A stretch of DNA of 54,761 bases. It comes from a virus. A model generated the notes under the pieces. It had not been told where the DNA came from, did not search any database, and worked only from the letters and a program-made list of their open reading frames with translations. The stretch covers positions 1-54,761 of IMG/VR virus record IMGVR_UViG_3300020578_000101; one strand, written 5' to 3'. The translations under genes and the position numbers were made by a program. Below are positions 1 to 54,761 of this stretch, piece after piece. The first letter of the stretch is position 1, and each line of letters starts with the position of its first letter.

Positions 1-284
1 TGGATGCAATTGCTGGTGGTATCAGACCAATGTTTTTCCAGCCAGTACTTGTATACTGCTGAAGCGTGTCCTCATCCGTGTTGAAGTAAATTGTTCCGAT
101 TGAAGGGCTCGCTGGGCGGTTGGCTTCTGTTCCAGACACGTGACCACCAACGCCAGCGGGGAGTGTGACGGTCTTGCCAGTAAGGTCAAGCGTCGACGCC
201 AACTTACCAGCAGTGACCGCGGTGTCCGCAAGTTTTACGGTGGTAACAGCAGAGTCGGCAAGGTCCGTAGTCTCGACGGTACCG
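1..284. repeat. Left copy of the imperfect end-to-end overlap
   Basis: Bases 1-284 align without gaps to 54478-54761. There are 8 mismatches, at 35, 53, 76, 126, 127, 134, 138 and 158. From 159 to 284 the copies are identical. The alignment begins at the first base of the window and ends at its last base, as expected when a circular or permuted molecule is cut inside one sequence. The mismatches suggest two strain variants, or two paralogous fibre genes at which assembly broke. It is not an exact direct terminal repeat. Confidence 0.85.
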
Positions 285-343
285 TCCTGAATGTTTCCGC
301 CCGTGAGTACCCCTTGGTACGGAGCGTTACCGATGTAACTCAT
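1..343 (-). CDS. Tail fibre, N-terminal part (cut by window start)
   Basis: The reading frame starts at ATG 343, 10 bases after the stop of the upstream gene, with GGGGTAGACG as a plausible ribosome site. It runs off the window at base 1. The N-terminus MSYIGNAPYQGVLTGG resembles the MAYIGNSPG start of the fibre protein at 52560-52955. It is followed by short heptad-like repeats (DLADSAV, KLADTAV, GKLAS) typical of trimeric fibre shafts, then a G-T-I-Y-F-N-T motif seen in many phage tail proteins. Joined to 53390-54477 through the end overlap, it gives one intact 476-residue protein with a glycine-rich C-terminal adhesin. Tail fibre identity is inferred from composition and neighbours. Confidence 0.75.
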   Translation of the reverse strand, partial: MSYIGNAPYQGVLTGGNIQDGTVETTDLADSAVTTVKLADTAVTAGKLASTLDLTGKTVTLPAGVGGHVSGTEANRPASPSIGTIYFNTDEDTLQQYTSTGWKNIGLIPPAIAS

Positions 344-353
344 CGTCTACCCC

Positions 354-680
354 TTACGCCAGATATGACGCAACAGCGTCGGCAGAGTTGGATGCGCTTG
401 CATAGGCGGTGATCGTGTCACCCTCTTCAATCACAACCTTTTGGTCGCCACCGACAATCGCCAGCGCGCCGCCAGGAAGAATCGTTGCATCCTTCACAAG
501 GAACGCCGAAGAGCCGCCGGACTTGTTTACCTTTGCCGACGCCGTGATGTTCGCCGCCGTCGTGTTGGCGATTGACAGCCCAATGAGCGTCGCCGTCGTT
601 CCAGAAGACACGGCTGCGGTGACGGTCGATGGACTGCCAGAGGTGCCAAGGTTCGGCGTTACTTTTGATTTGAATGCCAT
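354..680 (-). CDS. Small tail/fibre-associated beta protein
   Basis: This 108-residue protein is rich in Thr, Ser, Ala and Val, with a pattern of short beta strands and no catalytic motif. Its C-terminal half (LPGGALAIVGGDQKVVIEEGD, about 21 residues, then TITAYAS) matches the logic of the 117-residue protein at 52203-52556, which has YLEEGDALRCTAS in the same place. The two are probably distant paralogues. It lies between two other fibre genes with 3- and 10-base gaps, in the leftward late block. A role as a fibre or fibre-tip component is inferred from context. Confidence 0.6.
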   Translation of the reverse strand: MAFKSKVTPNLGTSGSPSTVTAAVSSGTTATLIGLSIANTTAANITASAKVNKSGGSSAFLVKDATILPGGALAIVGGDQKVVIEEGDTITAYASASNSADAVASYLA

Positions 681-683
681 TTT

Positions 684-908
684 TTACCCCAGGGCAATTG
701 CCATCGCAATAGCGTTGTTGACTGACTCCGTGTTGCTGGGCACGTCAAGGTTCGTTCTTGCGGTGGCGGCGTTTGAGACGTCGCTGAGATTGGACGACTT
801 CTCCATCTTGTCTGCATTTAGATTGATGAAGTTGTTGTCCATCTCGGCGTTCGTAAGAGGACTGCCTTTGGAGGTAGCCCCCGTTTCACGCGTCACTATG
901 GTTGACAT
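684..908 (-). CDS. Short tail fibre N-terminal-type protein
   Basis: This 74-residue protein contains KGSPLTNAEMDNNFINLN, a motif found at the start of many phage tail fibre proteins, where it helps set up the trimeric shaft. It ends in NAIAMAIALG, nearly the same C-terminus as the 131-residue fibre protein at 52560-52955 (KAIAMAIVFGG). In both places the next gene leftward is a protein of about 110 residues with a similar beta pattern, so the two regions look like duplicated cassettes. It probably acts as a small virion adaptor or chaperone segment for a fibre. Confidence 0.6.
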   Translation of the reverse strand: MSTIVTRETGATSKGSPLTNAEMDNNFINLNADKMEKSSNLSDVSNAATARTNLDVPSNTESVNNAIAMAIALG

Positions 909-921
909 GACGCCCTCCTAC

Positions 922-1362
922 TTAGGAGACAGTGATGGTCCAGGTGATCGTCATCGAATCGCCGGACTGTTTGTTCACAACGGGGAACACAGTGCGGCAA
1001 AGCATCGTGCCATCGGAGGCGGCGTTCAGAATGCCAGCCTCGGTCACAGCGCCAGTACCGGTACCCGCACCAAACGTAGCGACATAAGTGACCGTATTCG
1101 TTGACACGGTCGTGGATGTCAGCGAGACGCGACCGAGTTCCGTGCCGAGCGCTGTGTTACCGGCAGCGGCAGCAGTTGTGCCGGAGCCGATAGCCATGTG
1201 GCTCATCACGCTGCTGCTAGTGTCTTTCATGCGGCTGACGATGAAGTTCAGACCGGTGTCGACAACCAGGTTGAGATGATCGAACTGTTCGGTAGTACCG
1301 TCAGCCTTGTTAAGGACAACGCGCAGTTCGCCTTTGAGTTTCAGAATTTCATTCTGGTTCAT
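922..1362 (-). CDS. Conserved phage tail/fibre protein
   Basis: This is 146 residues long. It shows the pattern MAIGSGTTAAAAGNTALGTE, then GRVSLTST, then AGILNAASDGTMLCRTVF, then SMTITWTITVS. That series is familiar from small structural proteins near phage fibre genes: a beta-sandwich with a conserved T-A-L-G-T-E segment. No enzyme motif is visible. It lies directly downstream of the 540-residue repeat protein with a 10-base gap, in the same leftward operon. Likely a fibre-attached or collar component; the exact role is not known. Confidence 0.6.
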   Translation of the reverse strand: MNQNEILKLKGELRVVLNKADGTTEQFDHLNLVVDTGLNFIVSRMKDTSSSVMSHMAIGSGTTAAAAGNTALGTELGRVSLTSTTVSTNTVTYVATFGAGTGTGAVTEAGILNAASDGTMLCRTVFPVVNKQSGDSMTITWTITVS

Positions 1363-1372
1363 TTCAATTTCC

Positions 1373-2995
1373 TCAGAAAGTTAAAGAAGTGCCTACATAG
1401 ATATCAGTGAAGTACGAGACATCACAGTAGTCCGTCATACGGAGCGAACCGCTGTCGCCCGTGCTGGCTTGTTCAGCCAACCCTTTACCAACCAGTGGCA
1501 CATGTATGTCGCTGGTGTGCGCAATATCGGACCGGATGGTCACGAACTGCATGGTCTGGTCATCCTCGGCGGTAGCGGTCCCGTCGAAGTCGTCGGCTGC
1601 GTCGACGACGTCAGATACAGCCTTCGATATGTCGAAGGTCTTGCTCTCTGACAATGTGCCGGTGTCGGACAGTGCCTTTCCGAATATCGACGAGTTAACG
1701 TCTGATACCGTCCAAGAGTCACTGAGGGCGCGACCGAACAACTTGTCCAGCACGTCCGACGACCCAACAGAATCTGCCCTGGCTGCGCTCAATGAGCGTG
1801 TAGCCGCATCAGATGTTGATGCCGAGTCGGATGCTGGCTTCTCAAGGAGACTGCCATGAGACTCAGAAGCCGATCCGGTGTCGTCAAGCGTCCTGACGAA
1901 CAGAGCCTGAACCGCGACTGTGTCGGATACCGTCTTCGCCTCTACGAACGGCTTGTTGAACACCCGAGCCGGACCGCCGTTTCCGACGTACTGACCGGCA
2001 AAGTATCCAAGGATGACGTAGTCCTCAATGAGGTTCGGTCCCTCCCTCTGAGCCCTGACGATCTCTTCCTTTGCCGCCTGGGCGAAAGTAATCGCCGAAG
2101 CATCAGACGCGCCAGCCTCGTCACCAGCCATTGGCTTGACGTAGGCGTAGGAGGTTTGCTCACTGATCTGCGGGGCGTCTGCAATACCTTTACCCAGGAC
2201 GAGCGCCCCCAGGCTGTCAGTCGTGGTCAGGCTATCTGTCTGGTTCTTGCCAAAGTCTGGCACCGCAACATCCGCCACTGTTGCCGCATCAAACCTGTTG
2301 GTCTGCATGAAGAACGTCTGCCCGTCGTCAGACTGGACCAACCCGTTGATCTCGTCTCCGGCGTCAAGACTCTCAGCCAGTGGCTTTTGGTAATCGAAGC
2401 CAAGAACTTCAGACGCATTTAACTGGTCATCGAGACCCTTTGCCACGTTGATGTTTGGGTCCGAGTCAACAGCCGACAACTGTTCTTCGGTGTTCTTCCC
2501 GAACAGAATGTTGTCCGAATCCGACGTCGCCATACCGTCTGGTATGACTCCCTTGACCAGGAACATGACCTGCTCGTCGTCAAGGTTTGCCTCGCCCAAC
2601 AGGTCGTCTGTTGCGTCCACCAAGTCAGCCAGTGATTTGCTGTACTCGTAAACCACAATCTCTGTGAGCGATGAATTCTCTTCGATGCCTTTGTTGATAA
2701 CAAATGGCTGCAACTGATCGACTGCGGTGTGGGACTCTACAAATCCCTTGCCAACGCCAAGCACCGCTGCGTCGACAACAACAGTGATCTCCCTGACAAC
2801 TGGGTTCAGACCGCGGTAATCGACTGCTGCCTCATAGACGATGTTTACCCATTTGATATCCGCTATGGGTACAACACGCGTAATGGCAGCCTGGGCTGCT
2901 CCGGCTTTTGTTCCTACCGAACCGGAGGCGCTGACCGTTACCGACGCAACCGGCGCTGAGATTGTTACGGTCGCGCGGATGCGGGACAGCGCCAT
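1373..2995 (-). CDS. Long acidic repeat fibre protein
   Basis: This protein has 540 residues and is dominated by about a dozen degenerate units of 20-28 residues. Each has a K-x-[LIF]-x-[DE] step, then a Ser/Thr-Asp pair and often a following G-K; examples are GKALSDTGTLSES and FGRALSDSWTVSD. The composition is strongly acidic and rich in Ser, Thr and Asp. This is the signature of a beta-helical or beta-solenoid fibre shaft. The N-terminal 40 residues are different and may attach to the virion. It starts 1 base after the BppU-like gene ends. No enzymatic domain is visible. I call it a fibre on repeat structure and position only. Confidence 0.65.
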   Translation of the reverse strand: MALSRIRATVTISAPVASVTVSASGSVGTKAGAAQAAITRVVPIADIKWVNIVYEAAVDYRGLNPVVREITVVVDAAVLGVGKGFVESHTAVDQLQPFVINKGIEENSSLTEIVVYEYSKSLADLVDATDDLLGEANLDDEQVMFLVKGVIPDGMATSDSDNILFGKNTEEQLSAVDSDPNINVAKGLDDQLNASEVLGFDYQKPLAESLDAGDEINGLVQSDDGQTFFMQTNRFDAATVADVAVPDFGKNQTDSLTTTDSLGALVLGKGIADAPQISEQTSYAYVKPMAGDEAGASDASAITFAQAAKEEIVRAQREGPNLIEDYVILGYFAGQYVGNGGPARVFNKPFVEAKTVSDTVAVQALFVRTLDDTGSASESHGSLLEKPASDSASTSDAATRSLSAARADSVGSSDVLDKLFGRALSDSWTVSDVNSSIFGKALSDTGTLSESKTFDISKAVSDVVDAADDFDGTATAEDDQTMQFVTIRSDIAHTSDIHVPLVGKGLAEQASTGDSGSLRMTDYCDVSYFTDIYVGTSLTF

Positions 2996-2996
2996 G

Positions 2997-3377
2997 TTAG
3001 AAGTCCTCGCGTAACTTGAACTTCAGCAGGTCGTATACGGTTTGCTTGCTTCCATCAGAGTAGGTGATCTCAATCTCACCCTCGTAATCACCCGCTGGCT
3101 GACTCAGATCTGTCGACCCCCAGTTGAACTGAACCCGACCACCCGTTCCTGGGGTATCGTATGGAGCCAGCGAATTGATCGTCCCGTCCGCCTGGACGAC
3201 GCCAGCCAGAAGGGTGCCGGTCAGGGTCGCTAGGATCGTCGTGTCACCAAGGGCGCGGAAGTACATCCGAGCCGTGGCTCCATTAACGCCAATCGGCGCG
3301 CCGCTGTTCTCGTCGGTAAGGGAAACGATCAGGGCTGGTTTGGTGTCGCCCTGGACGAGTTTAATCTTGGTTGCCAT
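2997..3377 (-). CDS. BppU N-terminal-like baseplate/tail protein
   Basis: This is 126 residues long. It begins MATKIKLVQGDTKPALIVSLTD and continues with a G-A-T-A-R-M-Y-F-R segment. That beta-sandwich signature (QGDT-x-P, then a polar strand pair) resembles the N-terminal domain of phage BppU-type baseplate upper proteins, which plug fibres into the virion. The rest (QPAGDYEGEIEITYSDGSKQT) fits the same fold. The start codon overlaps the stop of the upstream adaptor gene by one base. In a podovirus-like genome it would link the 540-residue fibre to the tail. Confidence 0.6.
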   Translation of the reverse strand: MATKIKLVQGDTKPALIVSLTDENSGAPIGVNGATARMYFRALGDTTILATLTGTLLAGVVQADGTINSLAPYDTPGTGGRVQFNWGSTDLSQPAGDYEGEIEITYSDGSKQTVYDLLKFKLREDF

Positions 3378-4027
3378 TAGATTCTCCGCAGTTGGACGCC
3401 CAGGTCAGAGCGAACATGACCACGGTTGGCGCGCTGCCGTGCGACGTTAACGGCTTGACGGAAGATCTCCATCTGAGCGCCAGCCAGTTGTGGGTTTGTA
3501 TAGGGTTTACCCGGAGACATCATCAGGCGAGCCTTGGCTCCAGCCGCAATGGCTTCCGAGTAGTCTTCGAAAATCACATCCTCAACAGTTGTTGAGGTCC
3601 TCGATGGTTTGAACGCCACCCGCATCGTCAACCCGTTGGCAACCGTCTCAGCCGGGATTGGGTAAATGGACAGGGTCCGCTCATCCTTTTGAAGGATGTA
3701 CCGAGGGTCCTGGCGGTCTACGTTTGCACCGCGGAACAACCGGTTATAGACCTCAGCGTTCTGCACATCGTCAGGAGCCAGTGGCGTCAACTCGGTACCT
3801 TTGTACCAAGCGCGCATGATGCGCGTCGCCAGTTGCCCAGTGGGCGGCTCAAAGTCGTAATCGACAATGCCAGCCACCACGGTCACTGGGTCGTGGTCCC
3901 TTTGGAGGATTAGACTTTTCTCGCAGAACTCGACGCAGGAGTTCTTGATTGCATGGGTCGCAATCTCCAGGGTGCAGCCAGGGACGTCTGGCATGACGTC
4001 ATTCAGGAATGCGGTATAGGCGCTCAT
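3377..4027 (-). CDS. Head-tail adaptor/tail protein
   Basis: This protein has 216 residues. It starts with an ATG that overlaps the upstream stop by 4 bases (ATGA), which implies translational coupling. It follows the capsid genes and the DUF6682-like adaptor, where tail-completion or tubular proteins usually sit. The pattern includes VVAGIVDYDFEPPTG, a hydrophobic core and an Arg-rich C-terminus. It resembles phage adaptor or gatekeeper proteins of podoviruses, but no diagnostic motif can be named. Its last base is also the first of the next gene downstream. Confidence 0.6.
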   Translation of the reverse strand: MSAYTAFLNDVMPDVPGCTLEIATHAIKNSCVEFCEKSLILQRDHDPVTVVAGIVDYDFEPPTGQLATRIMRAWYKGTELTPLAPDDVQNAEVYNRLFRGANVDRQDPRYILQKDERTLSIYPIPAETVANGLTMRVAFKPSRTSTTVEDVIFEDYSEAIAAGAKARLMMSPGKPYTNPQLAGAQMEIFRQAVNVARQRANRGHVRSDLGVQLRRI

Positions 4028-4356
4028 GCTGTCATCAATCCATTCTTGAACCGCTGGAAGAACGCGGTCGCACGGACGGCGGAGTTCTCTTCGTCCTCAC
4101 GCAAGCCAGCACGGAACACCACGTAGTCCTTAACAAAGGTCACGTACAAGTCGTCAATAGGTATGTTGTCCGTACCTAGATACGTAGACAGCGACGCGGT
4201 GTACGAGCCAAAGAACAAATCGGGGCGAACCTTCTTCACCTCACGGATGCCGTCGTTCGCAAAACGGAGCATGTCAGCGCCCGAGTAACGGGTGCCAGCC
4301 ACGTCGTTCAGATCGACGCGCGCATCACTGATGACTTGGTTGAAGGTGGTTGCCAT
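4024..4356 (-). CDS. Phage adaptor protein (DUF6682-like)
   Basis: This protein of 110 residues begins MATTFNQVISDARVDLND and continues with RYSGADMLRFANDGIREV and RPDLFFG. That helix set matches phage adaptor proteins of the DUF6682 type: a short first helix, an S/T-D-x-D-L-x-D turn, then a helix ending R-P-D-L. Such proteins bind below the portal and connect head and tail. It overlaps the 61-residue gene upstream by 32 bases in another frame and its neighbour downstream by 4 bases. Confidence 0.65.
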   Translation of the reverse strand: MATTFNQVISDARVDLNDVAGTRYSGADMLRFANDGIREVKKVRPDLFFGSYTASLSTYLGTDNIPIDDLYVTFVKDYVVFRAGLREDEENSAVRATAFFQRFKNGLMTA

Positions 4357-4510
4357 TCCTGTTTACCCTTTTTCTCTTAACAACGACCTGTTGCTGTTGG
4401 GGAACAACCGGCTCTTGCTTCGGTTCTTCGTAGATCTCGAACTCCGGGTCGTTAGCCAGAACCTTCGAGTACACGTACACAAATCCTGTCCGCTTGTTCT
4501 TCAAAAACAT
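4325..4510 (-). CDS. Small charged protein after the capsid gene
   Basis: A 61-residue ORF that begins MFLKNKRTGFVYVYSK, has a Pro/Glu/Gln-rich middle and ends in a basic segment. It is preceded by TAAGGAGACC, a good ribosome site. It lies between the major capsid gene and the adaptor, separated from the capsid gene by a strong hairpin. Small proteins that begin with a lysine-rich segment and 'TGxVYxYS' often sit here in podovirus-like genomes. Function unknown. Confidence 0.55.
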   Translation of the reverse strand: MFLKNKRTGFVYVYSKVLANDPEFEIYEEPKQEPVVPQQQQVVVKRKRVNRNGNHLQPSHQ

Positions 4511-4527
4511 TAGGTCTCCTTAATGAC

Positions 4528-4553
4528 CGGGTGAGGGCGTGAGCCCCCACCCG
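4528..4553 (-). promoter_or_regulatory. Strong RNA hairpin after the major capsid gene
   Basis: In the leftward transcript, CGGGTGGGGGC pairs with GCCCTCACCCG around a TCAC loop. This is an 11-bp stem with one G-U pair. The A-C mismatch in the other orientation shows it is designed for the minus strand. No U-tract follows. It probably protects the abundant capsid mRNA from 3' decay or partly reduces transcription into the adaptor genes, rather than acting as a full terminator. Confidence 0.6.
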
Positions 4554-4560
4554 TCAAGGT

Positions 4561-5535
4561 TTAGCCCTTGTAGAAGAAACCTTCTACGAGTGCTTCAGGC
4601 TTAATGACCTTGTAGCCATACACGTTCAGACCACGAACGATGTTGCCGAACGTAGAGGTGCTACGCAGGGTTTCCATCTTGGTGATCTGTGACGCGAAGG
4701 TGATTGCGTCACGGGTACCGGCAAAGGTCGAGAACGCTTTCACGCTGGAGTCCGCACCTTCGCCAGTGATGCTGGTCTGGCTGGGGAGCAGGTTGCTCAC
4801 ATACAGGGTGAAGCGATCGATCATGCCGAGACGACCGTTACGCAAGGGGGTCATCGAATCGCCGGTGATCGAAGCGTCCTTCAGATCGGAGGTCTTGATC
4901 TTTGCCGCCATCCAGGCGGGGATCAACATCCAACGACCATCTTCAGGAGCGTTCTGCTCGTCCAAGCACTGACCCATCGAGATGATGTAGTCGATCACGT
5001 TGGTGCTAGTGATCTTGCGAGCAGCCTTCGAATTTCCAGTCGAAACGCCGAGGTTGATATCGCCCGAGATGGCACCAGCCGTTGCGCCTTCGTTGGCTGA
5101 CACAGAAGCGCCAACCAAAGCAGACAGAACGTCAGTGTCGACGGCAATCTTCATCTGCTGACTTGCGTCATTGGTGAAGATGTCCATCAGTTTGAGGTCG
5201 GACTGCACATCATCCACATCGTCCACAACGACTTGGAAGTACTTACCCTTGTCGATGTTCAGTTCAACCACGTCATTGGTGGGAACCTGAGAGGTCAGGC
5301 TCATACCTTTGGTGTAGTTGTTGATGGTGATGGAGGGCACGGTACGGATCTCGACCTTGTCGCCTTGATCTTTGATCTCACCTTCCCAGTCATTGTTCGT
5401 GATTTCAGACAGAACAGTCGTCTGATAGAACTTGACTTGGAGTTTGCCCGACCAAATTTCGGGAATGAACTTACCGGAGTAAGCATCGCTTGCACTACCA
5501 GCCGTGTAGTAGCCGGAGGTTACGCCAACAGACAT
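4561..5535 (-). CDS. Major capsid protein
   Basis: This 324-residue protein has an N-terminal part containing KFIPEIWSGKLQVKFYQTTV, EGEIKDQGDKVEIRTVPSI and INNYTKGM. That combination is typical of HK97-fold coat proteins of many podovirus-like and siphovirus-like phages. The C-terminus contains GNIVRGLNVYGYKVIKPEAL. It starts at ATG 5535 with GAAAGGAAACC just upstream. It directly follows the scaffold gene, with a 41-base gap, and is followed by a stable hairpin. It is expected to assemble with the scaffold into the procapsid. Confidence 0.85.
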   Translation of the reverse strand: MSVGVTSGYYTAGSASDAYSGKFIPEIWSGKLQVKFYQTTVLSEITNNDWEGEIKDQGDKVEIRTVPSITINNYTKGMSLTSQVPTNDVVELNIDKGKYFQVVVDDVDDVQSDLKLMDIFTNDASQQMKIAVDTDVLSALVGASVSANEGATAGAISGDINLGVSTGNSKAARKITSTNVIDYIISMGQCLDEQNAPEDGRWMLIPAWMAAKIKTSDLKDASITGDSMTPLRNGRLGMIDRFTLYVSNLLPSQTSITGEGADSSVKAFSTFAGTRDAITFASQITKMETLRSTSTFGNIVRGLNVYGYKVIKPEALVEGFFYKG

Positions 5536-5576
5536 GATGGTTTCCTTTCGTTAATGTCTGTGCCGCCCTCGCAGGT

Positions 5577-6554
5577 TTAACGGAATCGTCCTTCTGCTTG
5601 AGCGGCAAATATGTCTTGCTCTATCCTCACCGCCTCATCCTGTGAATACTTGCCACGGCGCATGTCGTCGTAGAAACGAGCGACCTCTGCGTTCGTGTAA
5701 GTTCTCTTGCCCTGCGGTGGTGCCGTACGTCCAGTGACCTTTGGGGTCACCTGTGGCTCCAGGCTTGGCTTTGGAGGGGGAGGTTCTTGTTTGGGCATGC
5801 CGTCTGAGAAAGCGTTGAAGAAGTTGGCAACGCGCCACGCATCCAACTTCTCGTATGCGTCGTCGAACAGTTGTTGGCGCTGTGCCCCGGTATAGGGGTC
5901 AAGTTCGCCAAGCCAGTCAAGGAATCCCTTGTCTTCGTTCAACGACTGCCATGTCGGTGACAAGCCGCCAAGTTCCTCGAAGAAACGTTTGCGCTCCAGG
6001 TTGCTCTGGGTCTTGCGCACCTCTTCGACCGACTGCTTGAGAGTTTCGACATCCCCTGGCACAACCTCACGGGCTGCGCGCTTGACGAAGTCGACGAACT
6101 TCTCACCGTATTCCTCAATCTCCTCTGGCTTGATCTGCGAAGAGGCAGGTTGGGTCGGTTGCTGCGGAGTAGAAAGTTTTCGCTTCAGGTCCTCGATCTC
6201 CGCCTTTAAGGTGCGGATCTCGGCTGCGTACCTTGGTACCTCAGCGCTGTACTTGTTAGCGATGACTTTATACTTCTGCTCCCAACTCGGATCGTTGGGG
6301 TCGGCGTCCGGAAACTTCGGCTTCGGCGCATCAGGAGCGTTTTCCTTTGGCGTCTCGGCTACAGGGTCTGTAGTTTGAGTCGCGTCTGGAGCGCTGGCTG
6401 TAGGCTCAGGCGTCGGTTGCGGATCTTGAGGTTGGGTCTTTTCACCCGGTTCCTCGTTCTTAGGAGCCTCGTCTGAGGTCTTCCCGTAGGCTTGTTGGTA
6501 CAACTCGTCAGCAAGTTGGGCTTGCTTCTCAACTGCTTTATTCACTTTGGGCAT
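5577..6554 (-). CDS. Capsid scaffold protein
   Basis: This 325-residue protein sits immediately before the major capsid gene, the standard position for a scaffold. Residues 25-100 are Pro, Glu, Gln and Thr-rich and disordered. Residues about 105-140 form a coiled coil (AAEIRTLKAEIEDLKRKL), followed by a charged helical region and a basic C-terminus that could contact coat protein. No protease motif is visible. It is the first gene after a terminator at 6633-6655, so capsid and scaffold may have their own promoter, although none could be identified with confidence. Confidence 0.75.
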   Translation of the reverse strand: MPKVNKAVEKQAQLADELYQQAYGKTSDEAPKNEEPGEKTQPQDPQPTPEPTASAPDATQTTDPVAETPKENAPDAPKPKFPDADPNDPSWEQKYKVIANKYSAEVPRYAAEIRTLKAEIEDLKRKLSTPQQPTQPASSQIKPEEIEEYGEKFVDFVKRAAREVVPGDVETLKQSVEEVRKTQSNLERKRFFEELGGLSPTWQSLNEDKGFLDWLGELDPYTGAQRQQLFDDAYEKLDAWRVANFFNAFSDGMPKQEPPPPKPSLEPQVTPKVTGRTAPPQGKRTYTNAEVARFYDDMRRGKYSQDEAVRIEQDIFAAQAEGRFR

Positions 6555-6632
6555 GTATCACTCCGTGAGCCGACCTTCGCGCAAGAGAGCCTGACGGTAT
6601 TCTCTGCCTACGATCCGGTATTCTCGGCAATC

Positions 6633-6655
6633 AAAAAAAATCCGGGTTGCCCCGG
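6633..6655 (-). terminator. Rho-independent terminator upstream of the scaffold gene
   Basis: On the minus strand, CCGGG-GCAA-CCCGG is followed by A and eight T. The GCAA loop is a stable GNRA tetraloop. It lies between the 67-residue gene and the scaffold gene. It would separate the packaging and lysis genes from the capsid genes unless antitermination operates. Confidence 0.75.
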
Positions 6656-6665
6656 TCCAAGTACG

Positions 6666-6869
6666 CTACTTACGAGCGCACATCTCAGCGATATCTCGTA
6701 ATGCTTGGCAGTAGCCTTGCAGTTTGTGCGATTGGAGCGCTACCGTCGCGTCTTCCAATTCGACCAACCTCTCATTACGATACGCCGCTAGATACTGCAA
6801 AAGAGCCTGGAAATCTCCGTCAGCGCCCAACCGACGGATAGATTCCCGAACTCTTTGATCTGGGTTCAT
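6666..6869 (-). CDS. Small helical protein between portal and scaffold
   Basis: This 67-residue protein is almost entirely helical and ends in SHKLQGYCQALRDIAEMCARK. Small proteins ending in a 'LQGxCQALRDL'-like helix are common next to portal genes in podovirus-like genomes. Its ATG overlaps the upstream stop as TAATG. No motif reveals a function. It is the last gene before the terminator at 6633-6655. Confidence 0.55.
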   Translation of the reverse strand: MNPDQRVRESIRRLGADGDFQALLQYLAAYRNERLVELEDATVALQSHKLQGYCQALRDIAEMCARK

Positions 6870-7216
6870 TACTTCTTAAATGACTGGCGCTGCCAGGACA
6901 TGCAGTCAGAGCGAGGCATTACCATCCCGCCGTTGCGCAGTAACTCGTTGCCGAACTCGTCGTACCGCGGGTCAGGCTTCTTCATCGAGTCAGTATTGTT
7001 AGTCACCGTTACAGGCGCGGCATTTGATGGGACGAGCGGGTTGACGGTAGGAGGGGTCGTTGCCTTCTCCTCCGTCTTCTGCGCGCCTATCATCTTGCCA
7101 AGGATTTGTTCATAGATCTTGTCTTGCTTCTCTTCGCGAGTCTTGCGGTCTTTGGCTTGGCGACCGGCGATAAATCCGCCGAGGATGCCAGCACCGAGGT
7201 TTGCCATCTTGCTCAT
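6869..7216 (-). CDS. Small protein downstream of the portal
   Basis: This 115-residue protein has a glycine-rich N-terminus (LGAGILGGFIAG), then a Lys-rich helix, a Pro/Thr linker and a C-terminus with DEFGNELLRNGG. Its ATG lies in an ATGA overlap with the portal stop; a second in-frame ATG lies three codons later. It does not resemble a known enzyme. Proteins of this kind near portals may be minor capsid components. I have no firm functional assignment. Confidence 0.5.
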   Translation of the reverse strand: MSKMANLGAGILGGFIAGRQAKDRKTREEKQDKIYEQILGKMIGAQKTEEKATTPPTVNPLVPSNAAPVTVTNNTDSMKKPDPRYDEFGNELLRNGGMVMPRSDCMSWQRQSFKK

Positions 7217-9138
7217 TGCATTCCTTCCATGGGAGGTTGTTGTTGCTGTTGGGCAGCAGCCATCTGCATGGCTTGCTGTTGCTTCTGCTGTTCGATGATC
7301 TCTTCTGGGGACGGAATCAGTTTGTCCACGTCCATGTTCAAGGTCTTTGCCGCTTCGCGTAGCAGTGCTGCGCGACCAGCAGGACCCATGATCTGAATAT
7401 CAACCGGGTTCGAGGTAAGTTGCAAGAACTCGTTTCTGCGCTGTTGCACCGACTCTTTCAGGAGCGTCCCAACTACACCAGCCGGAATAATCTGCATGTC
7501 TCCCTTAATGGAGTCATCTGGGTCGTAGATCATGATGTGGTCATACATGCGCTGAAGGACCTCACTAACCGCGCTATCCAATGAAAGAATGGCGGTCTTA
7601 ATTCCTTTTGCGGCATTCTCCATCAGCATCGACAAACCAGATGCGGTGCGACCAGCACCCGACACGTTGCTACTGCCGTAGACGTAGTTCGGTACACCAG
7701 TCACTTCGTCAGCAATCTTCTGGAAGTACTGGTACACGTTGAGCAGGGTCTCGGCGTTCATACTCGGCTGGAAGAACCTGACGGCTGGCTGACCGCCACC
7801 GGTTCTATCTGATGTGGTCTGCCAGATCTTCCAGGGGTACATCTTGGTCAGGTCTTCACCATCAGGCAGTCGGTCAACAGAGACCTCGACCTGGGGACCA
7901 GACGCAATGCCCATGTTGTTTGCCAAGGCGCGAGCCGCGGCATTGCAGACAATCTGCACGTCGCGCATCATCTCAGGCAACGCCAGCCCCCAGAATGCGC
8001 CGGGGATGTTCTCCCATGACGCTTTGCTGTAAGGACGGCGACCAAGAGGATCGACGTTCAGAGCCGATTTGATCACAAAGTTGCCAACAACCCAGACGTT
8101 GACCTCATACTCGCGCCAGTCTTCTACGTTGTCCATACCCCATTCGCGAAGCATGTACCCGGAGACTGGACCCCAGAACTCAATGCCTTCGATTAGTTCG
8201 GTGCCAACCAGGGTATTGTTGCGACCCTGAAGCAGGTTGCGCTCTGTGTCGGACTGAACCAGTTCACGGTGACCGGTGGTCCCGTAGGTCATCAGAACCT
8301 CGTCAATCGCTTGCATGTTGTACTGCGGCATGCCGCGCATACCCTCAAGGTCAACACGGGTCAGTTGATGACGCTGAATGATGTAGCCGTCTTGGGTGGT
8401 AACGGCGTTAGGCGAGGGGAAAATGTCGTAAGGGGAGACGCGCTCAAAGTCCTCGACGATCTCTTCATCGACCTTTGGCGTCCAGTTCTTGCCCCACTTC
8501 AGAACCTTCTTCTTGCGAATGACTGGTCCTTTAATGAATGCGCAGGGGAAAGTTGCAAAGTCGTAGACCACTTCGCCCAGGCGATCCTTGAAGTGCGCGT
8601 GTTCCATCTTGTCTTGGATGCGCTTCTCCATGCCACGGGCTGCTTCGAGGGTCTTCTCCTTTAAGCGCTTCTTAACCTCTTCGTAGATCTCGCCCATACG
8701 AGCGTCAATGACCTTGGGGTTAACCCCAATCCCAGACATCTGGATCTCATTGGCTTCAGCAACAACTGTTTCAATAACCTCGTCGCGCAGTTCGTTGGGG
8801 ACGCTCGGCTCGGCGGTGGGGGTCAGGCTCCAGGACTTTTCACCCGTCGAGAACATGACGTCCTTCATCCAGGACTCAGCCGCACGGCACTTAATGTCCG
8901 TCAGCATCATGAAGATGTCTGAGCCACCGGTCTCACGGATCATGGAAAGTTTGTCCGGGTCGTACTCTCCACGGCGCTGGCGCTCGCAGCGCAGCAGACG
9001 CTCGGTAATGTCCGACCTGGCGGACTTCGCCTCTTCGTAGCAACGCTTAATGTAGGCGGTCAAAGAGAGAATAACGATCTCACTCTCAATCTTCGACTCT
9101 TCCTGCGCTGTCTGTAATCGTGTGGTTTGTAGTGCCAT
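7213..9138 (-). CDS. Portal protein
   Basis: This protein has 641 residues, the length expected for podovirus-like portals. It is encoded two bases after the large terminase. Recognisable features are a long helical N-terminus, the segment GGSDIFMMLTDIKCRAAESWMKD (23 residues; key part FMMLTDIKCR), a VSPYDIFPSP segment typical of portal wing regions, and a C-terminal helix with VTGVPNYVYGSS. The last 35 residues are Gln/Met-rich. It forms the dodecameric ring through which DNA is packaged and ejected and to which the adaptors at 3377-4356 bind. Confidence 0.85.
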   Translation of the reverse strand: MALQTTRLQTAQEESKIESEIVILSLTAYIKRCYEEAKSARSDITERLLRCERQRRGEYDPDKLSMIRETGGSDIFMMLTDIKCRAAESWMKDVMFSTGEKSWSLTPTAEPSVPNELRDEVIETVVAEANEIQMSGIGVNPKVIDARMGEIYEEVKKRLKEKTLEAARGMEKRIQDKMEHAHFKDRLGEVVYDFATFPCAFIKGPVIRKKKVLKWGKNWTPKVDEEIVEDFERVSPYDIFPSPNAVTTQDGYIIQRHQLTRVDLEGMRGMPQYNMQAIDEVLMTYGTTGHRELVQSDTERNLLQGRNNTLVGTELIEGIEFWGPVSGYMLREWGMDNVEDWREYEVNVWVVGNFVIKSALNVDPLGRRPYSKASWENIPGAFWGLALPEMMRDVQIVCNAAARALANNMGIASGPQVEVSVDRLPDGEDLTKMYPWKIWQTTSDRTGGGQPAVRFFQPSMNAETLLNVYQYFQKIADEVTGVPNYVYGSSNVSGAGRTASGLSMLMENAAKGIKTAILSLDSAVSEVLQRMYDHIMIYDPDDSIKGDMQIIPAGVVGTLLKESVQQRRNEFLQLTSNPVDIQIMGPAGRAALLREAAKTLNMDVDKLIPSPEEIIEQQKQQQAMQMAAAQQQQQPPMEGMQ

Positions 9139-9140
9139 GT

Positions 9141-10583
9141 CTATACCCAGCCGCCTGTGGTCGCTTCACGGATGGTGCGCGCACGGACCGGGTTCATCTC
9201 GGCTCGTAGATGCAAGCATCCATATTGGAATGCGTCATGAATGTGGGAGAACTTATCTTTCACGGGTCGATCCTTAAACTTTGTTGTGCCAGAGGATCTC
9301 AACCGCTCATAGCGGTATCCCCCGTTGAATCCCTTGCGCAACATCTTGCAAGACGGGTCAAGCAAGAACCCAGGCTCACCGCCAGACATGCGTTGCAGGA
9401 AGAAAGCAACGCTTTCACGGCGCGCCAAGAATTCGTTTGTCGGTGCTGGCTCGCAGACCATGCCGAGCGACAGCAACTCCTGCATACAGGTCTTCTCGTC
9501 GGTCTGGGCTCGAATGTTTCCAGCCGGGTCGCCCACTGCCTCGATCCGGTTCCGCGGGAACTCGGAGAGGATGAAAGGGCGGACCACCTCGGAGTAGAAC
9601 TGCCGGATACCCATGTCCTCGGACACAAGTTCACGCAGTCCCAACAACTGTCCGCGTGGCGACATCTGGATGAATGCGCATGCAGGGGTTAAGCCAAAGT
9701 CAAACGCCGCAATAACCGGCATCCCATCAATCGGCTTGAGCGTGTCCTGCGCCAGATGAACCTTTTCGTTCCACTCTGGGTAAACCGGTTTGCCATCAAG
9801 CGTGGTCCCGTACTCTCCGAGCAGGAAGACCTTGATCCAGTCTTCAGTTTTACCTGCTACTTGGTTGAGGTAGTACTGGTACCCGAGCGCGTGGTTTTGG
9901 ATGTTTTCCGCTTGCGGGTTTGGGATGTACTGTTTGAACGTTTGGCTTTTTGGGTCGAGGTCTTGGTAGAGACCGCCCGGTTGTCGGAAGAACCGATAGG
10001 TGTCGGGTCTATTCTCTTCTGCGATTGTGTACCACCAGGAGTCGTCGTCTGGTGGGTTTGTGTCCATGATGACTCCAGTCCACGTTGGACCGCCGACCCT
10101 TTTCGAAGGAAAACGCCCAACGCGTTGGGTACACATGTCAAGAACCGCTTTATCCATTTCAGAGGCTTCATTGATCCACGCTCCAGTTAGTTCGAGGGAC
10201 CGGAGTTTGTTCACGTCCTCTGGACGGTCAATAGCAATGAACAGGACTTCAAGTTCCAGACCAGTACCGTCTCCGATATCCCCGATGTTGACCATCGATG
10301 TAATAGGCGTATCCCATTTCATGACGGCTATGTCCTGCATCCAGTCCATCCACGTACGAATGGTGGTGGACTTCAATTCAGGGTAGGTGTTACGCAGAGC
10401 CGCCCAACGAGAGCGGCGAATGCCATCTGATCCAGGCGCCTGTTCGAGCGCGCGGGACATGACCTCGTAACAGCATGCTGTTGACTTGCCGGAACCTACA
10501 GGTCCCATCAAGCCACGTACAAAAGAGTTGTCCAGGTGAAAGGCTTCACACGCCGCACCCGGTGGGGCGTAGTTGACTTCCAT
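9141..10583 (-). CDS. terL: Terminase large subunit
   Basis: This protein has 480 residues. The N-terminal ATPase has the P-loop GPVGSGKS at residues 27-34 and a Walker B-like segment LTGAWINEASE. The C-terminal RNase H-like nuclease has three acidic positions: D295 in AAFDFG, D352 in VGDPAGN and D450 in HIHDAFQYG. Both activities therefore look intact. It translocates DNA into the procapsid and cuts concatemers. The start ATG overlaps the stop of the preceding small gene (TAATG), and the portal begins 2 bases after its stop. It is separated from the small subunit by about 3.4 kb of lysis and membrane genes. Confidence 0.9.
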   Translation of the reverse strand: MEVNYAPPGAACEAFHLDNSFVRGLMGPVGSGKSTACCYEVMSRALEQAPGSDGIRRSRWAALRNTYPELKSTTIRTWMDWMQDIAVMKWDTPITSMVNIGDIGDGTGLELEVLFIAIDRPEDVNKLRSLELTGAWINEASEMDKAVLDMCTQRVGRFPSKRVGGPTWTGVIMDTNPPDDDSWWYTIAEENRPDTYRFFRQPGGLYQDLDPKSQTFKQYIPNPQAENIQNHALGYQYYLNQVAGKTEDWIKVFLLGEYGTTLDGKPVYPEWNEKVHLAQDTLKPIDGMPVIAAFDFGLTPACAFIQMSPRGQLLGLRELVSEDMGIRQFYSEVVRPFILSEFPRNRIEAVGDPAGNIRAQTDEKTCMQELLSLGMVCEPAPTNEFLARRESVAFFLQRMSGGEPGFLLDPSCKMLRKGFNGGYRYERLRSSGTTKFKDRPVKDKFSHIHDAFQYGCLHLRAEMNPVRARTIREATTGGWV

Positions 10584-10897
10584 TACCAGAGTTTCTTGCG
10601 AGCCCAGTAGTTAGCGCTGAACTTGTCGTCCTTCGTCAATTCACCAGACTTGTTGCGAATGCCAGCAGACCGAGCAAGGTAGTTCTCGCGACGCTTCTCA
10701 CTACCATGTTGGCGGTAGTCTTCGTAGTCGCGATGACCGAACGACACCTTCTTAATCTCGTCCCCTTTCTTGGCGAGTACGACCATCTTGTGCTTTGACC
10801 CCGCTGGTGCCTTCTTTGGTTTGTTGAACCCCGGAAACTCCTCTCCCAGGTAGGTTAACTTCCCGCCCACTCTCTTCGCTGCTGTTGCTTTTGCCAT
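10583..10897 (-). CDS. Conserved small basic phage protein (DUF5754-like)
   Basis: This 104-residue Lys-rich protein contains SKHKMVVLAKKGDEIKKVSF, GHRDYEDYRQHGSEKRRENY and LARSAGIRNK, ending DDKFSANYWARKKLW. This block recurs in many phages and large DNA viruses and resembles DUF5754-type proteins. Its biochemical role is unknown; its basic surface suggests DNA or RNA binding. GAGGATCT precedes the ATG. The upstream gene at 10752-11021 reads 146 bases into it in a different frame. Confidence 0.65.
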   Translation of the reverse strand: MAKATAAKRVGGKLTYLGEEFPGFNKPKKAPAGSKHKMVVLAKKGDEIKKVSFGHRDYEDYRQHGSEKRRENYLARSAGIRNKSGELTKDDKFSANYWARKKLW

Positions 10898-11021
10898 AGA
10901 TCCTCCGCTGTTCTTCCTCGTACTTCCGCTTCTCCCTGATGTATTCCGCTGAACTTATGAGCCACTGGAATACATTCCCATCCACCCGCGGGTCGTACGT
11001 TGGGTACTTGCTTGGTTTCAC
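10752..11021 (-). CDS. Small coupled protein downstream of endolysin
   Basis: The proposed start is GTG 11021, which overlaps the endolysin TGA as GTGA. The first 45 residues look protein-like (PTYDPRVDGNVFQWLISSAE, then a charged helix EKRKYEEEQRRIYG). The remaining 44 residues lie over the next gene in another frame and look like a Gly/Arg/Gln-rich read-through tail. The N-terminal part is probably a real small protein; whether the tail matters is unclear. Confidence 0.45.
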   Translation of the reverse strand: MKPSKYPTYDPRVDGNVFQWLISSAEYIREKRKYEEEQRRIYGKSNSSEESGREVNLPGRGVSGVQQTKEGTSGVKAQDGRTRQERGRD

Positions 11022-11482
11022 GCAACCAGACCCGGCAAGTAGACGGTCTTGCCGTCTTTCTTGGTCGCGGTCATGACTTGCTTTTTGTTGTCTTCGGCAA
11101 CATACGAGACATGCACCCAACCGCTGTCGGGGATGCCTGGGGTATAGAACTCCAGAATCAATTGGCGGAACTCAAGGTTGTCCTTGATCCACTCTGCCAA
11201 CTCGGCGTTTGCTACGCCTGGAATCTCAATGTCTGCCGCTTGCCCGAGGCAATGATCTGAGGTTTTGCTTCCACCAACTTTAGCGTTGACTTCTGGGTGG
11301 CGGAATCCGGAGTTGACCTTAACACCCTTACCGTAGTGGTCCCTGACGGGCTGGAGGACTTTTTCACAAAGTAACTTAAGGTTGCCAATCTCTTTCTCCC
11401 CAGGCTCGTTCGGCATGTCGTGACGCAGAGCAGTTTCGCTCTTGATCATCTCCGACAGCGTGAAGTTCTTACTCAGGTTCAT
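11018..11482 (-). CDS. Endolysin, peptidase M15 type
   Basis: This protein of 154 residues matches D-Ala-D-Ala-type zinc peptidases of the M15 family used as phage endolysins. The N-terminus NLSKNFTLSEMIKSETALRH is typical. The metal ligands appear as H77 and D84 in S-D-H-C-L-G-Q-A-A-D and H124 in GWVHVSY, so the active site looks complete. There is no signal peptide, so it needs a holin to reach the cell wall. It starts in an ATGA overlap with the holin candidate and hands over by GTGA to the next gene. Confidence 0.88.
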   Translation of the reverse strand: MNLSKNFTLSEMIKSETALRHDMPNEPGEKEIGNLKLLCEKVLQPVRDHYGKGVKVNSGFRHPEVNAKVGGSKTSDHCLGQAADIEIPGVANAELAEWIKDNLEFRQLILEFYTPGIPDSGWVHVSYVAEDNKKQVMTATKKDGKTVYLPGLVA

Positions 11483-11976
11483 GTCAGCAGCCTTTTGATT
11501 TTTTCGTCCTTCTCTTTTGACCCGGCGGAACTGCCGAAGTAGTAAGACAGGACTTGAGTTGCAGCGCTTGATAGGAAGCCAAGGACGAAGATGATGATGT
11601 TCTCTTGGCTGTCAGGGAAATTCACAAAGAACACCAATGCAGTCATCGCCATCGTTGACGCAAGAGTTCCAATGGCAAGCAGAGACGTGATGTTCTTCGT
11701 GATGAAATGAACATCAGCCTTTGCCATCTCGACTTCGCGAGTACGGGCTGAATTCCGATCGGCGTTGTGCAACTCCAACTCTTTAAGATCGAGTTCGCGC
11801 AACTTCAACGCGAGGCTGGGGTCAGCCTGGAGAGCCTTGGTCACTGACTCGACGTTGTTATCCACGCCGAGCATTCCAGAGATCATGGAGACAGCCTTGC
11901 CAGCCATCGGTCCACCGAGGGCAGTAGCAACAGCAGGGGCTGCGCCTTTAACAAGACCGATCAGCGTATCCATCAT
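11479..11976 (-). CDS. Holin-like membrane protein
   Basis: This protein has 165 residues. A glycine/alanine-rich N-terminus (GAAPAVATALGGPMAGKAVS) and a charged amphipathic middle are followed by two clear membrane segments, at about residues 98-117 and 126-148, and a basic C-terminus. Proteins of this architecture immediately upstream of an M15 endolysin are commonly the holin of podovirus-like phages. The start codon GTG/ATG pair and ATGA coupling to the endolysin support a joint lysis role. Which of the four membrane proteins here is the true holin cannot be settled from sequence. Confidence 0.65.
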   Translation of the reverse strand: MMDTLIGLVKGAAPAVATALGGPMAGKAVSMISGMLGVDNNVESVTKALQADPSLALKLRELDLKELELHNADRNSARTREVEMAKADVHFITKNITSLLAIGTLASTMAMTALVFFVNFPDSQENIIIFVLGFLSSAATQVLSYYFGSSAGSKEKDEKIKRLLT

Positions 11977-11978
11977 GC

Positions 11979-12272
11979 TTACAACTCCTCAGCCTTCTTC
12001 TGCTCTTCTTCCTTCTTCAGAGCGTTGGCTGCGGCATAGGCACCTTTGCGACCGACGATCCCGCCCACGGCTCCAATACACAAGAGCATGATGTCCTTGA
12101 GAATCCCAAGGAACGCTTGGTCAATAGGGCTAATGCGCTCCATGTCGTGTTCTATAAACATCACTCCGAATATGATGCCGACAACAGACATGAGCAGGAT
12201 TAACGCGAGCATCATTACGATAATCGCCCAAACACGGACTTCGATTTCTTCAGTGGTGAGTTCCTTAAACAT
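11979..12272 (-). CDS. Two-TM membrane protein, second holin/antiholin candidate
   Basis: This 97-residue protein has two hydrophobic segments, about residues 15-38 and 56-75, and a very charged C-terminus (LKKEEEQKKAEEL). That is the layout of a class II holin. It is located between other lysis-cassette membrane genes with gaps of 2 bases on each side. It could be a holin or an antiholin of the downstream 165-residue protein. Confidence 0.55.
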   Translation of the reverse strand: MFKELTTEEIEVRVWAIIVMMLALILLMSVVGIIFGVMFIEHDMERISPIDQAFLGILKDIMLLCIGAVGGIVGRKGAYAAANALKKEEEQKKAEEL

Positions 12273-12274
12273 CT

Positions 12275-12796
12275 TTACCCCTTAAATTCAATGATCATGG
12301 AAATCAACAGATAAAGTACAAAGATTCCAACACCAACGATTGCAGATCCACCACCCCAGAGGATGATGTTGTCCCAGAGTTCTGCTTGCATCTGCTCTTG
12401 CTCTTGCCTCATTTGGATGCGTTTGGCTCTAATCTCCCGGCGCATATTGCAGAACTTGGCGTAACCATCCATTCCACCGAAGCCATGTTCGAGGTTGCAG
12501 AAGGCTCCGTACAAAAACTCATGTCGGATGTCAGCCTCCATCTGCTTTAACTTATGCTCTGCCTCAAAGACATTGAAGGCATCAGCAGTGTCGTTTCCTT
12601 CTTCGGTGTTGCCGAATAATTTTGGCTTCTTTGGAGTGTTCTTCTCTTTTTGGATCGCCTGTTCTAACTGATCGGCAACACCACAATACTTTGAGAGTTG
12701 GGAGAAAACTCCCTCAGCCTCTTGCGCTAACTCTGAAGCCTTCTTGATTCCAGACCATATCGCGCTCGCAGTAGCCAGTAAGGTGATCGGGTCCAT
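12275..12796 (-). CDS. Membrane-anchored helical protein in lysis cassette
   Basis: This 173-residue protein begins MDPITLLATASAIWSGIKKA, followed by long charged helices with two Cys (C39 region and CNLEHGFGG), and has one membrane segment at about residues 148-168. The topology suggests a cytoplasmic coiled-coil domain anchored by its C-terminus. It sits within the lysis and membrane cluster. Its role could be spanin-like or holin-regulatory, but no lipobox or secretion signal is visible, so this is not a confident spanin call. Confidence 0.5.
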   Translation of the reverse strand: MDPITLLATASAIWSGIKKASELAQEAEGVFSQLSKYCGVADQLEQAIQKEKNTPKKPKLFGNTEEGNDTADAFNVFEAEHKLKQMEADIRHEFLYGAFCNLEHGFGGMDGYAKFCNMRREIRAKRIQMRQEQEQMQAELWDNIILWGGGSAIVGVGIFVLYLLISMIIEFKG

Positions 12797-12811
12797 TCAT
12801 TCCTCTTGAGG

Positions 12812-13075
12812 TCACTTGTCTTGCTTGCTATCAAGTTTCTTGAACAAAACACCAATCAAGTCTTTGATCTCTTTAAACCCCTCTTGCATATCTTTCTTAT
12901 GCTCTGCCATTGCGTCTTTGAAGTCGTCACGGCGTACAAAGTCTTCATGCATCTTTGTATCCATGTTTCGGACGTCCTTCTTAAGATCCTGGATGGCGTC
13001 CCAAATAATTTTGAGAATCCATCCGCCGCATGCGCCAGCAAGCGCAACCAGCCAGTTAAATACCATTTGATCCAT
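12812..13075 (-). CDS. Small membrane protein with coiled-coil tail
   Basis: An 87-residue protein with one N-terminal membrane segment (about residues 5-25, LVALAGACGGWILKIIW) and a charged coiled-coil C-terminal part (DLKKDVRNMDTKMHEDFVRR). The overall shape resembles haemolysin XhlA-like lysis accessory proteins, but with the membrane segment at the opposite end. It is the fourth membrane protein in a row in this cassette. AAAGGATTGGT precedes ATG 13075. Confidence 0.5.
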   Translation of the reverse strand: MDQMVFNWLVALAGACGGWILKIIWDAIQDLKKDVRNMDTKMHEDFVRRDDFKDAMAEHKKDMQEGFKEIKDLIGVLFKKLDSKQDK

Positions 13076-13115
13076 ACCAATCCTTTAACGACCAATAGGA
13101 TTGGTCGTGGCTCGT

Positions 13116-13322
13116 TTAATCAAGTTTGTTTTCGTCCAGTTTGTGTTCGCCGCACCAGTCCATAGGAAAGACGGCAGGAAATCCATTTGAGGTGGGCGCA
13201 TTACGTCTACAACGTCCAATCCGAATTAGATCTCCCTCAACCGCACTCTCATGCAGTTTCGGCACAAAGTACATACAGGTCGCGCACTTCATCTTCGCGG
13301 ACCGATGAATCCAGTTATCCAC
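13116..13322 (-). CDS. Small cysteine-containing protein
   Basis: This 68-residue ORF starts at GTG 13322 with AGGAG six bases upstream; an internal ATG at 13292 is a less likely start. It contains CATCMYF, then GRCRR, then DWCGEHK. The four spaced cysteines suggest a small metal-binding knuckle. Small proteins with this C-x2-C ... C ... C layout are common in phage late regions but uncharacterised. Confidence 0.5.
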   Translation of the reverse strand: MDNWIHRSAKMKCATCMYFVPKLHESAVEGDLIRIGRCRRNAPTSNGFPAVFPMDWCGEHKLDENKLD

Positions 13323-13424
13323 AGCCTTCTCCTAAAGGTGCCGGTTACGATAATCCGGCGTCGCTGCCGCCTGAGTTTGGTGGTAGGGAGGCACCCAGAC
13401 CTTTGAGAGCGAGGAGAAGCACCC

Positions 13425-13706
13425 TCATGCGACCGATCGAGCAGCCATTGACGCTTCCTCAAAAGAACGGAGCAGGTTCCTGACCAGCAGGACTATGTCA
13501 TCCGGACCCGTGAAGAGCGCCGTATTTATTTCCGTTTCGTAGTACTTCGGCTCCCCATCGATCAAAACGTACCCGCAGACCGTCATAACGTGCGGTGCAA
13601 TCGCTTGCCGTTCGGGAGACTCATACTGGACCGTCACGTTTCGGAGCGGCTGAAACCGTCTGAGTAGCATCTGTAGTTCGTGCGGATAAAGTCCATGCGT
13701 ATCCAT
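13425..13706 (-). CDS. Uncharacterised small protein near small terminase
   Basis: I chose ATG 13706 because AAGGAG lies five bases upstream; a GTG two codons earlier is overlapped by that site. The 93-residue product begins MDTHGLYPHELQMLLRRF and has mixed alpha/beta character, including YVLIDGEPKYYETEIN. I do not recognise the family. It follows the GGCTGG-rich stretch downstream of the small terminase gene. Confidence 0.5.
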   Translation of the reverse strand: MDTHGLYPHELQMLLRRFQPLRNVTVQYESPERQAIAPHVMTVCGYVLIDGEPKYYETEINTALFTGPDDIVLLVRNLLRSFEEASMAARSVA

Positions 13707-14025
13707 AAGCACTCCTTATGCGCATGTAAAAAAAATAATCCAGACTGAAAGGTAGCCCCAGGGGGTCGAACGCTTTGGTCCGGTGGGGGTCGCGTGTGCG
13801 AGCCAGTGCGTGTGAATAGGTATGTGTGGTGGAGCCTCAACGCCGCCGGTCGTCGTCGTTCTGGTCCAGCCGGGGGTCCAGCGCGACGAGCCAGCCGTCC
13901 AGCCAGCCAGCCGGTCCAGCCCATTCAAAACGGGGTGGTGCCACCGTCCTGGTACAGCCAGAACAAAGGGCTCACCAACTGTTGAAAATGATGCATGCCA
14001 TCCCTCAATACCGGCAACGACCGGA
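13707..14025. other. 319-bp gap after small terminase
   Basis: No convincing gene lies here. ORFs on either strand lack ribosome sites and have unnatural composition. It holds the GGCTGG-rich repeat array at 13864-13922 and, near 13728-13738, a run of eight T on the minus strand preceded only by a weak CCC/GGG pairing, which is not enough to call a terminator. Confidence 0.5.
13864..13922 (-). repeat. GGCTGG/GCTGGAC iteron-like array beside terS
   Basis: On the minus strand GCTGGAC occurs four times, with + strand GTCCAGC at 13864, 13876, 13897 and 13914. These are interleaved with GGCTGG units, three of them in tandem at 4-bp steps. The array lies about 100 bp past the terS stop. Short iterons close to terS can be recognition sites for the small terminase (as with cosB in lambda-like phages). 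That role is inference; the repeats themselves are direct observation. Confidence 0.5.
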
Positions 14026-14655
14026 TCAATGTTCCGCGGGTCGCTCCAATACTGGCATGGCGTTCACGTCGATTGTGGGTTGAACAGTGTGACCAACTGT
14101 TCGCTGTGGCAGTCCGATGTTGAATGTCACGTTCGTTTTTGGCGCCGCCACCTGGATATCGCCCCACTTGGTCGGCTTGAGTTTCGAGGCTATCCACTTC
14201 CTGGTATCTACGCGCAGACGTGCCGCCTGGATCTCCTCCAGGGTGCCGCTGGCGGCTTCGTCGGCAATGTCGACCATCTCGTCCGCCAGAGTGTCCGCCC
14301 GGTCGTCGTGCGCGCGCGCGTAGCGCTTGTGGAAATCACCGCGTTCTCTCAACCACCGGTATATCGTCGTCAGGTCTCTTCCCGTCGCTCTGCTGTAACT
14401 CCGCAGGGATTTGCCCTCTGCGATCCACGCACAGATCCGGTCTCCCTCTTCGTCGGTGTACTCAGAAGGTCTTCCCCGTCCCTGGCTTACCGTCCCTACC
14501 GCTCTCTCTCCCTCTACTGTCTCTTCCCCTACAGCAGTCACTACTGTTGCCGCTGTCAGCGCTGTTGGGGGCGCGCGATTTTCTGCTTCCCTTACCCGCT
14601 GGAGTTCTTCTTCCTGGATGCGGTCTTTCAGGGCGCGGCGTTCTTCCCTGGTCAT
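14026..14655 (-). CDS. terS: Terminase small subunit
   Basis: This 209-residue protein has a basic helical N-terminus, a low-complexity Thr/Val/Ala segment, then a helix-turn-helix around residues 60-105 (GRPSEYTDEEGDRICAWI, GKSLRSYSRATGRDLTTI, YRWLRE). The HTH followed by KRYARAHDDRADTLADEM and WIASKLKPTKWGD is typical of Terminase_1/phage terminase small subunit-like proteins. It recognises phage DNA and delivers it to TerL. It starts in an ATGA overlap with the preceding gene. The distance from terL, with lysis genes in between, is unusual. Confidence 0.82.
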   Translation of the reverse strand: MTREERRALKDRIQEEELQRVREAENRAPPTALTAATVVTAVGEETVEGERAVGTVSQGRGRPSEYTDEEGDRICAWIAEGKSLRSYSRATGRDLTTIYRWLRERGDFHKRYARAHDDRADTLADEMVDIADEAASGTLEEIQAARLRVDTRKWIASKLKPTKWGDIQVAAPKTNVTFNIGLPQRTVGHTVQPTIDVNAMPVLERPAEH

Positions 14656-14897
14656 TTTCCTGTCCTCCTGTACTTCGCCGTCTTCCTGGCGACCGAATCG
14701 GGCTGGGCGACGAACTGTTTGCCCTTCGCCTTACCGGCTCTCTTCGCCCTGGTAGTCGCGGCATATTCCTCCGCGCTCAGTGCTTTGATTGCCCTCTCGG
14801 GGAGGTAACGCTCGCCAGTCTCACTGCTGGGCTTGCCGGATTTGGTGCGCCACTTCTGCGCGCCCCAGTCCTTGAGGCTCTTTTGGGGCGCTCTCAA
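14652..14897 (-). CDS. DUF5872-like small basic protein
   Basis: The conserved part is SLKDWGAQKWRTKSGKPS, then GERYLPERAIKALSAEEYAA, TTRAKRAGKAKGKQFVAQP and TAKYRRTGK. This matches DUF5872-type proteins of phages and algal viruses, whose function is unknown. I prefer TTG 14897, which overlaps the upstream TGA, giving 81 residues that begin just before the conserved block. An ATG at 14963 would add 22 residues that overlap the neighbour. The product is strongly basic. Confidence 0.6.
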   Translation of the reverse strand: MRAPQKSLKDWGAQKWRTKSGKPSSETGERYLPERAIKALSAEEYAATTRAKRAGKAKGKQFVAQPDSVARKTAKYRRTGK

Positions 14898-15076
14898 TCT
14901 CGATAGCCCCCGCCAGAAGCCTTGTACTGTTTCGCCAATAACTGTGCTTTCCTGGCGCTCCACTGCCCTGCCGCTGTTCCCTGGACGGCTTGCCCCTTGA
15001 TCTTTTCGAACAGGCGCTTGCGCAGGGCGGGTTTTGTGTAGTTCCCCGCGGCGTTCACGGTGGATTTCGACTTCAC
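14894..15076 (-). CDS. Conserved small basic phage protein
   Basis: The start is GTG 15076, coupled to the upstream stop as GTGA. The 60-residue product contains STVNAAGNYTKPALRKRLFE and GQWSARKAQLLAKQYKA, ending GGGYRD. I recognise this block from many phages and some giant viruses, where it is uncharacterised and usually near DUF5872-like proteins, as here. A nucleic-acid-binding role is suggested only by charge. Confidence 0.6.
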   Translation of the reverse strand: MKSKSTVNAAGNYTKPALRKRLFEKIKGQAVQGTAAGQWSARKAQLLAKQYKASGGGYRD

Positions 15077-15222
15077 TTGCCAGCCTTCATGCACTTGCCC
15101 ATGGCCTTGCATTTAGCGGCGTTCGGGCATCCAGAGCAGGGCTTGAATGCGCCGACTTTTCCACCGGCTTTGTAGCCCATGGGGGCGGTTTTCTTAGTTT
15201 TTTTCGATGCTGTTGCTTTCAT
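15073..15222 (-). CDS. Lys/Cys-rich 49-residue protein, first gene of the late block
   Basis: ATG 15222 is preceded by AAGGAGGAG. The product is Lys-rich at the start (MKATASKKTKKTAPMGY), has a KAGGKVGAF segment and ends with four closely spaced cysteines (CSGCPNAAKCKAMGKC). It could bind metal. It is the first gene leftward of the operator at 15298-15313 and so opens the late transcript. Function unknown. Confidence 0.55.
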   Translation of the reverse strand: MKATASKKTKKTAPMGYKAGGKVGAFKPCSGCPNAAKCKAMGKCMKAGK

Positions 15223-15297
15223 ACAACTCCTCCTTAAGCCAGTATTGGCGCGGGTTACAGGGATGAACAACTATGAACAACTGTTTTGCTGTGTGTA

Positions 15298-15313
15298 AAT
15301 ACCGAATGGTATT
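15298..15313. promoter_or_regulatory. Repressor operator in the divergent control region
   Basis: AATACC-GAAT-GGTATT is a perfect 6-bp inverted repeat. TTGACA begins inside it, at 15312-15317, as a possible rightward -35, although no good -10 follows at 16-18 bp. It lies between the leftward late genes (first ATG 15222) and the rightward AAA+/VWA operon (first ATG 15643). It is one member of a family of six similar sites in this genome. Confidence 0.65.
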
Positions 15314-15642
15314 GACAAAAGAAAATAAAGGGAGGAACATCACAACTGTTCCGGTTGTTCTTTAGTGCTTCTGCCCTCTCCCGGAACGTGACCGAGGGCT
15401 GGGTTCCAGGTGACCGAGCAATGTCCTGGTTGGCGAGAGTCCTGCTGGTCGGGGCAAGACGCCGGAGGCGCGGTGCTAATCCGACCGTAAAGTGCGCTCG
15501 ACCAGCCCGCCGGGAATCCCCGCGCCCCAGTCAATTCTGTCTCTGACTGTTTCAGGGTTTCAGTCCCTGGCCCCCGAAAGTCTGCGGGGTCCAGGAGCGG
15601 ACGCCCTGTCCACCAGTTTTTAACCACCAGGAGGTAATCACC
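15314..15642 (+). other. Structured leader of the AAA+/VWA operon
   Basis: About 330 bases without a convincing gene. Visible structure includes a hairpin at 15566-15595 (CCTGG-c-CCCCG stem against CGGGG-t-CCAGG, loop of eight bases) and two copies of GTGACCGAG, the first near 15387 and the second near 15411. It could be an untranslated leader controlling the small peptide at 15643, or contain a small RNA. No known riboswitch is recognised. Confidence 0.4.
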
Positions 15643-15726
15643 ATGTTTGCAATCGCGATCGTTCTCTCTGCGTTAATCACCGCCACGCTCGTTGTTGGCG
15701 GTTCTGTCGCCGTTCCCATTGAGTAA
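15643..15726 (+). CDS. 27-residue hydrophobic peptide
   Basis: An ORF too short for most gene callers, preceded by a perfect AGGAGGT 7 bases before ATG. The product begins MFAIAIVLSALITATLVV and is a single membrane segment ending in a short VPIE tail. The strong ribosome site, the near-copy of the same leader (CCAGGAGG-AATCACC) before the AAA+ gene, and the 9-base gap to the next ORF support real translation. It could be a small membrane peptide or a leader peptide. Confidence 0.55.
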   Translation: MFAIAIVLSALITATLVVGGSVAVPIE

Positions 15727-15735
15727 GGAGCCGTT

Positions 15736-16005
15736 ATGCCCACCATCACCGTTCGAGTTCGCGACGTCTACGGCGTCCCGACCATTTACCCGGTCTGCAA
15801 CGCCGCCAAGTCGTTCGCGGCAATCGCTGGCACCAAGTCGCTGACGCTCAAGGCTTTGCAGGGCGTCGTTGCTCTCGGCTACACCATCGTAGTCGACGGC
15901 GGTAACTACGCGATCGGTCCCACCATCCACGGCAGTCTTTGCCTTGTCGAGGCTGACACGCCTCACTGCTGTGATCCCCGCTTCGAAACTTTCTGGAGTA
16001 CCTAA
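15736..16005 (+). CDS. Small protein upstream of AAA+/VWA genes
   Basis: This 89-residue protein begins MPTITVRVRDVYGVPTIYP. It has a beta-rich pattern, with TLKALQGVVALGYTIVVDGG, and ends with paired cysteines in HCCDPRF. AAGGAG lies upstream. The stop overlaps the next ATG as TAATG. No family is recognised; its conserved position would identify it as part of the CobS/CobT-like operon. Confidence 0.5.
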   Translation: MPTITVRVRDVYGVPTIYPVCNAAKSFAAIAGTKSLTLKALQGVVALGYTIVVDGGNYAIGPTIHGSLCLVEADTPHCCDPRFETFWST

Positions 16006-16172
16006 TGAACGCCGCCCGAGCAATCACCCTTGAACTGCGCCGCCGTGAGCGACGTCGCTTTTTTATTGCCTTTCGACACTACCTTTTGGTAGTAGTCGGA
16101 TACTTTTTCGCTCTCTTTGGCTTGTATGTCTTTTGCGTCCTGTGGCTGTCCCTGGACGTCCTTTTCGCTTAA
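16005..16172 (+). CDS. 55-residue single-pass membrane protein
   Basis: The ORF starts in a TAATG overlap and ends 15 bases before the AAA+ ATG. The product has an Arg-rich N-terminus (LELRRRERRRFF) followed by one long membrane segment (LLVVVGYFFALFGLYVF), which predicts a cytoplasmic N-terminus. With the 27-residue peptide, it gives this operon two tiny membrane proteins, which might anchor the AAA+/VWA complex at the inner membrane. That link is inference. Confidence 0.55.
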   Translation: MNAARAITLELRRRERRRFFIAFRHYLLVVVGYFFALFGLYVFCVLWLSLDVLFA

Positions 16173-16187
16173 CCAGGAGGAATCACC

Positions 16188-17411
16188 ATGTCATACGCTC
16201 ATCTGACCAAGCCGCAGTTGGTCGACATCGTCAAGCGATGCACCGGCTCTGCTGGCGACTACGCTCGCAAAACCAAGCAGGAGTACGAGGCGCAGGTTGC
16301 CAGTCTGCCTGTCGAGGACGTTCAGTCCGCCGCCCAGGCTCTCGGCATCCCGCTGATCTCTGGCGTCTGGTCTGGCGCCGCTACCGCTCCGGCTCCCGTT
16401 GTTGCCGATCCGGTCCCTGACGTCCAGGTCGTCGCGTCCAAAACACTGGGCGAGATTTTCGGCATCCGCGGCAAGTTTGCCAAGGAAGCCGTCGACGTCT
16501 GGAATGACCCAGCCGCCCCGGTCCTCGACCCGATCTACAAGTTCGACGGCGAACAGTTGTTCTCCGCTGTGACCGCACTCAAGCGCGGTCGCAATGTCTG
16601 GCTTGCAGGTCCTGCCGGTACCGGTAAAACCGAGTTCGTCAAAAACCTGTGCGCCGGTCTCGGTCGCGCTTTTGTCCGCGTTTCCTTTGACTCCAGTGCT
16701 GAAAAGTACGAGTTCATTGGCGGCGAGCGCGTCAAAAACGGCACCACCGTCTACCAGCGCGGCGTCGTTCTCCGCGGTTTTGTTCGTCCTGGTGCGGTGA
16801 TCCTGCTTGACGAAGTGTCTTTTGCCCGTCCCGAGTACCTGTCGGCGCTTCACGCCGCTCTTGAGCCCGAGGGCGTTGTGACCGTCCCGGAAACTGGCGA
16901 GGTCGTTCGCAAGGCTCCTGGCGTCGTGTTCTTTGCCGCCGACAACTCCAACGGTCGAGGTGACTACACCGGCATGTACGTTGGCATTCGCGAGCAAAAT
17001 GTCGCGTTTGTTAACCGCTTTGCCCGGACGATTGAGTTCAAATACCTGGAGCCAGCCGCCGAGGTCAAAGTCATCACCGCTCGCTCCGGCTGTAAGGAGT
17101 CCCTGGCGGCGCTTCTGGAGTCGTTCATTTGCGTCTGCCGCGAGGCTGGCGACCAAGCCCAGTTGGACCACGTCCCAACCCTTCGCGAGTTGTTCTACCT
17201 CGCCGAGGCGTTGACCGACGGGGTGCCTTACCGGCTCGCGTTCGAGCAGTGCATGGTCAACCGTGCCTCGCCCGAGTCGCGTGAGGTGTTGCAACAACTG
17301 TGGCGCGCCAACGTTTCTGACGACGCCATCAGGTTTGCCCTGGAAGGCATCACTCCTGCCAGTTCAGTTGTTCCTGCTGTTCAATCCACTGAGGAGACTG
17401 TCAATGTCTAA
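16188..17411 (+). CDS. MoxR/CobS-like AAA+ ATPase
   Basis: This 407-residue protein has a small N-terminal domain (residues 1-70; starts MSYAHLTKPQLVDIVKRC), a linker, then an AAA+ module. Walker A is GPAGTGKT at 141-148 and Walker B is VILLDEVSF with D208-E209. The segments GGERVKNGTTVYQRGVVLR and AADNSNGRGDYTGMY match the CobS/MoxR class. CobS forms the ATPase ring of aerobic cobaltochelatase together with CobT and CobN; here a CobT-like gene follows at once with an 8-base overlap, but no CobN is present. It therefore more likely forms a general MoxR-VWA remodelling machine acting on phage or host proteins. Strong ribosome site AGGAGG. Confidence 0.85.
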   Translation: MSYAHLTKPQLVDIVKRCTGSAGDYARKTKQEYEAQVASLPVEDVQSAAQALGIPLISGVWSGAATAPAPVVADPVPDVQVVASKTLGEIFGIRGKFAKEAVDVWNDPAAPVLDPIYKFDGEQLFSAVTALKRGRNVWLAGPAGTGKTEFVKNLCAGLGRAFVRVSFDSSAEKYEFIGGERVKNGTTVYQRGVVLRGFVRPGAVILLDEVSFARPEYLSALHAALEPEGVVTVPETGEVVRKAPGVVFFAADNSNGRGDYTGMYVGIREQNVAFVNRFARTIEFKYLEPAAEVKVITARSGCKESLAALLESFICVCREAGDQAQLDHVPTLRELFYLAEALTDGVPYRLAFEQCMVNRASPESREVLQQLWRANVSDDAIRFALEGITPASSVVPAVQSTEETVNV

Positions 17412-19488
17412 CCGAGTCCAGGGCGCGCGCCTTAAAGCCGCCGCCTCTACCCATGCCGCCAAGCAGTTGGCGGCGTTGGGTGTTCCCATGTACAACCGAG
17501 CAGGGGGGCGCGCCAAGTTCGTTGGCGACAAGGCTTATGCCTACTGGAGCCTCAACAGCGAGGGTAAGGTCTCGTCGTACGGCATCAACTACCCGGCGAT
17601 GCCCGACAACGCCTTAGTTTCGCGCCGCGAGGCTGACCTGATCAGTGCCTACACGTTGCATGAAATTGGGCATATTGCGTTCACCGACAATCAGGCGCCC
17701 GGTGGTCAAAAGCCCCTGGTCTTCCACTTGTGGAACGGTATCGAGGACGCCCGTATTGAGCGCGCCGTGATCGCCTCTGGCAATGCCAAGGGCTCCCGCT
17801 CCGCGTTCAAGCGCCTCATGTCCAAGTTCACTGCCACGGCGGATGGCTCTGGCTTCAACCCTAGCAACATCAACTCCGCGCCGTTCGCTCTGGCTTTGGT
17901 CTGCCGCGCCGCGCTTGGTGACGGCAATGGGTACGCCAAAACGCTTCTTGCCCGTATTCCTGAACCCAAGCGCGCGCTGTATGCCGCCGCTTGCGAGGGC
18001 GCCAAAGGTCTAACCCTTGACCGCCAAGGCTCCTGGGGCGCTCTTGCCCTGGCGCGTGAGTTCCTGGATGGCTGGCTTGCAATTGAGCCCGACGCCCTCA
18101 AGGCATCTGAGCCGGTTCACCAACCTGCTGGCGCGCCAAGCGCCGAGGAACAGCAGGAACAGCAGTCCGATGCGGACGACGCTGGCTCTGCTCCCGCCTG
18201 GGGTGAGGAGGACGAGGGCGAGGACCAGGATGACGCTGATGCCAGCAACAGCGGCAACAGCAGTTTTGACTGGGACGGCGAGTCCGACGAGGACAGCAAC
18301 GAGGACGGCGACGAGGACAGTGACGGCGTCAGCGCCAGCGACCTCCGGGCTGACATGGAGGACGCCGCCGAGGAGGTTGTTAGTGGTCGCGACGACTCGG
18401 TCTTGTTTGACCAGTCTGACGACGACTCGGACGAGGGCGGCGAGGGCTCCGGCGGTTACGGTAGCGAGCCTTACGGTAGCGAGCCTTTCAGCGACGAGTC
18501 GGACACGTTCGACGAAACTCGCGTTGTTGCCGCCGAGCCAAACGTTGACGACCTGTTCGCCAGCATCCTGGCGCGCACCAAGGCTCCGGTCGACCTCCCG
18601 ATCATGGGCAAGGTCACTCGGTCTGTGATCCGCAACTGGTCCAAGGTTGTTGCGTTGGACGAGTCTGGTCAGCGTCGCCACTACCGGAAGTTCCACAAGT
18701 CTGCGCTTCCCGCTCTCAAGGCTCAGTTGTACCGGATTCTCAAGGCACCTGAGCGTTGCGGCTGGGACGGCGGCGCACTTGGCGGTCGGTTCGACGGCAA
18801 GCGCACGTCACGCATGATGGCTGGCAGCGAGTCGGTGTTCAAGCGCCGCTGGGTTAGCGAGGGCATCAACACCGCTGTGTCAGTGGTCATCGACATGTCC
18901 GGTAGCATGAAAGGCGAGCCGATCAAGGAGTCGGTTGACCTTGGCTGGACCATTGCCGAGGCGGCTGAATCTGCCGGTTGCGAGGTCGAGGTTCTTGGCT
19001 TCACCACCAAGTACGCCTCGTACCATGACGGCGGCCACACCATTGGCGGCGAATGGGTTGACGGCACCAACGCCCGTCACTCGGCACCGGCTACGCTGAT
19101 CGTTGCCAAGCGCTGGCAGGACAAGTGCGCCAACAGCGCCCAGTACTTCAGCATCATGAAGCGCGCCGCGGACGGCGGTACCCCCGATTACTCGGCAATT
19201 CGCACAGTCGCCGAACAGTTGTCGACGCACAGCGCCCAGCGCAAGTTGGTCATCGTCATCACTGACGGTTGCGGCGAGATCGGTTCGATGGCTGAGTTGA
19301 CCAAGTCTGCTTACGACTTGTACGGCGTCGACGTGATCGGTTTTGGTATCGGTATCTCCGAACACCACTTCAAACGGGCTTACGCCCTGGGTTCTGTGGT
19401 GAGCGGGTTTCTTTCCGACCTACACAAAACCTGCCTCAAGTCTGTCGCCGACCAGTTAGCACGGCGCGACTCCCGCAGGGTTGCGTGA
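17404..19488 (+). CDS. CobT-like VWA-domain protein
   Basis: This protein has 694 residues; ATG 17404 with GAGGAG upstream is chosen over an upstream in-frame start inside the AAA+ gene. The N-terminal part has HEIGH at 86-90, an HExxH-like motif seen in CobT-like proteins. Residues about 240-375 are a very acidic Asp/Glu/Ser linker. The C-terminal VWA domain has the metal-site motif D497-M-S-G-S (VIDMSGSM) and a later ITDGCGE strand. This is the full architecture of CobT. It would pair with the AAA+ ATPase as substrate-binding or adaptor subunit. The HExxH motif may also mean peptidase activity, which is untested. Confidence 0.82.
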   Translation: MSNRVQGARLKAAASTHAAKQLAALGVPMYNRAGGRAKFVGDKAYAYWSLNSEGKVSSYGINYPAMPDNALVSRREADLISAYTLHEIGHIAFTDNQAPGGQKPLVFHLWNGIEDARIERAVIASGNAKGSRSAFKRLMSKFTATADGSGFNPSNINSAPFALALVCRAALGDGNGYAKTLLARIPEPKRALYAAACEGAKGLTLDRQGSWGALALAREFLDGWLAIEPDALKASEPVHQPAGAPSAEEQQEQQSDADDAGSAPAWGEEDEGEDQDDADASNSGNSSFDWDGESDEDSNEDGDEDSDGVSASDLRADMEDAAEEVVSGRDDSVLFDQSDDDSDEGGEGSGGYGSEPYGSEPFSDESDTFDETRVVAAEPNVDDLFASILARTKAPVDLPIMGKVTRSVIRNWSKVVALDESGQRRHYRKFHKSALPALKAQLYRILKAPERCGWDGGALGGRFDGKRTSRMMAGSESVFKRRWVSEGINTAVSVVIDMSGSMKGEPIKESVDLGWTIAEAAESAGCEVEVLGFTTKYASYHDGGHTIGGEWVDGTNARHSAPATLIVAKRWQDKCANSAQYFSIMKRAADGGTPDYSAIRTVAEQLSTHSAQRKLVIVITDGCGEIGSMAELTKSAYDLYGVDVIGFGIGISEHHFKRAYALGSVVSGFLSDLHKTCLKSVADQLARRDSRRVA

Positions 19489-19493
19489 TAACA

Positions 19494-19509
19494 GGGGGGT
19501 TCGCCCCCC
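19494..19509 (+). promoter_or_regulatory. UUCG hairpin between VWA and HD genes
   Basis: GGGGGG-TTCG-CCCCCC is a perfect 6-bp stem with the extra-stable UUCG loop, placed 5 bases after the VWA stop and 12 bases before the HD-gene start. No U-run follows, so it is not a standard terminator. It may stabilise the upstream mRNA or tune translation of the HD gene. Confidence 0.6.
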
Positions 19510-19521
19510 AGAAAGGATCGT

Positions 19522-20043
19522 ATGTGGAAAAAAGTTGAACTCGAAAATGCCGACACCAGTGACGTCTTGATTGATCGGGCAATTAGGTTCGCAACCGCGG
19601 CGCATGATGGTATGTTCAGGGCTGACGGCGTCACCCCCTACATCAACCACCCCATTGCTGTCGCCAACATCCTGCGCGTCCTTGGTGAGCCAGCGAATAC
19701 AGTTGTTGCCGCTGTTCTCCATGACGTTATTGAGGACTGCGGGGTTGACCGCGAGTACTTGGCTCACAAGTTTGGGATCTGGGTCGCACTGACCGTCAGC
19801 GAGGTTACGTTCCCGGCTGGCGTCCCGAACAGGAGAGCCGCGATCATTGCGGCAATCCCGAACATGAGCCCTGCGGCTATCAAAATCAAAGTCGTTGACG
19901 CCATTGTCAACCTCGCCGACCTGCCCAACTCGGGCTGGGATCGTGGCAAGGCTGAACGTTATCGGGCTCACCTGGAGCGGGTCATTGCCGTTGGTGTTAA
20001 CACGCTCTGGAACTTGGCTTGGCGCCCGAAAAGCGAGGAGTAA
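19522..20043 (+). CDS. SpoT/MESH1-type HD hydrolase
   Basis: This 173-residue protein is a stand-alone HD domain of the RelA/SpoT hydrolase class. The expected residues are present: R22 in DRAIRFATAAHDG, H43 in YINHPIAVA, H67-D68 and E71-D72 in AAVLHDVIEDC, and D126 and N130 in VVDAIVNLADLP. The order and spacing match MESH1-type enzymes, which remove the pyrophosphate from (p)ppGpp (MESH1 also acts on NADPH). The protein lacks synthetase and regulatory domains. It is the last gene of the rightward operon and could blunt the host stringent response. Activity is inferred from residues only. Confidence 0.8.
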   Translation: MWKKVELENADTSDVLIDRAIRFATAAHDGMFRADGVTPYINHPIAVANILRVLGEPANTVVAAVLHDVIEDCGVDREYLAHKFGIWVALTVSEVTFPAGVPNRRAAIIAAIPNMSPAAIKIKVVDAIVNLADLPNSGWDRGKAERYRAHLERVIAVGVNTLWNLAWRPKSEE

Positions 20044-20070
20044 AAAATGCCGGGGGTGAGGTTCCCCCGG
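20042..20070 (-). terminator. Terminator for the leftward early operon
   Basis: On the minus strand CCGGGGG-AACCTCA-CCCCCGG is followed by CA and six T. It ends transcripts from the replication operon, whose last gene stops at 20346. The same 7-bp stem lies just after the HD-gene stop, so it may also mark the 3' end of the converging rightward transcript, although no U-run follows in that direction. Confidence 0.7.
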
Positions 20071-20345
20071 CTTAAGGTTGCTTCCTGCCCCCAGTGACCG
20101 TCAGGTCGACTGGGTAAGGGCACGACGTACGTGTCCTTACCGAGACGTCCTGTCGAACGGTATTGCCGGTTGATATTGTTGAATGAATTTATTTCTGGTG
20201 ATCCAGAAATTTAGAGGACACTTGTCCCTTAGACCGGCGCGCAGGTAGTTATAGTTGTCTTGCACCTATGCCAAGGACTTTACACTAGTTTGGTTTACAC
20301 AACAACTGTTGGGCGAAAATAGTTATTAGGGAAAACCCCGATATA
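20071..20345. other. Structured AT-rich stretch between convergent operons
   Basis: No gene is supported here. Two further inverted repeats are present: 20114-20140 (GTAAGG-g-CACG, loop ACGTA, CGTG-t-CCTTAC) and 20191-20210 (ATTTCTGG-TGAT-CCAGAAAT, perfect). A GGTATT half-site occurs at 20159-20164 and the recurrent decamer AACAACTGTT at 20301. This may be the 3' region of both transcripts, or encode a small RNA. Confidence 0.45.
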
Positions 20346-20894
20346 TCAAAGCCCCTCGCTCATTTGCATATCAACCTTCCTTCTTGCGGATCGGTACGCG
20401 TCTTCGGCGATCTCTTTCGCCAGTTCGATTCGCTTGTCCCACCAGTCCTGGGATGCATTGGCACCCAGGCGCATCACCTCTTTGCGCCACCGCCACGTCG
20501 GGATGAATATCCCGGTCCCGTTGCAGTGGTTGCACTGTCCCTTGCGCATCGGCTTCCACGTTCCGGAGTAGTCGATCAGCCTCTCTCCCGACCCATTGCA
20601 TGAACGGCAGATCCTGATCAGCCACTCTCGCAAAGCCTGGGTCGCCGCCAACTGCGCGTGGTCGTAACTCAACCCCAACCTCTTTCGTCCGCATGCCTTC
20701 TTAAGAACACGGGACAACTCCGCAATCGCTGGGTTCAGGTCGCTGACGTAACCGCCCGAGGCTACGTGTTGCAACTTCACCCCGAGTCGTGACGCAAACG
20801 CAAGCGCCGCTACCAAGTCCGCATCAAAATGAACCTCGTCGTTGCGCAAGTTCCCGCTGTTGAGAGCGGCTCCAATCCGTTCATTACTTGTCAT
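20346..20894 (-). CDS. DnaJ-type zinc-finger protein, possible Q-like antiterminator
   Basis: This 182-residue protein has a helical N-terminus, then two DnaJ-type zinc knuckles: C96-R-S-C99-N-G-S-G and C121-N-H-C124-N-G-T-G, about 22 residues apart. It ends with a long basic helix. Phage Q-type antitermination proteins can carry this paired CxxCxGxG finger, and this gene is the last of the early leftward operon, the position of Q in lambda-like layouts. Late genes here are preceded or interrupted by strong terminators, which fits. A J-domain-less zinc-binding protein of other function is possible. Confidence 0.5.
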   Translation of the reverse strand: MTSNERIGAALNSGNLRNDEVHFDADLVAALAFASRLGVKLQHVASGGYVSDLNPAIAELSRVLKKACGRKRLGLSYDHAQLAATQALREWLIRICRSCNGSGERLIDYSGTWKPMRKGQCNHCNGTGIFIPTWRWRKEVMRLGANASQDWWDKRIELAKEIAEDAYRSARRKVDMQMSEGL

Positions 20895-21210
20895 GCAACT
20901 CCTCTCGCATCAACTTCACAAACTCTTCGAGGCGGACCAAAACAACTGGTCGCATGTCGCCATCAACGCGAACGATCACCATTGGGATCTCCCCAGGCTC
21001 TGCTCCAGTCTCCGCCTGTGTCAGGAACGACAATCCTACGAACCCCCGGCGTCGCTTCACCTCGATCCTGAACGGGGGGATCGATATGTCTTCGCCCGAG
21101 TCCCTGGCTTGACCCAACTTGCGCTTCACTACTGTTCCCAACTGTTCGCTTAGGTAGTTGGCTATTTCGCGCTCCGTTGTTGCGCCCCTGTCTCTTTGTA
21201 ATCGACTCAT
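20884..21210 (-). CDS. PDDEXK-type resolvase/nuclease
   Basis: I start at ATG 21210 (MSRLQRDRGATTEREIANYL) with AAGGATTATCG upstream, giving 108 residues. An upstream in-frame start would add 22 residues without support. Key residues fit a PD-(D/E)XK fold: E13 or E15 in the first helix, D41 in GEDI, and E50-V-K52 in FRIEVKRRRG. Small proteins of this type often act as Holliday-junction resolvases or generic phage endonucleases. It lies among recombination genes. Its end overlaps the zinc-finger gene by 11 bases. Confidence 0.6.
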   Translation of the reverse strand: MSRLQRDRGATTEREIANYLSEQLGTVVKRKLGQARDSGEDISIPPFRIEVKRRRGFVGLSFLTQAETGAEPGEIPMVIVRVDGDMRPVVLVRLEEFVKLMREELHDK

Positions 21211-21370
21211 CGATAATCCTTTCGGTTGTTGCGTCAGCGATACGAACCATCTCCGCGGCACAGTCTTTACACACACGACTGCGTCCGGTGAGCGGCAAGT
21301 ACTTCAACTTGGTTCCGCTGACCGACTTGCTTTTCATGCACCGCTTGCAGATGAACAGTTGCCCCATCAT
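20963..21370 (-). CDS. Small zinc-ribbon-like protein with long overlap
   Basis: The start ATG 21370 overlaps the stop of the YbcO-like gene. The first 60 residues contain C-K-R-C (residues 8-11 in MMGQLFICKRCMK) and C-K-D-C (in SRVCKDCAAEM), which is a plausible zinc ribbon. From about residue 55 onward the frame lies over the nuclease gene for 248 bases and has a low-complexity Gly/Arg-rich sequence. The real functional part is probably the N-terminal ribbon. Confidence 0.45.
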   Translation of the reverse strand: MMGQLFICKRCMKSKSVSGTKLKYLPLTGRSRVCKDCAAEMVRIADATTERIIDESITKRQGRNNGARNSQLPKRTVGNSSEAQVGSSQGLGRRHIDPPVQDRGEATPGVRRIVVPDTGGDWSRAWGDPNGDRSR

Positions 21371-21681
21371 TGGGTGATCGCCTTTAGATCAACAGCCAGT
21401 GCGCCGGACTCGAACAGCCAACCAACTGTTCGTCGATGCGCAAGTTCCCAAACATCAATGCGCGACTGCTTGTCGAGGTGCATGCCCTGGTCCAATGTTT
21501 CATGACACTTCTGGCAGATGTAAGCAACGCGATAGTCCGAGGCTTTGTGTCCGGTGCCCTTGTTGTCCCGCTGTTGATTGCTGTGTGCAGCAACAACTGT
21601 TCCGTCGTTGTTCTTCATACACGACATGCAGTGGGGCGCAAAGCGCGCCGCCTGTAGGATCTTGTCGTTGCGGTAGGTCAT
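21367..21681 (-). CDS. YbcO-like (DUF1364) nuclease
   Basis: This 104-residue protein begins MTYRNDKILQAARFAPHCMS. It has C18 and C21, then H33 in AAHSNQQRDNKGTGHKASDY, then C56-Q-K-C59-H60. This order matches DUF1364/YbcO-type HNH-like proteins of lambdoid recombination regions, which bind DNA and are thought to be nucleases. It is coupled to its neighbours by 4-base overlaps on both sides. Confidence 0.68.
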   Translation of the reverse strand: MTYRNDKILQAARFAPHCMSCMKNNDGTVVAAHSNQQRDNKGTGHKASDYRVAYICQKCHETLDQGMHLDKQSRIDVWELAHRRTVGWLFESGALAVDLKAITQ

Positions 21682-22136
21682 ACCGGCGCCTGTAATTCAT
21701 GGCGGTACGCGTTGAACGGTATCTTGATGAGCATGTCGAACCGAGCCCGGTTCTCATCCGAGTGATCGATCTCCGAGCGACTGCTCAATCCCAACAGCGA
21801 CAACATCCACCCCCTCGCTGTCTCTTCGCTGTTGACGCGATCAAACGACCGCTCGCTTGCCCAATACCAGAACGCTGGGTCCTTGCACAACAGGAAAGCC
21901 AACTGTGAATACCGCTGTTGCTGTTCGACCGGCTGTTCATCATCGCCAATCTGCACCAGGGCGCACATGAATCTCTGACCGGCTCGCTTGCCCGACCTGA
22001 TCGTGAAGTCTCGGAACGGGTGCGACTCGCTCTCGTTGTCGAGCAAGAACGTTACCGTCCTCCCCCTGGTGCTACTCTCTGCCCACTGCAAGAGCATGAC
22101 CTCGCCCTCAAAGGCGATCGCGTTTTTTATTTCCAT
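21678..22136 (-). CDS. Uncharacterised replication-region protein
   Basis: I choose ATG 22136, with GGGAGAAGAAAAA upstream, over a start 25 codons earlier that would lie over the neighbouring gene. The 152-residue product begins MEIKNAIAFEGEVMLLQWAE and contains RTVTFLLDN and HPFRDFTIRSGKRAGQRFMC. It looks like a globular alpha/beta protein, perhaps of the recombination or DNA-modification-avoidance type found in lambdoid phages, but I cannot assign a family. Confidence 0.5.
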   Translation of the reverse strand: MEIKNAIAFEGEVMLLQWAESSTRGRTVTFLLDNESESHPFRDFTIRSGKRAGQRFMCALVQIGDDEQPVEQQQRYSQLAFLLCKDPAFWYWASERSFDRVNSEETARGWMLSLLGLSSRSEIDHSDENRARFDMLIKIPFNAYRHELQAPV

Positions 22137-22399
22137 TTTTTCTTCTCCCTTTCGAGTGCTTCGCGTCCTTCGTAAATTTTGCTTTGTTCTCCCATCCAAA
22201 GACCTGCGCACACAAGTTCAAGGTCGTCAGACGGCGGTCGTGCGTACAGGGCTCCCTTGTACCCATCGCGGTAACCCTGCGAGTAACCATCTCGAAACGA
22301 TGTGGCGTATGCGTAGCCGGTGTAGGCAATGACCGTTGCGACGATCATCAAGAACAGCAGGAACGCGGCGGTAAGTGATCTACTTGTCATCGCAATCAT
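22127..22399 (-). CDS. Single-pass membrane protein
   Basis: This 90-residue ORF starts in an ATGA overlap at 22399; a second ATG lies three codons later. It has an N-terminal membrane segment (LTAAFLLFLMIVATVIAYTG), then a GYSQGYRDGYKGA repeat of the kind common in small phage periplasmic or membrane proteins, and a Lys-rich end. It is embedded in the replication operon. Function unknown. Confidence 0.5.
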   Translation of the reverse strand: MIAMTSRSLTAAFLLFLMIVATVIAYTGYAYATSFRDGYSQGYRDGYKGALYARPPSDDLELVCAGLWMGEQSKIYEGREALEREKKKWK

Positions 22400-22677
22400 T
22401 CTTTGTACCTCGTATTTGATCTGCGCTTTTCACCAACAGTCTTTGCTGTTCGCGCTGTTGGTCTCGCTGTTGCCGCTGTTCGCGACGGCGTTTGAATGAT
22501 CGGAACCACCAAGTTAGACGGGTCTGGCTTTTCCCCGTACTCAAGATCACCAATCTTGAGATACGTGATCTTTGACCCCGGAAACTCCGCCCTGATCTTG
22601 TCGATCATCGACGCGAATTCCGGGTGCTGTTCCCGCGCCGCCCTCAACTTCTCCACGTCCTCCGGTGTGAACTTCAT
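22396..22677 (-). CDS. Small protein downstream of helicase
   Basis: ATG 22677 is chosen because AAGGAG lies six bases upstream; the frame is open 8 codons further. The 93-residue product begins MKFTPEDVEKLRAAREQHPE and has a Thr/Arg/Ala-rich tail. It overlaps the 3' end of the helicase gene by 131 bases in another frame. No known family. It may be a helicase-linked factor or simply a small early protein. Confidence 0.5.
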   Translation of the reverse strand: MKFTPEDVEKLRAAREQHPEFASMIDKIRAEFPGSKITYLKIGDLEYGEKPDPSNLVVPIIQTPSRTAATARPTARTAKTVGEKRRSNTRYKE

Positions 22678-23653
22678 CCCCATCTCCTTGGTCAGTAACA
22701 ATCAATGCAGGTGAACGCCACGAAATTTCCGGCGGCACCCAGGTGTAAGGTCTGCTTAGGTAAGCGTCCGTAAAACTTTGCGGACCATTCGCAAGCCAGA
22801 GATTCAACTTCCCCTCCCAGTCGTAATGGCGTTGCTTTGTCCAGCAGAGAACGGCATCGCACAACTTCATGGCTTCTTCGAAAACCTCCGGTTTTGCCTT
22901 CGGGTCAGACAACGTCTTCTCTTTGACTCGGTTGCGCCAAACAATGCAGACGTTGTCGACAAGGTCGGTGATCGACGACGAACCCTTCACGTCAAACTTG
23001 TTTGGCACCGTCAACTCGTCGTCTTTTTTCTTGACGTGAGCAATCAGGTGGATGTGCATGCCAGTGTCTTGCGCAATAGCGCAGACCTCATTGACGAAAT
23101 CTTTCTGTCCGTTGTAGTCGTCTTCACCCTTGATCACCTTCATCATCGAATCAACAAAGAAGTGAGTTACACCTAGTTCGCGACTCGCGTAGAGCATCAC
23201 GCCGCGCAGTGTTTGCGAGTCGCATACACCTTGCTGGTCGTAGATCCAGAGCAGGTTGTCAGTCCACGCGTGGAACCGCTTGATGTAGTCAACAGGCGGT
23301 GAGCCTGTGCCAGACGATTGCTTTACCATGCGCGCCATCGTTGCCTCGCCCTTCATCTCAAAGGACGCAATGCAAACCTTTTCGTTTTGCACCAGCAGAT
23401 GAAGCGCAACGTGACTGCTGACCAGCGTCTTCCCGTGCCCGTTGATGCCAGCCCACAACGTCACCTCGCCTGGGCGCATCTGATAACTGTCGCCAAGTTT
23501 TGACCACGGGGTAACGGGGCTGTTGTTTGCTGTCTCGCCGTAGAGCCGATCAATGACACGGTCTACAAAAGTCGATGCGGACACTACCTTTTCGGTTCCT
23601 TCTGACTCCAAATAGTATTGTTTGAAGTCAATAGAATTCGGCACTAGTTTCAC
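22547..23653 (-). CDS. DnaB-like replicative helicase
   Basis: This 368-residue protein is a RecA-fold helicase of the DnaB C-terminal/Twinkle type, lacking the DnaB N-terminal domain. The P-loop is A-G-I-N-G-H-G-K75-T76, Walker B is HFFVDSMM with D168, and a later motif HLIAHVKKKDD contains H206. It starts at GTG 23653 with AGGAGG seven bases upstream. About 44 C-terminal residues lie over the next gene and look like read-through. It should unwind the replication fork, loaded by the proteins encoded just upstream. Confidence 0.8.
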   Translation of the reverse strand: MKLVPNSIDFKQYYLESEGTEKVVSASTFVDRVIDRLYGETANNSPVTPWSKLGDSYQMRPGEVTLWAGINGHGKTLVSSHVALHLLVQNEKVCIASFEMKGEATMARMVKQSSGTGSPPVDYIKRFHAWTDNLLWIYDQQGVCDSQTLRGVMLYASRELGVTHFFVDSMMKVIKGEDDYNGQKDFVNEVCAIAQDTGMHIHLIAHVKKKDDELTVPNKFDVKGSSSITDLVDNVCIVWRNRVKEKTLSDPKAKPEVFEEAMKLCDAVLCWTKQRHYDWEGKLNLWLANGPQSFTDAYLSRPYTWVPPEISWRSPALIVTDQGDGDEVHTGGRGEVEGGAGTAPGIRVDDRQDQGGVSGVKDHVSQDW

Positions 23654-24086
23654 GAGTAGCCTCCTTAAGAAAACGAACCATATCCTCGTTCTGAAACTTC
23701 AACCACGGCATGTCATCAAGTTCCCACCGCATGCGCTTGAAGTCCATCTTTTTCTGGCACACCGCCTCAACATCGTCAGCCCTTGGGAGAAGCCAAAGTG
23801 AACCACCAGCGCCGCGGTCGACGTGGTAGTACTCGACGGGCTGCTTGACAACCTTGCAGAGCGCCTTCATGTGCCGGTCAAAGCCATCGATGAGGGAGTG
23901 CCACACAACGTAAACGTTCAGCCCCTTAGCGAACCGCCAGTCATAGTCCTTGACTGCGTTTGCGTAGACGACCGGGTCGTAGTTGTTGTATCGCTTACCA
24001 CTGAAGACGATGAGGAGTGGATCGCTGGGGGCGAACCCACTCATCCTTGCCTTGAGAAGCACGTTGGCGTTCTCAGGAATAATCAC
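23628..24086 (-). CDS. Uncharacterised replication-operon protein
   Basis: I start at GTG 24086, which overlaps the upstream TGA as GTGA and has GAAGGGG in front. This gives 152 residues beginning VIIPENANVLLKARMSGFA. Upstream in-frame codons give Arg/Pro-rich sequence over the previous gene and are unlikely. The protein has an alpha/beta pattern, with DPLLIVFSGK near the start and YVVWHSLIDGFDRHM in the middle, which suggests a Toprim- or Rossmann-like core, but no motif is decisive. It may cooperate with the helicase. Confidence 0.5.
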   Translation of the reverse strand: MIIPENANVLLKARMSGFAPSDPLLIVFSGKRYNNYDPVVYANAVKDYDWRFAKGLNVYVVWHSLIDGFDRHMKALCKVVKQPVEYYHVDRGAGGSLWLLPRADDVEAVCQKKMDFKRMRWELDDMPWLKFQNEDMVRFLKEATRETSAEFY

Positions 24087-24529
24087 AAAGCCCCTTCCCA
24101 GGGCATTGCAACGCCCTGCGAATCGCCGCCGTCCTCGTACCTCTTCTGATTGAGGTAGGTGAGGGCGTGAGGGATATAGCCATCGACCCACTGGCGCGAT
24201 CGCTTGCGGCAATCAACGTCAGCAAGGATCTGGTCGAGCATGGACGCGCAGTTGTCGCGCTTCCAAGCCACCAATGCTGGCGCCTTTTTTTCTTTATTTG
24301 GATAGGCTGACCAGAACTGGTCAAAGCCCGTCTCATCGCCCCGGACCAACGCCGTCTTCTTGACCTTGAATTCCTTGAGCAGGAAGTCGGCGATTTGTAT
24401 TGCCTGGTCCTTCGAAATCTCTATGGTGACCACCTCTTCAGCATGATCACCGACGCGCTGGGAGACTGTTGCAATCCCAACCTCGCGGTCAACGTTGATC
24501 TCTATTGGAAATTGAATGAATGCAACCAT
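24083..24529 (-). CDS. Replication protein with O-like C-terminus
   Basis: This 148-residue protein has a beta-rich N-terminus and a C-terminal block FDQFWSAYPNKEKKAPALVA, then a W-K-R helix, then RQWVDGYIPHALTYLNQKRY and ED. This block is typical of phage replication initiators and helicase loaders (F-W-x-x-Y-P-x-K ... P-x-T-Y-L-N-x-x-R-W-x-D). The helix-turn-helix usually found in initiator O is absent. It is the first gene of the leftward operon, 66 bases from the promoter at 24568-24610. Confidence 0.62.
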   Translation of the reverse strand: MVAFIQFPIEINVDREVGIATVSQRVGDHAEEVVTIEISKDQAIQIADFLLKEFKVKKTALVRGDETGFDQFWSAYPNKEKKAPALVAWKRDNCASMLDQILADVDCRKRSRQWVDGYIPHALTYLNQKRYEDGGDSQGVAMPWEGAL

Positions 24530-24567
24530 CTTTGCTGTCCTTTCCTATTTTAGATTGACGTTAATGA

Positions 24568-24610
24568 ATTTTACAAACGTTATAGAAGCGTGACAATACC
24601 TTATGGTGTT
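24568..24610 (-). promoter_or_regulatory. Operator-controlled promoter of the replication operon
   Basis: Leftward -35 TTGTCA (24596-24591) and -10 TAAAAT (24573-24568) are separated by 17 bp. The operator AATACC-TTAT-GGTGTT (24595-24610; one mismatch) overlaps the -35. This places the replication genes under the same control as the immunity region. The first ATG (24529) follows 38 bases after the -10. Confidence 0.7.
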
Positions 24611-24618
24611 TTTTTTTG

Positions 24619-24639
24619 CAAAAAAAACGCCTCACGGCG
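24619..24639 (-). terminator. Terminator between Cro-like gene and replication promoter
   Basis: On the minus strand CGCC-GTGA-GGCG, with a GNRA loop, is followed by eight T. The stem is only 4 bp but ends in a full U-run. It would stop leftward transcripts from the Cro-like gene before the replication promoter. Confidence 0.5.
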
Positions 24640-24670
24640 AATTATTGCTCCGCCTACCAGGGAGATGGTG

Positions 24671-24824
24671 AGACGAAATTGACCCATTGTGGTCAGACGA
24701 AATTAAACTTCTGTCAGTGGAATGAACTTAACGTTATTAACGTTAAGAAACTTAACCTTCCTTCACACAGAACCCGAGACGAACCTAGCCCATACCTGGG
24801 GCATGAGCCAAGGTTCCTTCACAC
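24671..24824. repeat. Origin-like repeat block
   Basis: Direct observations: AGACGAAATT at 24671-24680 and again at 24695-24704 (24-bp period); a perfect palindrome at 24727-24747 with 10-bp arms CTTAACGTTA and a single central T; and TTCCTTCACAC at 24758-24768 and 24814-24824. It lies upstream of the replication operon, next to the immunity region. Such clustering is compatible with a replication origin or an additional regulator site. The role is inference. Confidence 0.45.
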
Positions 24825-24985
24825 GTCACCGTCGACATGACCCGCCAGCCTTTTCGCGCCTGGGGTGCTGGCTTCGCCGCCCCGCTCACTTTCTCAGCGC
24901 TACCCACGGTAGTGATTTCTAGACTGCGCCCCGCCGTATTAGGATCACCGACAACGCAGTCGAGCGAATACTATACCGTAGTTAA

Positions 24986-25261
24986 CTACGACTCTGAGGT
25001 ATCGTCAATGAAAACAATTTCTGGTCGCTGATTGAGAGCGTTCTTCACGTAGTTCCAGTCAACAGCATCGCTCTTGTTGATCAGTGTGCGAAAGTCAACC
25101 GCGCCGTTGCTCATCTTGTCGACCGCAACCGCAAGAGCCATCGTTACCGAACTGCCCTTGTAGATCCGGTTGGTTATGTAGGCTCCGGTGTACCCAGCCA
25201 TGTGACCGAGGCGCTCCCGGTCCATTTGCGTCAACCCTCTGACGTAGTCCTTGAGTTCCAT
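24986..25261 (-). CDS. Cro-like regulator
   Basis: I start at ATG 25261 with AAGGGGAA upstream, giving 91 residues beginning MELKDYVRGLTQMDRERLGH. The longer start at 25291 would put the operator inside the gene. The N-terminal part fits a small helix-turn-helix fold (RERLGHMAGYTGAYITNRIY), and the gene lies divergently from the repressor with two operators between, the classic cro position. The last 40 residues carry no recognised motif. Confidence 0.6.
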   Translation of the reverse strand: MELKDYVRGLTQMDRERLGHMAGYTGAYITNRIYKGSSVTMALAVAVDKMSNGAVDFRTLINKSDAVDWNYVKNALNQRPEIVFIDDTSES

Positions 25262-25283
25262 GAAATTCCCCTTGTTAGAAAAC

Positions 25284-25299
25284 ACTACCATTTGATATT
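25284..25299. promoter_or_regulatory. Operator upstream of the Cro-like gene
   Basis: ACTACC-ATTT-GATATT matches the family consensus AATACC-N4-GGTATT with two changes. It lies 22 bases before ATG 25261. The flanking G-T-G on its right (read from the other strand CAC-AATATC) extends the symmetry. Probably one of the two operators of the repressor/Cro pair. Confidence 0.5.
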
Positions 25300-25347
25300 G
25301 TGCCAGAGAATTGTTGGTTGACCACTACTAGATGTAGTACCCCCCCC

Positions 25348-25376
25348 AAAAAAAACCCCTTTAAGCGCATCAAGGG
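25348..25376 (-). terminator. Weak terminator candidate upstream of the Cro-like gene
   Basis: On the minus strand CCCTT pairs with AAGGG across a 10-base loop, followed by G and eight T, then eight G. The stem is short. It may stop antisense transcription from the repressor side. Low confidence. Confidence 0.3.
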
Positions 25377-25402
25377 AGGGTAATAACTTATTGCCATAAA
25401 AT

Positions 25403-25418
25403 AATACCAAATGGTAAT
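25403..25418. promoter_or_regulatory. Operator upstream of the repressor
   Basis: AATACC-AAAT-GGTAAT matches the consensus with one change. It lies 58 bases before the repressor ATG and overlaps a possible -10 (GGTAAT at 25413-25418) that stands 16 bp from TTGCCA at 25391-25396. This would allow autoregulation. Confidence 0.55.
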
Positions 25419-25476
25419 GTTCGAATCCACTCACAAAAAGGAGCCTCGCAACTTGAGACCCCGTTAGGAAACTAAA

Positions 25477-26109
25477 ATGCTTGAGCAGATCCGCAGGTCA
25501 AATCTTGATGCACTCATCAAGGACCGATTTGAAGGGAACAGGGCGTCGTTTTGTCGGGCTACCGGTAGGCACCCTAATCTCATCAACCTGATCCTAAGCA
25601 AAAACCCGAACCTAAAACGCGGGATCGGAGAAAAACTTTGCCGTGGTATTGAAAAATCACTCGCTCTCCCGCAAGGCTGGCTGGATAAGCCATTTCACGG
25701 GGCGGAGGGTGCTGGTGCGGTCACGGTTTCTATCATTGACAACACCCGCATCGACGAGTGGTTGACGCTTGATCGCACCAGCCTCAAGGAAATGAGCGCC
25801 GCCACCCCAGCCGGTCACATCGCCGTCTTTCGAGTCAAGTCTGACCACATGTCCCCAACTGTGTCCGCGGGGGACCTGCTGTTCTTGGACACCTCCGAGT
25901 CCGAACGGAAGGTCGACCAAAGCGGCTCGATATTTGTCGTCAACGCTCAAGACGGACCAAGCCTTGTTCGTTTTCGCAAGACCGCAGAGGGGTGGGTGTT
26001 GTCTTTTGACAACACCGCCTATGCCCCGGTCAAGGTCACCCAGGCGTTTGTCAACAAGCAGGAAATCCTTGGTCGCGCCCTCACTTCGATGACCATAAAG
26101 AAATTGTGA
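25477..26109 (+). CDS. Phage repressor, S24-like but catalytically altered
   Basis: This 210-residue protein has a helix-turn-helix N-terminus (about residues 20-60; FCRATGRHPNLINLILS) and a C-terminal LexA/CI-type fold beginning at GHIAVFRVKSDHMSPTVSAG. In active S24 proteins this reads G-D-S-M; here it is S122-D123-H124-M125, so the nucleophilic Ser is a His. The Lys of the usual V-K-R motif is R165 (SLVRFRK). Self-cleavage therefore looks unlikely, although an Ala-Gly pair remains in GAEGAGAV. AGGAAA precedes ATG by six bases. It probably binds the AATACC-N4-GGTATT operators. Confidence 0.85.
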   Translation: MLEQIRRSNLDALIKDRFEGNRASFCRATGRHPNLINLILSKNPNLKRGIGEKLCRGIEKSLALPQGWLDKPFHGAEGAGAVTVSIIDNTRIDEWLTLDRTSLKEMSAATPAGHIAVFRVKSDHMSPTVSAGDLLFLDTSESERKVDQSGSIFVVNAQDGPSLVRFRKTAEGWVLSFDNTAYAPVKVTQAFVNKQEILGRALTSMTIKKL

Positions 26110-26114
26110 CGGAC

Positions 26115-26157
26115 AATACCGAAAGGTATTGACAACCTACACAACCGTCCTTACACT
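26115..26157 (+). promoter_or_regulatory. Operator and promoter of the ssDNA-binding/nuclease operon
   Basis: The operator AATACC-GAAA-GGTATT (26115-26130) is a perfect inverted repeat. The -35 TTGACA (26129-26134) overlaps its right arm; the -10 TACACT (26152-26157) follows at exactly 17 bp. It lies 6 bases after the repressor stop and 45 bases before ATG 26202, which has AGGAGGGG in front. Confidence 0.75.
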
Positions 26158-26201
26158 CCCTCTCACACCATGCAAGTGGTGTTGAGCGAGGAGGGGAAAA
26201 G

Positions 26202-26945
26202 ATGGGCGTACCGCAGGACATTGACGACGACGACTCTCAAGGTCAGTGGTACGCCCATTCGCTTGCCCTTCAACAATACCAAGAGGAATTTGAAACCAAC
26301 CAAAAGGAACTCAAAATGAGCCTGATCGTAAAAGAGTCCGGTGGTGGCGGCGACTACAAACCCGCACCCGCTGGCGCACATGTCGCGCGTTGCTTCCGTA
26401 TTGTTGACCTTGGCACCCAGGAGACAACCTTCAAGGGGGATACCAAGCACCAGCACCAGATCCTGGTGACCTGGGAACTACCCACCAATCTGATGACCGA
26501 GGGCGAGAACAACGGCAAGCCTTACACCATCAACCAGCGATTCACTGCCAGCCTCTCTGAAAAGGCAACGCTTCGCAAGGTCCTTGAGTCCTGGCGTGGT
26601 CGCAAGTTCAGCCCCGTCGAGTTGTCCGGGTTTGATCTTGCCAACATCCTTGGCAAGCCATGCCTCTTGAACGTAGTTCACACCGACAAAGGTGAGCGGG
26701 TCTACGCCAATATCGCTTCCGTCATGCAGGTACCCGGAGGCATGGTGGTCCCACCCCAGGTCAACCCCTCTCTATTCTTTTCGCTATCTACGTTTGACGC
26801 CGCCGCATTCGAGTCTCTTCCTGACTCCCTCAAGGAAAAGATCAAGACCACGCCCGAGTACCAAGCGGCAGTTCGTGGCGAACACAACCAAGTCAAGGCG
26901 GACGACGGCAGCATCGACACGCTCGACGACGACATTCCGTTTTAA
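26202..26945 (+). CDS. ssDNA-binding-like phage protein
   Basis: This ORF has 247 residues. The core that matches a common phage family starts at residue 39 (MSLIVKESGGGGDYKPAPAG, AHVARCFRIVDLGTQ) and includes NQRFTASLSEKATLRKVLES and the acidic tail DTLDDDIPF. The acidic tip ending in PF is a hallmark of ssDNA-binding proteins that recruit partners. Internal ATG 26316 has its own AAGGAACT, so the 38-residue acidic N-terminus may be a separate product or an extra domain. It is paired with the RecB-type nuclease next door, as in recombination modules. Confidence 0.65.
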   Translation: MGVPQDIDDDDSQGQWYAHSLALQQYQEEFETNQKELKMSLIVKESGGGGDYKPAPAGAHVARCFRIVDLGTQETTFKGDTKHQHQILVTWELPTNLMTEGENNGKPYTINQRFTASLSEKATLRKVLESWRGRKFSPVELSGFDLANILGKPCLLNVVHTDKGERVYANIASVMQVPGGMVVPPQVNPSLFFSLSTFDAAAFESLPDSLKEKIKTTPEYQAAVRGEHNQVKADDGSIDTLDDDIPF

Positions 26946-26954
26946 GGGGGACGC

Positions 26955-27800
26955 ATGTTAACGAACCGACTCAACCTGCCCCGTAGCATTTATGCCGCGG
27001 TCGCAAACGATCCTTACACCAAGGGCAAGTCAGACATCTCGGTCACGGGGCTAATTGCCCCGCCTTACCAACGAAAGTTGCGTGAGACGACCGAGGTTCA
27101 AGAGGATGTATCCGACCGCATCTGGTCTCTGCTTGGGCAGTCGGTTCACTCCGTTCTGGAGCGAGCCTATCCCGAGGGAACAACTGATGCGGTTGTTGAA
27201 CAGCGGCTGTTTGCAGAGGTAAATGGCTGGATCGTTTCCGGGCAGATGGATGTTTTGGAGGGGGGTGTTCTTAACGACTTCAAGGTCACCAGCGTCTGGT
27301 CCCGCGACGGCAAGGTTGAGTGGGAGCAACAGTTGAATCTGCTGGCGGCGCTGTGCCGACGCGAGTACCAGCGGACTGACGACGAGCGCTACCTCGTTAC
27401 CAAGTTGCAGATCATTGCGATCTACCGCGACTGGGTCATGAGCAAAACCTTCGACGCCGACTACCCACAAACACAGGTTGGTGTGATCGAGGTCCCGCTT
27501 TGGGATCTTGATCGCCAAGAGGCTTACCTTCTTGAGCGCGTTAAGGCTCACCAGGAAGCGGAGCCGCCGACTTGCACAGACGAGGAGCGCTGGAAAACTG
27601 AAACGGTCTGGGCTCTTATGAAAGAGGGGCGCAAGTCCGCGATCAAGTTGTATGACAACCCGGACGATGCGCAGGACGCGGCAGACAAGGCTGGGAAAAA
27701 TCACAGCGTTGTTTGTCGACAAGGCGAGTACCGCCGTTGCGCCAACTATTGCAACGTCTCTCACGCATGCCCAGCGTGGAACAACGGTCTTCCGTTCTGA
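26955..27800 (+). CDS. RecB-like PD-(D/E)XK exonuclease
   Basis: This 281-residue protein has the RecB-type nuclease residues in order: H65 in GQSVHSVLER, D99 in SGQMDVLEGG, D108-F-K110 in LNDFKVTS, and E123/Q126 in VEWEQQLNLLAAL. C-terminal cysteines (CRQGEYRRCANYCNVSHAC) resemble the iron-sulphur or zinc cluster of Cas4/AddB-like nucleases. It follows the ssDNA-binding-like gene by 9 bases. Together they probably perform end resection for recombination or concatemer processing. Confidence 0.75.
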   Translation: MLTNRLNLPRSIYAAVANDPYTKGKSDISVTGLIAPPYQRKLRETTEVQEDVSDRIWSLLGQSVHSVLERAYPEGTTDAVVEQRLFAEVNGWIVSGQMDVLEGGVLNDFKVTSVWSRDGKVEWEQQLNLLAALCRREYQRTDDERYLVTKLQIIAIYRDWVMSKTFDADYPQTQVGVIEVPLWDLDRQEAYLLERVKAHQEAEPPTCTDEERWKTETVWALMKEGRKSAIKLYDNPDDAQDAADKAGKNHSVVCRQGEYRRCANYCNVSHACPAWNNGLPF

Positions 27801-27807
27801 GGCGTGT

Positions 27808-28077
27808 ATGCAATGCCTTAAGTGCGGCGGCGATACGCATGTTAAAGACACTCGCGTTACGTACCGCCACTCGTCGTTTGGTTGGGTACAACGACGGCGT
27901 GAGTGTGTTGTATGTGGCTTTCGATTTCGAACAGCCGAGGTAACGCATCAGTACATAGCCAAAATTAACGAGGACAAAGATGAAGACAAAGACAGAAACG
28001 CCACAAATTTACGAAAAAGTTTTGACGGTTGCAATGCGCAACCTTCGCCAAGTTGGCTGCGCGTTCAAAATCGTTGA
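27808..28077 (+). CDS. NrdR-like zinc-ribbon protein
   Basis: The start is ATG 27808, 8 bases after the nuclease stop. The first 45 residues, MQCLKCGGDTHVKDTRVTYR then QRRRECVVCGFRFRTAE, closely match the zinc ribbon of the transcription regulator NrdR (C3, C6, C33, C36 and the RFRTxE turn). The ATP-cone of NrdR is missing. The remaining part reads over the next gene for 98 bases. It could bind DNA at NrdR-like boxes or act on host ribonucleotide reductase genes; that is inference. Confidence 0.6.
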   Translation: MQCLKCGGDTHVKDTRVTYRHSSFGWVQRRRECVVCGFRFRTAEVTHQYIAKINEDKDEDKDRNATNLRKSFDGCNAQPSPSWLRVQNR

Positions 28078-28357
28078 CGCCGATGGCAACTTTTATGAGC
28101 ATGACATTGACCGCGTGATGAGCAAATCGCGCTCGTCCCATAAGTTTGAGTACGGCGCGGTCCGCGCAACCTACTTGGACTACATCCGCAACCTAGAGGC
28201 TGGGCAGGTTGCAAACATTCCGTTCGACAGCGAGGTGCCGCCAACCGCGACACAGTCTGGCGCTTGCGCATGGATGTCTGAGAACTGGGGCGCTGGCACC
28301 TATACCACCCACGTCAACCGCGGCAAACAAGTGATTGAGATTCTTCGATTGGAGTAA
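27980..28357 (+). CDS. Uncharacterised early protein
   Basis: This 125-residue protein starts MKTKTETPQIYEKVLTVAMR with GAGGACAAAG upstream. It has a beta-alpha pattern with FKIVDADGNFYEHDIDRV and FEYGAVRATYLDYI. It ends two bases before the DUF3310 gene. No family recognised; it is in the early rightward operon. Confidence 0.5.
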   Translation: MKTKTETPQIYEKVLTVAMRNLRQVGCAFKIVDADGNFYEHDIDRVMSKSRSSHKFEYGAVRATYLDYIRNLEAGQVANIPFDSEVPPTATQSGACAWMSENWGAGTYTTHVNRGKQVIEILRLE

Positions 28358-28359
28358 GC

Positions 28360-28752
28360 ATGACTGACATGGTCAACCACCCACCTCATTACACCTCGCA
28401 TCCGTCCGGCGTCGAGTGTATTCAGATCACCGAACACATGAACTTCAACCTTGGCAACGCGGTGAAGTACATCTGGCGAGCGGGGCTCAAGACCGACGAC
28501 CCGGTCCGAGATCTTGAAAAGGCTGAGTTTTATGTGCGCCGAGAGATTGCACGACTAAAGCCTAAACACGACGCCGCCGTCATTGAAGCCAGTATGGAGG
28601 CTATCAAAGCCGCAGTGCTGGCGGAGCGTGAGGCGTGTGCCGCCCTGTGCGATGAGGAGGCAATCAAGTACGCCCGTCAACACTACCCAGAACTTGAGGC
28701 AGTCGCTGACGAGTGCAGTGGAAAGATCATGGCTCGGGGCGGAAATGGATGA
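28360..28752 (+). CDS. DUF3310 family protein
   Basis: This 130-residue protein begins MTDMVNHPPHYTSHPSGVEC, then IQITEHMNFNLGNAVKYIWR, AGLKTDDPVRDLEKAEFYVR. This is the DUF3310 signature, sometimes annotated as nucleotide-kinase-like, found in early regions of many phages and of unknown biochemical role. The C-terminal 60 residues form charged helices. The next gene begins inside its last codons. Confidence 0.8.
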   Translation: MTDMVNHPPHYTSHPSGVECIQITEHMNFNLGNAVKYIWRAGLKTDDPVRDLEKAEFYVRREIARLKPKHDAAVIEASMEAIKAAVLAEREACAALCDEEAIKYARQHYPELEAVADECSGKIMARGGNG

Positions 28753-29290
28753 GCGCTTCAAGCCCGTCTTTCTGACCGAGTCCGAGATCATCATTGCCGG
28801 AAGCGTTTGTGTTCAGCGTTACGCCCAGAACCTGACGAACGGCAAGCGTGAGATGTACGGTGCCGAAGACTCCCGCGGCTTCCAGTACATGATGGACGGC
28901 GCCTTCGGGGAGATGGCGGTTGCCAAGTGGCTGGGGCTGTATTGGAACGGGGCAATTGGGAACCTAACAGCCGCCGACGTCGGCAACGTCCAGGTCCGAG
29001 CCACCAGGAAAAACCCGCCCGAGTTGATCCTGCATCCGCGGGACAAAGAAGAGGACGTCTTCGTTTTGGTAGGGCTGGAGCGTAACCAAGCGCTGATCTT
29101 TGGTTGGTGCCTGGGGTTCGAGGGAAAAGACGAGCGCTACTGGATGGACCGTTACAACAACGGGCGTCCGGCTTATTTCATCCCCCTCGACGCCGACCCG
29201 ATTCGGGAATTCGATGAGAACTGGGATCGGATGATCTCCAGGCTAACAACTGTTAACGCTGTTAAGGAGGCTGGCTATGGGAACAGGTAG
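28745..29290 (+). CDS. PDDEXK-like uncharacterised phage protein
   Basis: ATG 28745 overlaps the DUF3310 stop by 8 bases, with GGGGCGGAA upstream; the product has 181 residues. The middle part FGEMAVAKWLGLYWNGAIG, then AADVGNVQVRATRKNP and FVLVGLERNQALIFGWCLG, resembles the core of restriction-endonuclease-fold proteins: a Glu helix, then D-V-G and Q-V-R in place of the usual (D/E)-x-K. If so, the Lys is replaced by Arg. The family is widespread but uncharacterised. Confidence 0.5.
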   Translation: MDERFKPVFLTESEIIIAGSVCVQRYAQNLTNGKREMYGAEDSRGFQYMMDGAFGEMAVAKWLGLYWNGAIGNLTAADVGNVQVRATRKNPPELILHPRDKEEDVFVLVGLERNQALIFGWCLGFEGKDERYWMDRYNNGRPAYFIPLDADPIREFDENWDRMISRLTTVNAVKEAGYGNR

Positions 29291-29525
29291 TACGCTTGAG
29301 CGAGCATGTGTCTGGGCTGCTAATCGCGGCTACTCGACGGATCACGCGAACACCATTGAGGACCTGCTTTTAGAGTTGGCTTGGCAGATCAGGGAAGAAA
29401 CAGCCAGTCGCTGTGCCGACGCATGTGAACGGGCTGGGATGGAGGGGTACGGAACAATCGCCGCGGCAATGGAGATCAGGGCTCTTTACCACCTTGATCT
29501 ATTACCGAAAGACAATACCAAGTGA
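29277..29525 (+). CDS. Small helical protein upstream of integrase
   Basis: This 82-residue protein starts at ATG 29277 with AAGGAGG seven bases upstream, overlapping the previous gene by 14 bases. It is helical and contains CADACERAGMEGYGTIAAAM. Function unknown. Its last codons contain the first half of the operator before the integrase. Confidence 0.5.
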   Translation: MGTGSTLERACVWAANRGYSTDHANTIEDLLLELAWQIREETASRCADACERAGMEGYGTIAAAMEIRALYHLDLLPKDNTK

Positions 29526-29529
29526 TAAA
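29514..29529. promoter_or_regulatory. Operator-like site upstream of integrase
   Basis: GAC-AATACC-AAGT-GATAAA keeps the left arm and part of the right arm of the operator consensus. A possible promoter TTACCG-18 bp-TAAAAT (29502-29531) overlaps it. It is followed by a 12-bp palindrome GCCCGTACGGGC at 29535-29546 just before the integrase ribosome site. Confidence 0.45.
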
Positions 29530-29534
29530 ATGGT

Positions 29535-29546
29535 GCCCGTACGGGC
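29535..29546. repeat. Palindrome in the integrase leader
   Basis: GCCCGTACGGGC is a perfect 12-bp palindrome 9 bases before AGGAGG of the integrase. It may be a protein-binding site or fold in the mRNA. Role unknown. Confidence 0.45.
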
Positions 29547-29565
29547 GCTGTCACAGGAGGTTCGT

Positions 29566-30570
29566 ATGAGCATGTATCAACGTGGCAGTGTGTGGTGGAT
29601 CGAGGTTCGAGGACCTGATGGCAAACGAGTCCGTGAGTCCAGTGGCTTGAGCGACAGAGATGCCGCCCAGAGGTACCACGACAAGCGGGTGGCAGAGATC
29701 CGGGCTGGGATGATTGAACAGCCAACCTGGGATAAAGCCTGTGTGCGCTGGTTTGTCGAGCGTCGAGACAAGCGGTCTTTAGACCGTGACGAACAGATAG
29801 CGGCTTGGCTGACCAAGTACTGGTCTGGTCGCCTCATGGATTCAATCACCGATGACGATGTCCGAAAGGTCATCGAAATCAAGCGTGATGAAACCACGGC
29901 GAGCAACGCCAACCATTATCTGGCTTTCGTCAAAACGCTCTTTAACAAGTCGATGGAGTGGGGTCTGGCTACTCGCCAGATCAAGGTCAAGTCTTACAAG
30001 GTGAAGTCACAGCGTGTGCGTTTCCTGTCCGAGGACGAGATTGCACGGTTGATGGCGGAACTGCCGCACCACTTAAAAGTGATGGTCGAGTTCTCTTTGT
30101 TGACGGGTCTGAGGCGGTCCAATGTAACTGGACTGCGGTGGGACCGGATTGACATGAAGCGAAAGATCGCTTGGGTTGACGGCTCGGACTACAAGTCCGG
30201 CAAGAACCATGCGATCCCGCTTGGGGACCGCTGTGTTGATCTGTTGTTAGGGGAGTTGGGTAAGCATCAGACGTACGTCTTTACCTACAAGGGGCAGAAG
30301 ATTGCTGACCCGAACAATACGGCATGGCAAAGCGCACTTAAGCGCGCTGGGATCAGCGACTTCCGTTGGCATGATCTGAGGCATACCTTCGCCTCCTATC
30401 ACGCCATGAACGGGACGCCGCTGCTGACTCTCAAAGCGCTTGGTGGTTGGCAAACGTTGGAGATGGTGAACCGATACGCGCACCTGTCTGCGGAGGGTGC
30501 AAGGCAGTACGTATCGAACGGGGCTCCGACCGCCGGAGTGGTTATCCGTCCTTTGCAAGTAGCAGTCTGA
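29566..30570 (+). CDS. int: Tyrosine integrase
   Basis: I start at ATG 29566 with AGGAGG five bases upstream, giving 334 residues. The catalytic residues are all present: R183 in LLTGLRRSNV, K213 in YKSGKNHAIP, H269-x-x-R272 in WHDLRHTFAS, W295 in GGW and Y304 in VNRYAHL. The N-terminus has MSMYQRGSVWWIEVRGPDGK, an arm-binding type beta sheet common in phage integrases. It lies directly beside attP, pointing toward it, and should recombine attP with a host tRNA-Asn gene. Confidence 0.93.
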   Translation: MSMYQRGSVWWIEVRGPDGKRVRESSGLSDRDAAQRYHDKRVAEIRAGMIEQPTWDKACVRWFVERRDKRSLDRDEQIAAWLTKYWSGRLMDSITDDDVRKVIEIKRDETTASNANHYLAFVKTLFNKSMEWGLATRQIKVKSYKVKSQRVRFLSEDEIARLMAELPHHLKVMVEFSLLTGLRRSNVTGLRWDRIDMKRKIAWVDGSDYKSGKNHAIPLGDRCVDLLLGELGKHQTYVFTYKGQKIADPNNTAWQSALKRAGISDFRWHDLRHTFASYHAMNGTPLLTLKALGGWQTLEMVNRYAHLSAEGARQYVSNGAPTAGVVIRPLQVAV

Positions 30571-30795
30571 ACAACTGTTCTACTGTGGTGACGGTGTGGG
30601 TCCGGTCGGATACACCTAGATGGTAGCGAGACGTACCAGCGAGTTCGTTAGGTTACTGATACGCCTAGGAATTTTGGCTCCCCGACCTGGGCTCGAACCA
30701 GGGACCTACGGATTAACAGTCCGTCCAAAAGCGCAATCTTTTCAATCATTTACAGCGCCCGTACAAGCGCTTTTCGTGGGATTGTGGGTGGACTG
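30571..30795. other. attP: attP region
   Basis: This 225-bp gap between the convergent integrase and giant virion genes holds the tRNA-identical core (30675-30724). The 11-bp repeat GATACRCCTAG occurs at 30609-30619 and 30658-30668, in the same orientation 49 bp apart, which suits arm-type integrase sites. The decamer AACAACTGTT lies at 30570-30579. Confidence 0.75.
30675..30724 (-). other. attP core: 3' half of tRNA-Asn(GTT)
   Basis: Read on the minus strand, the sequence contains the anticodon arm (ACGGA-CTGTTAA-TCCGT, anticodon GTT), variable loop, T arm (CCTGG-TTCGAGC-CCAGG), the 3' acceptor strand TCGGGGA, a G discriminator and CCA. The 5' half of the tRNA is missing, so it is not a tRNA gene. 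Integration by crossover here would restore a complete host tRNA-Asn. The encoded CCA fits beta- or gammaproteobacteria. Confidence 0.88.
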
Positions 30796-33700
30796 TTACC
30801 TCTCGTCAGTGCCCTGGTAGAACTGGCGGTTGAAGTCGACCTGCAACTTCCGCATCTTCTCAGCCACGTTCTTGCGCATCTCAAACTTGGTCGCCCGGTC
30901 TAGCGTGTCGTTCGTCTGGATCTTGATGTCTTCCATCCGCAATGCCGCCAGAGCCTTCTTGTAGTTGTCGGTCGCGCCACCGAGCATGGCAATGCGCCTG
31001 TTCTCAGCAACCCGATCCAGCATGGAGTCTGTGGCTTTGTCGCGGATCTCGGAAGATACCTTCCACTCCTCCAGGGCAACCTCTGCTTTCTTGACGTTCT
31101 CGTAAAAAGCGGAGGCGTCCGCACGTCCGGTCTCGTTCTTGTATAGGGCGCGGAGGATTGGGATTTTGTTCTGCTCCAAGGGAGCGTCAGCACCAACGTT
31201 GGCAAACAGGTCAACAGTCTGAACAACATCCTTAACAAATGTTCCTAAACCGCCGGTCACGAATGTCGTGATGTAGTTCAGTGACTCGGGCGATACGTCA
31301 ACCTTTCCTGCCCGAGCCGGTGACCCGCCAGTAACTTCGTTCATCCAGGAGGTGAAGTTCTGAAACACACTGTCTCGACTGTTGTTCCAGTAGCGCTCGC
31401 TGTCCGGCTTGATCCCACTGAAGTCTGCTGGCATGAGCGGCATACCATCTTCGCGCTGACCAGACGCCAGCACATAGATCGGATCTACAATCGTTGGGGA
31501 CACGAACGTCGCCATATTCTCCGCGGCACCAAGCGGGGAGAAGTGGATGAAGAACGCATCCCGCAAGAACGCGGACACCTTCCATGGGTCAATGCCACGC
31601 TCCAGATCCTTGATCGCATACCCAAGCGAAACGAAGAAACCCAAACCGTAAGGCAGCGGGACCGTGTACGTGTCGCCGTCCGCCCCCATGAACATCAGGT
31701 TCTTGAGTTTCTGGGTGCGGTAGGACGGCTTATCCCAATACGGCTCATCGTCATCACCGGTTGCCTGAGCCGCCATCATTGCCACCATGTAACCAAGCCC
31801 CACCAAACCGGATGCCGCTACTGCACCGCGCTTGCTGAACACAGCCTTGCCGGTACGGACAGCGCCCTGAACAGCGGGGTTGAAGAACAGGTAGAGAGAC
31901 GACATCACAGGGGTCCAGCGACCACGGCGATTAAAGTTGACCGTGATCTCTTTGGCGATGTTGGTCGCCTCGATCCTTGACTTGCCGGACTCAAGAGCCG
32001 CCTTGTACGCCGCCACCCTTGCGGCACCTTCGATCGCACCGTTGACGTCCAGGATCATGTCTTCCGCTGCCTTGAGGTAGCGCATGACTAGACGGTGGTA
32101 CGACAGCGGGTTTCCAATGGACGCTTGTGCGTTGCGGAAAGCGGCGATGACTTCAGCCTGACGGTCTTCCAATTGTTTGAGATCGAGGAATCCGGTCTTG
32201 CCGCCGTCAGCCTTGTACTGGTCGTAGATCTGTTTGAGGCTCCCGGTGCCAGCCCAGTTGCCGTTACGCTCTGCGCGCAGGATTGTGTAAGCCGCCCCCG
32301 GCAATGTCTTGAGGATCTTCAGGGACGAACCAAACCCTTGCTCGACACCGCTGTTGATCAGGGCTGTCTGCGTGTCACGGATCGAGTTGATCAGGATGAA
32401 CGCGGGGGACAGCGCTGTCCACAGTTTGCCGAGTGTTCGGTTGATGCCGGACCACATGCCAAAGAAATGCTTGAACCCGTCTGACGTTCCGGACAAGACA
32501 CTGCTCATCTCCAGGTCACGGCGGGTCTCGGCGTCTTCGATAACCATGTGGTACACCTTGCCGCCAACACGGACTGGCAGAGTGTTCTGGTCAGACTGAA
32601 TGCCAAGCCGATAACGGACCTCTTCGATCGGGTTCTTAAAAAATGCCCGAGTCATAACGGGTCGGTTGACCTGCCAGAGTTTCGAGTCTCTGTTATCCAG
32701 GATGAACTTCAGCCATGCCTTGCGAACGTTGTTGCGCTCAACGGCGACAATAGCGTCTTCGTAGTCCGTGAGGATGTTCTCAATGATTGCGCCAGCCCTG
32801 GTGCTACGACCGAGACGACGCTTGCTGAACTCTTGAGCAAGGTCGAACCTGCCGGAGTTGGTCGTCGAGCCACTGCTATCCACCTGTTCAAACGTCTTCA
32901 GGGGGACGTAGTACTTGTAGGTGGCGTTCCATGCATCAACGTTGTCCTGGCTGACGATGTCTCCATTGACTAGCACCCGCTGTGTGAGGCGGGTGATTGC
33001 CTGGACCTGATCGGCGTACTGCTTGGTCTTGGCAAACTTCACCGGGTCTTGGCGCAGATCCTTAAGGATGTCCGCCGCCTCCTGGTTTGTCATGCCAGAT
33101 CCGCCGTCGGGGTACGTGGCATTGATAGACGCAACTTGGGCGTTGGCTTCCGGTGCGTGAGTGGCGTACATATACAAAGCAACGTCATCAAAACTGACGC
33201 GGTCTTTTGCCGCCTTGTCCAACAGTGGTTGCCAGATCTTCTTACGGAAGTCGTCCAGGCGTGAGCCACCTCGACCGTACATCCGGTGCATGGCGCTCTC
33301 AATATCGGTTGCGTCGGTAAGGATGCCGCCCTGTTCAGCGACAGCCTTCTGCACTTGAGCCGCACGACCCACCTCATTCTGGATTCCGCGAACTAGTCCG
33401 CGGAGCCGACCAAAGCCTGGAAGCGCAAACCGGTTCCCGCGGACGGGCGGGATGGTTCTGCTGAACAGGACATAAGTTGGGTTCTGCTCGCGCCACTTCG
33501 TAGCGATGCGAATGAATCCGTCGTAGTCCTTTTCAATGAACTCATCCGCGTCTTTGTAACCGGCGAGTTCGGATTGCTCCTGAACCCAATCCATTTGGCG
33601 TTGCATGTCTTCAGCCAGGGTCGGAGTTTGATTACGACTGAAGCGCGATCCACCGCGAATACGCTGGATGGGGATGTCGACCCTCTCAAACCTAAATGCG

Positions 33701-36700
33701 CTCTCTCCATACCTCTTGACAATACCTTCTGGAAGAAGTACATTTGGATTGGAGGTGCCAGTTCTCAGGCGAGGCAAGGAGAGCCGAAGACCCTGAGCCA
33801 ACTGCGCACCTCGTTCCTTATTGAAGTACAGCGCGTTCTGCGCAAGGTCTCTGTTCAGTGGCGACATCTGAGTGCCGCCGGATGGAATCGTCTGGTTCTT
33901 TGGGAGAGCGGTCGTGATCTCGGTGACCTGAAGTTCCTCGAATCTCTCACCCTCAACGACGGTCATGCTTGCCTTCTCGGAAATCGTGGCGATCACTGGG
34001 TACCCATCAACCTTCGCGCTGGTAATGATCACCAATCCCTTGCCGCCGGTGCTTGAGCGCTCGGAGGATTTCAGAATCGCAACCGGGTCAGCCAGCAACT
34101 GAGGAAGCGCATACAACTGGTCGACAGAGAGCGGGATGCGGGGAGCAACTTCCCGACCGCCAATCGTGCGATTTTCTATCACCTTGCCAACGCGCTCTGG
34201 CGTGACAATCTTGACGACCTTGTCTTTAGTGATGACGAGCGGCAGACGTTGAACGCCGACTGCCTGGAGAACGGGGGGTACGAATCCGAGTACTACACCA
34301 TCGGGCGCATCCGGCGCGCCCTCAACCATCTTGTTTAGGTTGGCTCGGGAGAACTGGGCTCTTGTTTGTCCGCCTGTTGTGTCGTTTGGTCCACGGTTCC
34401 AGGAGATGGTTCCGTCACCGGCGACGTCGACCCGCGATGGAGGGTACCGACGAACGAGTTCTCCTGCTTCTTGTAGTCTTCCTCTGTCGCGTAGCGAATT
34501 GAGATAGGCTTGACCATCAGAGTTTTCCTTCCAATCGTTTTTCGTGGATTTCAGTACTACTTGCTTTACCACGACGTCTTGTAATTGTACATTCAAGTCA
34601 GACGCTACGGTGTTTAATGCATCGTAAATTTCAGCGACCTGAGTTTGCCTCCAGTTGCCAGCAAGATTCAACAGCCGGATACCGGGCACTCCATCTAAAA
34701 TAATCTGCTGGAACCCAGGTGCAAGCGGCTCGCCGTTCTTGTCTTTCGGACCGTACTCCAGGAACTTGCTGAAGAATGCCGTCGACTGTTCAACAGTTGT
34801 TAGACCATCAGCAAGAATGTCGACCGCCATGTTCTTGCCGGACGCAAGCGCTCGGGTATTGATAATCTCTGTCTGCTGGAACGCATAGCCGACCATGTCC
34901 ATGAAGTCAGCAATAGCCTCGGGGCTGGCAACCGCATCGATTTGGATTGCGCCCTCGATCCATTGCAGGTAGGCACCGACACCGTTGACGTTCTGAACGA
35001 TGTTCACACCGGCAAGATTTGCCAAGTAATCGATCTCGCGCTGGGCAACTTCTACCGGTATTTCTTTCCCGACAAGTTTGCCAGCCAGGACAGAGTCCGG
35101 ACCGGGAGCCAAGCCAATGGAAATGCGGCGCGTGTTCATGCCGATAATGTCGCGCACAAACTCCGCCTTGACGCCCATGGCTTTCTGCATAGTGACCCAG
35201 CCGACAGCCTGTACTTCACGCGCAGTCCAGCCGCCGCCATCAAAGTTGGTTTCGTTTAAGTACTCGACGACGTCGTTGTAGAAGTCGATGCCGTATTCGT
35301 ACTGAGCCTCGCCATCCGTCGTGCGGTCGCTGTCCAATTGTGCAACAGCATCCTCGCCAAACTCTTTGCGGACGTACTCAAAGACCTTCGGGTCTACAAA
35401 GCCGATGTCTCGCTGTGCCCAGACGTCGATCGCTGCTGGTTGACGACCGCGTGGATCGTCACGAACAACTGTTCTGGTTGTTCGACCGAGTTCGCTGTCC
35501 AGGAAGTCAAGCAACTTGGCACCGACCCCCTCTTGTGGGACCCTACCTTGGAGGACATCGATCAATGCTTGCTGGTTCAGACCGGCTTTCTTGACTTCAG
35601 CCTTGCCAGCAGCCATGTCAGCGGCACGGAGTACGTCAGTGAACCCCTTGCTCGGGCTGGCGCGCTTTTGCGACAGCAGCCACGCCAGCGCGTACTGAGC
35701 GACGTTATCCTTAAAGATGGGGCGGAACGCGTTGTCCAGTTGGCGGTACCACGTGCGGGAGTCTTTCAACTCCTCGGTGGTCATCAGGTCGTTGACCCGA
35801 CCGATCCAGTCCTGGATGGTGATCTTGCCAACAGCGAAGGTCTTGCCTTCTTTGGCAAAGACCACGCGATCATTAACTGGAGCGCCGATGTTTTCCTTGC
35901 GGTTCTCACGGCGGCGTACGCGCCCCTCAGCCTCTGCTTCGTCAACCGCTGACAACAGGGGGTTGTCACGATCATTTTGCTGGTTTACAATATCATTTAG
36001 TGTGCCTACAGGAGTTACATCCGTGCCAATACCAAATTCATTCCCAGCAGGAACAGAGTTCGCTGAAGTTAATGGCGTACCAGTTACGTTCCGACCCGGA
36101 GATGCGTTTCCTTTTCGCTGGAACGAAGCCAAGGCGGTGCCGTTCAGCATTATGTTGCTACTCTCTGACGGTGTACCGCTCAAAGAAGCAGAGTTCCGTG
36201 AACGATTCGCCTCATTGAACGCAACCGAGTAAGCAGAGGATTGTTGCTCAGTAAGTTTTTGTATTTTCTCCTGCGCGGTACGAGACTCTTCGTCGGTCAG
36301 TAACCCAACATTCAGTTTCCGAGTTAACTCTTCCGACTCTTTGTACCACTTGTGCGCCACGTCTTTGGCGTCAATCATTTCTTGAACGTTCATCTGCAAC
36401 TCAACGCGCATGCCGTCAACAGCGACGCCGCGGAACATCACGTCACGGTAGCCGCCAACCAAGGGCTCTGCACCCTCAGCCCAGAGGTTTCGCTTGACAA
36501 ACGAACCTTCGAACATTGATTGCGCCTGTGCAATTGCGCCAGGGATTTGGTCAATGTTGTCGAGAACCAGGGTTGCGCGCACGACGTCGTTCAGTTCGTC
36601 GACATTGTTGCCGTAATCAAAGTACACCTTTGAGTAGGCGCGGCTGACCTTCTTGATCGGACCCATCTTTACTTTGCCGCCAGCCTGTTGAGCAAGACGC

Positions 36701-39700
36701 TTGAGCATCTGCTCGAACTTGGCGTTAACAGTCGGAGCCTTTTTCTCGACAAAATCTACTACCTTATCGTATGCACCTGCTATCTCAGGGTATTGTTTAC
36801 GGGCAACAGAACTCAGTGGTTTTCCGTCTGCAATATCAGACACGACCTGATCCGCAGTCTTGCGTGAGAACTGGGTCGGCGCTGTGTCCTGTTGAGTTGG
36901 TTGTACGTCATCCTGTTGGTCGCGAGTCTGTTGCATTTGGCGACCAATGCGCATTGCCTGGGTTATTGGGTCAGCCTCCGGCTCGTACCCGGTAATGGTG
37001 TAGTCGGGGTCATAGTCCCCTGGGCGCATGTAGTCCTGTTCCCAGCCGCGGGGCTTGTAGTTGCCCTGGTCAGGGTAGACGCCAGAACTGCTCGCCTCAC
37101 GGCGCACCTCAGCGGCAGTCTTCTCCAGCACCGGCTCGAAGCCAAAAATGTCCATGGCTTCTGGTGTGTACCAGCGATCACTGATCGGCTCCCAGATATT
37201 GTTGGTCTCCGGGTCACGGACAACCGAGTGCCAAATGCGGGACACAGGGTTTGCCTTCGCAACGCCAAGAACCTGGGTGAAGCGGTTGCCAAAATCCATG
37301 ACGACCTTTACCACGCTTAGTTCGTGGCAACGCCCCTTGCGTTTGTCAGAGGCTGGGTATTTTTGGTTGATAGCGTACGCTTCATCTCGGCTGACAATGG
37401 GGTCTGTTTCCGACTTGCCGCTACTCCGATTAAGCGCGCGCGCAAATTGTCCGGGCTGGGACGGGACGTTAGTTGTTTGGGTGTCTGTTGCACTTGTCTG
37501 CTCCTGTTGAATCCACTGTTGGAACGCCTGAGTAGCCGCCTCTCGGACAGCAATCAAGTCCTTGCGGTCCTTAACAAACTGCGGACCCTGCATTACAGCC
37601 AGCAGTTTTTTGATGATGTCTTGGATGGTGTTGATGAAGTCCTGCGCAAACGTGCGGTCGGCAGAGGAATTAAAGACATCGATCCAGAACTGAGGATCAA
37701 TGGCTTGCTCGCCGATCATCTCGGCAACCAGTTCGGATTCGAAGAGGGCTTCGTCTAGCACACGACCGGACTCTCGTTGCATCGCACCAGAAAGGCGATT
37801 GCGCAAGGCGGTCTGTGCTTCTGCCGGAATACGCTCACGGGCAAGCGCCACCAGTTGCGCGTAGATCTGGGGGTACTTGGTCTCCAGGACGTGGGTGAGT
37901 TCATGACCCAGCGTGTTCAGGAACTGAGGATTGCTGGCGTCGAGCAGGATCGCATTGCGACCACCGACCCGCATGCCATTAAAGGCGCCGAACGAGCGAC
38001 CGCGGTTGGTCGTGATCTGCTGGTTCTCACCGAAGTTCACCCATACGACGTCCGTACCAAAGGCTTGCTTGATCGCTTTGGCAATGGTGGACATGCGCTT
38101 GTTGGCGGGAGCCTCCTGAATCTGGACGGACTCCCCCCCTGTCAGGTTGAATTCCTGGTTGATCTCCTGGACCGCCGACTGGAGTATCGGGTTCGTAGCG
38201 CCCGGTACTGGAGCCTGGAATGTTCCATCAACCTCGACCAAGCGTGAGCCAGCCACCACCGACTCTCGGTAGTTGACGGCAAACTGCCGAAGTTGCTGGG
38301 GGTCCATTTTCAATTTGGCGCTCAGGTACTGGGTCAGACCATTGATATCCTTCAGAATCTCTGGACGACCAGAGAACGCCTGACGGATGCGGCTACCCAA
38401 CTGGAACAGTTGTTTGTGCAGGGAGTCTTCGAAGACGACGAAACGACTGCCGTCATTGCCCAGGTTGACTTGGATCTGGCGGTCCGGCGGAACGCTGGGG
38501 GGCTCTGGCGTTTCTTCGACCATCTGGCTTGCCGCCAGTTGAGCGGTCGCCTCTGCATCCACTTCCGACAGTTGTGCGTCAAGGTCTTTAGATGTGACGG
38601 TACCTTCCGCAACCAAGGTCGGAACTACCTGGCTCATTATTTGAGCCTGGTTTTCGGTCGTCTCCACAGGCTCGGCTACTAGCACCGCTGTTGCAGTATC
38701 CGCGGGTTGGGCGGATTCAGGAGTTATAGGCGCTTGATTTTCCTGGTTTGTGCCGGTAGTGGTTGCTACGGGTGTGGGTGCCGCAGGATCAACAGATGAT
38801 CCTGTGAGTATCGAATCAACAGTTGTTGTTGGCTGTTGCACTGTTGTTCCTGGCTGTTTGGCAGAGGGTACGGGGGCGACAGGATCAACCTTTTCGTTGA
38901 TGTCGGCGGTCGCAGAGTCTGCCATCCGGTTAAAACGGCGGCTTGTAGTAACAGCCTCAGCAGGTGCAGAAACTGTTTCCCCCACCGCTTCGAGCAGGAC
39001 ATTGGTCGGATCGATATCTTTGCCAGCAGCCAGTGATCCACCGGCTTCGCCACCTGCACCAAGAGCCGCCTGTCGACCAGTTTCCTTTGCAACGGTCTTT
39101 ACCGCGGTCCTGGTTGCGCCCTTTTCAACAGCGTCAACAACTGTGTCCAGTGCCCGACCGGCTGTTTTCATCGAGACCGCATCAGCCAGACCAATGACGC
39201 TAGACTTAAGAGCGGCAGTCTTCCAGGCTTCTTCGTGGCTCATCCCCTCGGCACGGTTACCGGCGTACTCGTTGCCAAACTCCACGTAACCGGAGGTTGC
39301 ACCACCAGCCGCTGCTGCGGCAATTGGATTCCTGGTCGCGAGGAACACGGCGATGGCTGATGCCATGGAAGCAAGGGTCGACGGACCGGACGTTAAGGCT
39401 AGGTCAACAACTGACCCTGGGTCTCTAACGATTGCTCCACCAATTTCGCTTGCGGCTTCAGCCCAACCTCGATCGGGCTTGCCAGCACCAAACATTTGCT
39501 GGGACTCTGGGCGAGTACGGTCCGACTTAAGAATCTCTTCGTTCTTGCGGGACAGTTCCGCACTTTCTTGTGCAAGGCGAGCAAAGTTCTGTTCGTATTC
39601 ACGCTTCTTGGCTTGCAGTTCTGGACTGGCGGCAATCTGCTCGGGCGTATACGAATTATTGAACTTCTCGATAAATTCCCCGTACTCAGACATCTTCATG

Positions 39701-40065
39701 CCGTTAACGGACGACAGAATGTTGTTCCATCCACGCTCAAGTGCCGAGCCAAGATACTTTGGCTCACGGCTTAACCGGTCCCAGAAACCACCAGGCTTAT
39801 CTGTGACGACCGGCGTCTCCGCGGTTGGCTCTTTATTGATAGCGGCAGTCCGGGTAGGCTGGGCTTGAATTGGCGCTGGCGCTGTGTCTTCAAATCGGAA
39901 GATGCTTTCCAGGGACTTATTAGGTACAGCCTTATCTTGGATAGCGGCGGCTCGGCGCTGTGTAGCCTCACCGCTCTCGACACGACGCCGTTCCTGCTCG
40001 ACTGGGTCATCAACCAACCGAGCGGCAGGGTCGAACGAGAATACATGCGCGAGATCGTTACGCAT
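30796..40065 (-). CDS. Giant polyvalent virion protein (3,089 residues)
   Basis: This protein takes up 17% of the genome. Residues about 215-275 are hydrophobic and Ala/Gly-rich; 385-480 are a Pro/Thr linker. HELTH at 721-725 marks a zinc-metalloprotease-like domain. C913 (RCHELS), H946 (RIWHSVV) and D963 (WEPISDRW) form a papain/transglutaminase-like Cys-His-Asp set. Residues about 1100-1245 resemble RelA/SpoT nucleotidyltransferases (NDVVRATLVLD, GGYRDVMF, VELQMNVQEM, AHKWY). Residues about 1955-2040 resemble MuF C-terminal-type RNase domains. The C-terminal 550 residues match the LPD38-like domain of large polyvalent proteins. Such proteins are carried in the head and injected with DNA. 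The domain calls vary in strength: HELTH and LPD38-like are best. Confidence 0.75.
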   Translation of the reverse strand: MRNDLAHVFSFDPAARLVDDPVEQERRRVESGEATQRRAAAIQDKAVPNKSLESIFRFEDTAPAPIQAQPTRTAAINKEPTAETPVVTDKPGGFWDRLSREPKYLGSALERGWNNILSSVNGMKMSEYGEFIEKFNNSYTPEQIAASPELQAKKREYEQNFARLAQESAELSRKNEEILKSDRTRPESQQMFGAGKPDRGWAEAASEIGGAIVRDPGSVVDLALTSGPSTLASMASAIAVFLATRNPIAAAAAGGATSGYVEFGNEYAGNRAEGMSHEEAWKTAALKSSVIGLADAVSMKTAGRALDTVVDAVEKGATRTAVKTVAKETGRQAALGAGGEAGGSLAAGKDIDPTNVLLEAVGETVSAPAEAVTTSRRFNRMADSATADINEKVDPVAPVPSAKQPGTTVQQPTTTVDSILTGSSVDPAAPTPVATTTGTNQENQAPITPESAQPADTATAVLVAEPVETTENQAQIMSQVVPTLVAEGTVTSKDLDAQLSEVDAEATAQLAASQMVEETPEPPSVPPDRQIQVNLGNDGSRFVVFEDSLHKQLFQLGSRIRQAFSGRPEILKDINGLTQYLSAKLKMDPQQLRQFAVNYRESVVAGSRLVEVDGTFQAPVPGATNPILQSAVQEINQEFNLTGGESVQIQEAPANKRMSTIAKAIKQAFGTDVVWVNFGENQQITTNRGRSFGAFNGMRVGGRNAILLDASNPQFLNTLGHELTHVLETKYPQIYAQLVALARERIPAEAQTALRNRLSGAMQRESGRVLDEALFESELVAEMIGEQAIDPQFWIDVFNSSADRTFAQDFINTIQDIIKKLLAVMQGPQFVKDRKDLIAVREAATQAFQQWIQQEQTSATDTQTTNVPSQPGQFARALNRSSGKSETDPIVSRDEAYAINQKYPASDKRKGRCHELSVVKVVMDFGNRFTQVLGVAKANPVSRIWHSVVRDPETNNIWEPISDRWYTPEAMDIFGFEPVLEKTAAEVRREASSSGVYPDQGNYKPRGWEQDYMRPGDYDPDYTITGYEPEADPITQAMRIGRQMQQTRDQQDDVQPTQQDTAPTQFSRKTADQVVSDIADGKPLSSVARKQYPEIAGAYDKVVDFVEKKAPTVNAKFEQMLKRLAQQAGGKVKMGPIKKVSRAYSKVYFDYGNNVDELNDVVRATLVLDNIDQIPGAIAQAQSMFEGSFVKRNLWAEGAEPLVGGYRDVMFRGVAVDGMRVELQMNVQEMIDAKDVAHKWYKESEELTRKLNVGLLTDEESRTAQEKIQKLTEQQSSAYSVAFNEANRSRNSASLSGTPSESSNIMLNGTALASFQRKGNASPGRNVTGTPLTSANSVPAGNEFGIGTDVTPVGTLNDIVNQQNDRDNPLLSAVDEAEAEGRVRRRENRKENIGAPVNDRVVFAKEGKTFAVGKITIQDWIGRVNDLMTTEELKDSRTWYRQLDNAFRPIFKDNVAQYALAWLLSQKRASPSKGFTDVLRAADMAAGKAEVKKAGLNQQALIDVLQGRVPQEGVGAKLLDFLDSELGRTTRTVVRDDPRGRQPAAIDVWAQRDIGFVDPKVFEYVRKEFGEDAVAQLDSDRTTDGEAQYEYGIDFYNDVVEYLNETNFDGGGWTAREVQAVGWVTMQKAMGVKAEFVRDIIGMNTRRISIGLAPGPDSVLAGKLVGKEIPVEVAQREIDYLANLAGVNIVQNVNGVGAYLQWIEGAIQIDAVASPEAIADFMDMVGYAFQQTEIINTRALASGKNMAVDILADGLTTVEQSTAFFSKFLEYGPKDKNGEPLAPGFQQIILDGVPGIRLLNLAGNWRQTQVAEIYDALNTVASDLNVQLQDVVVKQVVLKSTKNDWKENSDGQAYLNSLRDRGRLQEAGELVRRYPPSRVDVAGDGTISWNRGPNDTTGGQTRAQFSRANLNKMVEGAPDAPDGVVLGFVPPVLQAVGVQRLPLVITKDKVVKIVTPERVGKVIENRTIGGREVAPRIPLSVDQLYALPQLLADPVAILKSSERSSTGGKGLVIITSAKVDGYPVIATISEKASMTVVEGERFEELQVTEITTALPKNQTIPSGGTQMSPLNRDLAQNALYFNKERGAQLAQGLRLSLPRLRTGTSNPNVLLPEGIVKRYGESAFRFERVDIPIQRIRGGSRFSRNQTPTLAEDMQRQMDWVQEQSELAGYKDADEFIEKDYDGFIRIATKWREQNPTYVLFSRTIPPVRGNRFALPGFGRLRGLVRGIQNEVGRAAQVQKAVAEQGGILTDATDIESAMHRMYGRGGSRLDDFRKKIWQPLLDKAAKDRVSFDDVALYMYATHAPEANAQVASINATYPDGGSGMTNQEAADILKDLRQDPVKFAKTKQYADQVQAITRLTQRVLVNGDIVSQDNVDAWNATYKYYVPLKTFEQVDSSGSTTNSGRFDLAQEFSKRRLGRSTRAGAIIENILTDYEDAIVAVERNNVRKAWLKFILDNRDSKLWQVNRPVMTRAFFKNPIEEVRYRLGIQSDQNTLPVRVGGKVYHMVIEDAETRRDLEMSSVLSGTSDGFKHFFGMWSGINRTLGKLWTALSPAFILINSIRDTQTALINSGVEQGFGSSLKILKTLPGAAYTILRAERNGNWAGTGSLKQIYDQYKADGGKTGFLDLKQLEDRQAEVIAAFRNAQASIGNPLSYHRLVMRYLKAAEDMILDVNGAIEGAARVAAYKAALESGKSRIEATNIAKEITVNFNRRGRWTPVMSSLYLFFNPAVQGAVRTGKAVFSKRGAVAASGLVGLGYMVAMMAAQATGDDDEPYWDKPSYRTQKLKNLMFMGADGDTYTVPLPYGLGFFVSLGYAIKDLERGIDPWKVSAFLRDAFFIHFSPLGAAENMATFVSPTIVDPIYVLASGQREDGMPLMPADFSGIKPDSERYWNNSRDSVFQNFTSWMNEVTGGSPARAGKVDVSPESLNYITTFVTGGLGTFVKDVVQTVDLFANVGADAPLEQNKIPILRALYKNETGRADASAFYENVKKAEVALEEWKVSSEIRDKATDSMLDRVAENRRIAMLGGATDNYKKALAALRMEDIKIQTNDTLDRATKFEMRKNVAEKMRKLQVDFNRQFYQGTDER

Positions 40066-41369
40066 TATTTGTCTCTCTGGCTCATTCTTTCATCAACTTG
40101 TCGCAAGTAGGCTTGCAGACGGCGGTTGCGAAACTCGTTGAATCCCTGCATTTTGAAGTTCGGGTCCATGAGAGATCGATTCACCATCTTCTCGTCTGTG
40201 TTGTACCTCTTTGGGTCAGCCCTTAATTTGCGGTGGTAATCCTCAACGTCACGCAATGCCGCCGTATTGATCTGACCAAGAATGTCGGATGCCATCCTAA
40301 ATGCCTGACCGCCACCCATGCCAGAGTCAATCATCCTTGTGCCAATGGTGGTAATGATTGCCCCGCCGTTATCGTCGCCAAGGGACTCAAGCCCCTTTCC
40401 GGGGATTTCCTGCTTCCACGGGAGCGTTGGACCTTTGTTGCCCAACTGAGCCTGATATGCTTTGTTGAAAATGTCGTACTCGGTTCCGCGCTTGGCGGCA
40501 GCGGCGGCATCCCTGGCGGCAGCCTTGCCCGGTTGCGCATCGGCAAGTGCGTTGTAGTAACGTGCCTTCGCCGGGATTTCGCTAGTCGCCTCGGCGTTAT
40601 ACTTCATTGCCTGAGCCCTGTTCTCCCCCACTTCTGACTCTGTCTTAGCGTTGGAGCCAGCGTTCTTCTGAATGTCTGCCAGGGTGGAAACGCCAATGGC
40701 TTGCAGAGCGTTACTGACGTCGTACTGCACAGCCGTCCCCGCCGCGTTTTTTGCGTTCAGCACAAACTTTGGGATGACCAACTCTTTGCCATCAGCACCT
40801 TTAGTAACCACCTCAAAGTTGACGGACTCAGGGTTGAGGTTGAATCGCTTGGCAAGAGTGCCAGCCGCTTTGATGTCGCCAGGGTTCAGCATCAGAGCCG
40901 CCAATGAATCCTTGAGCCCTTCGCTTTCTAGATATCGAGTGAACTCCATTGACTGCTTCATCTGGTCGGGCGTGATCTTGCCATTATCGATAAGCAATTT
41001 GGTGTAGCCCATCATGTACTGAAGGTCACGGGCGCGACCCTCTTCGGATCGCTCACCCATATTGAACGCCTTGCGAACTTTCTGGGTGGATACCTGGGCA
41101 GGTGCGTTGGGGTCAACAATAGCGCTAGCCTTGACGGGCACCTGCTCTTCGACCTCTGGGTTATAGATGCTGGTGTAAAGGTTCGACATGCCCTGGCGGA
41201 AGTCGTCGTCACGTTTGCGCTGCTGGCGCTTAAACTCCAACTCTTCTGCATTGTTGGCAAGTTGAGCAAGCGAGATCGCCTCAGCACGGCGGTCGGCAGA
41301 ACGACGCAGGTCTAACTCTTGTCCCTGCATTAACCCCTTGGCAAGACCTTCTGCGAAACTTCTAGCCAT
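40065..41369 (-). CDS. Internal virion protein
   Basis: This 434-residue protein is mostly helical and charged. It begins MARSFAEGLAKGLMQGQELD and has a middle region with EFKRQQRKRDDDFRQGMSNL. Its stop overlaps the start of the giant protein (TAATG). Position and composition match the internal core or ejection proteins that precede the giant protein in many podovirus-like genomes. No enzymatic motif is visible. Confidence 0.6.
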   Translation of the reverse strand: MARSFAEGLAKGLMQGQELDLRRSADRRAEAISLAQLANNAEELEFKRQQRKRDDDFRQGMSNLYTSIYNPEVEEQVPVKASAIVDPNAPAQVSTQKVRKAFNMGERSEEGRARDLQYMMGYTKLLIDNGKITPDQMKQSMEFTRYLESEGLKDSLAALMLNPGDIKAAGTLAKRFNLNPESVNFEVVTKGADGKELVIPKFVLNAKNAAGTAVQYDVSNALQAIGVSTLADIQKNAGSNAKTESEVGENRAQAMKYNAEATSEIPAKARYYNALADAQPGKAAARDAAAAAKRGTEYDIFNKAYQAQLGNKGPTLPWKQEIPGKGLESLGDDNGGAIITTIGTRMIDSGMGGGQAFRMASDILGQINTAALRDVEDYHRKLRADPKRYNTDEKMVNRSLMDPNFKMQGFNEFRNRRLQAYLRQVDERMSQRDK

Positions 41370-41371
41370 GA

Positions 41372-42430
41372 TTACGCCTTTCTAATTGCTTTGCGACGAC
41401 GACGGTCAGAGGGCTTCTTACCCTCATTGAGTTCATCGAAGTACGCCTTGCCAAGTTCACGGACACGCTCTGCGCGAATGATGTACTCGCCATTGCTCAG
41501 GCGAATCGGCTCGCCGGTGTCCACATTGATTGCTTTAACACTGTCTGATGTTCCGGTTCCTGGACCAGCAATCTTGCCGCCAGCACCGTCTTCGTTCTCG
41601 TCGACCTTGCCGTCGACTCCGACTACGCCACCGTCGTTCATGAAGTAGCCAGCCGCCATACCAGCAATCTGACCAAACCCGCCAAGCGCGCCACCCTCTG
41701 CGTTGTAGGCGGCGAGTTGGTTCTGGTAGCCCATATTCATGAGGTTGCCCTGATTGGCAAGACCGCCCATCTGATTTTGCAGACCGCTCATCGAACCGGC
41801 GAAGCCCTGCATCATTGGGGTGTTCTGCTGGTTCAGCATGTTGACAGTCGAGCCACCGATGTTCGCGGCTGTCCCGACACCGGCAAGCGCTGTCTGAGGT
41901 AGGTTGCGACCAATCGCGGCGGCGTTGTTCTTCATTCCAAAGCCCATCTGCTCTGCCGCCATACGAGCGTTTGTTTTGGCACCGGCAGTTGCTGCCGCAC
42001 CTCGAAGCGCAAACTCGTCGTTAAGAGCGGCAAACCGTGCGCTGTTCGGGTTAATCCCCATGCGGGTGAGGTTTCGGTTTGCAATCCCCTGTTGGGTAGC
42101 AAGAGCCTGTTGAACATCTGACGCCGCCCGACCAGCAAATTGATCGATCCGCCCAGCCTCATCAAAACGCTGGACATCTTCGATGATTGCGTCTTCAAGC
42201 GCCCGATATTTCAAGCGCTCCCTGGCTGCGTCCTTTGCGAGTTCCTGAGCAAGTTGCTGCCCTTGGAGGTTTGACGCCACCATTTGTTGGTATAGCGGCA
42301 TCGTCTCTTGGAATCGTTGGCGACCAAAGGCTAACTGCTCCCTTCCAAGAGCAGCCATCTGGTTGCCGACATCACGCATCGCATCAGCGAGCGGTCCAAA
42401 ATCGGGTGGCGGAGGTGCGTCACTGCACAT
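41372..42430 (-). CDS. Internal virion protein with GPGTGTSDS motif
   Basis: This 352-residue protein has helical Gln/Ala-rich N-terminal two thirds and a Gly/Met/Asn-rich segment. The C-terminus contains AGPGTGTSDSVKAI and LSNGEYIIRAERVRELGKAY. That last signature is common to phage virion proteins near the giant polyvalent proteins and appears to be a folding or attachment module. It is expected to be part of the ejected core. It follows the GNAT gene by 4 bases. Confidence 0.65.
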   Translation of the reverse strand: MCSDAPPPPDFGPLADAMRDVGNQMAALGREQLAFGRQRFQETMPLYQQMVASNLQGQQLAQELAKDAARERLKYRALEDAIIEDVQRFDEAGRIDQFAGRAASDVQQALATQQGIANRNLTRMGINPNSARFAALNDEFALRGAAATAGAKTNARMAAEQMGFGMKNNAAAIGRNLPQTALAGVGTAANIGGSTVNMLNQQNTPMMQGFAGSMSGLQNQMGGLANQGNLMNMGYQNQLAAYNAEGGALGGFGQIAGMAAGYFMNDGGVVGVDGKVDENEDGAGGKIAGPGTGTSDSVKAINVDTGEPIRLSNGEYIIRAERVRELGKAYFDELNEGKKPSDRRRRKAIRKA

Positions 42431-42434
42431 AGTT

Positions 42435-43028
42435 CTACTCCAGTGTTTTCGTTAGTTGATTGCCAGTATGGTTGTAGCCAAGGTGAGTTAACAGTCGACC
42501 AACGTCATTGACTGTTTTGACTGTTACCCGGATCTCAGTCACACCCATATTCCGCAGGACGTCTTCGACGTAGCGGATCAGACGCACCCCGAGCCGTCCT
42601 TTGCGGTGTTCGGGGAGAATGAAAATCGTATCCTCTTCGGCTACCCACCGCTGCGTGTGAGTACTGCGTGACAGGTACATCATGCAGTTGCCGACAAGCC
42701 CATTATCATTACGGACCGTAAAGAGTATGAGGCGCCCGTTGCGCTCCGCATTGATCATGTAGTTGTAGTCGGGGTTGAGTGCGATACCGTGACGATAACG
42801 CTCCGTCTCCTGCCAGTGCGCGGCATGCACTGGTTTCAATTCATCAAGGACGTCCTCAAGCCGCTCGACTTGGATCAGGTTGTTGCCGTACTCAACGGCT
42901 GGGATGTCTTGAATGTTGATCGCTTCTTGGCGGTTGGATTCTTCGAGAGACGCCAATATCCCCATGATAAGTTCAGGGGTGAGTGTGTTTCCAATGTTCC
43001 GCTTCAGAGTCTCATACAGACCATTCAT
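42435..43028 (-). CDS. GNAT-family acetyltransferase
   Basis: This 197-residue protein ends with a GNAT fold: strand LILFTVRNDNGLVGNCMMYL, then EEDTIFILPEHRKGRLGVRL, in which R-K-G-R-L-G is the acetyl-CoA-binding R/Q-x-x-G-x-G turn, then RNMGVTEIRVTV and the LGYNHTG end strand. A 65-residue helical N-terminus precedes it. GNAT proteins are frequent beside internal virion genes of podovirus-like phages; the substrate is unknown. It overlaps its upstream neighbour as ATGA. Confidence 0.78.
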   Translation of the reverse strand: MNGLYETLKRNIGNTLTPELIMGILASLEESNRQEAINIQDIPAVEYGNNLIQVERLEDVLDELKPVHAAHWQETERYRHGIALNPDYNYMINAERNGRLILFTVRNDNGLVGNCMMYLSRSTHTQRWVAEEDTIFILPEHRKGRLGVRLIRYVEDVLRNMGVTEIRVTVKTVNDVGRLLTHLGYNHTGNQLTKTLE

Positions 43029-43237
43029 ATATCCGTTATTTTCGCTGATACAGCGGAAATTAGCGATGGGTCATCTGGTCCGCTGAATACATCTTCGAAT
43101 ACCAGTTCGTATGACCCAACGACTTCACGAACGTCAATACCAAGTGACGTTAACACTTGACAATGAACGACAGTCTTTGCCGGGTAAGACGATATGGCTG
43201 TGTTGACGATACGAATTTCTTTGTTTGATAGGTCCAT
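43025..43237 (-). CDS. Small uncharacterised tail-region protein
   Basis: I start at ATG 43237, 5 bases after the upstream stop, giving 70 residues (MDLSNKEIRIVNTAISSYPA). The longer TTG start lies over the previous gene. The ribosome site is weak, which suggests coupling. Mixed alpha/beta composition, no motif. It is coupled to the GNAT gene by ATGA. Confidence 0.45.
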   Translation of the reverse strand: MDLSNKEIRIVNTAISSYPAKTVVHCQVLTSLGIDVREVVGSYELVFEDVFSGPDDPSLISAVSAKITDI

Positions 43238-43242
43238 GATTT

Positions 43243-43725
43243 TTACTGATAAGTGAGTAGAACGAACTTCCAATTGAAAGAGATGCTGACCGACGAAGTT
43301 TTCTGTCGCATAATATTTCCAGGAAACAACTGACAGCCAAGAGTAGTAAACCTTAAGATTGGCTTACTTTGCGCTCCAATGATTACACCACTTGCAATCT
43401 GATCGTACGCTGTAATAGCGGGCGCCGTTGTGCTGTGAGTGAAGTGCATCAGCATTGCAAAGTTCAACTGTATTGAAGCGTTAAGGTATTGCGCCGCCAC
43501 GTTGCCGCCTGACGATGTTGGACGGATGTATACCAGCGCAACGTCTTTGTCTTTATTGAACGTTACATTAAACGTCGTTTCGTTTATTCTTGCGTGTCCT
43601 CCACCAAGAGTTGCAGATCCAGTAGCCAAAAATTTTCTGTGAACAAGTTTGTTGTTGCTGTTAAACATTTCCGACCCATCAGACTTTGTAATCTTGATGA
43701 GATTGCCAGCAACGATAATGCTCAT
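43243..43725 (-). CDS. Tail-region beta protein
   Basis: This 160-residue protein has an N-terminus (LIKITKSDGSEMFNSNNKLVH) that shares a pattern with the next gene rightward (LMRLKNASGTTVFDTTNRYI): hydrophobic strand, turn, V/M-F, then [ND]-x-x-N-[KR]. The two are probable paralogues that diverged after duplication. The rest is beta-rich with no enzyme motif. ATGA overlap with its neighbour. Likely a tail decoration or tip component. Confidence 0.55.
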   Translation of the reverse strand: MSIIVAGNLIKITKSDGSEMFNSNNKLVHRKFLATGSATLGGGHARINETTFNVTFNKDKDVALVYIRPTSSGGNVAAQYLNASIQLNFAMLMHFTHSTTAPAITAYDQIASGVIIGAQSKPILRFTTLGCQLFPGNIMRQKTSSVSISFNWKFVLLTYQ

Positions 43726-44363
43726 GCAGTTACCACTAATGGAAGGGTGTCTAAGTCGGAATAGTAAAAAATTGTGTAGTCATCTATTCCGTTGACGCTG
43801 TAAGTTCCTGGATCTAGAGCAACGTATCGCTTGTAAACGAAACTAATCACATCATTCGGTCCAACGCTGATGTTGTGCGGACTTGTGATTATTGTTTCTG
43901 CTGTGTCTGCAAGTTCAAAAACATGGACTACTCCTGTTACATGCATGCCGGATCCGTCCACAAGTATTCCAACGTAATGCTCAATATTAAGTACATGGGT
44001 TCCGTTTTTTAGAACCTGCGCCAACGTCCCTTGCCTCGGATAATAGATTGGTCCCGCCCCACCACCATTCATTGCCCACCCAAGTCTTCTAAACTGAAGA
44101 TACCCAGGGTTAGCAACTGTCGGGAGGGTGAGGGTAGTGTTTACTGTTTTGTACATCATACTGCCAACAAAGTACAAGTACCCGGCGCCATCGGCAAGCG
44201 TTACTGAACCATCTGGGAAAGGAGCGGGAGAGACCGCCGCGAGGTTGACTGACCCTGGGGACGTTGTCTTAATGTACCTGTTCGTCGTGTCAAAGACGGT
44301 CGTTCCTGATGCGTTCTTAAGGCGCATCAAGTTAGGCGTGATTCTGACTCTTTCAACTGACAT
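43722..44363 (-). CDS. Tail-region beta protein, paralogue of its neighbour
   Basis: ATG 44363 lies one base after the upstream stop, with GGCGGA near; the product has 213 residues. The N-terminus shares its pattern with the 160-residue protein downstream. A Gly-rich loop (WAMNGGGAGPIYYPRQGTL) and many aromatic strands suggest a virion surface protein. Function unknown. Confidence 0.55.
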   Translation of the reverse strand: MSVERVRITPNLMRLKNASGTTVFDTTNRYIKTTSPGSVNLAAVSPAPFPDGSVTLADGAGYLYFVGSMMYKTVNTTLTLPTVANPGYLQFRRLGWAMNGGGAGPIYYPRQGTLAQVLKNGTHVLNIEHYVGILVDGSGMHVTGVVHVFELADTAETIITSPHNISVGPNDVISFVYKRYVALDPGTYSVNGIDDYTIFYYSDLDTLPLVVTA

Positions 44364-44364
44364 G

Positions 44365-44625
44365 CTATTCCGCCACAAAAACTCTGACCGATATGGTCAA
44401 CTGAGGTAATGCTGCACCGTACGTCTGACCCATCGCCATCAAGTAGATTTGGTTGCCAACTTTTTTTGGAAAAATGAATCGCACACTATTTCCTATGCGC
44501 TGGATAACGTACGAACTTGCGACCTGGACGCCATTAACCTCCAAGAACAATATTGGGTCGGATACATTGGTCGTTCCGACAAGGTGGTCGCTGACTGTGC
44601 CACCAACAATTTCTTGACTAGGCAA
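44365..44625 (-). CDS. Small tail-region protein
   Basis: This 86-residue protein is beta-rich (SVRFIFPKKVGNQIYLMAMG), begins MPSQEIVGGTVSDHLVG, and overlaps the CFI-box gene by 8 bases. Composition and position suggest a small structural component. No family recognised. Confidence 0.5.
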   Translation of the reverse strand: MPSQEIVGGTVSDHLVGTTNVSDPILFLEVNGVQVASSYVIQRIGNSVRFIFPKKVGNQIYLMAMGQTYGAALPQLTISVRVFVAE

Positions 44626-45181
44626 TTTTTACTCCAGCAGCAGAAGCGCAGTGTTGTGCGCCCTGTTCATATATGTCCATTGCGAAGTCGTAATCATAGT
44701 TGTCGATCGCCTCGACAGCCTTGAGAATGAACTTTTTATAAACGTCCCGGTAGAACGCTGCTTTGTCCTCGCGCTTATCAAGTATCTCTACAATTGCCGG
44801 GGCATGGATGTAGTAATCCGCCACCTTCATGCAATTCTCGATCGTGGCGAGCATGTGCTTGTCCCTGAACCGACGGAGTGCCCGTAATTCATGGCAGTCA
44901 TCTCCAAGTCCCATGACTTCAACGCAAGCAGTTGTTATGTAACAACCTGAACCGCATCCGCCACCGCCGTCTGACCATGTGAAGTAAGACTGGTTAACAT
45001 GCGGAAGCGTAATGTTGACCGGTCCAAGCGTCTCTTTCAACTGAATGTATTGAAGAGACGTATGGAAATAAACATCATTGAGGTTGTTGAAGGGATCTGT
45101 CCTAGCGTTCGTAGGGTTGTTGTAATTAACAATCGAGACCACCCCGTCACTACCATTAACGTAGAGTTGTCTATTAGCCAC
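44618..45181 (-). CDS. CFI-box protein with structural N-terminus
   Basis: This 187-residue protein has an N-terminal beta domain (residues 1-65) followed by a Gly/Cys linker (GGGGCGSG), then CYITTACVEVMGLGDDCHEL and RALRRFRDKHML. This second half matches the CFI-box C-terminal domain, recognised by C-Y/F-I-T-T-A and D-D-C-x-E-L. The domain occurs as an appendix on bacterial and phage proteins of unknown role. Its fusion to a tail-like N-terminus suggests it is displayed or delivered by the virion. Confidence 0.7.
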   Translation of the reverse strand: MANRQLYVNGSDGVVSIVNYNNPTNARTDPFNNLNDVYFHTSLQYIQLKETLGPVNITLPHVNQSYFTWSDGGGGCGSGCYITTACVEVMGLGDDCHELRALRRFRDKHMLATIENCMKVADYYIHAPAIVEILDKREDKAAFYRDVYKKFILKAVEAIDNYDYDFAMDIYEQGAQHCASAAGVKIA

Positions 45182-45731
45182 GGCGAAATACCTTTAAAAC
45201 TAAACTCTGATCAATCGTGTCGACCGACGAGTAGCAATACGGCAGGTGGTGCAGAATTTTCCCAGGCTCCACGCACACGCCAATGTGCAGTTGCCGTTCG
45301 TACACCACCACATCTCCAACCTCGATAGGAGACGATGTCTCACTAAATCCAAGCGGCTGTAGCATGTGCATGTATCCGTCAAGGTTTAAACGGATGTACT
45401 CGTTACGGTTGACGGACTTAACGTACTCAACGGCACCGATGTCGTAGTTAGCGTCCATCCATTGTGCGGCAAGCGTAACGCAGTCCTTTACACGAAACTT
45501 GTACGGTCTACCTCTCCAGTCGCTCGGAAGAACGACCGGCGTAAAGCGATTCAAAACTTCGTCCACGTACACGGAGTTCACCACGGGGCTTTTCGATACG
45601 GTGAGGAATCCATTCTCTGCAAGCCGAATACATCCACTAATGATGTCTGCTTTTTCACCAACATGGTCGATCCAAAACTGCATGGTCGTTTCTGGGTCGA
45701 CTGGCTCTGGCTGGTAGTCGTATTCCATCAC
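45174..45731 (-). CDS. NlpC/P60-type tail peptidase
   Basis: This 185-residue protein has C84 in RVKDCVTLAAQW, H149 in ERQLHIGVCVE and H161 in KILHHLPYC. That Cys-His-His set matches NlpC/P60 peptidases such as the lambda tail-assembly protein K. These cut peptidoglycan cross-links or are needed for tail-tip assembly. The N-terminal 70 residues have no recognised motif. It starts in ATGA with the J-like gene upstream, the same order as lambda K near J. Confidence 0.72.
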   Translation of the reverse strand: MMEYDYQPEPVDPETTMQFWIDHVGEKADIISGCIRLAENGFLTVSKSPVVNSVYVDEVLNRFTPVVLPSDWRGRPYKFRVKDCVTLAAQWMDANYDIGAVEYVKSVNRNEYIRLNLDGYMHMLQPLGFSETSSPIEVGDVVVYERQLHIGVCVEPGKILHHLPYCYSSVDTIDQSLVLKVFRRG

Positions 45732-47227
45732 ACCGAAATTGAAATGAACTTGTTGGTTAGGTCGATGACAAACAGGTTGTCAGTACTCTGCATCTTCCCG
45801 GCGGTAATGGTCCCCATGTCGGCTTTTATTGAAGACAGGTTTGTAATAGTTGCTGTATCGATCTTCGCCAGGGTTATGGAAGCGTTTTGAATCATTGCTG
45901 TGCTGATGTGAACGACACCCCCACTTACCGTGAATGGCGAGTACGTTGTCCCGTTAGACGCCTGATTCTTTATTGAAAAATTGCCAGCCACAAAAGCGGC
46001 GTTTCCGCCCGAAATTGCTACTGTTGGATTGCTTGCGCTAAACGATCCATCTTGGTTGACCGACACCGTCCCACCGGCATACAACTCCGCGCCATAAACC
46101 TTTGCGCCATTGATGCCGATCGCAGCATTGATGTTTCCGGCAGTGATCTTGTTTGCAGTCAGGGAGGCAATCTTTGCCGACGAAATAGAGGCATCCTGGA
46201 TCATTGCTGATTTCAGGTGGACCGTCCCGCTCACCACAGCAAACGGCACTGCATCAGCAGACGGGCTGTTTGTCAGGTTGTTGAGAGAACTTGTTGGATC
46301 GACTACCGCAAACTTATCAGCACGGATGATGAAAGCAGAGGTTGTTGTCCCGCTAACTGTCTCTGATGCCAGACCGAACCCGGACACATGCCCGTTCTGG
46401 TCAATCTTGACCGTGTATTGCGCAAAGAGGCTGTTGTCAGCAGCGGCACGTGCAACCGCTTCAGCCTGAACAGTTGTTGATAGTGTCCCAATGGTTGCAT
46501 TGACGGTATCGATCTTCTTTACCGTAACGTCGTTCATCGTCCGCACGGTGTTTTGTATTGACGAAACAGTGTTGCTGTCTCCTTCAACACGCGCAACACG
46601 TGTTGACAACTGTTTGAACAGCGTCGACCGCGCCAATTCGGACTGAATCTTTGAAACCAGTTCAAAGGGGTTAACGTCAGCAACCGCCTCCACCGTCTCT
46701 TGGCTGAACGGACCACGAACGTCAGCCCGAGACACGAACCTCACCCAGTAGTAATACTTGACAGCAGCCTGTGGCGGACGGTCAAAGTAATTCTGGCTAC
46801 TGCTTGTCGCAATCAAACTTGCAGTCGCAACATCATCGGTTACATTGCGCCAGATTTCTGTAAAAGAATGATTCTGGTACTCCGGTTGACCCCAGTTTAG
46901 AAACACGGCCCCGATACCACCAGTTGCCACAACATTTACCGGCGCGGGAGGTGGAGTTAAATCCTGGGTTGGCTGGTAACCGTCAGCAGTAATGTCTGCT
47001 GGGACAAGCGGAACGAGCGCGTTTCTTGCCCCCTGAATGGATGCCGAGACAGCCCCACTTGGGTCAACCGCGAGTCCGAGCAAAGCCAATTCGCGAAACG
47101 TGACGTTCTTGTCAAGCCGGTCCCCGGACAGTCCTTCACGGACGTCCAAAAGCATCTTGACGTTCGATAAGACGTGATTTGGGTCTCCGATTCCTGGTTG
47201 AGGTATCGAGGGTACTTTGGTCGTCAT
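45728..47227 (-). CDS. Lambda-J C-terminal-like tail tip protein
   Basis: This 499-residue protein has a fibronectin type III-like domain (about residues 75-165; PPAPVNVVATGGIGAVFLNW), a helical stretch with heptads (STRVARVEGDSNTVSSIQNT), and a region matching DUF1983 of lambda J (FIIRADKFAVVDP, ASLTANKITAGNI, KMQSTDNLFVIDL). It contains the C-terminal half of J only, without the hub domains, which would be odd for a siphovirus but fits a podovirus-like tail that has borrowed a tip. It sits between the nozzle-like and NlpC/P60 genes with 4-base overlaps. Confidence 0.72.
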   Translation of the reverse strand: MTTKVPSIPQPGIGDPNHVLSNVKMLLDVREGLSGDRLDKNVTFRELALLGLAVDPSGAVSASIQGARNALVPLVPADITADGYQPTQDLTPPPAPVNVVATGGIGAVFLNWGQPEYQNHSFTEIWRNVTDDVATASLIATSSSQNYFDRPPQAAVKYYYWVRFVSRADVRGPFSQETVEAVADVNPFELVSKIQSELARSTLFKQLSTRVARVEGDSNTVSSIQNTVRTMNDVTVKKIDTVNATIGTLSTTVQAEAVARAAADNSLFAQYTVKIDQNGHVSGFGLASETVSGTTTSAFIIRADKFAVVDPTSSLNNLTNSPSADAVPFAVVSGTVHLKSAMIQDASISSAKIASLTANKITAGNINAAIGINGAKVYGAELYAGGTVSVNQDGSFSASNPTVAISGGNAAFVAGNFSIKNQASNGTTYSPFTVSGGVVHISTAMIQNASITLAKIDTATITNLSSIKADMGTITAGKMQSTDNLFVIDLTNKFISISV

Positions 47228-49863
47228 ATCGCTTTGAGTTCAGTGATGGACTGCACAACCGCCACCAGGGTGATCTTGACTTGCCCCTCGACCGTTACGT
47301 ACCAGTCCCTTGCAATGTACCCGGACGGCAAGCGAAACGGCTTTGAGTCCGTAACCGAGTGTGTATGCTTCAACGCTCCGTCTCCGTACAACTTAAATGT
47401 AACCGCGGTTGCGTAGGATTCGGCTATGACCTGAGCCGCGCCGAAATTGATAGGGGTTGGGGACTCATGAATCTTGCTCTTCCACAGGTATGTTTTCTTG
47501 GACGAGCCCTTGTCAAGCATAACGATGTTGCCACTATTAACGATGTGCAATGAGTCCGCGGTTGGAACAACTGTTGCCGCTGTGGTGGTCTCAGTGCCCA
47601 AGGTCACTGGTGCATCCGCGCCATTGAGCGTGAATACAAGGTGGCCTGTCGTGTTGTCTGCTCTGGTGAAGAAGGCGTAGTAACGCCCTTCGTGCAGGTA
47701 AGCCCGAATCGACGATGGGTTGTACTCTTGCCATTGCTCCTGGGACAGAACTTTGCTGGTCAGAACATTGACCCCATTTAGCCCCAACTGCACCAAACCA
47801 TCCGGAGAGGCGTAGATCACGCTGTCGCCGGTTTCCACAATCGACCGCTTCGAAATGCATGCCTGTTGCAGGGACGTCTTAACGAGCGTCATTGCAGACG
47901 GGTCAATGCCGGTAGCAATGTAGGGGTAGGAGTCCGTTAGGATCGCCACAGACTGACCGAACGCTCCGCCGCCAACGATGTTGTGATCGACTGGTAAACG
48001 GTTCTTGGGGGACCATGCATGCGGCAGAAATGGTTCAGAAAAGCAGACGTCTTTCCCAGAAAAGCCGACGAAGATCCCGTTCGCCATCACCCGCAGCCCG
48101 AACATGTTCGATGGGGGCGACCCCCACTCAATCGACGGGATGACCTCGCCAAGGTTGGACTGCCGGATGTTGTCGGTAAATGAGGTAAGTGCAACCGCCT
48201 GTTCGCCCACAAACTGGTAGTCAGTCTCGCCGCTACCAGATGCTGTGCGGTAGATGTACTTCTTAGTAATGTTGAACGCACCAGTCGGCGCTCCGCCGGT
48301 CGTGACCGTTACCGGCTCCAAGGGGTCAATGTCGATTGCAGTGCTGGGGTCTGAAGGGGGTCCTTCTTCGCCATACTCGGACACAAAGGTGTAGACGTAC
48401 ACCCGGTTCTCGGCGAGGCGCTTGGGAGGCAGGGTTGCTGCTGCGCCGAATGCGCCATCAGGCGTGTCGAAGCCATCAATAACGGCTGGCGCAGCGTTAC
48501 CAGCAATAGACGACTGCGAATAGATGTCCACAAATACATCTTGAGATGCCGGAACTTCGCGCACCAGTCTGTAACCAGCCTCCGGCAGGTTATACGATCC
48601 GTCCGTGTACGTGAGGTTCTGGCGATAGATGCGCTTCTTGTCGATCTCAAGACCGAACTCTTCGACATGAGAGAGCCGCACCTTCGTCACATCGGCAACA
48701 ACAGACACAACACCACTGTCTTTACTAAGCGGACCCTCTACGCCAGCAAAAGTAACGTACGAAATAGCGTATGCCCTTGACGTTTCCGCCACCGGGCTTG
48801 CGCTATCCAGGTTGTCCTGAATCGATGTGTCGTCAAATGGGATAAGTACGTTGGGGGCAATGAGCGGTCGACGCGGTCTGTTTCGAATGCTGTCTGCAAG
48901 AGTGGCTGCTGACGATAGATCAGTGTCCGAGAAGGTGTCGGTATACTCGGTGTCATTAACCCCGATCGAAGCGACGAATTTGAAAGCGCCACTGACCTTG
49001 CGGTAGATGCGCTTATGGGTGATGGCTGCATTCCCGTTGGTATCGGTTGGCAGATTGGAGAGGCGGACCTTCGGCAGGTAGCGACGTTTGACGACATACG
49101 AACCGGAAGGGGCAGACCCTGGGAACGATTGGGTATTCTCGATCTTGACTGTCTTGACGTTCGATACCTCAACGACCTTCCAGGCGGCGTTCCACCCAGC
49201 AACAGAAGAGCCAGTGATTCCAATGTAATCGTCGACTAGGAGGTCGTGGTCTTTGTTGAAAGCAATGACGTACCGGGTCGCACTTTCTGACGTAAATGAC
49301 AATGGATAAAGAGTCCCAATGTCAGCGTAGTTGATCAGAGCCTTGACGATTACAGGATCGGTCGGACCAGATTGCTTGCTCCCGTTTTCGTTTGAAAACG
49401 TGATGATGTACTCACGCTCTTGCGTCTCTGGGTTTTGGATTGCAGAACCAATGGCGCTGATCGCTACGGTTGGCTTCGGGATTCCAAGCGTGTACGAGTT
49501 CCTTGGGTAAGGACCACTTCCAGACGCGAACGCAAATACAGTTGGGGCGTACTTTGGCAGGCCGTCACCGGACCAATAGATCCTGCCGTACTCGTCCTGG
49601 GTAATAGGGGAGAGCGCTACGTCAACATCACCGGAGAACTCGAACCAGTTCGCAGTTTCGTTCGCAGTTGCACGGGCGCGAAAGATTGTCTGAACCGTAC
49701 CGGCAGACTTAAGTGCAACAACTGTTTCGTTTGTTTTGACCGGTTCAATTGCCCCAGAAAACAAGCGCACGTCGACCGCTTCTTGCGCCTCTGCTGCATC
49801 AAGCAGTTTAGGGTTAAGGATCGGACGCATGCCCTTGAAGCCGCGTAATACAAATCCAGCCAT
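47224..49863 (-). CDS. Tail nozzle-like protein
   Basis: This 879-residue protein begins MAGFVLRGFKGMRPILNPKL, then LLDAAEAQEAVDVRLFSGA and IEPVKTNETV, an opening characteristic of large podovirus tail proteins of the nozzle or tubular B type. The rest is beta-rich with repeated modules (KRIYRQNL, KRIYRKVS, KKYIYRTAS followed by F-VG/VA), as expected for a beta-propeller body with FN3-like inserts. It is the first gene after the terminator at 49879-49901 in the leftward direction. Confidence 0.7.
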   Translation of the reverse strand: MAGFVLRGFKGMRPILNPKLLDAAEAQEAVDVRLFSGAIEPVKTNETVVALKSAGTVQTIFRARATANETANWFEFSGDVDVALSPITQDEYGRIYWSGDGLPKYAPTVFAFASGSGPYPRNSYTLGIPKPTVAISAIGSAIQNPETQEREYIITFSNENGSKQSGPTDPVIVKALINYADIGTLYPLSFTSESATRYVIAFNKDHDLLVDDYIGITGSSVAGWNAAWKVVEVSNVKTVKIENTQSFPGSAPSGSYVVKRRYLPKVRLSNLPTDTNGNAAITHKRIYRKVSGAFKFVASIGVNDTEYTDTFSDTDLSSAATLADSIRNRPRRPLIAPNVLIPFDDTSIQDNLDSASPVAETSRAYAISYVTFAGVEGPLSKDSGVVSVVADVTKVRLSHVEEFGLEIDKKRIYRQNLTYTDGSYNLPEAGYRLVREVPASQDVFVDIYSQSSIAGNAAPAVIDGFDTPDGAFGAAATLPPKRLAENRVYVYTFVSEYGEEGPPSDPSTAIDIDPLEPVTVTTGGAPTGAFNITKKYIYRTASGSGETDYQFVGEQAVALTSFTDNIRQSNLGEVIPSIEWGSPPSNMFGLRVMANGIFVGFSGKDVCFSEPFLPHAWSPKNRLPVDHNIVGGGAFGQSVAILTDSYPYIATGIDPSAMTLVKTSLQQACISKRSIVETGDSVIYASPDGLVQLGLNGVNVLTSKVLSQEQWQEYNPSSIRAYLHEGRYYAFFTRADNTTGHLVFTLNGADAPVTLGTETTTAATVVPTADSLHIVNSGNIVMLDKGSSKKTYLWKSKIHESPTPINFGAAQVIAESYATAVTFKLYGDGALKHTHSVTDSKPFRLPSGYIARDWYVTVEGQVKITLVAVVQSITELKAI

Positions 49864-49878
49864 GAAATCTCCAGGCGT

Positions 49879-49901
49879 AAAAAAACCCGCCGGAGCGGGT
49901 T
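49879..49901 (-). terminator. Terminator after the fibre gene cluster
   Basis: On the minus strand AACCCGC-TCCG-GCGGGTT is followed by a run of T and then ACG. It lies between the adhesin cluster and the nozzle gene, so read-through or antitermination is needed for one continuous late transcript. Confidence 0.8.
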
Positions 49902-49917
49902 GGTTGCGTGTTGTTTG

Positions 49918-49995
49918 TTATGCTATGTATGTTTCTGGCTCTGCCACAATCACTTGTGTCACGATGCCGTCTTGTACTTTTGCAAAATGTGCTAT
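49918..49995 (-). pseudogene. AUA-start remnant of the MAHF/MAHY tail protein
   Basis: The minus strand encodes 25 residues ending at TAA: AHFAKVQDGIVTQVIVAEPE then TYIA. This matches the N-terminus of the 135-residue protein at 52958-53365 (AHYVKVVDGLVVNGIVAEPE). The expected ATG is ATA (49995-49993), with AGGAG seven bases upstream still intact. It looks like a truncated duplicate that lost its start and its body, or a mini-gene using AUA. It lies between the adhesin gene and the terminator. Confidence 0.7.
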
Positions 49996-50007
49996 TGCTT
50001 ACTCCTG

Positions 50008-51270
50008 TTATGCCGTAAATGTTCCAGAGGATGTGAATGTATGGATGGTGTATCCACCGCTAGAAGTCACAGTACCGCCAGTGCCGCGCTGTGATCCTGC
50101 GTAGCGGATGATGACAATACCAGAGCCACCGTTTCCTGTTGGGCCAGTATGTGTTGTATCCCCTGCACCAGCGCCACCACCGGTGTTTGCTCCGCCAGCG
50201 CCACCGTTTGCTCCAGAAGTTCCGGTTGGGCCAGCAGCGCCAGAGTTACGGGCAGAACCGCCACCAGTGCCGCCAGAACCAGTCTGCGTAGAGCCCCCAC
50301 CGCCACCGCCTAGGCCGCCGTTACCGCCGCCATTGCCGGATGTAAACCCACCGCCACCGCCACCGCCAGCATAGTAATAGTTGTTGCCGTCAATGTTGGA
50401 CTGAACACCTACACCACCTGCACCGGCTTTTCCAGTATTTGCAGTAGCCGATGTACCACCAACAGCCCCTGCACCGCCGCCGCCGCCACCGGGGTAGTTA
50501 GTTGACCCACCGTTACCATTACCTCCGGCGTATCCCTGACCTGTAGTACCAGCGCCACCTGTACCGTTCTCAGCACCGCCGCCGCCGCCAGAACCCCCTG
50601 ATGGCGCAGTTCCGCCAGCAGTTCCTACATACGCCTGTCCGCCGCCGCCGCCAATAGATGTGACCGTGGCAAAGACAGAGTTGTTGCCGTTCCCGCCATT
50701 TCCTTGGTAGGTTGATGTTCCAGAACCACCAGCGCCAACAGTTACGGTGTAGTTTGAACCCGGTAATACAGTCAACGGAGATTCAACAGCCCCGCCACCG
50801 CCTGATACTTCGCCAGCAACAGATGAACGATAACCACCAGCCCCCCCACCCGCTGCTCCGTGAGAACCCCCCATTCCACCACCACCGCCACCAGCAATAA
50901 CAAGGTATTCAACAGAATACTGTGCGGCTTGAGAAAACTTTAACCATCCAGCAGAAGCGGGGTCATACCACTCGGGTTCACCAATAGTCGTATTAAATCG
51001 AACCATCCCAGAACCGGGCGAACCGGGTCGTTGAGCAGTAGTACCAGCGGGCAAATCAAAATACCCAGTGCTTGAGTTGGCTTGATCGCTTACAGCAGTA
51101 GGGGTCGGCGAGGTTACAGTTCCCCAGGTGGCAGTTGTGCCGTTGGTAGTTAGGAACTTCCCAGACTGCCCAGACTGACTCGGGAGCGCATTGACGTTGT
51201 CCAGCGACGAAAGGTCAACGTCACCGCTGGAGTCGACCAACAGTTTGGATAAGTTACGTGCTTTAGTCAT
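50008..51270 (-). CDS. Glycine-rich tail adhesin
   Basis: This 420-residue protein has an N-terminal attachment part (MTKARNLSKLLVDSSGDVDL, then a FDLPAGTTAQRPGSP segment), the transition YSVEYLVIAGGGGGG, about 250 residues of Gly-rich loops, and a C-terminal tag GSGIVIIRY followed by TVTSSGGYTIHTFTSSGTFT. The Gly-rich domain is expected to pack as polyglycine-II helices, as in phage adhesins whose variable loops bind host receptors. It shares its C-terminal tag with the next gene. Confidence 0.75.
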   Translation of the reverse strand: MTKARNLSKLLVDSSGDVDLSSLDNVNALPSQSGQSGKFLTTNGTTATWGTVTSPTPTAVSDQANSSTGYFDLPAGTTAQRPGSPGSGMVRFNTTIGEPEWYDPASAGWLKFSQAAQYSVEYLVIAGGGGGGMGGSHGAAGGGAGGYRSSVAGEVSGGGGAVESPLTVLPGSNYTVTVGAGGSGTSTYQGNGGNGNNSVFATVTSIGGGGGQAYVGTAGGTAPSGGSGGGGGAENGTGGAGTTGQGYAGGNGNGGSTNYPGGGGGGAGAVGGTSATANTGKAGAGGVGVQSNIDGNNYYYAGGGGGGGFTSGNGGGNGGLGGGGGGSTQTGSGGTGGGSARNSGAAGPTGTSGANGGAGGANTGGGAGAGDTTHTGPTGNGGSGIVIIRYAGSQRGTGGTVTSSGGYTIHTFTSSGTFTA

Positions 51271-51279
51271 GCTGAATCC

Positions 51280-52203
51280 TTATGCCGTAAAGGTGCCGGA
51301 GGATGTAAAGGTGTGGTAGGTATATCCATCCGAGGAAGTTACTGTGCCGCCTGTACCAACCTGAGCGCCCGGGTAACGAATAATTACAATTCCTGAACCC
51401 CCGTTTCCACCAACTTGTGAGGCACCGCCCCCGCTTGCTGTTCCACCAGTTCCACCGCCGCCGCCGCCTGTGTTTTCGCCGCCGTTAAAACCTTTTTGTG
51501 TGCCATTCCCGCCGCCACCACCGCCGCCACCTGACCCGCCGGTTGAAAAAGTTGCGGAGTCATAAATTCCGCCGCCACCGCCTCCTGCGTAAGATGTTCC
51601 TAAAGACTTCCAATTTATACCTACTCCACCATTTCCCGCTACACTTGTTGTTGCGTTTCCACCTGCGGAAGTTGCACCGCCGCCGCCACCACCAGGATAT
51701 TTATTTGTATACGCGGCAGTGCCACCAGCGTTTCCTTGACCAGACGTGCCTGTTCCCGGGTATCCTGTGGCTGAACTACTATTTCCTGATCCACCAGCAC
51801 CAGAACCACCGTTTCTTTCTGCTCCGTTGTAAACGCTATTGCTGTTTGGTGCTGAACCGCCACCTACGGCAGATGTGCCATGGAAAGCAAAAGTGGTATT
51901 CGATCCAGAAGTCGATGATTTTCCATCGTTTTGTGCAGCACCTCCGGTTCCACCGCCTCCAATTGTTACAGAATATGCGGTTCCAGGCGTAACTGTTCCG
52001 CTACTGTCAATTGCTCCACCAGCGCCGCCACCCCCAGTAGCGGCATTGTTAAAACCGGCGCCGCCGCCACCGCCCCCACCGGCAACAATTAAATACTCAA
52101 TAGTGTAAGTAACACTCGGCCAATTAGAACCCATAATGGCGTTCCGTTGGTCTTTTAAAGACCAGATACCGCTAGCACCTGTTGTGCTTGGAAACTGTGC
52201 CAT
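51280..52203 (-). CDS. Glycine-rich tail adhesin, paralogue
   Basis: This 307-residue protein has a short N-terminus with GIWSLKDQRNAIMGSNWP, then YTIEYLIVAGGGGGGGAG, Gly-rich loops, and the same C-terminal tag (GSGIVIIRYPG, TVTSSDGYTYHTFTSSGTFT) as the 420-residue neighbour. The shaft differs while the transition and tail are conserved, pointing to domain shuffling. Its first base overlaps the stop of the preceding gene. Confidence 0.75.
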   Translation of the reverse strand: MAQFPSTTGASGIWSLKDQRNAIMGSNWPSVTYTIEYLIVAGGGGGGGAGFNNAATGGGGAGGAIDSSGTVTPGTAYSVTIGGGGTGGAAQNDGKSSTSGSNTTFAFHGTSAVGGGSAPNSNSVYNGAERNGGSGAGGSGNSSSATGYPGTGTSGQGNAGGTAAYTNKYPGGGGGGATSAGGNATTSVAGNGGVGINWKSLGTSYAGGGGGGIYDSATFSTGGSGGGGGGGGNGTQKGFNGGENTGGGGGGTGGTASGGGASQVGGNGGSGIVIIRYPGAQVGTGGTVTSSDGYTYHTFTSSGTFTA

Positions 52204-52556
52204 TAGGAAATCTCCTCATAAGAGCACACGGCTACGAGGTCACTGGCTGCACTGGCTGTACAGCGAAGTGCGTCACCTTCTTCGAGGTAAATGGCTTTAG
52301 ACATCAGATCAAGCGTTGCATCCGATGGAACGGAAACTGTCGAGACAAGAGGGTAAGCCGTGCTTGAGCGAAACAAATCTACTGTGATGTTAGCAACGTT
52401 TGTGCCGTCCACATTTGAGATATAAAGAGCGTTGACTTTGAATACTTTGTTGCTGCCACTTGAGTTAGTGACGATTGCCGTAGCAGAAGTGCCGACAGCC
52501 TGTACCGCCGTCTTACCTGTGATGGTTGCTACATTGACGATATTAGGGGCTGCCAT
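52203..52556 (-). CDS. Small tail/fibre-associated beta protein
   Basis: This 117-residue protein is beta-rich, with FKVNALYISNVDGTNVANIT, then AIYLEEGDALRCTASAAS and VAVCSYEEIS. It resembles the 108-residue protein at 354-680 in design and in its position after an AIAMAI-ended gene. Likely a small virion protein of the fibre cluster. No motif indicates enzymatic activity. Confidence 0.6.
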   Translation of the reverse strand: MAAPNIVNVATITGKTAVQAVGTSATAIVTNSSGSNKVFKVNALYISNVDGTNVANITVDLFRSSTAYPLVSTVSVPSDATLDLMSKAIYLEEGDALRCTASAASDLVAVCSYEEIS

Positions 52557-52559
52557 GAT

Positions 52560-52955
52560 TTATCCTCCGAATACAATTGCCATCGCAATTGCTTTACCTG
52601 TTGACGCCTTTGGCGCAAGAAGAGCATCAGCCTCTGCTTTTGTATAAGCACTATCAATCGGCTCGTAACGAGCGTCAGCCTCAGCCTTGGTGTATCCGTC
52701 ACTCAAACCGCGGGGCAGGAATGCCACCGTCTCAACCACGTCATCAGCAGAAGCAGCCGCAGTCAGAACAACTGTTGTGCCGTTCGACGCTGTGTAGTCG
52801 TCGCCATTGATTAACTTGACACCGTTGACATACACGTCGATGTAGCCGACCGTGTAGCCGCTGGTGGGCGTGAATGTTGTTTGCCCAGCAGTGGCGGTGA
52901 ACGTCGTCGTAATCCTTTGGGACGCTACGCCTGGACTGTTGCCGATGTACGCCAT
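52560..52955 (-). CDS. Tail fibre N-terminal-type protein
   Basis: This 131-residue protein begins MAYIGNSPGVASQRITTTFT and has TSGYTVGYIDVYVNGVKLIN, GDDYTASNGTTVVLTAAASA and VVETVAFL. That string is one of the most common phage tail fibre head domains. It is followed by two TKAEAD repeats and the C-terminal KAIAMAIVFGG. It is normally fused to a longer fibre; here it is stand-alone and may form a short fibre or adaptor. Confidence 0.75.
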   Translation of the reverse strand: MAYIGNSPGVASQRITTTFTATAGQTTFTPTSGYTVGYIDVYVNGVKLINGDDYTASNGTTVVLTAAASADDVVETVAFLPRGLSDGYTKAEADARYEPIDSAYTKAEADALLAPKASTGKAIAMAIVFGG

Positions 52956-52957
52956 GG

Positions 52958-53365
52958 TTACTGTCCTTCGGTTTCGATTTCAACCCAGTTGGTGGTGTCC
53001 TCATCCCAGTGGTAGAAAGCGCCGTCCGTAGGATACGGAACGGGTGACTCCCACAAGCATGAGGTATCGTTTAAGGTCCAAGAATTCCAGGGCTTGGGCG
53101 GAATGAACGCATTCCTTACGCGGTCGTACGTGTACCCGATGCCAGCGTAATTCTTGCGCTGACGACCTTCGTCTGCGGCAATCATTCCTGCTTGATCAGC
53201 ATGTGGTTCGTTGGTTGCGGGATCGTAGTAAACGCCGCCACGCATGTTGTATGAGGTCTTGATCCACTCACCAGGAGATGAATCAACGAACGTGTCAAAG
53301 AATTCTGGTTCCGCGACGATGCCGTTGACGACCAGACCGTCGACTACTTTTACGTAATGTGCCAT
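52958..53365 (-). CDS. Conserved MAHY-type tail protein
   Basis: This 135-residue protein begins AHYVKVVDGLVVNGIVAEPE after Met, then WIKTSYNMRGGVYY, KNYAGIGYTYDRVRNAFIPP and KPWNSWTLNDTSCLWESPVP. This is a very conserved small phage protein found near fibres, with many aromatic residues, possibly involved in host contact. An N-terminal remnant of a second copy lies at 49918-49995. Confidence 0.72.
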   Translation of the reverse strand: MAHYVKVVDGLVVNGIVAEPEFFDTFVDSSPGEWIKTSYNMRGGVYYDPATNEPHADQAGMIAADEGRQRKNYAGIGYTYDRVRNAFIPPKPWNSWTLNDTSCLWESPVPYPTDGAFYHWDEDTTNWVEIETEGQ

Positions 53366-53389
53366 GTGTTTACTCCTAAAAAATTAGGT

Positions 53390-54761
53390 TCAAAGTTGAT
53401 ACCGAACGATAACGATGCCGGAGCCGCCTGCGCCTGAAAGGACATTCTTGTTTGCCACTGTTGCAGGTCCAGGATATCCGACAGAAGTCCCTCCCACACC
53501 CACGGTTACAACGTAGGTTCCAGCAGCAAGAGTGGCGCTAGAGTCAATATACCCACCAGCACCGCCGCCGCCGTGATTTTGACCCCACCAGCCGTCAGCA
53601 CCGCCACCGCCACCACCTTTATTTTCAGATCCGCTTACTGGGAGTGGGTTGTCAGAGCCTGCGACCCCTCCTGCGCCTCCACCACCAGCACCTCCCAGGC
53701 CGCGAACTTTCCCAGACCCGTTAGAGCCACCGCCACCGCCACCACCAGCGTAGAAAGTGCCAAGCGATTTCCAATTTATGCCTGCGCCACCATCACCCAT
53801 TTTCTTTGAAGAGCCTGCTTGCCCAGCCGCTCCCGCCCCGCCGCCGCCTCCTGATTCTGTTTCACCGCCAGAAACCGCATTACCGCCAGCATTTCCCTGA
53901 CCAGAAGTTCCAGAGCCTGCGCCGGTCGCGCTTCCACCCCCACCTCCGCCTCCAGAGCCACCGTCTTTCGTAGAACCAGGTCGGTTGTACGCTCGACCTC
54001 CACCGCCGCCGATTGCGGTTTGCGAGTTAAAAGAAGAATTTGTTCCTTTGTTTCCATCTTGGTAACCACTGCCTGTTTCAGACCAAACCCCACCAGAGCC
54101 TCCACCAGCGACAATCAAATACTCCGCGCTAACAGACATCCCAGAGGGAACTACAAAGGAAGATGAAGACGTGAATGTGTGGTAAAGGTATCCACCAGAT
54201 GTTGTAATCGTTCCGCCGGTTGGCACTGCGGTGACGGTTTTACTGGAACCGTTTGATACTTGACCACCAGCAATAACACTGATGGTTACCGACGTTCCAA
54301 CTGACTGACCGTACACGGCGCTTGGAACAGCAACTGTAATTTCTGTGTCACTAGATGGTGTCACTGATACATCTGAAGTTGATCCGCCGTAAGAAAAACG
54401 TACCGTTGCGCCAACACCAAAACCACCACCAGAGATTGTTAAATTCGTGGCAATTGTGTTGTAGATGTTCCCGCTAATGGATGCAATTGCTGGTGGTATC
54501 AGACCAATGTTCTTCCAGCCAGTACTTGTGTACTGCTGAAGCGTGTCCTCATTCGTGTTGAAGTAAATTGTTCCGATTGAAGGGCTCGCTGGGCGGTTGG
54601 CTGTTGTTCCTGACGCGTGACCACCAACGCCAGCAGGGAGTGTGACGGTCTTGCCAGTAAGGTCAAGCGTCGACGCCAACTTACCAGCAGTGACCGCGGT
54701 GTCCGCAAGTTTTACGGTGGTAACAGCAGAGTCGGCAAGGTCCGTAGTCTCGACGGTACCG
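53390..54761 (-). CDS. Glycine-rich tail fibre, C-terminal part (cut by window end)
   Basis: The frame enters at 54760 (GTVETT) without a start; the internal Met at 54679 is not the real start. From about 54480 leftward it has an IPT/TIG-like domain (IASISGNIYNTIATNLTISG, then VSVTPSSDTEITVAVPSA), then TTSGGYLYHTFTSSSSF, AEYLIVAGGGSGG and a long Gly-rich adhesin ending GSGIVIVRYQL. Joined with 1-343 it forms a 476-residue fibre. Note that the HTFTSS tag precedes the Gly-rich part here but follows it in the two paralogues. Confidence 0.78.
   Translation of the reverse strand, partial: GTVETTDLADSAVTTVKLADTAVTAGKLASTLDLTGKTVTLPAGVGGHASGTTANRPASPSIGTIYFNTNEDTLQQYTSTGWKNIGLIPPAIASISGNIYNTIATNLTISGGGFGVGATVRFSYGGSTSDVSVTPSSDTEITVAVPSAVYGQSVGTSVTISVIAGGQVSNGSSKTVTAVPTGGTITTSGGYLYHTFTSSSSFVVPSGMSVSAEYLIVAGGGSGGVWSETGSGYQDGNKGTNSSFNSQTAIGGGGGRAYNRPGSTKDGGSGGGGGGGSATGAGSGTSGQGNAGGNAVSGGETESGGGGGAGAAGQAGSSKKMGDGGAGINWKSLGTFYAGGGGGGGSNGSGKVRGLGGAGGGGAGGVAGSDNPLPVSGSENKGGGGGGADGWWGQNHGGGGAGGYIDSSATLAAGTYVVTVGVGGTSVGYPGPATVANKNVLSGAGGSGIVIVRYQL
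54478..54761. repeat. Right copy of the imperfect end-to-end overlap
   Basis: Partner of 1-284, with 8 mismatches, all in the first 158 bases. Protein changes are V/A, E/T and D/N. See the left copy. Confidence 0.85.

What the first reader, a model, noticed from the sequence alone, without database searches (positions are those of the whole stretch)
15643..20043. Phage operon combining CobS-like AAA+, CobT-like VWA, a MESH1-type HD hydrolase and two tiny membrane proteins
The AAA+ and VWA genes are complete, overlap by 8 bases and have intact Walker and MIDAS motifs, yet there is no CobN or other cobalamin gene. The operon adds an HD hydrolase with all catalytic residues, plus peptides of 27 and 55 residues, each with one membrane segment. 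It has its own operator-linked control region. Together they look like a membrane-associated remodelling machine plus alarmone control, perhaps for host takeover, defence or anti-defence. I do not know a described system with this exact set.
Basis: partly seen in the sequence, partly recalled or inferred. Interest (0 to 1): 0.78.

Follow-up and report, generated by a model that had tools for sequence, protein, structure and literature searches.

The report
Phage AAA+/VWA/zinc-peptidase operon with alarmone hydrolase
A temperate phage carries a repressor-controlled operon for a protein-remodelling motor whose relatives are usually labelled as vitamin-B12 enzymes, but whose partner protein keeps an intact zinc-protease-like active site; a signal-molecule hydrolase is added only in one branch of these phages.

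Summary
The operon is real and conserved. In 44 of 44 distinct viral relatives the AAA+ gene is followed by the VWA component. All 21 genuine CobT proteins examined lack HExxH, and the record has no CobN, so this is not a cobaltochelatase. It is a MoxR AAA+/VWA machine of the metallopeptidase-fused kind noted in jumbo phages. The HD gene is monophyletic but confined to one clade (5 of 38 lineages). An operator, AATACCnnnnGGTATT, lies upstream of the operon and around the repressor, also in relatives, so expression is probably lytic. Best reading: an early ATP-driven remodelling or proteolysis machine for takeover or counter-defence, with HD reversing toxSAS/stringent-type responses. Target and activity are unproven. 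New variant of a known kind.

The parts
15298..15317 (+). Operator AATACCGAATGGTATT (15298-15313) overlapping a perfect -35 hexamer TTGACA (15312-15317), upstream of the operon
   Evidence: Same palindrome at 24595, 25284, 25403 and 26115 (repressor, replication and right-operon control regions); upstream of the cassette also in L003, L006, L007, L020 and L095. The -10 of the window copy is weak (GAACAT, 3/6); L003 and L007 have TAAGAT and TGTAAT.
15643..15726 (+). 27-aa single-membrane-segment peptide
   Evidence: Strong Shine-Dalgarno (AGGAGG), max KD 2.46; similar 28-35 aa hydrophobic peptides before AAA+ in L003, L006, L095, L011, L013, L021, L101
15736..16005 (+). 89-aa conserved protein of unknown function (gp89)
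   Evidence: Homologues in L003-L009, L020, L095, L099 and in unrelated phages
16005..16172 (+). 55-aa arginine-rich protein with one membrane segment, directly upstream of AAA+
   Evidence: Counterparts with an RRREQYR-like stretch plus a membrane segment directly upstream of AAA+ in L003, L006, L007, L008
16188..17411 (+). AAA+ ATPase, CobS/midasin/NorQ-like
   Evidence: Pfam AAA_5 1.4e-15; phrog_249 4e-51; profile matches Midasin 2e-40, CobS 1e-29, NorQ 1e-16 in PDB sequences
17404..19488 (+). 694-aa protein: N-terminal zinc-peptidase-like domain (about residues 1-230; H86-E87-x-x-H90, E114), acidic linker, C-terminal VWA domain (D497, S499, S501, T593, D621)
   Evidence: Invariant motifs; domain model pLDDT 94.9; CobT_C 6.8e-10; NorQD fold matches
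19522..20043 (+). 173-aa HD-type small alarmone hydrolase (MESH1/SAH-like)
   Evidence: HD_4 1.5e-11; PDB Rel and MESH1 matches 1e-13 to 1e-15; active-site residues kept
20049..20071 (-). GC-rich hairpin downstream of HD; terminator-like for the minus strand (followed by T run), a possible end of the operon
   Evidence: Consensus scan only

Best explanation
The core (AAA+ and VWA-peptidase genes) encodes a MoxR-type machine. By analogy with NorQD, an AAA+ hexamer is plugged by the VWA domain, which grips a target through its MIDAS. A long acidic linker tethers a zincin-type metallopeptidase-like domain that cleaves, or at least binds, what the motor pulls apart. The genes are off in the lysogen (repressor operator overlapping the -35) and on early in lytic growth, when the machine dismantles host protein complexes that hinder phage establishment or replication. 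The clade-specific HD enzyme hydrolyses (p)ppGpp/(p)ppApp or pyrophosphorylated tRNA and so counters stringent or toxSAS-type responses. The tiny membrane proteins may tether the machine. Shown: gene set, motifs, conservation, conserved operator. Inferred: complex formation, catalysis, timing, target.
For: AAA+ followed by peptidase and VWA in 44/44 distinct viral loci, 26 as three separate genes. Zinc motif invariant in 42 homologues but absent from 21/21 genuine CobT. Confident domain model whose nearest structures are mostly HExxH gluzincins. VWA protein best matches NorQD. Operator upstream of the cassette in five lineages and also around the repressor or right operon. In other phages the pair sits beside DNA polymerase, primase, ligase or clamp genes and on an IncC plasmid near ssb and lambda exonuclease. 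The SSU5 phage hydrolase reverses toxSAS action (PMC11559606, PMC9712102).
Against: No activity, target or complex has been measured. Structural Z scores for the peptidase domain are below 8 and Foldseek found no significant PDB match. One phage homologue (nickie) showed no HExxH. HD is absent from most lineages. The -10 element of the window's promoter is weak. No relevant PADLOC family matches.
Confidence: 0.5

Rival explanations
1. Virion-assembly chaperone/protease, as proposed for the metallopeptidase-fused MoxR-vWA pair of jumbo phages and reported for the tail of Acidianus two-tailed virus.
For: Same architecture and that proposal in PMC7824862.
Against: Opposite strand to the structural genes and a repressor-type operator rather than late control. 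Homologues of the VWA protein occur on 1075 plasmids, 773 predicted conjugative, which make no virion. In other phages the pair often neighbours replication genes.
Confidence: 0.15
2. Auxiliary cobaltochelatase: viral CobST borrows the host CobN to raise cobalamin output.
For: AAA+ resembles CobS and the VWA domain resembles CobT; this is the published reading for viral cobST (PMC8651126).
Against: The N-terminal CobT family PF06213 is not matched; 0 of 21 genuine CobT carry the HExxH that is invariant here; no CobN in the record; NorQ and midasin are as close as or closer than CobS to parts of the machine.
Confidence: 0.07
3. Metal-insertion chaperone like NorQD, perhaps for an iron enzyme such as ribonucleotide reductase; the HExxH site would bind or hand over metal rather than cleave.
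For: NorQD is the closest structural analogue and inserts iron (PMC9976466, PMC13036017). On two plasmids the gene lies near yfaE, an RNR maintenance gene, and in Syn33 next to nrdC.
Against: No such target gene was recognised in the cassette; the conserved HExxH...ED..E pattern is that of a peptidase site.
Confidence: 0.13
4. Lysogenic moron: a superinfection-exclusion or defence module expressed from the prophage.
For: Opposite-strand cassette between lysis/terminase and Q regions, with membrane peptides; homologues on plasmids.
Against: Repressor operator overlaps the -35 of its promoter and recurs in relatives; no PADLOC match.
Confidence: 0.12

Closest known systems
MoxR AAA+ / metallopeptidase-vWA pair of group 2.2 jumbo phages (PMC7824862)
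   Same: AAA+ gene next to a vWA protein with an N-terminal metallopeptidase domain
   Different: Here a 55-kb temperate podovirus with a repressor operator, membrane peptides and, in one clade, an alarmone hydrolase; the peptidase is a separate gene in distant relatives. Direct homology to ASV44728/ASV44729 was not tested.
Viral 'CobS/CobT' pairs (phrog_249, phrog_1576; cyanophages, CRP-810, SSU5, haloarchaeal viruses; PMC8651126, PMC11288001)
   Same: Same AAA+ and VWA families; sampled members (SSU5, CRP-810, Mae-Yong1326-1, Syn33, RHph_Y2_11) also carry HExxH
   Different: Published as cobalamin genes; the data here argue for a peptidase-type machine
NorQ/NorD (MoxR AAA+/VWA; PMC9976466, PMC13036017)
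   Same: AAA+ plus a protein with N-terminal domain, flexible linker and C-terminal VWA; top fold match
   Different: NorD works in iron insertion into cNOR; the viral N-terminal domain has a zinc-peptidase motif
Cobaltochelatase CobN/CobS/CobT
   Same: CobS-like ATPase and CobT-like VWA domain; weak profile alignment of the N-terminal domains
   Different: No CobN; PF06213 not matched; genuine CobT lacks HExxH
Small alarmone hydrolases: MESH1 and phage SSU5 PaSpo
   Same: HD_4 fold family, same active-site residues; 34% identity over 123 aa to PaSpo
   Different: In SSU5 the hydrolase lies about 40 kb from cobST; substrate of the present enzyme unknown

Membership tests
MoxR AAA+/VWA machines | AAA+ of the CobS/NorQ/midasin type with intact Walker A and B | tested here: met
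MoxR AAA+/VWA machines | Linked VWA protein with intact MIDAS | tested here: met
MoxR AAA+/VWA machines | Physical AAA+/VWA complex and ATP-driven remodelling | not testable with these tools
   needs biochemistry or cryo-EM
Cobaltochelatase CobNST | CobT N-terminal family PF06213 | tested here: not met
   No match in the record; 41 of 41 genomes of the control order match
Cobaltochelatase CobNST | CobN subunit encoded nearby | tested here: not met
   PF02514 absent from the record; host unknown
HExxH gluzincin metallopeptidase | HExxH plus a downstream glutamate on a second helix | tested here: met
   H86, E87, H90, E114, D115, E119 invariant in 42 sequences; HExxH in 44/44 loci
HExxH gluzincin metallopeptidase | Gluzincin fold | tested here: inconclusive
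   Most neighbours are gluzincins but Z is at most 6.4; no significant Foldseek PDB hit
HExxH gluzincin metallopeptidase | Zinc binding and peptide cleavage | not testable with these tools
   needs assay
Small alarmone hydrolase (MESH1/SAH) | RSH-type HD catalytic residues and no synthetase domain | tested here: met
Small alarmone hydrolase (MESH1/SAH) | Hydrolysis of (p)ppGpp or (p)ppApp | not testable with these tools
   needs enzyme assay
Known anti-phage defence systems (PADLOC) | Match to a defence-family model beyond generic ATPase signal | tested here: not met
   Only weak generic ATPase matches for AAA+, none for the others

The most novel reading that the evidence does not exclude
The widespread viral and plasmid 'CobST' pair is not a vitamin-B12 gene set but an ATP-driven metalloprotease that mobile elements use early to clear host protein complexes, and cellular CobT is a relative that has lost the zinc site.
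Probability: 0.35. Interest if true: 0.8.

Novelty: new variant of a known kind. Interest (0 to 1): 0.56.

Why it matters
cobS and cobT are counted as auxiliary vitamin-B12 genes in many marine and freshwater viruses. If the partner is a working metalloprotease, that ecological reading is wrong for this family, and a common AAA+-powered protease of phages and conjugative plasmids has been overlooked. The zinc motif, the split three-gene form and the operator give clear, testable mutants. The HD gene ties one branch to alarmone or toxSAS counter-defence.

Tried and rejected
Cobaltochelatase membership: rejected. AAA+ N-terminal region as a SAP/Rho-N-like DNA-binding domain: no Pfam support. Own toxin-antitoxin pair with a RelA/SpoT synthetase: none in the record. 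PADLOC defence match: none relevant. Near DNA relatives among phage records: none. Foldseek PDB search with the peptidase-domain model gave no significant match, and the profile of that domain hit nothing convincing in PDB sequences. First attempts at the CobT motif count and at printing the HD alignment failed for script reasons and were repeated. HD and gp89 as obligate partners of AAA/VWA: rejected, since unrelated phages L042, L055 and L062 carry both without it and most AAA/VWA loci lack HD. Genome-contig search found no close prophage, only a distant pair in a Devosia MAG, so the host stays unknown.

Full report
Observation. The operon runs 15643-20043 on the plus strand, between the small terminase subunit (minus, 14026-14655) and a Q-like antiterminator (minus, 20346-20894). 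The record is a 54,761-bp IMG/VR virus with portal-type, terminase, integrase and repressor genes, so a temperate podovirus-like phage.

Distribution. No near DNA relative is in the phage collection, but IMG/VR holds many: 18 loci with 65-100% identical AAA+ in a close search and 236 with a profile search, of which 80 were fetched. Close relatives place the cassette in the same slot, between small terminase and Q-like gene, where both flanks are present. After removing duplicates, 44 distinct AAA+ genes had at least 2.6 kb downstream. All 44 are followed by the peptidase and VWA regions, 18 as a fusion and 26 as two separate genes. Loci found with AAA+ patterns were chosen without reference to HExxH. 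HD was present in 5 of 38 lineages with at least 4.2 kb downstream. The HD proteins of this clade form one group (support 0.97) among 48 viral hydrolases. So HD is a stable but clade-restricted addition, and AAA-peptidase-VWA is the core. Small peptides with one membrane segment precede AAA+ in most relatives examined, with a different sequence in another clade.

The peptidase-like domain. HExGHxxxT and ED...E are invariant in 42 sequences down to about 22% identity. A model of residues 1-235 has pLDDT 94.9 and pTM 0.91. Structural neighbours after re-alignment are mainly HExxH gluzincins (DUF885 proteins, dipeptidyl-peptidase III, aureolysin, leukotriene A4 hydrolase, M32 carboxypeptidases, thimet oligopeptidase, ACE2), but Z is at most 6.4, so fold membership is suggestive only. 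BFVD matches are viral 'CobT' or VWA proteins, including haloarchaeal viruses and a separate 355-aa protein of HHTV-2. Genuine CobT from 21 alphaproteobacterial genomes has no HExxH, yet its N-terminus aligns weakly with this domain (hhalign E 5e-5 for a single comparison, probability 67%), with the EQARVE stretch of CobT under the NGIEDARIE helix. This suggests a shared fold in which CobT lacks the active site; the direction of change was not tested. The cyanophage Syn33 gene annotated 'peptidase' near cobS carries HEVGH and a MIDAS. One paper calls that annotation mistaken (PMC8651126); the present data favour the annotation. The metallopeptidase-vWA fusion itself was noted for jumbo phages (PMC7824862).

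The motor. AAA+ is closest to midasin, CobS and NorQ among PDB sequences. The full VWA-protein model (mean pLDDT 60; much of the VWA part near 80 or above) best matches NorQD complexes. In NorQD the VWA finger enters the AAA+ pore, the MIDAS is needed for the target, and a linker joins an N-terminal domain (PMC9976466, PMC13036017). The mechanism proposed here transfers that geometry by analogy.

Control. The palindrome AATACCnnnnGGTATT, with up to two mismatches, occurs at 15298, 24595, 25284, 25403 and 26115. It recurs upstream of the cassette and also in the repressor or right-operon region in L003, L006, L020 and L095, and upstream of the cassette in L007. It overlaps a -35 hexamer (TTGACA or TTGTCA) in the cassette copies of the window, L003, L006 and L007 and in the right-operon copies; it does not in the cassette copies of L020 and L095. 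The -10 elements are better in L003 and L007 than in the window. This predicts repression in the lysogen and early lytic expression; it is inference until measured.

The hydrolase. It matches Rel/SpoT and MESH1 hydrolase domains, keeps the catalytic residues, and is 34% identical over 123 aa to the SSU5 phage hydrolase, which reverses toxSAS toxicity (PMC11559606, PMC9712102). No RelA/SpoT synthetase is encoded in the record. The substrate is unknown.

Function. Against virion assembly: the strand, the operator, replication-gene neighbours in other phages, and VWA-protein homologues on 1075 plasmids, 773 predicted conjugative, including an IncC plasmid near ssb and lambda exonuclease with HEAAH kept. 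Against cobaltochelatase. A metal-insertion chaperone remains possible. The best-supported reading is an early ATP-driven remodelling and probably proteolytic machine with unknown targets.

Limits. All evidence is sequence or predicted structure. CobT was sampled in one bacterial order. Locus searches favour relatives carrying the chosen peptides. Several loci are overlapping fetches of one contig, so tallies use distinct AAA+ sequences. The host is unknown.

Noticed in passing
16078-16093: A second, imperfect operator-like palindrome (two mismatches) inside the 55-aa gene about 110 bp before AAA+; similar sites lie about 100-200 bp before AAA+ in L007, L008 and L020.
   Followed up: partly
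30796-40065: A 3089-aa minus-strand giant protein with MuF_C and LPD38 domains, a likely large polyvalent protein.
   Followed up: no
50008-54679: Three nearby genes all match PHROG 2295, suggesting duplicated structural genes.
   Followed up: no
20346-20894: Q-like antiterminator with a DnaJ-type CXXCXGXG zinc motif.
   Followed up: no
L042, L055, L062: Unrelated podoviruses carry gp89 and the HD gene in a plus-strand island without AAA/VWA; a 318-aa gene (looks like DUF932, from memory) lies between them.
   Followed up: partly
L221:5915-12710; L220:2897-5808: On an IncC and a Pseudoalteromonas plasmid the VWA-peptidase gene lies near lambda exonuclease and yfaE, an RNR maintenance gene, hinting at a DNA-metabolism link.
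   Followed up: partly
L079:9230-13025: A Devosia MAG holds a genuine CobT without HExxH and, elsewhere, a phage-like AAA/VWA pair with HEAGH.
   Followed up: partly
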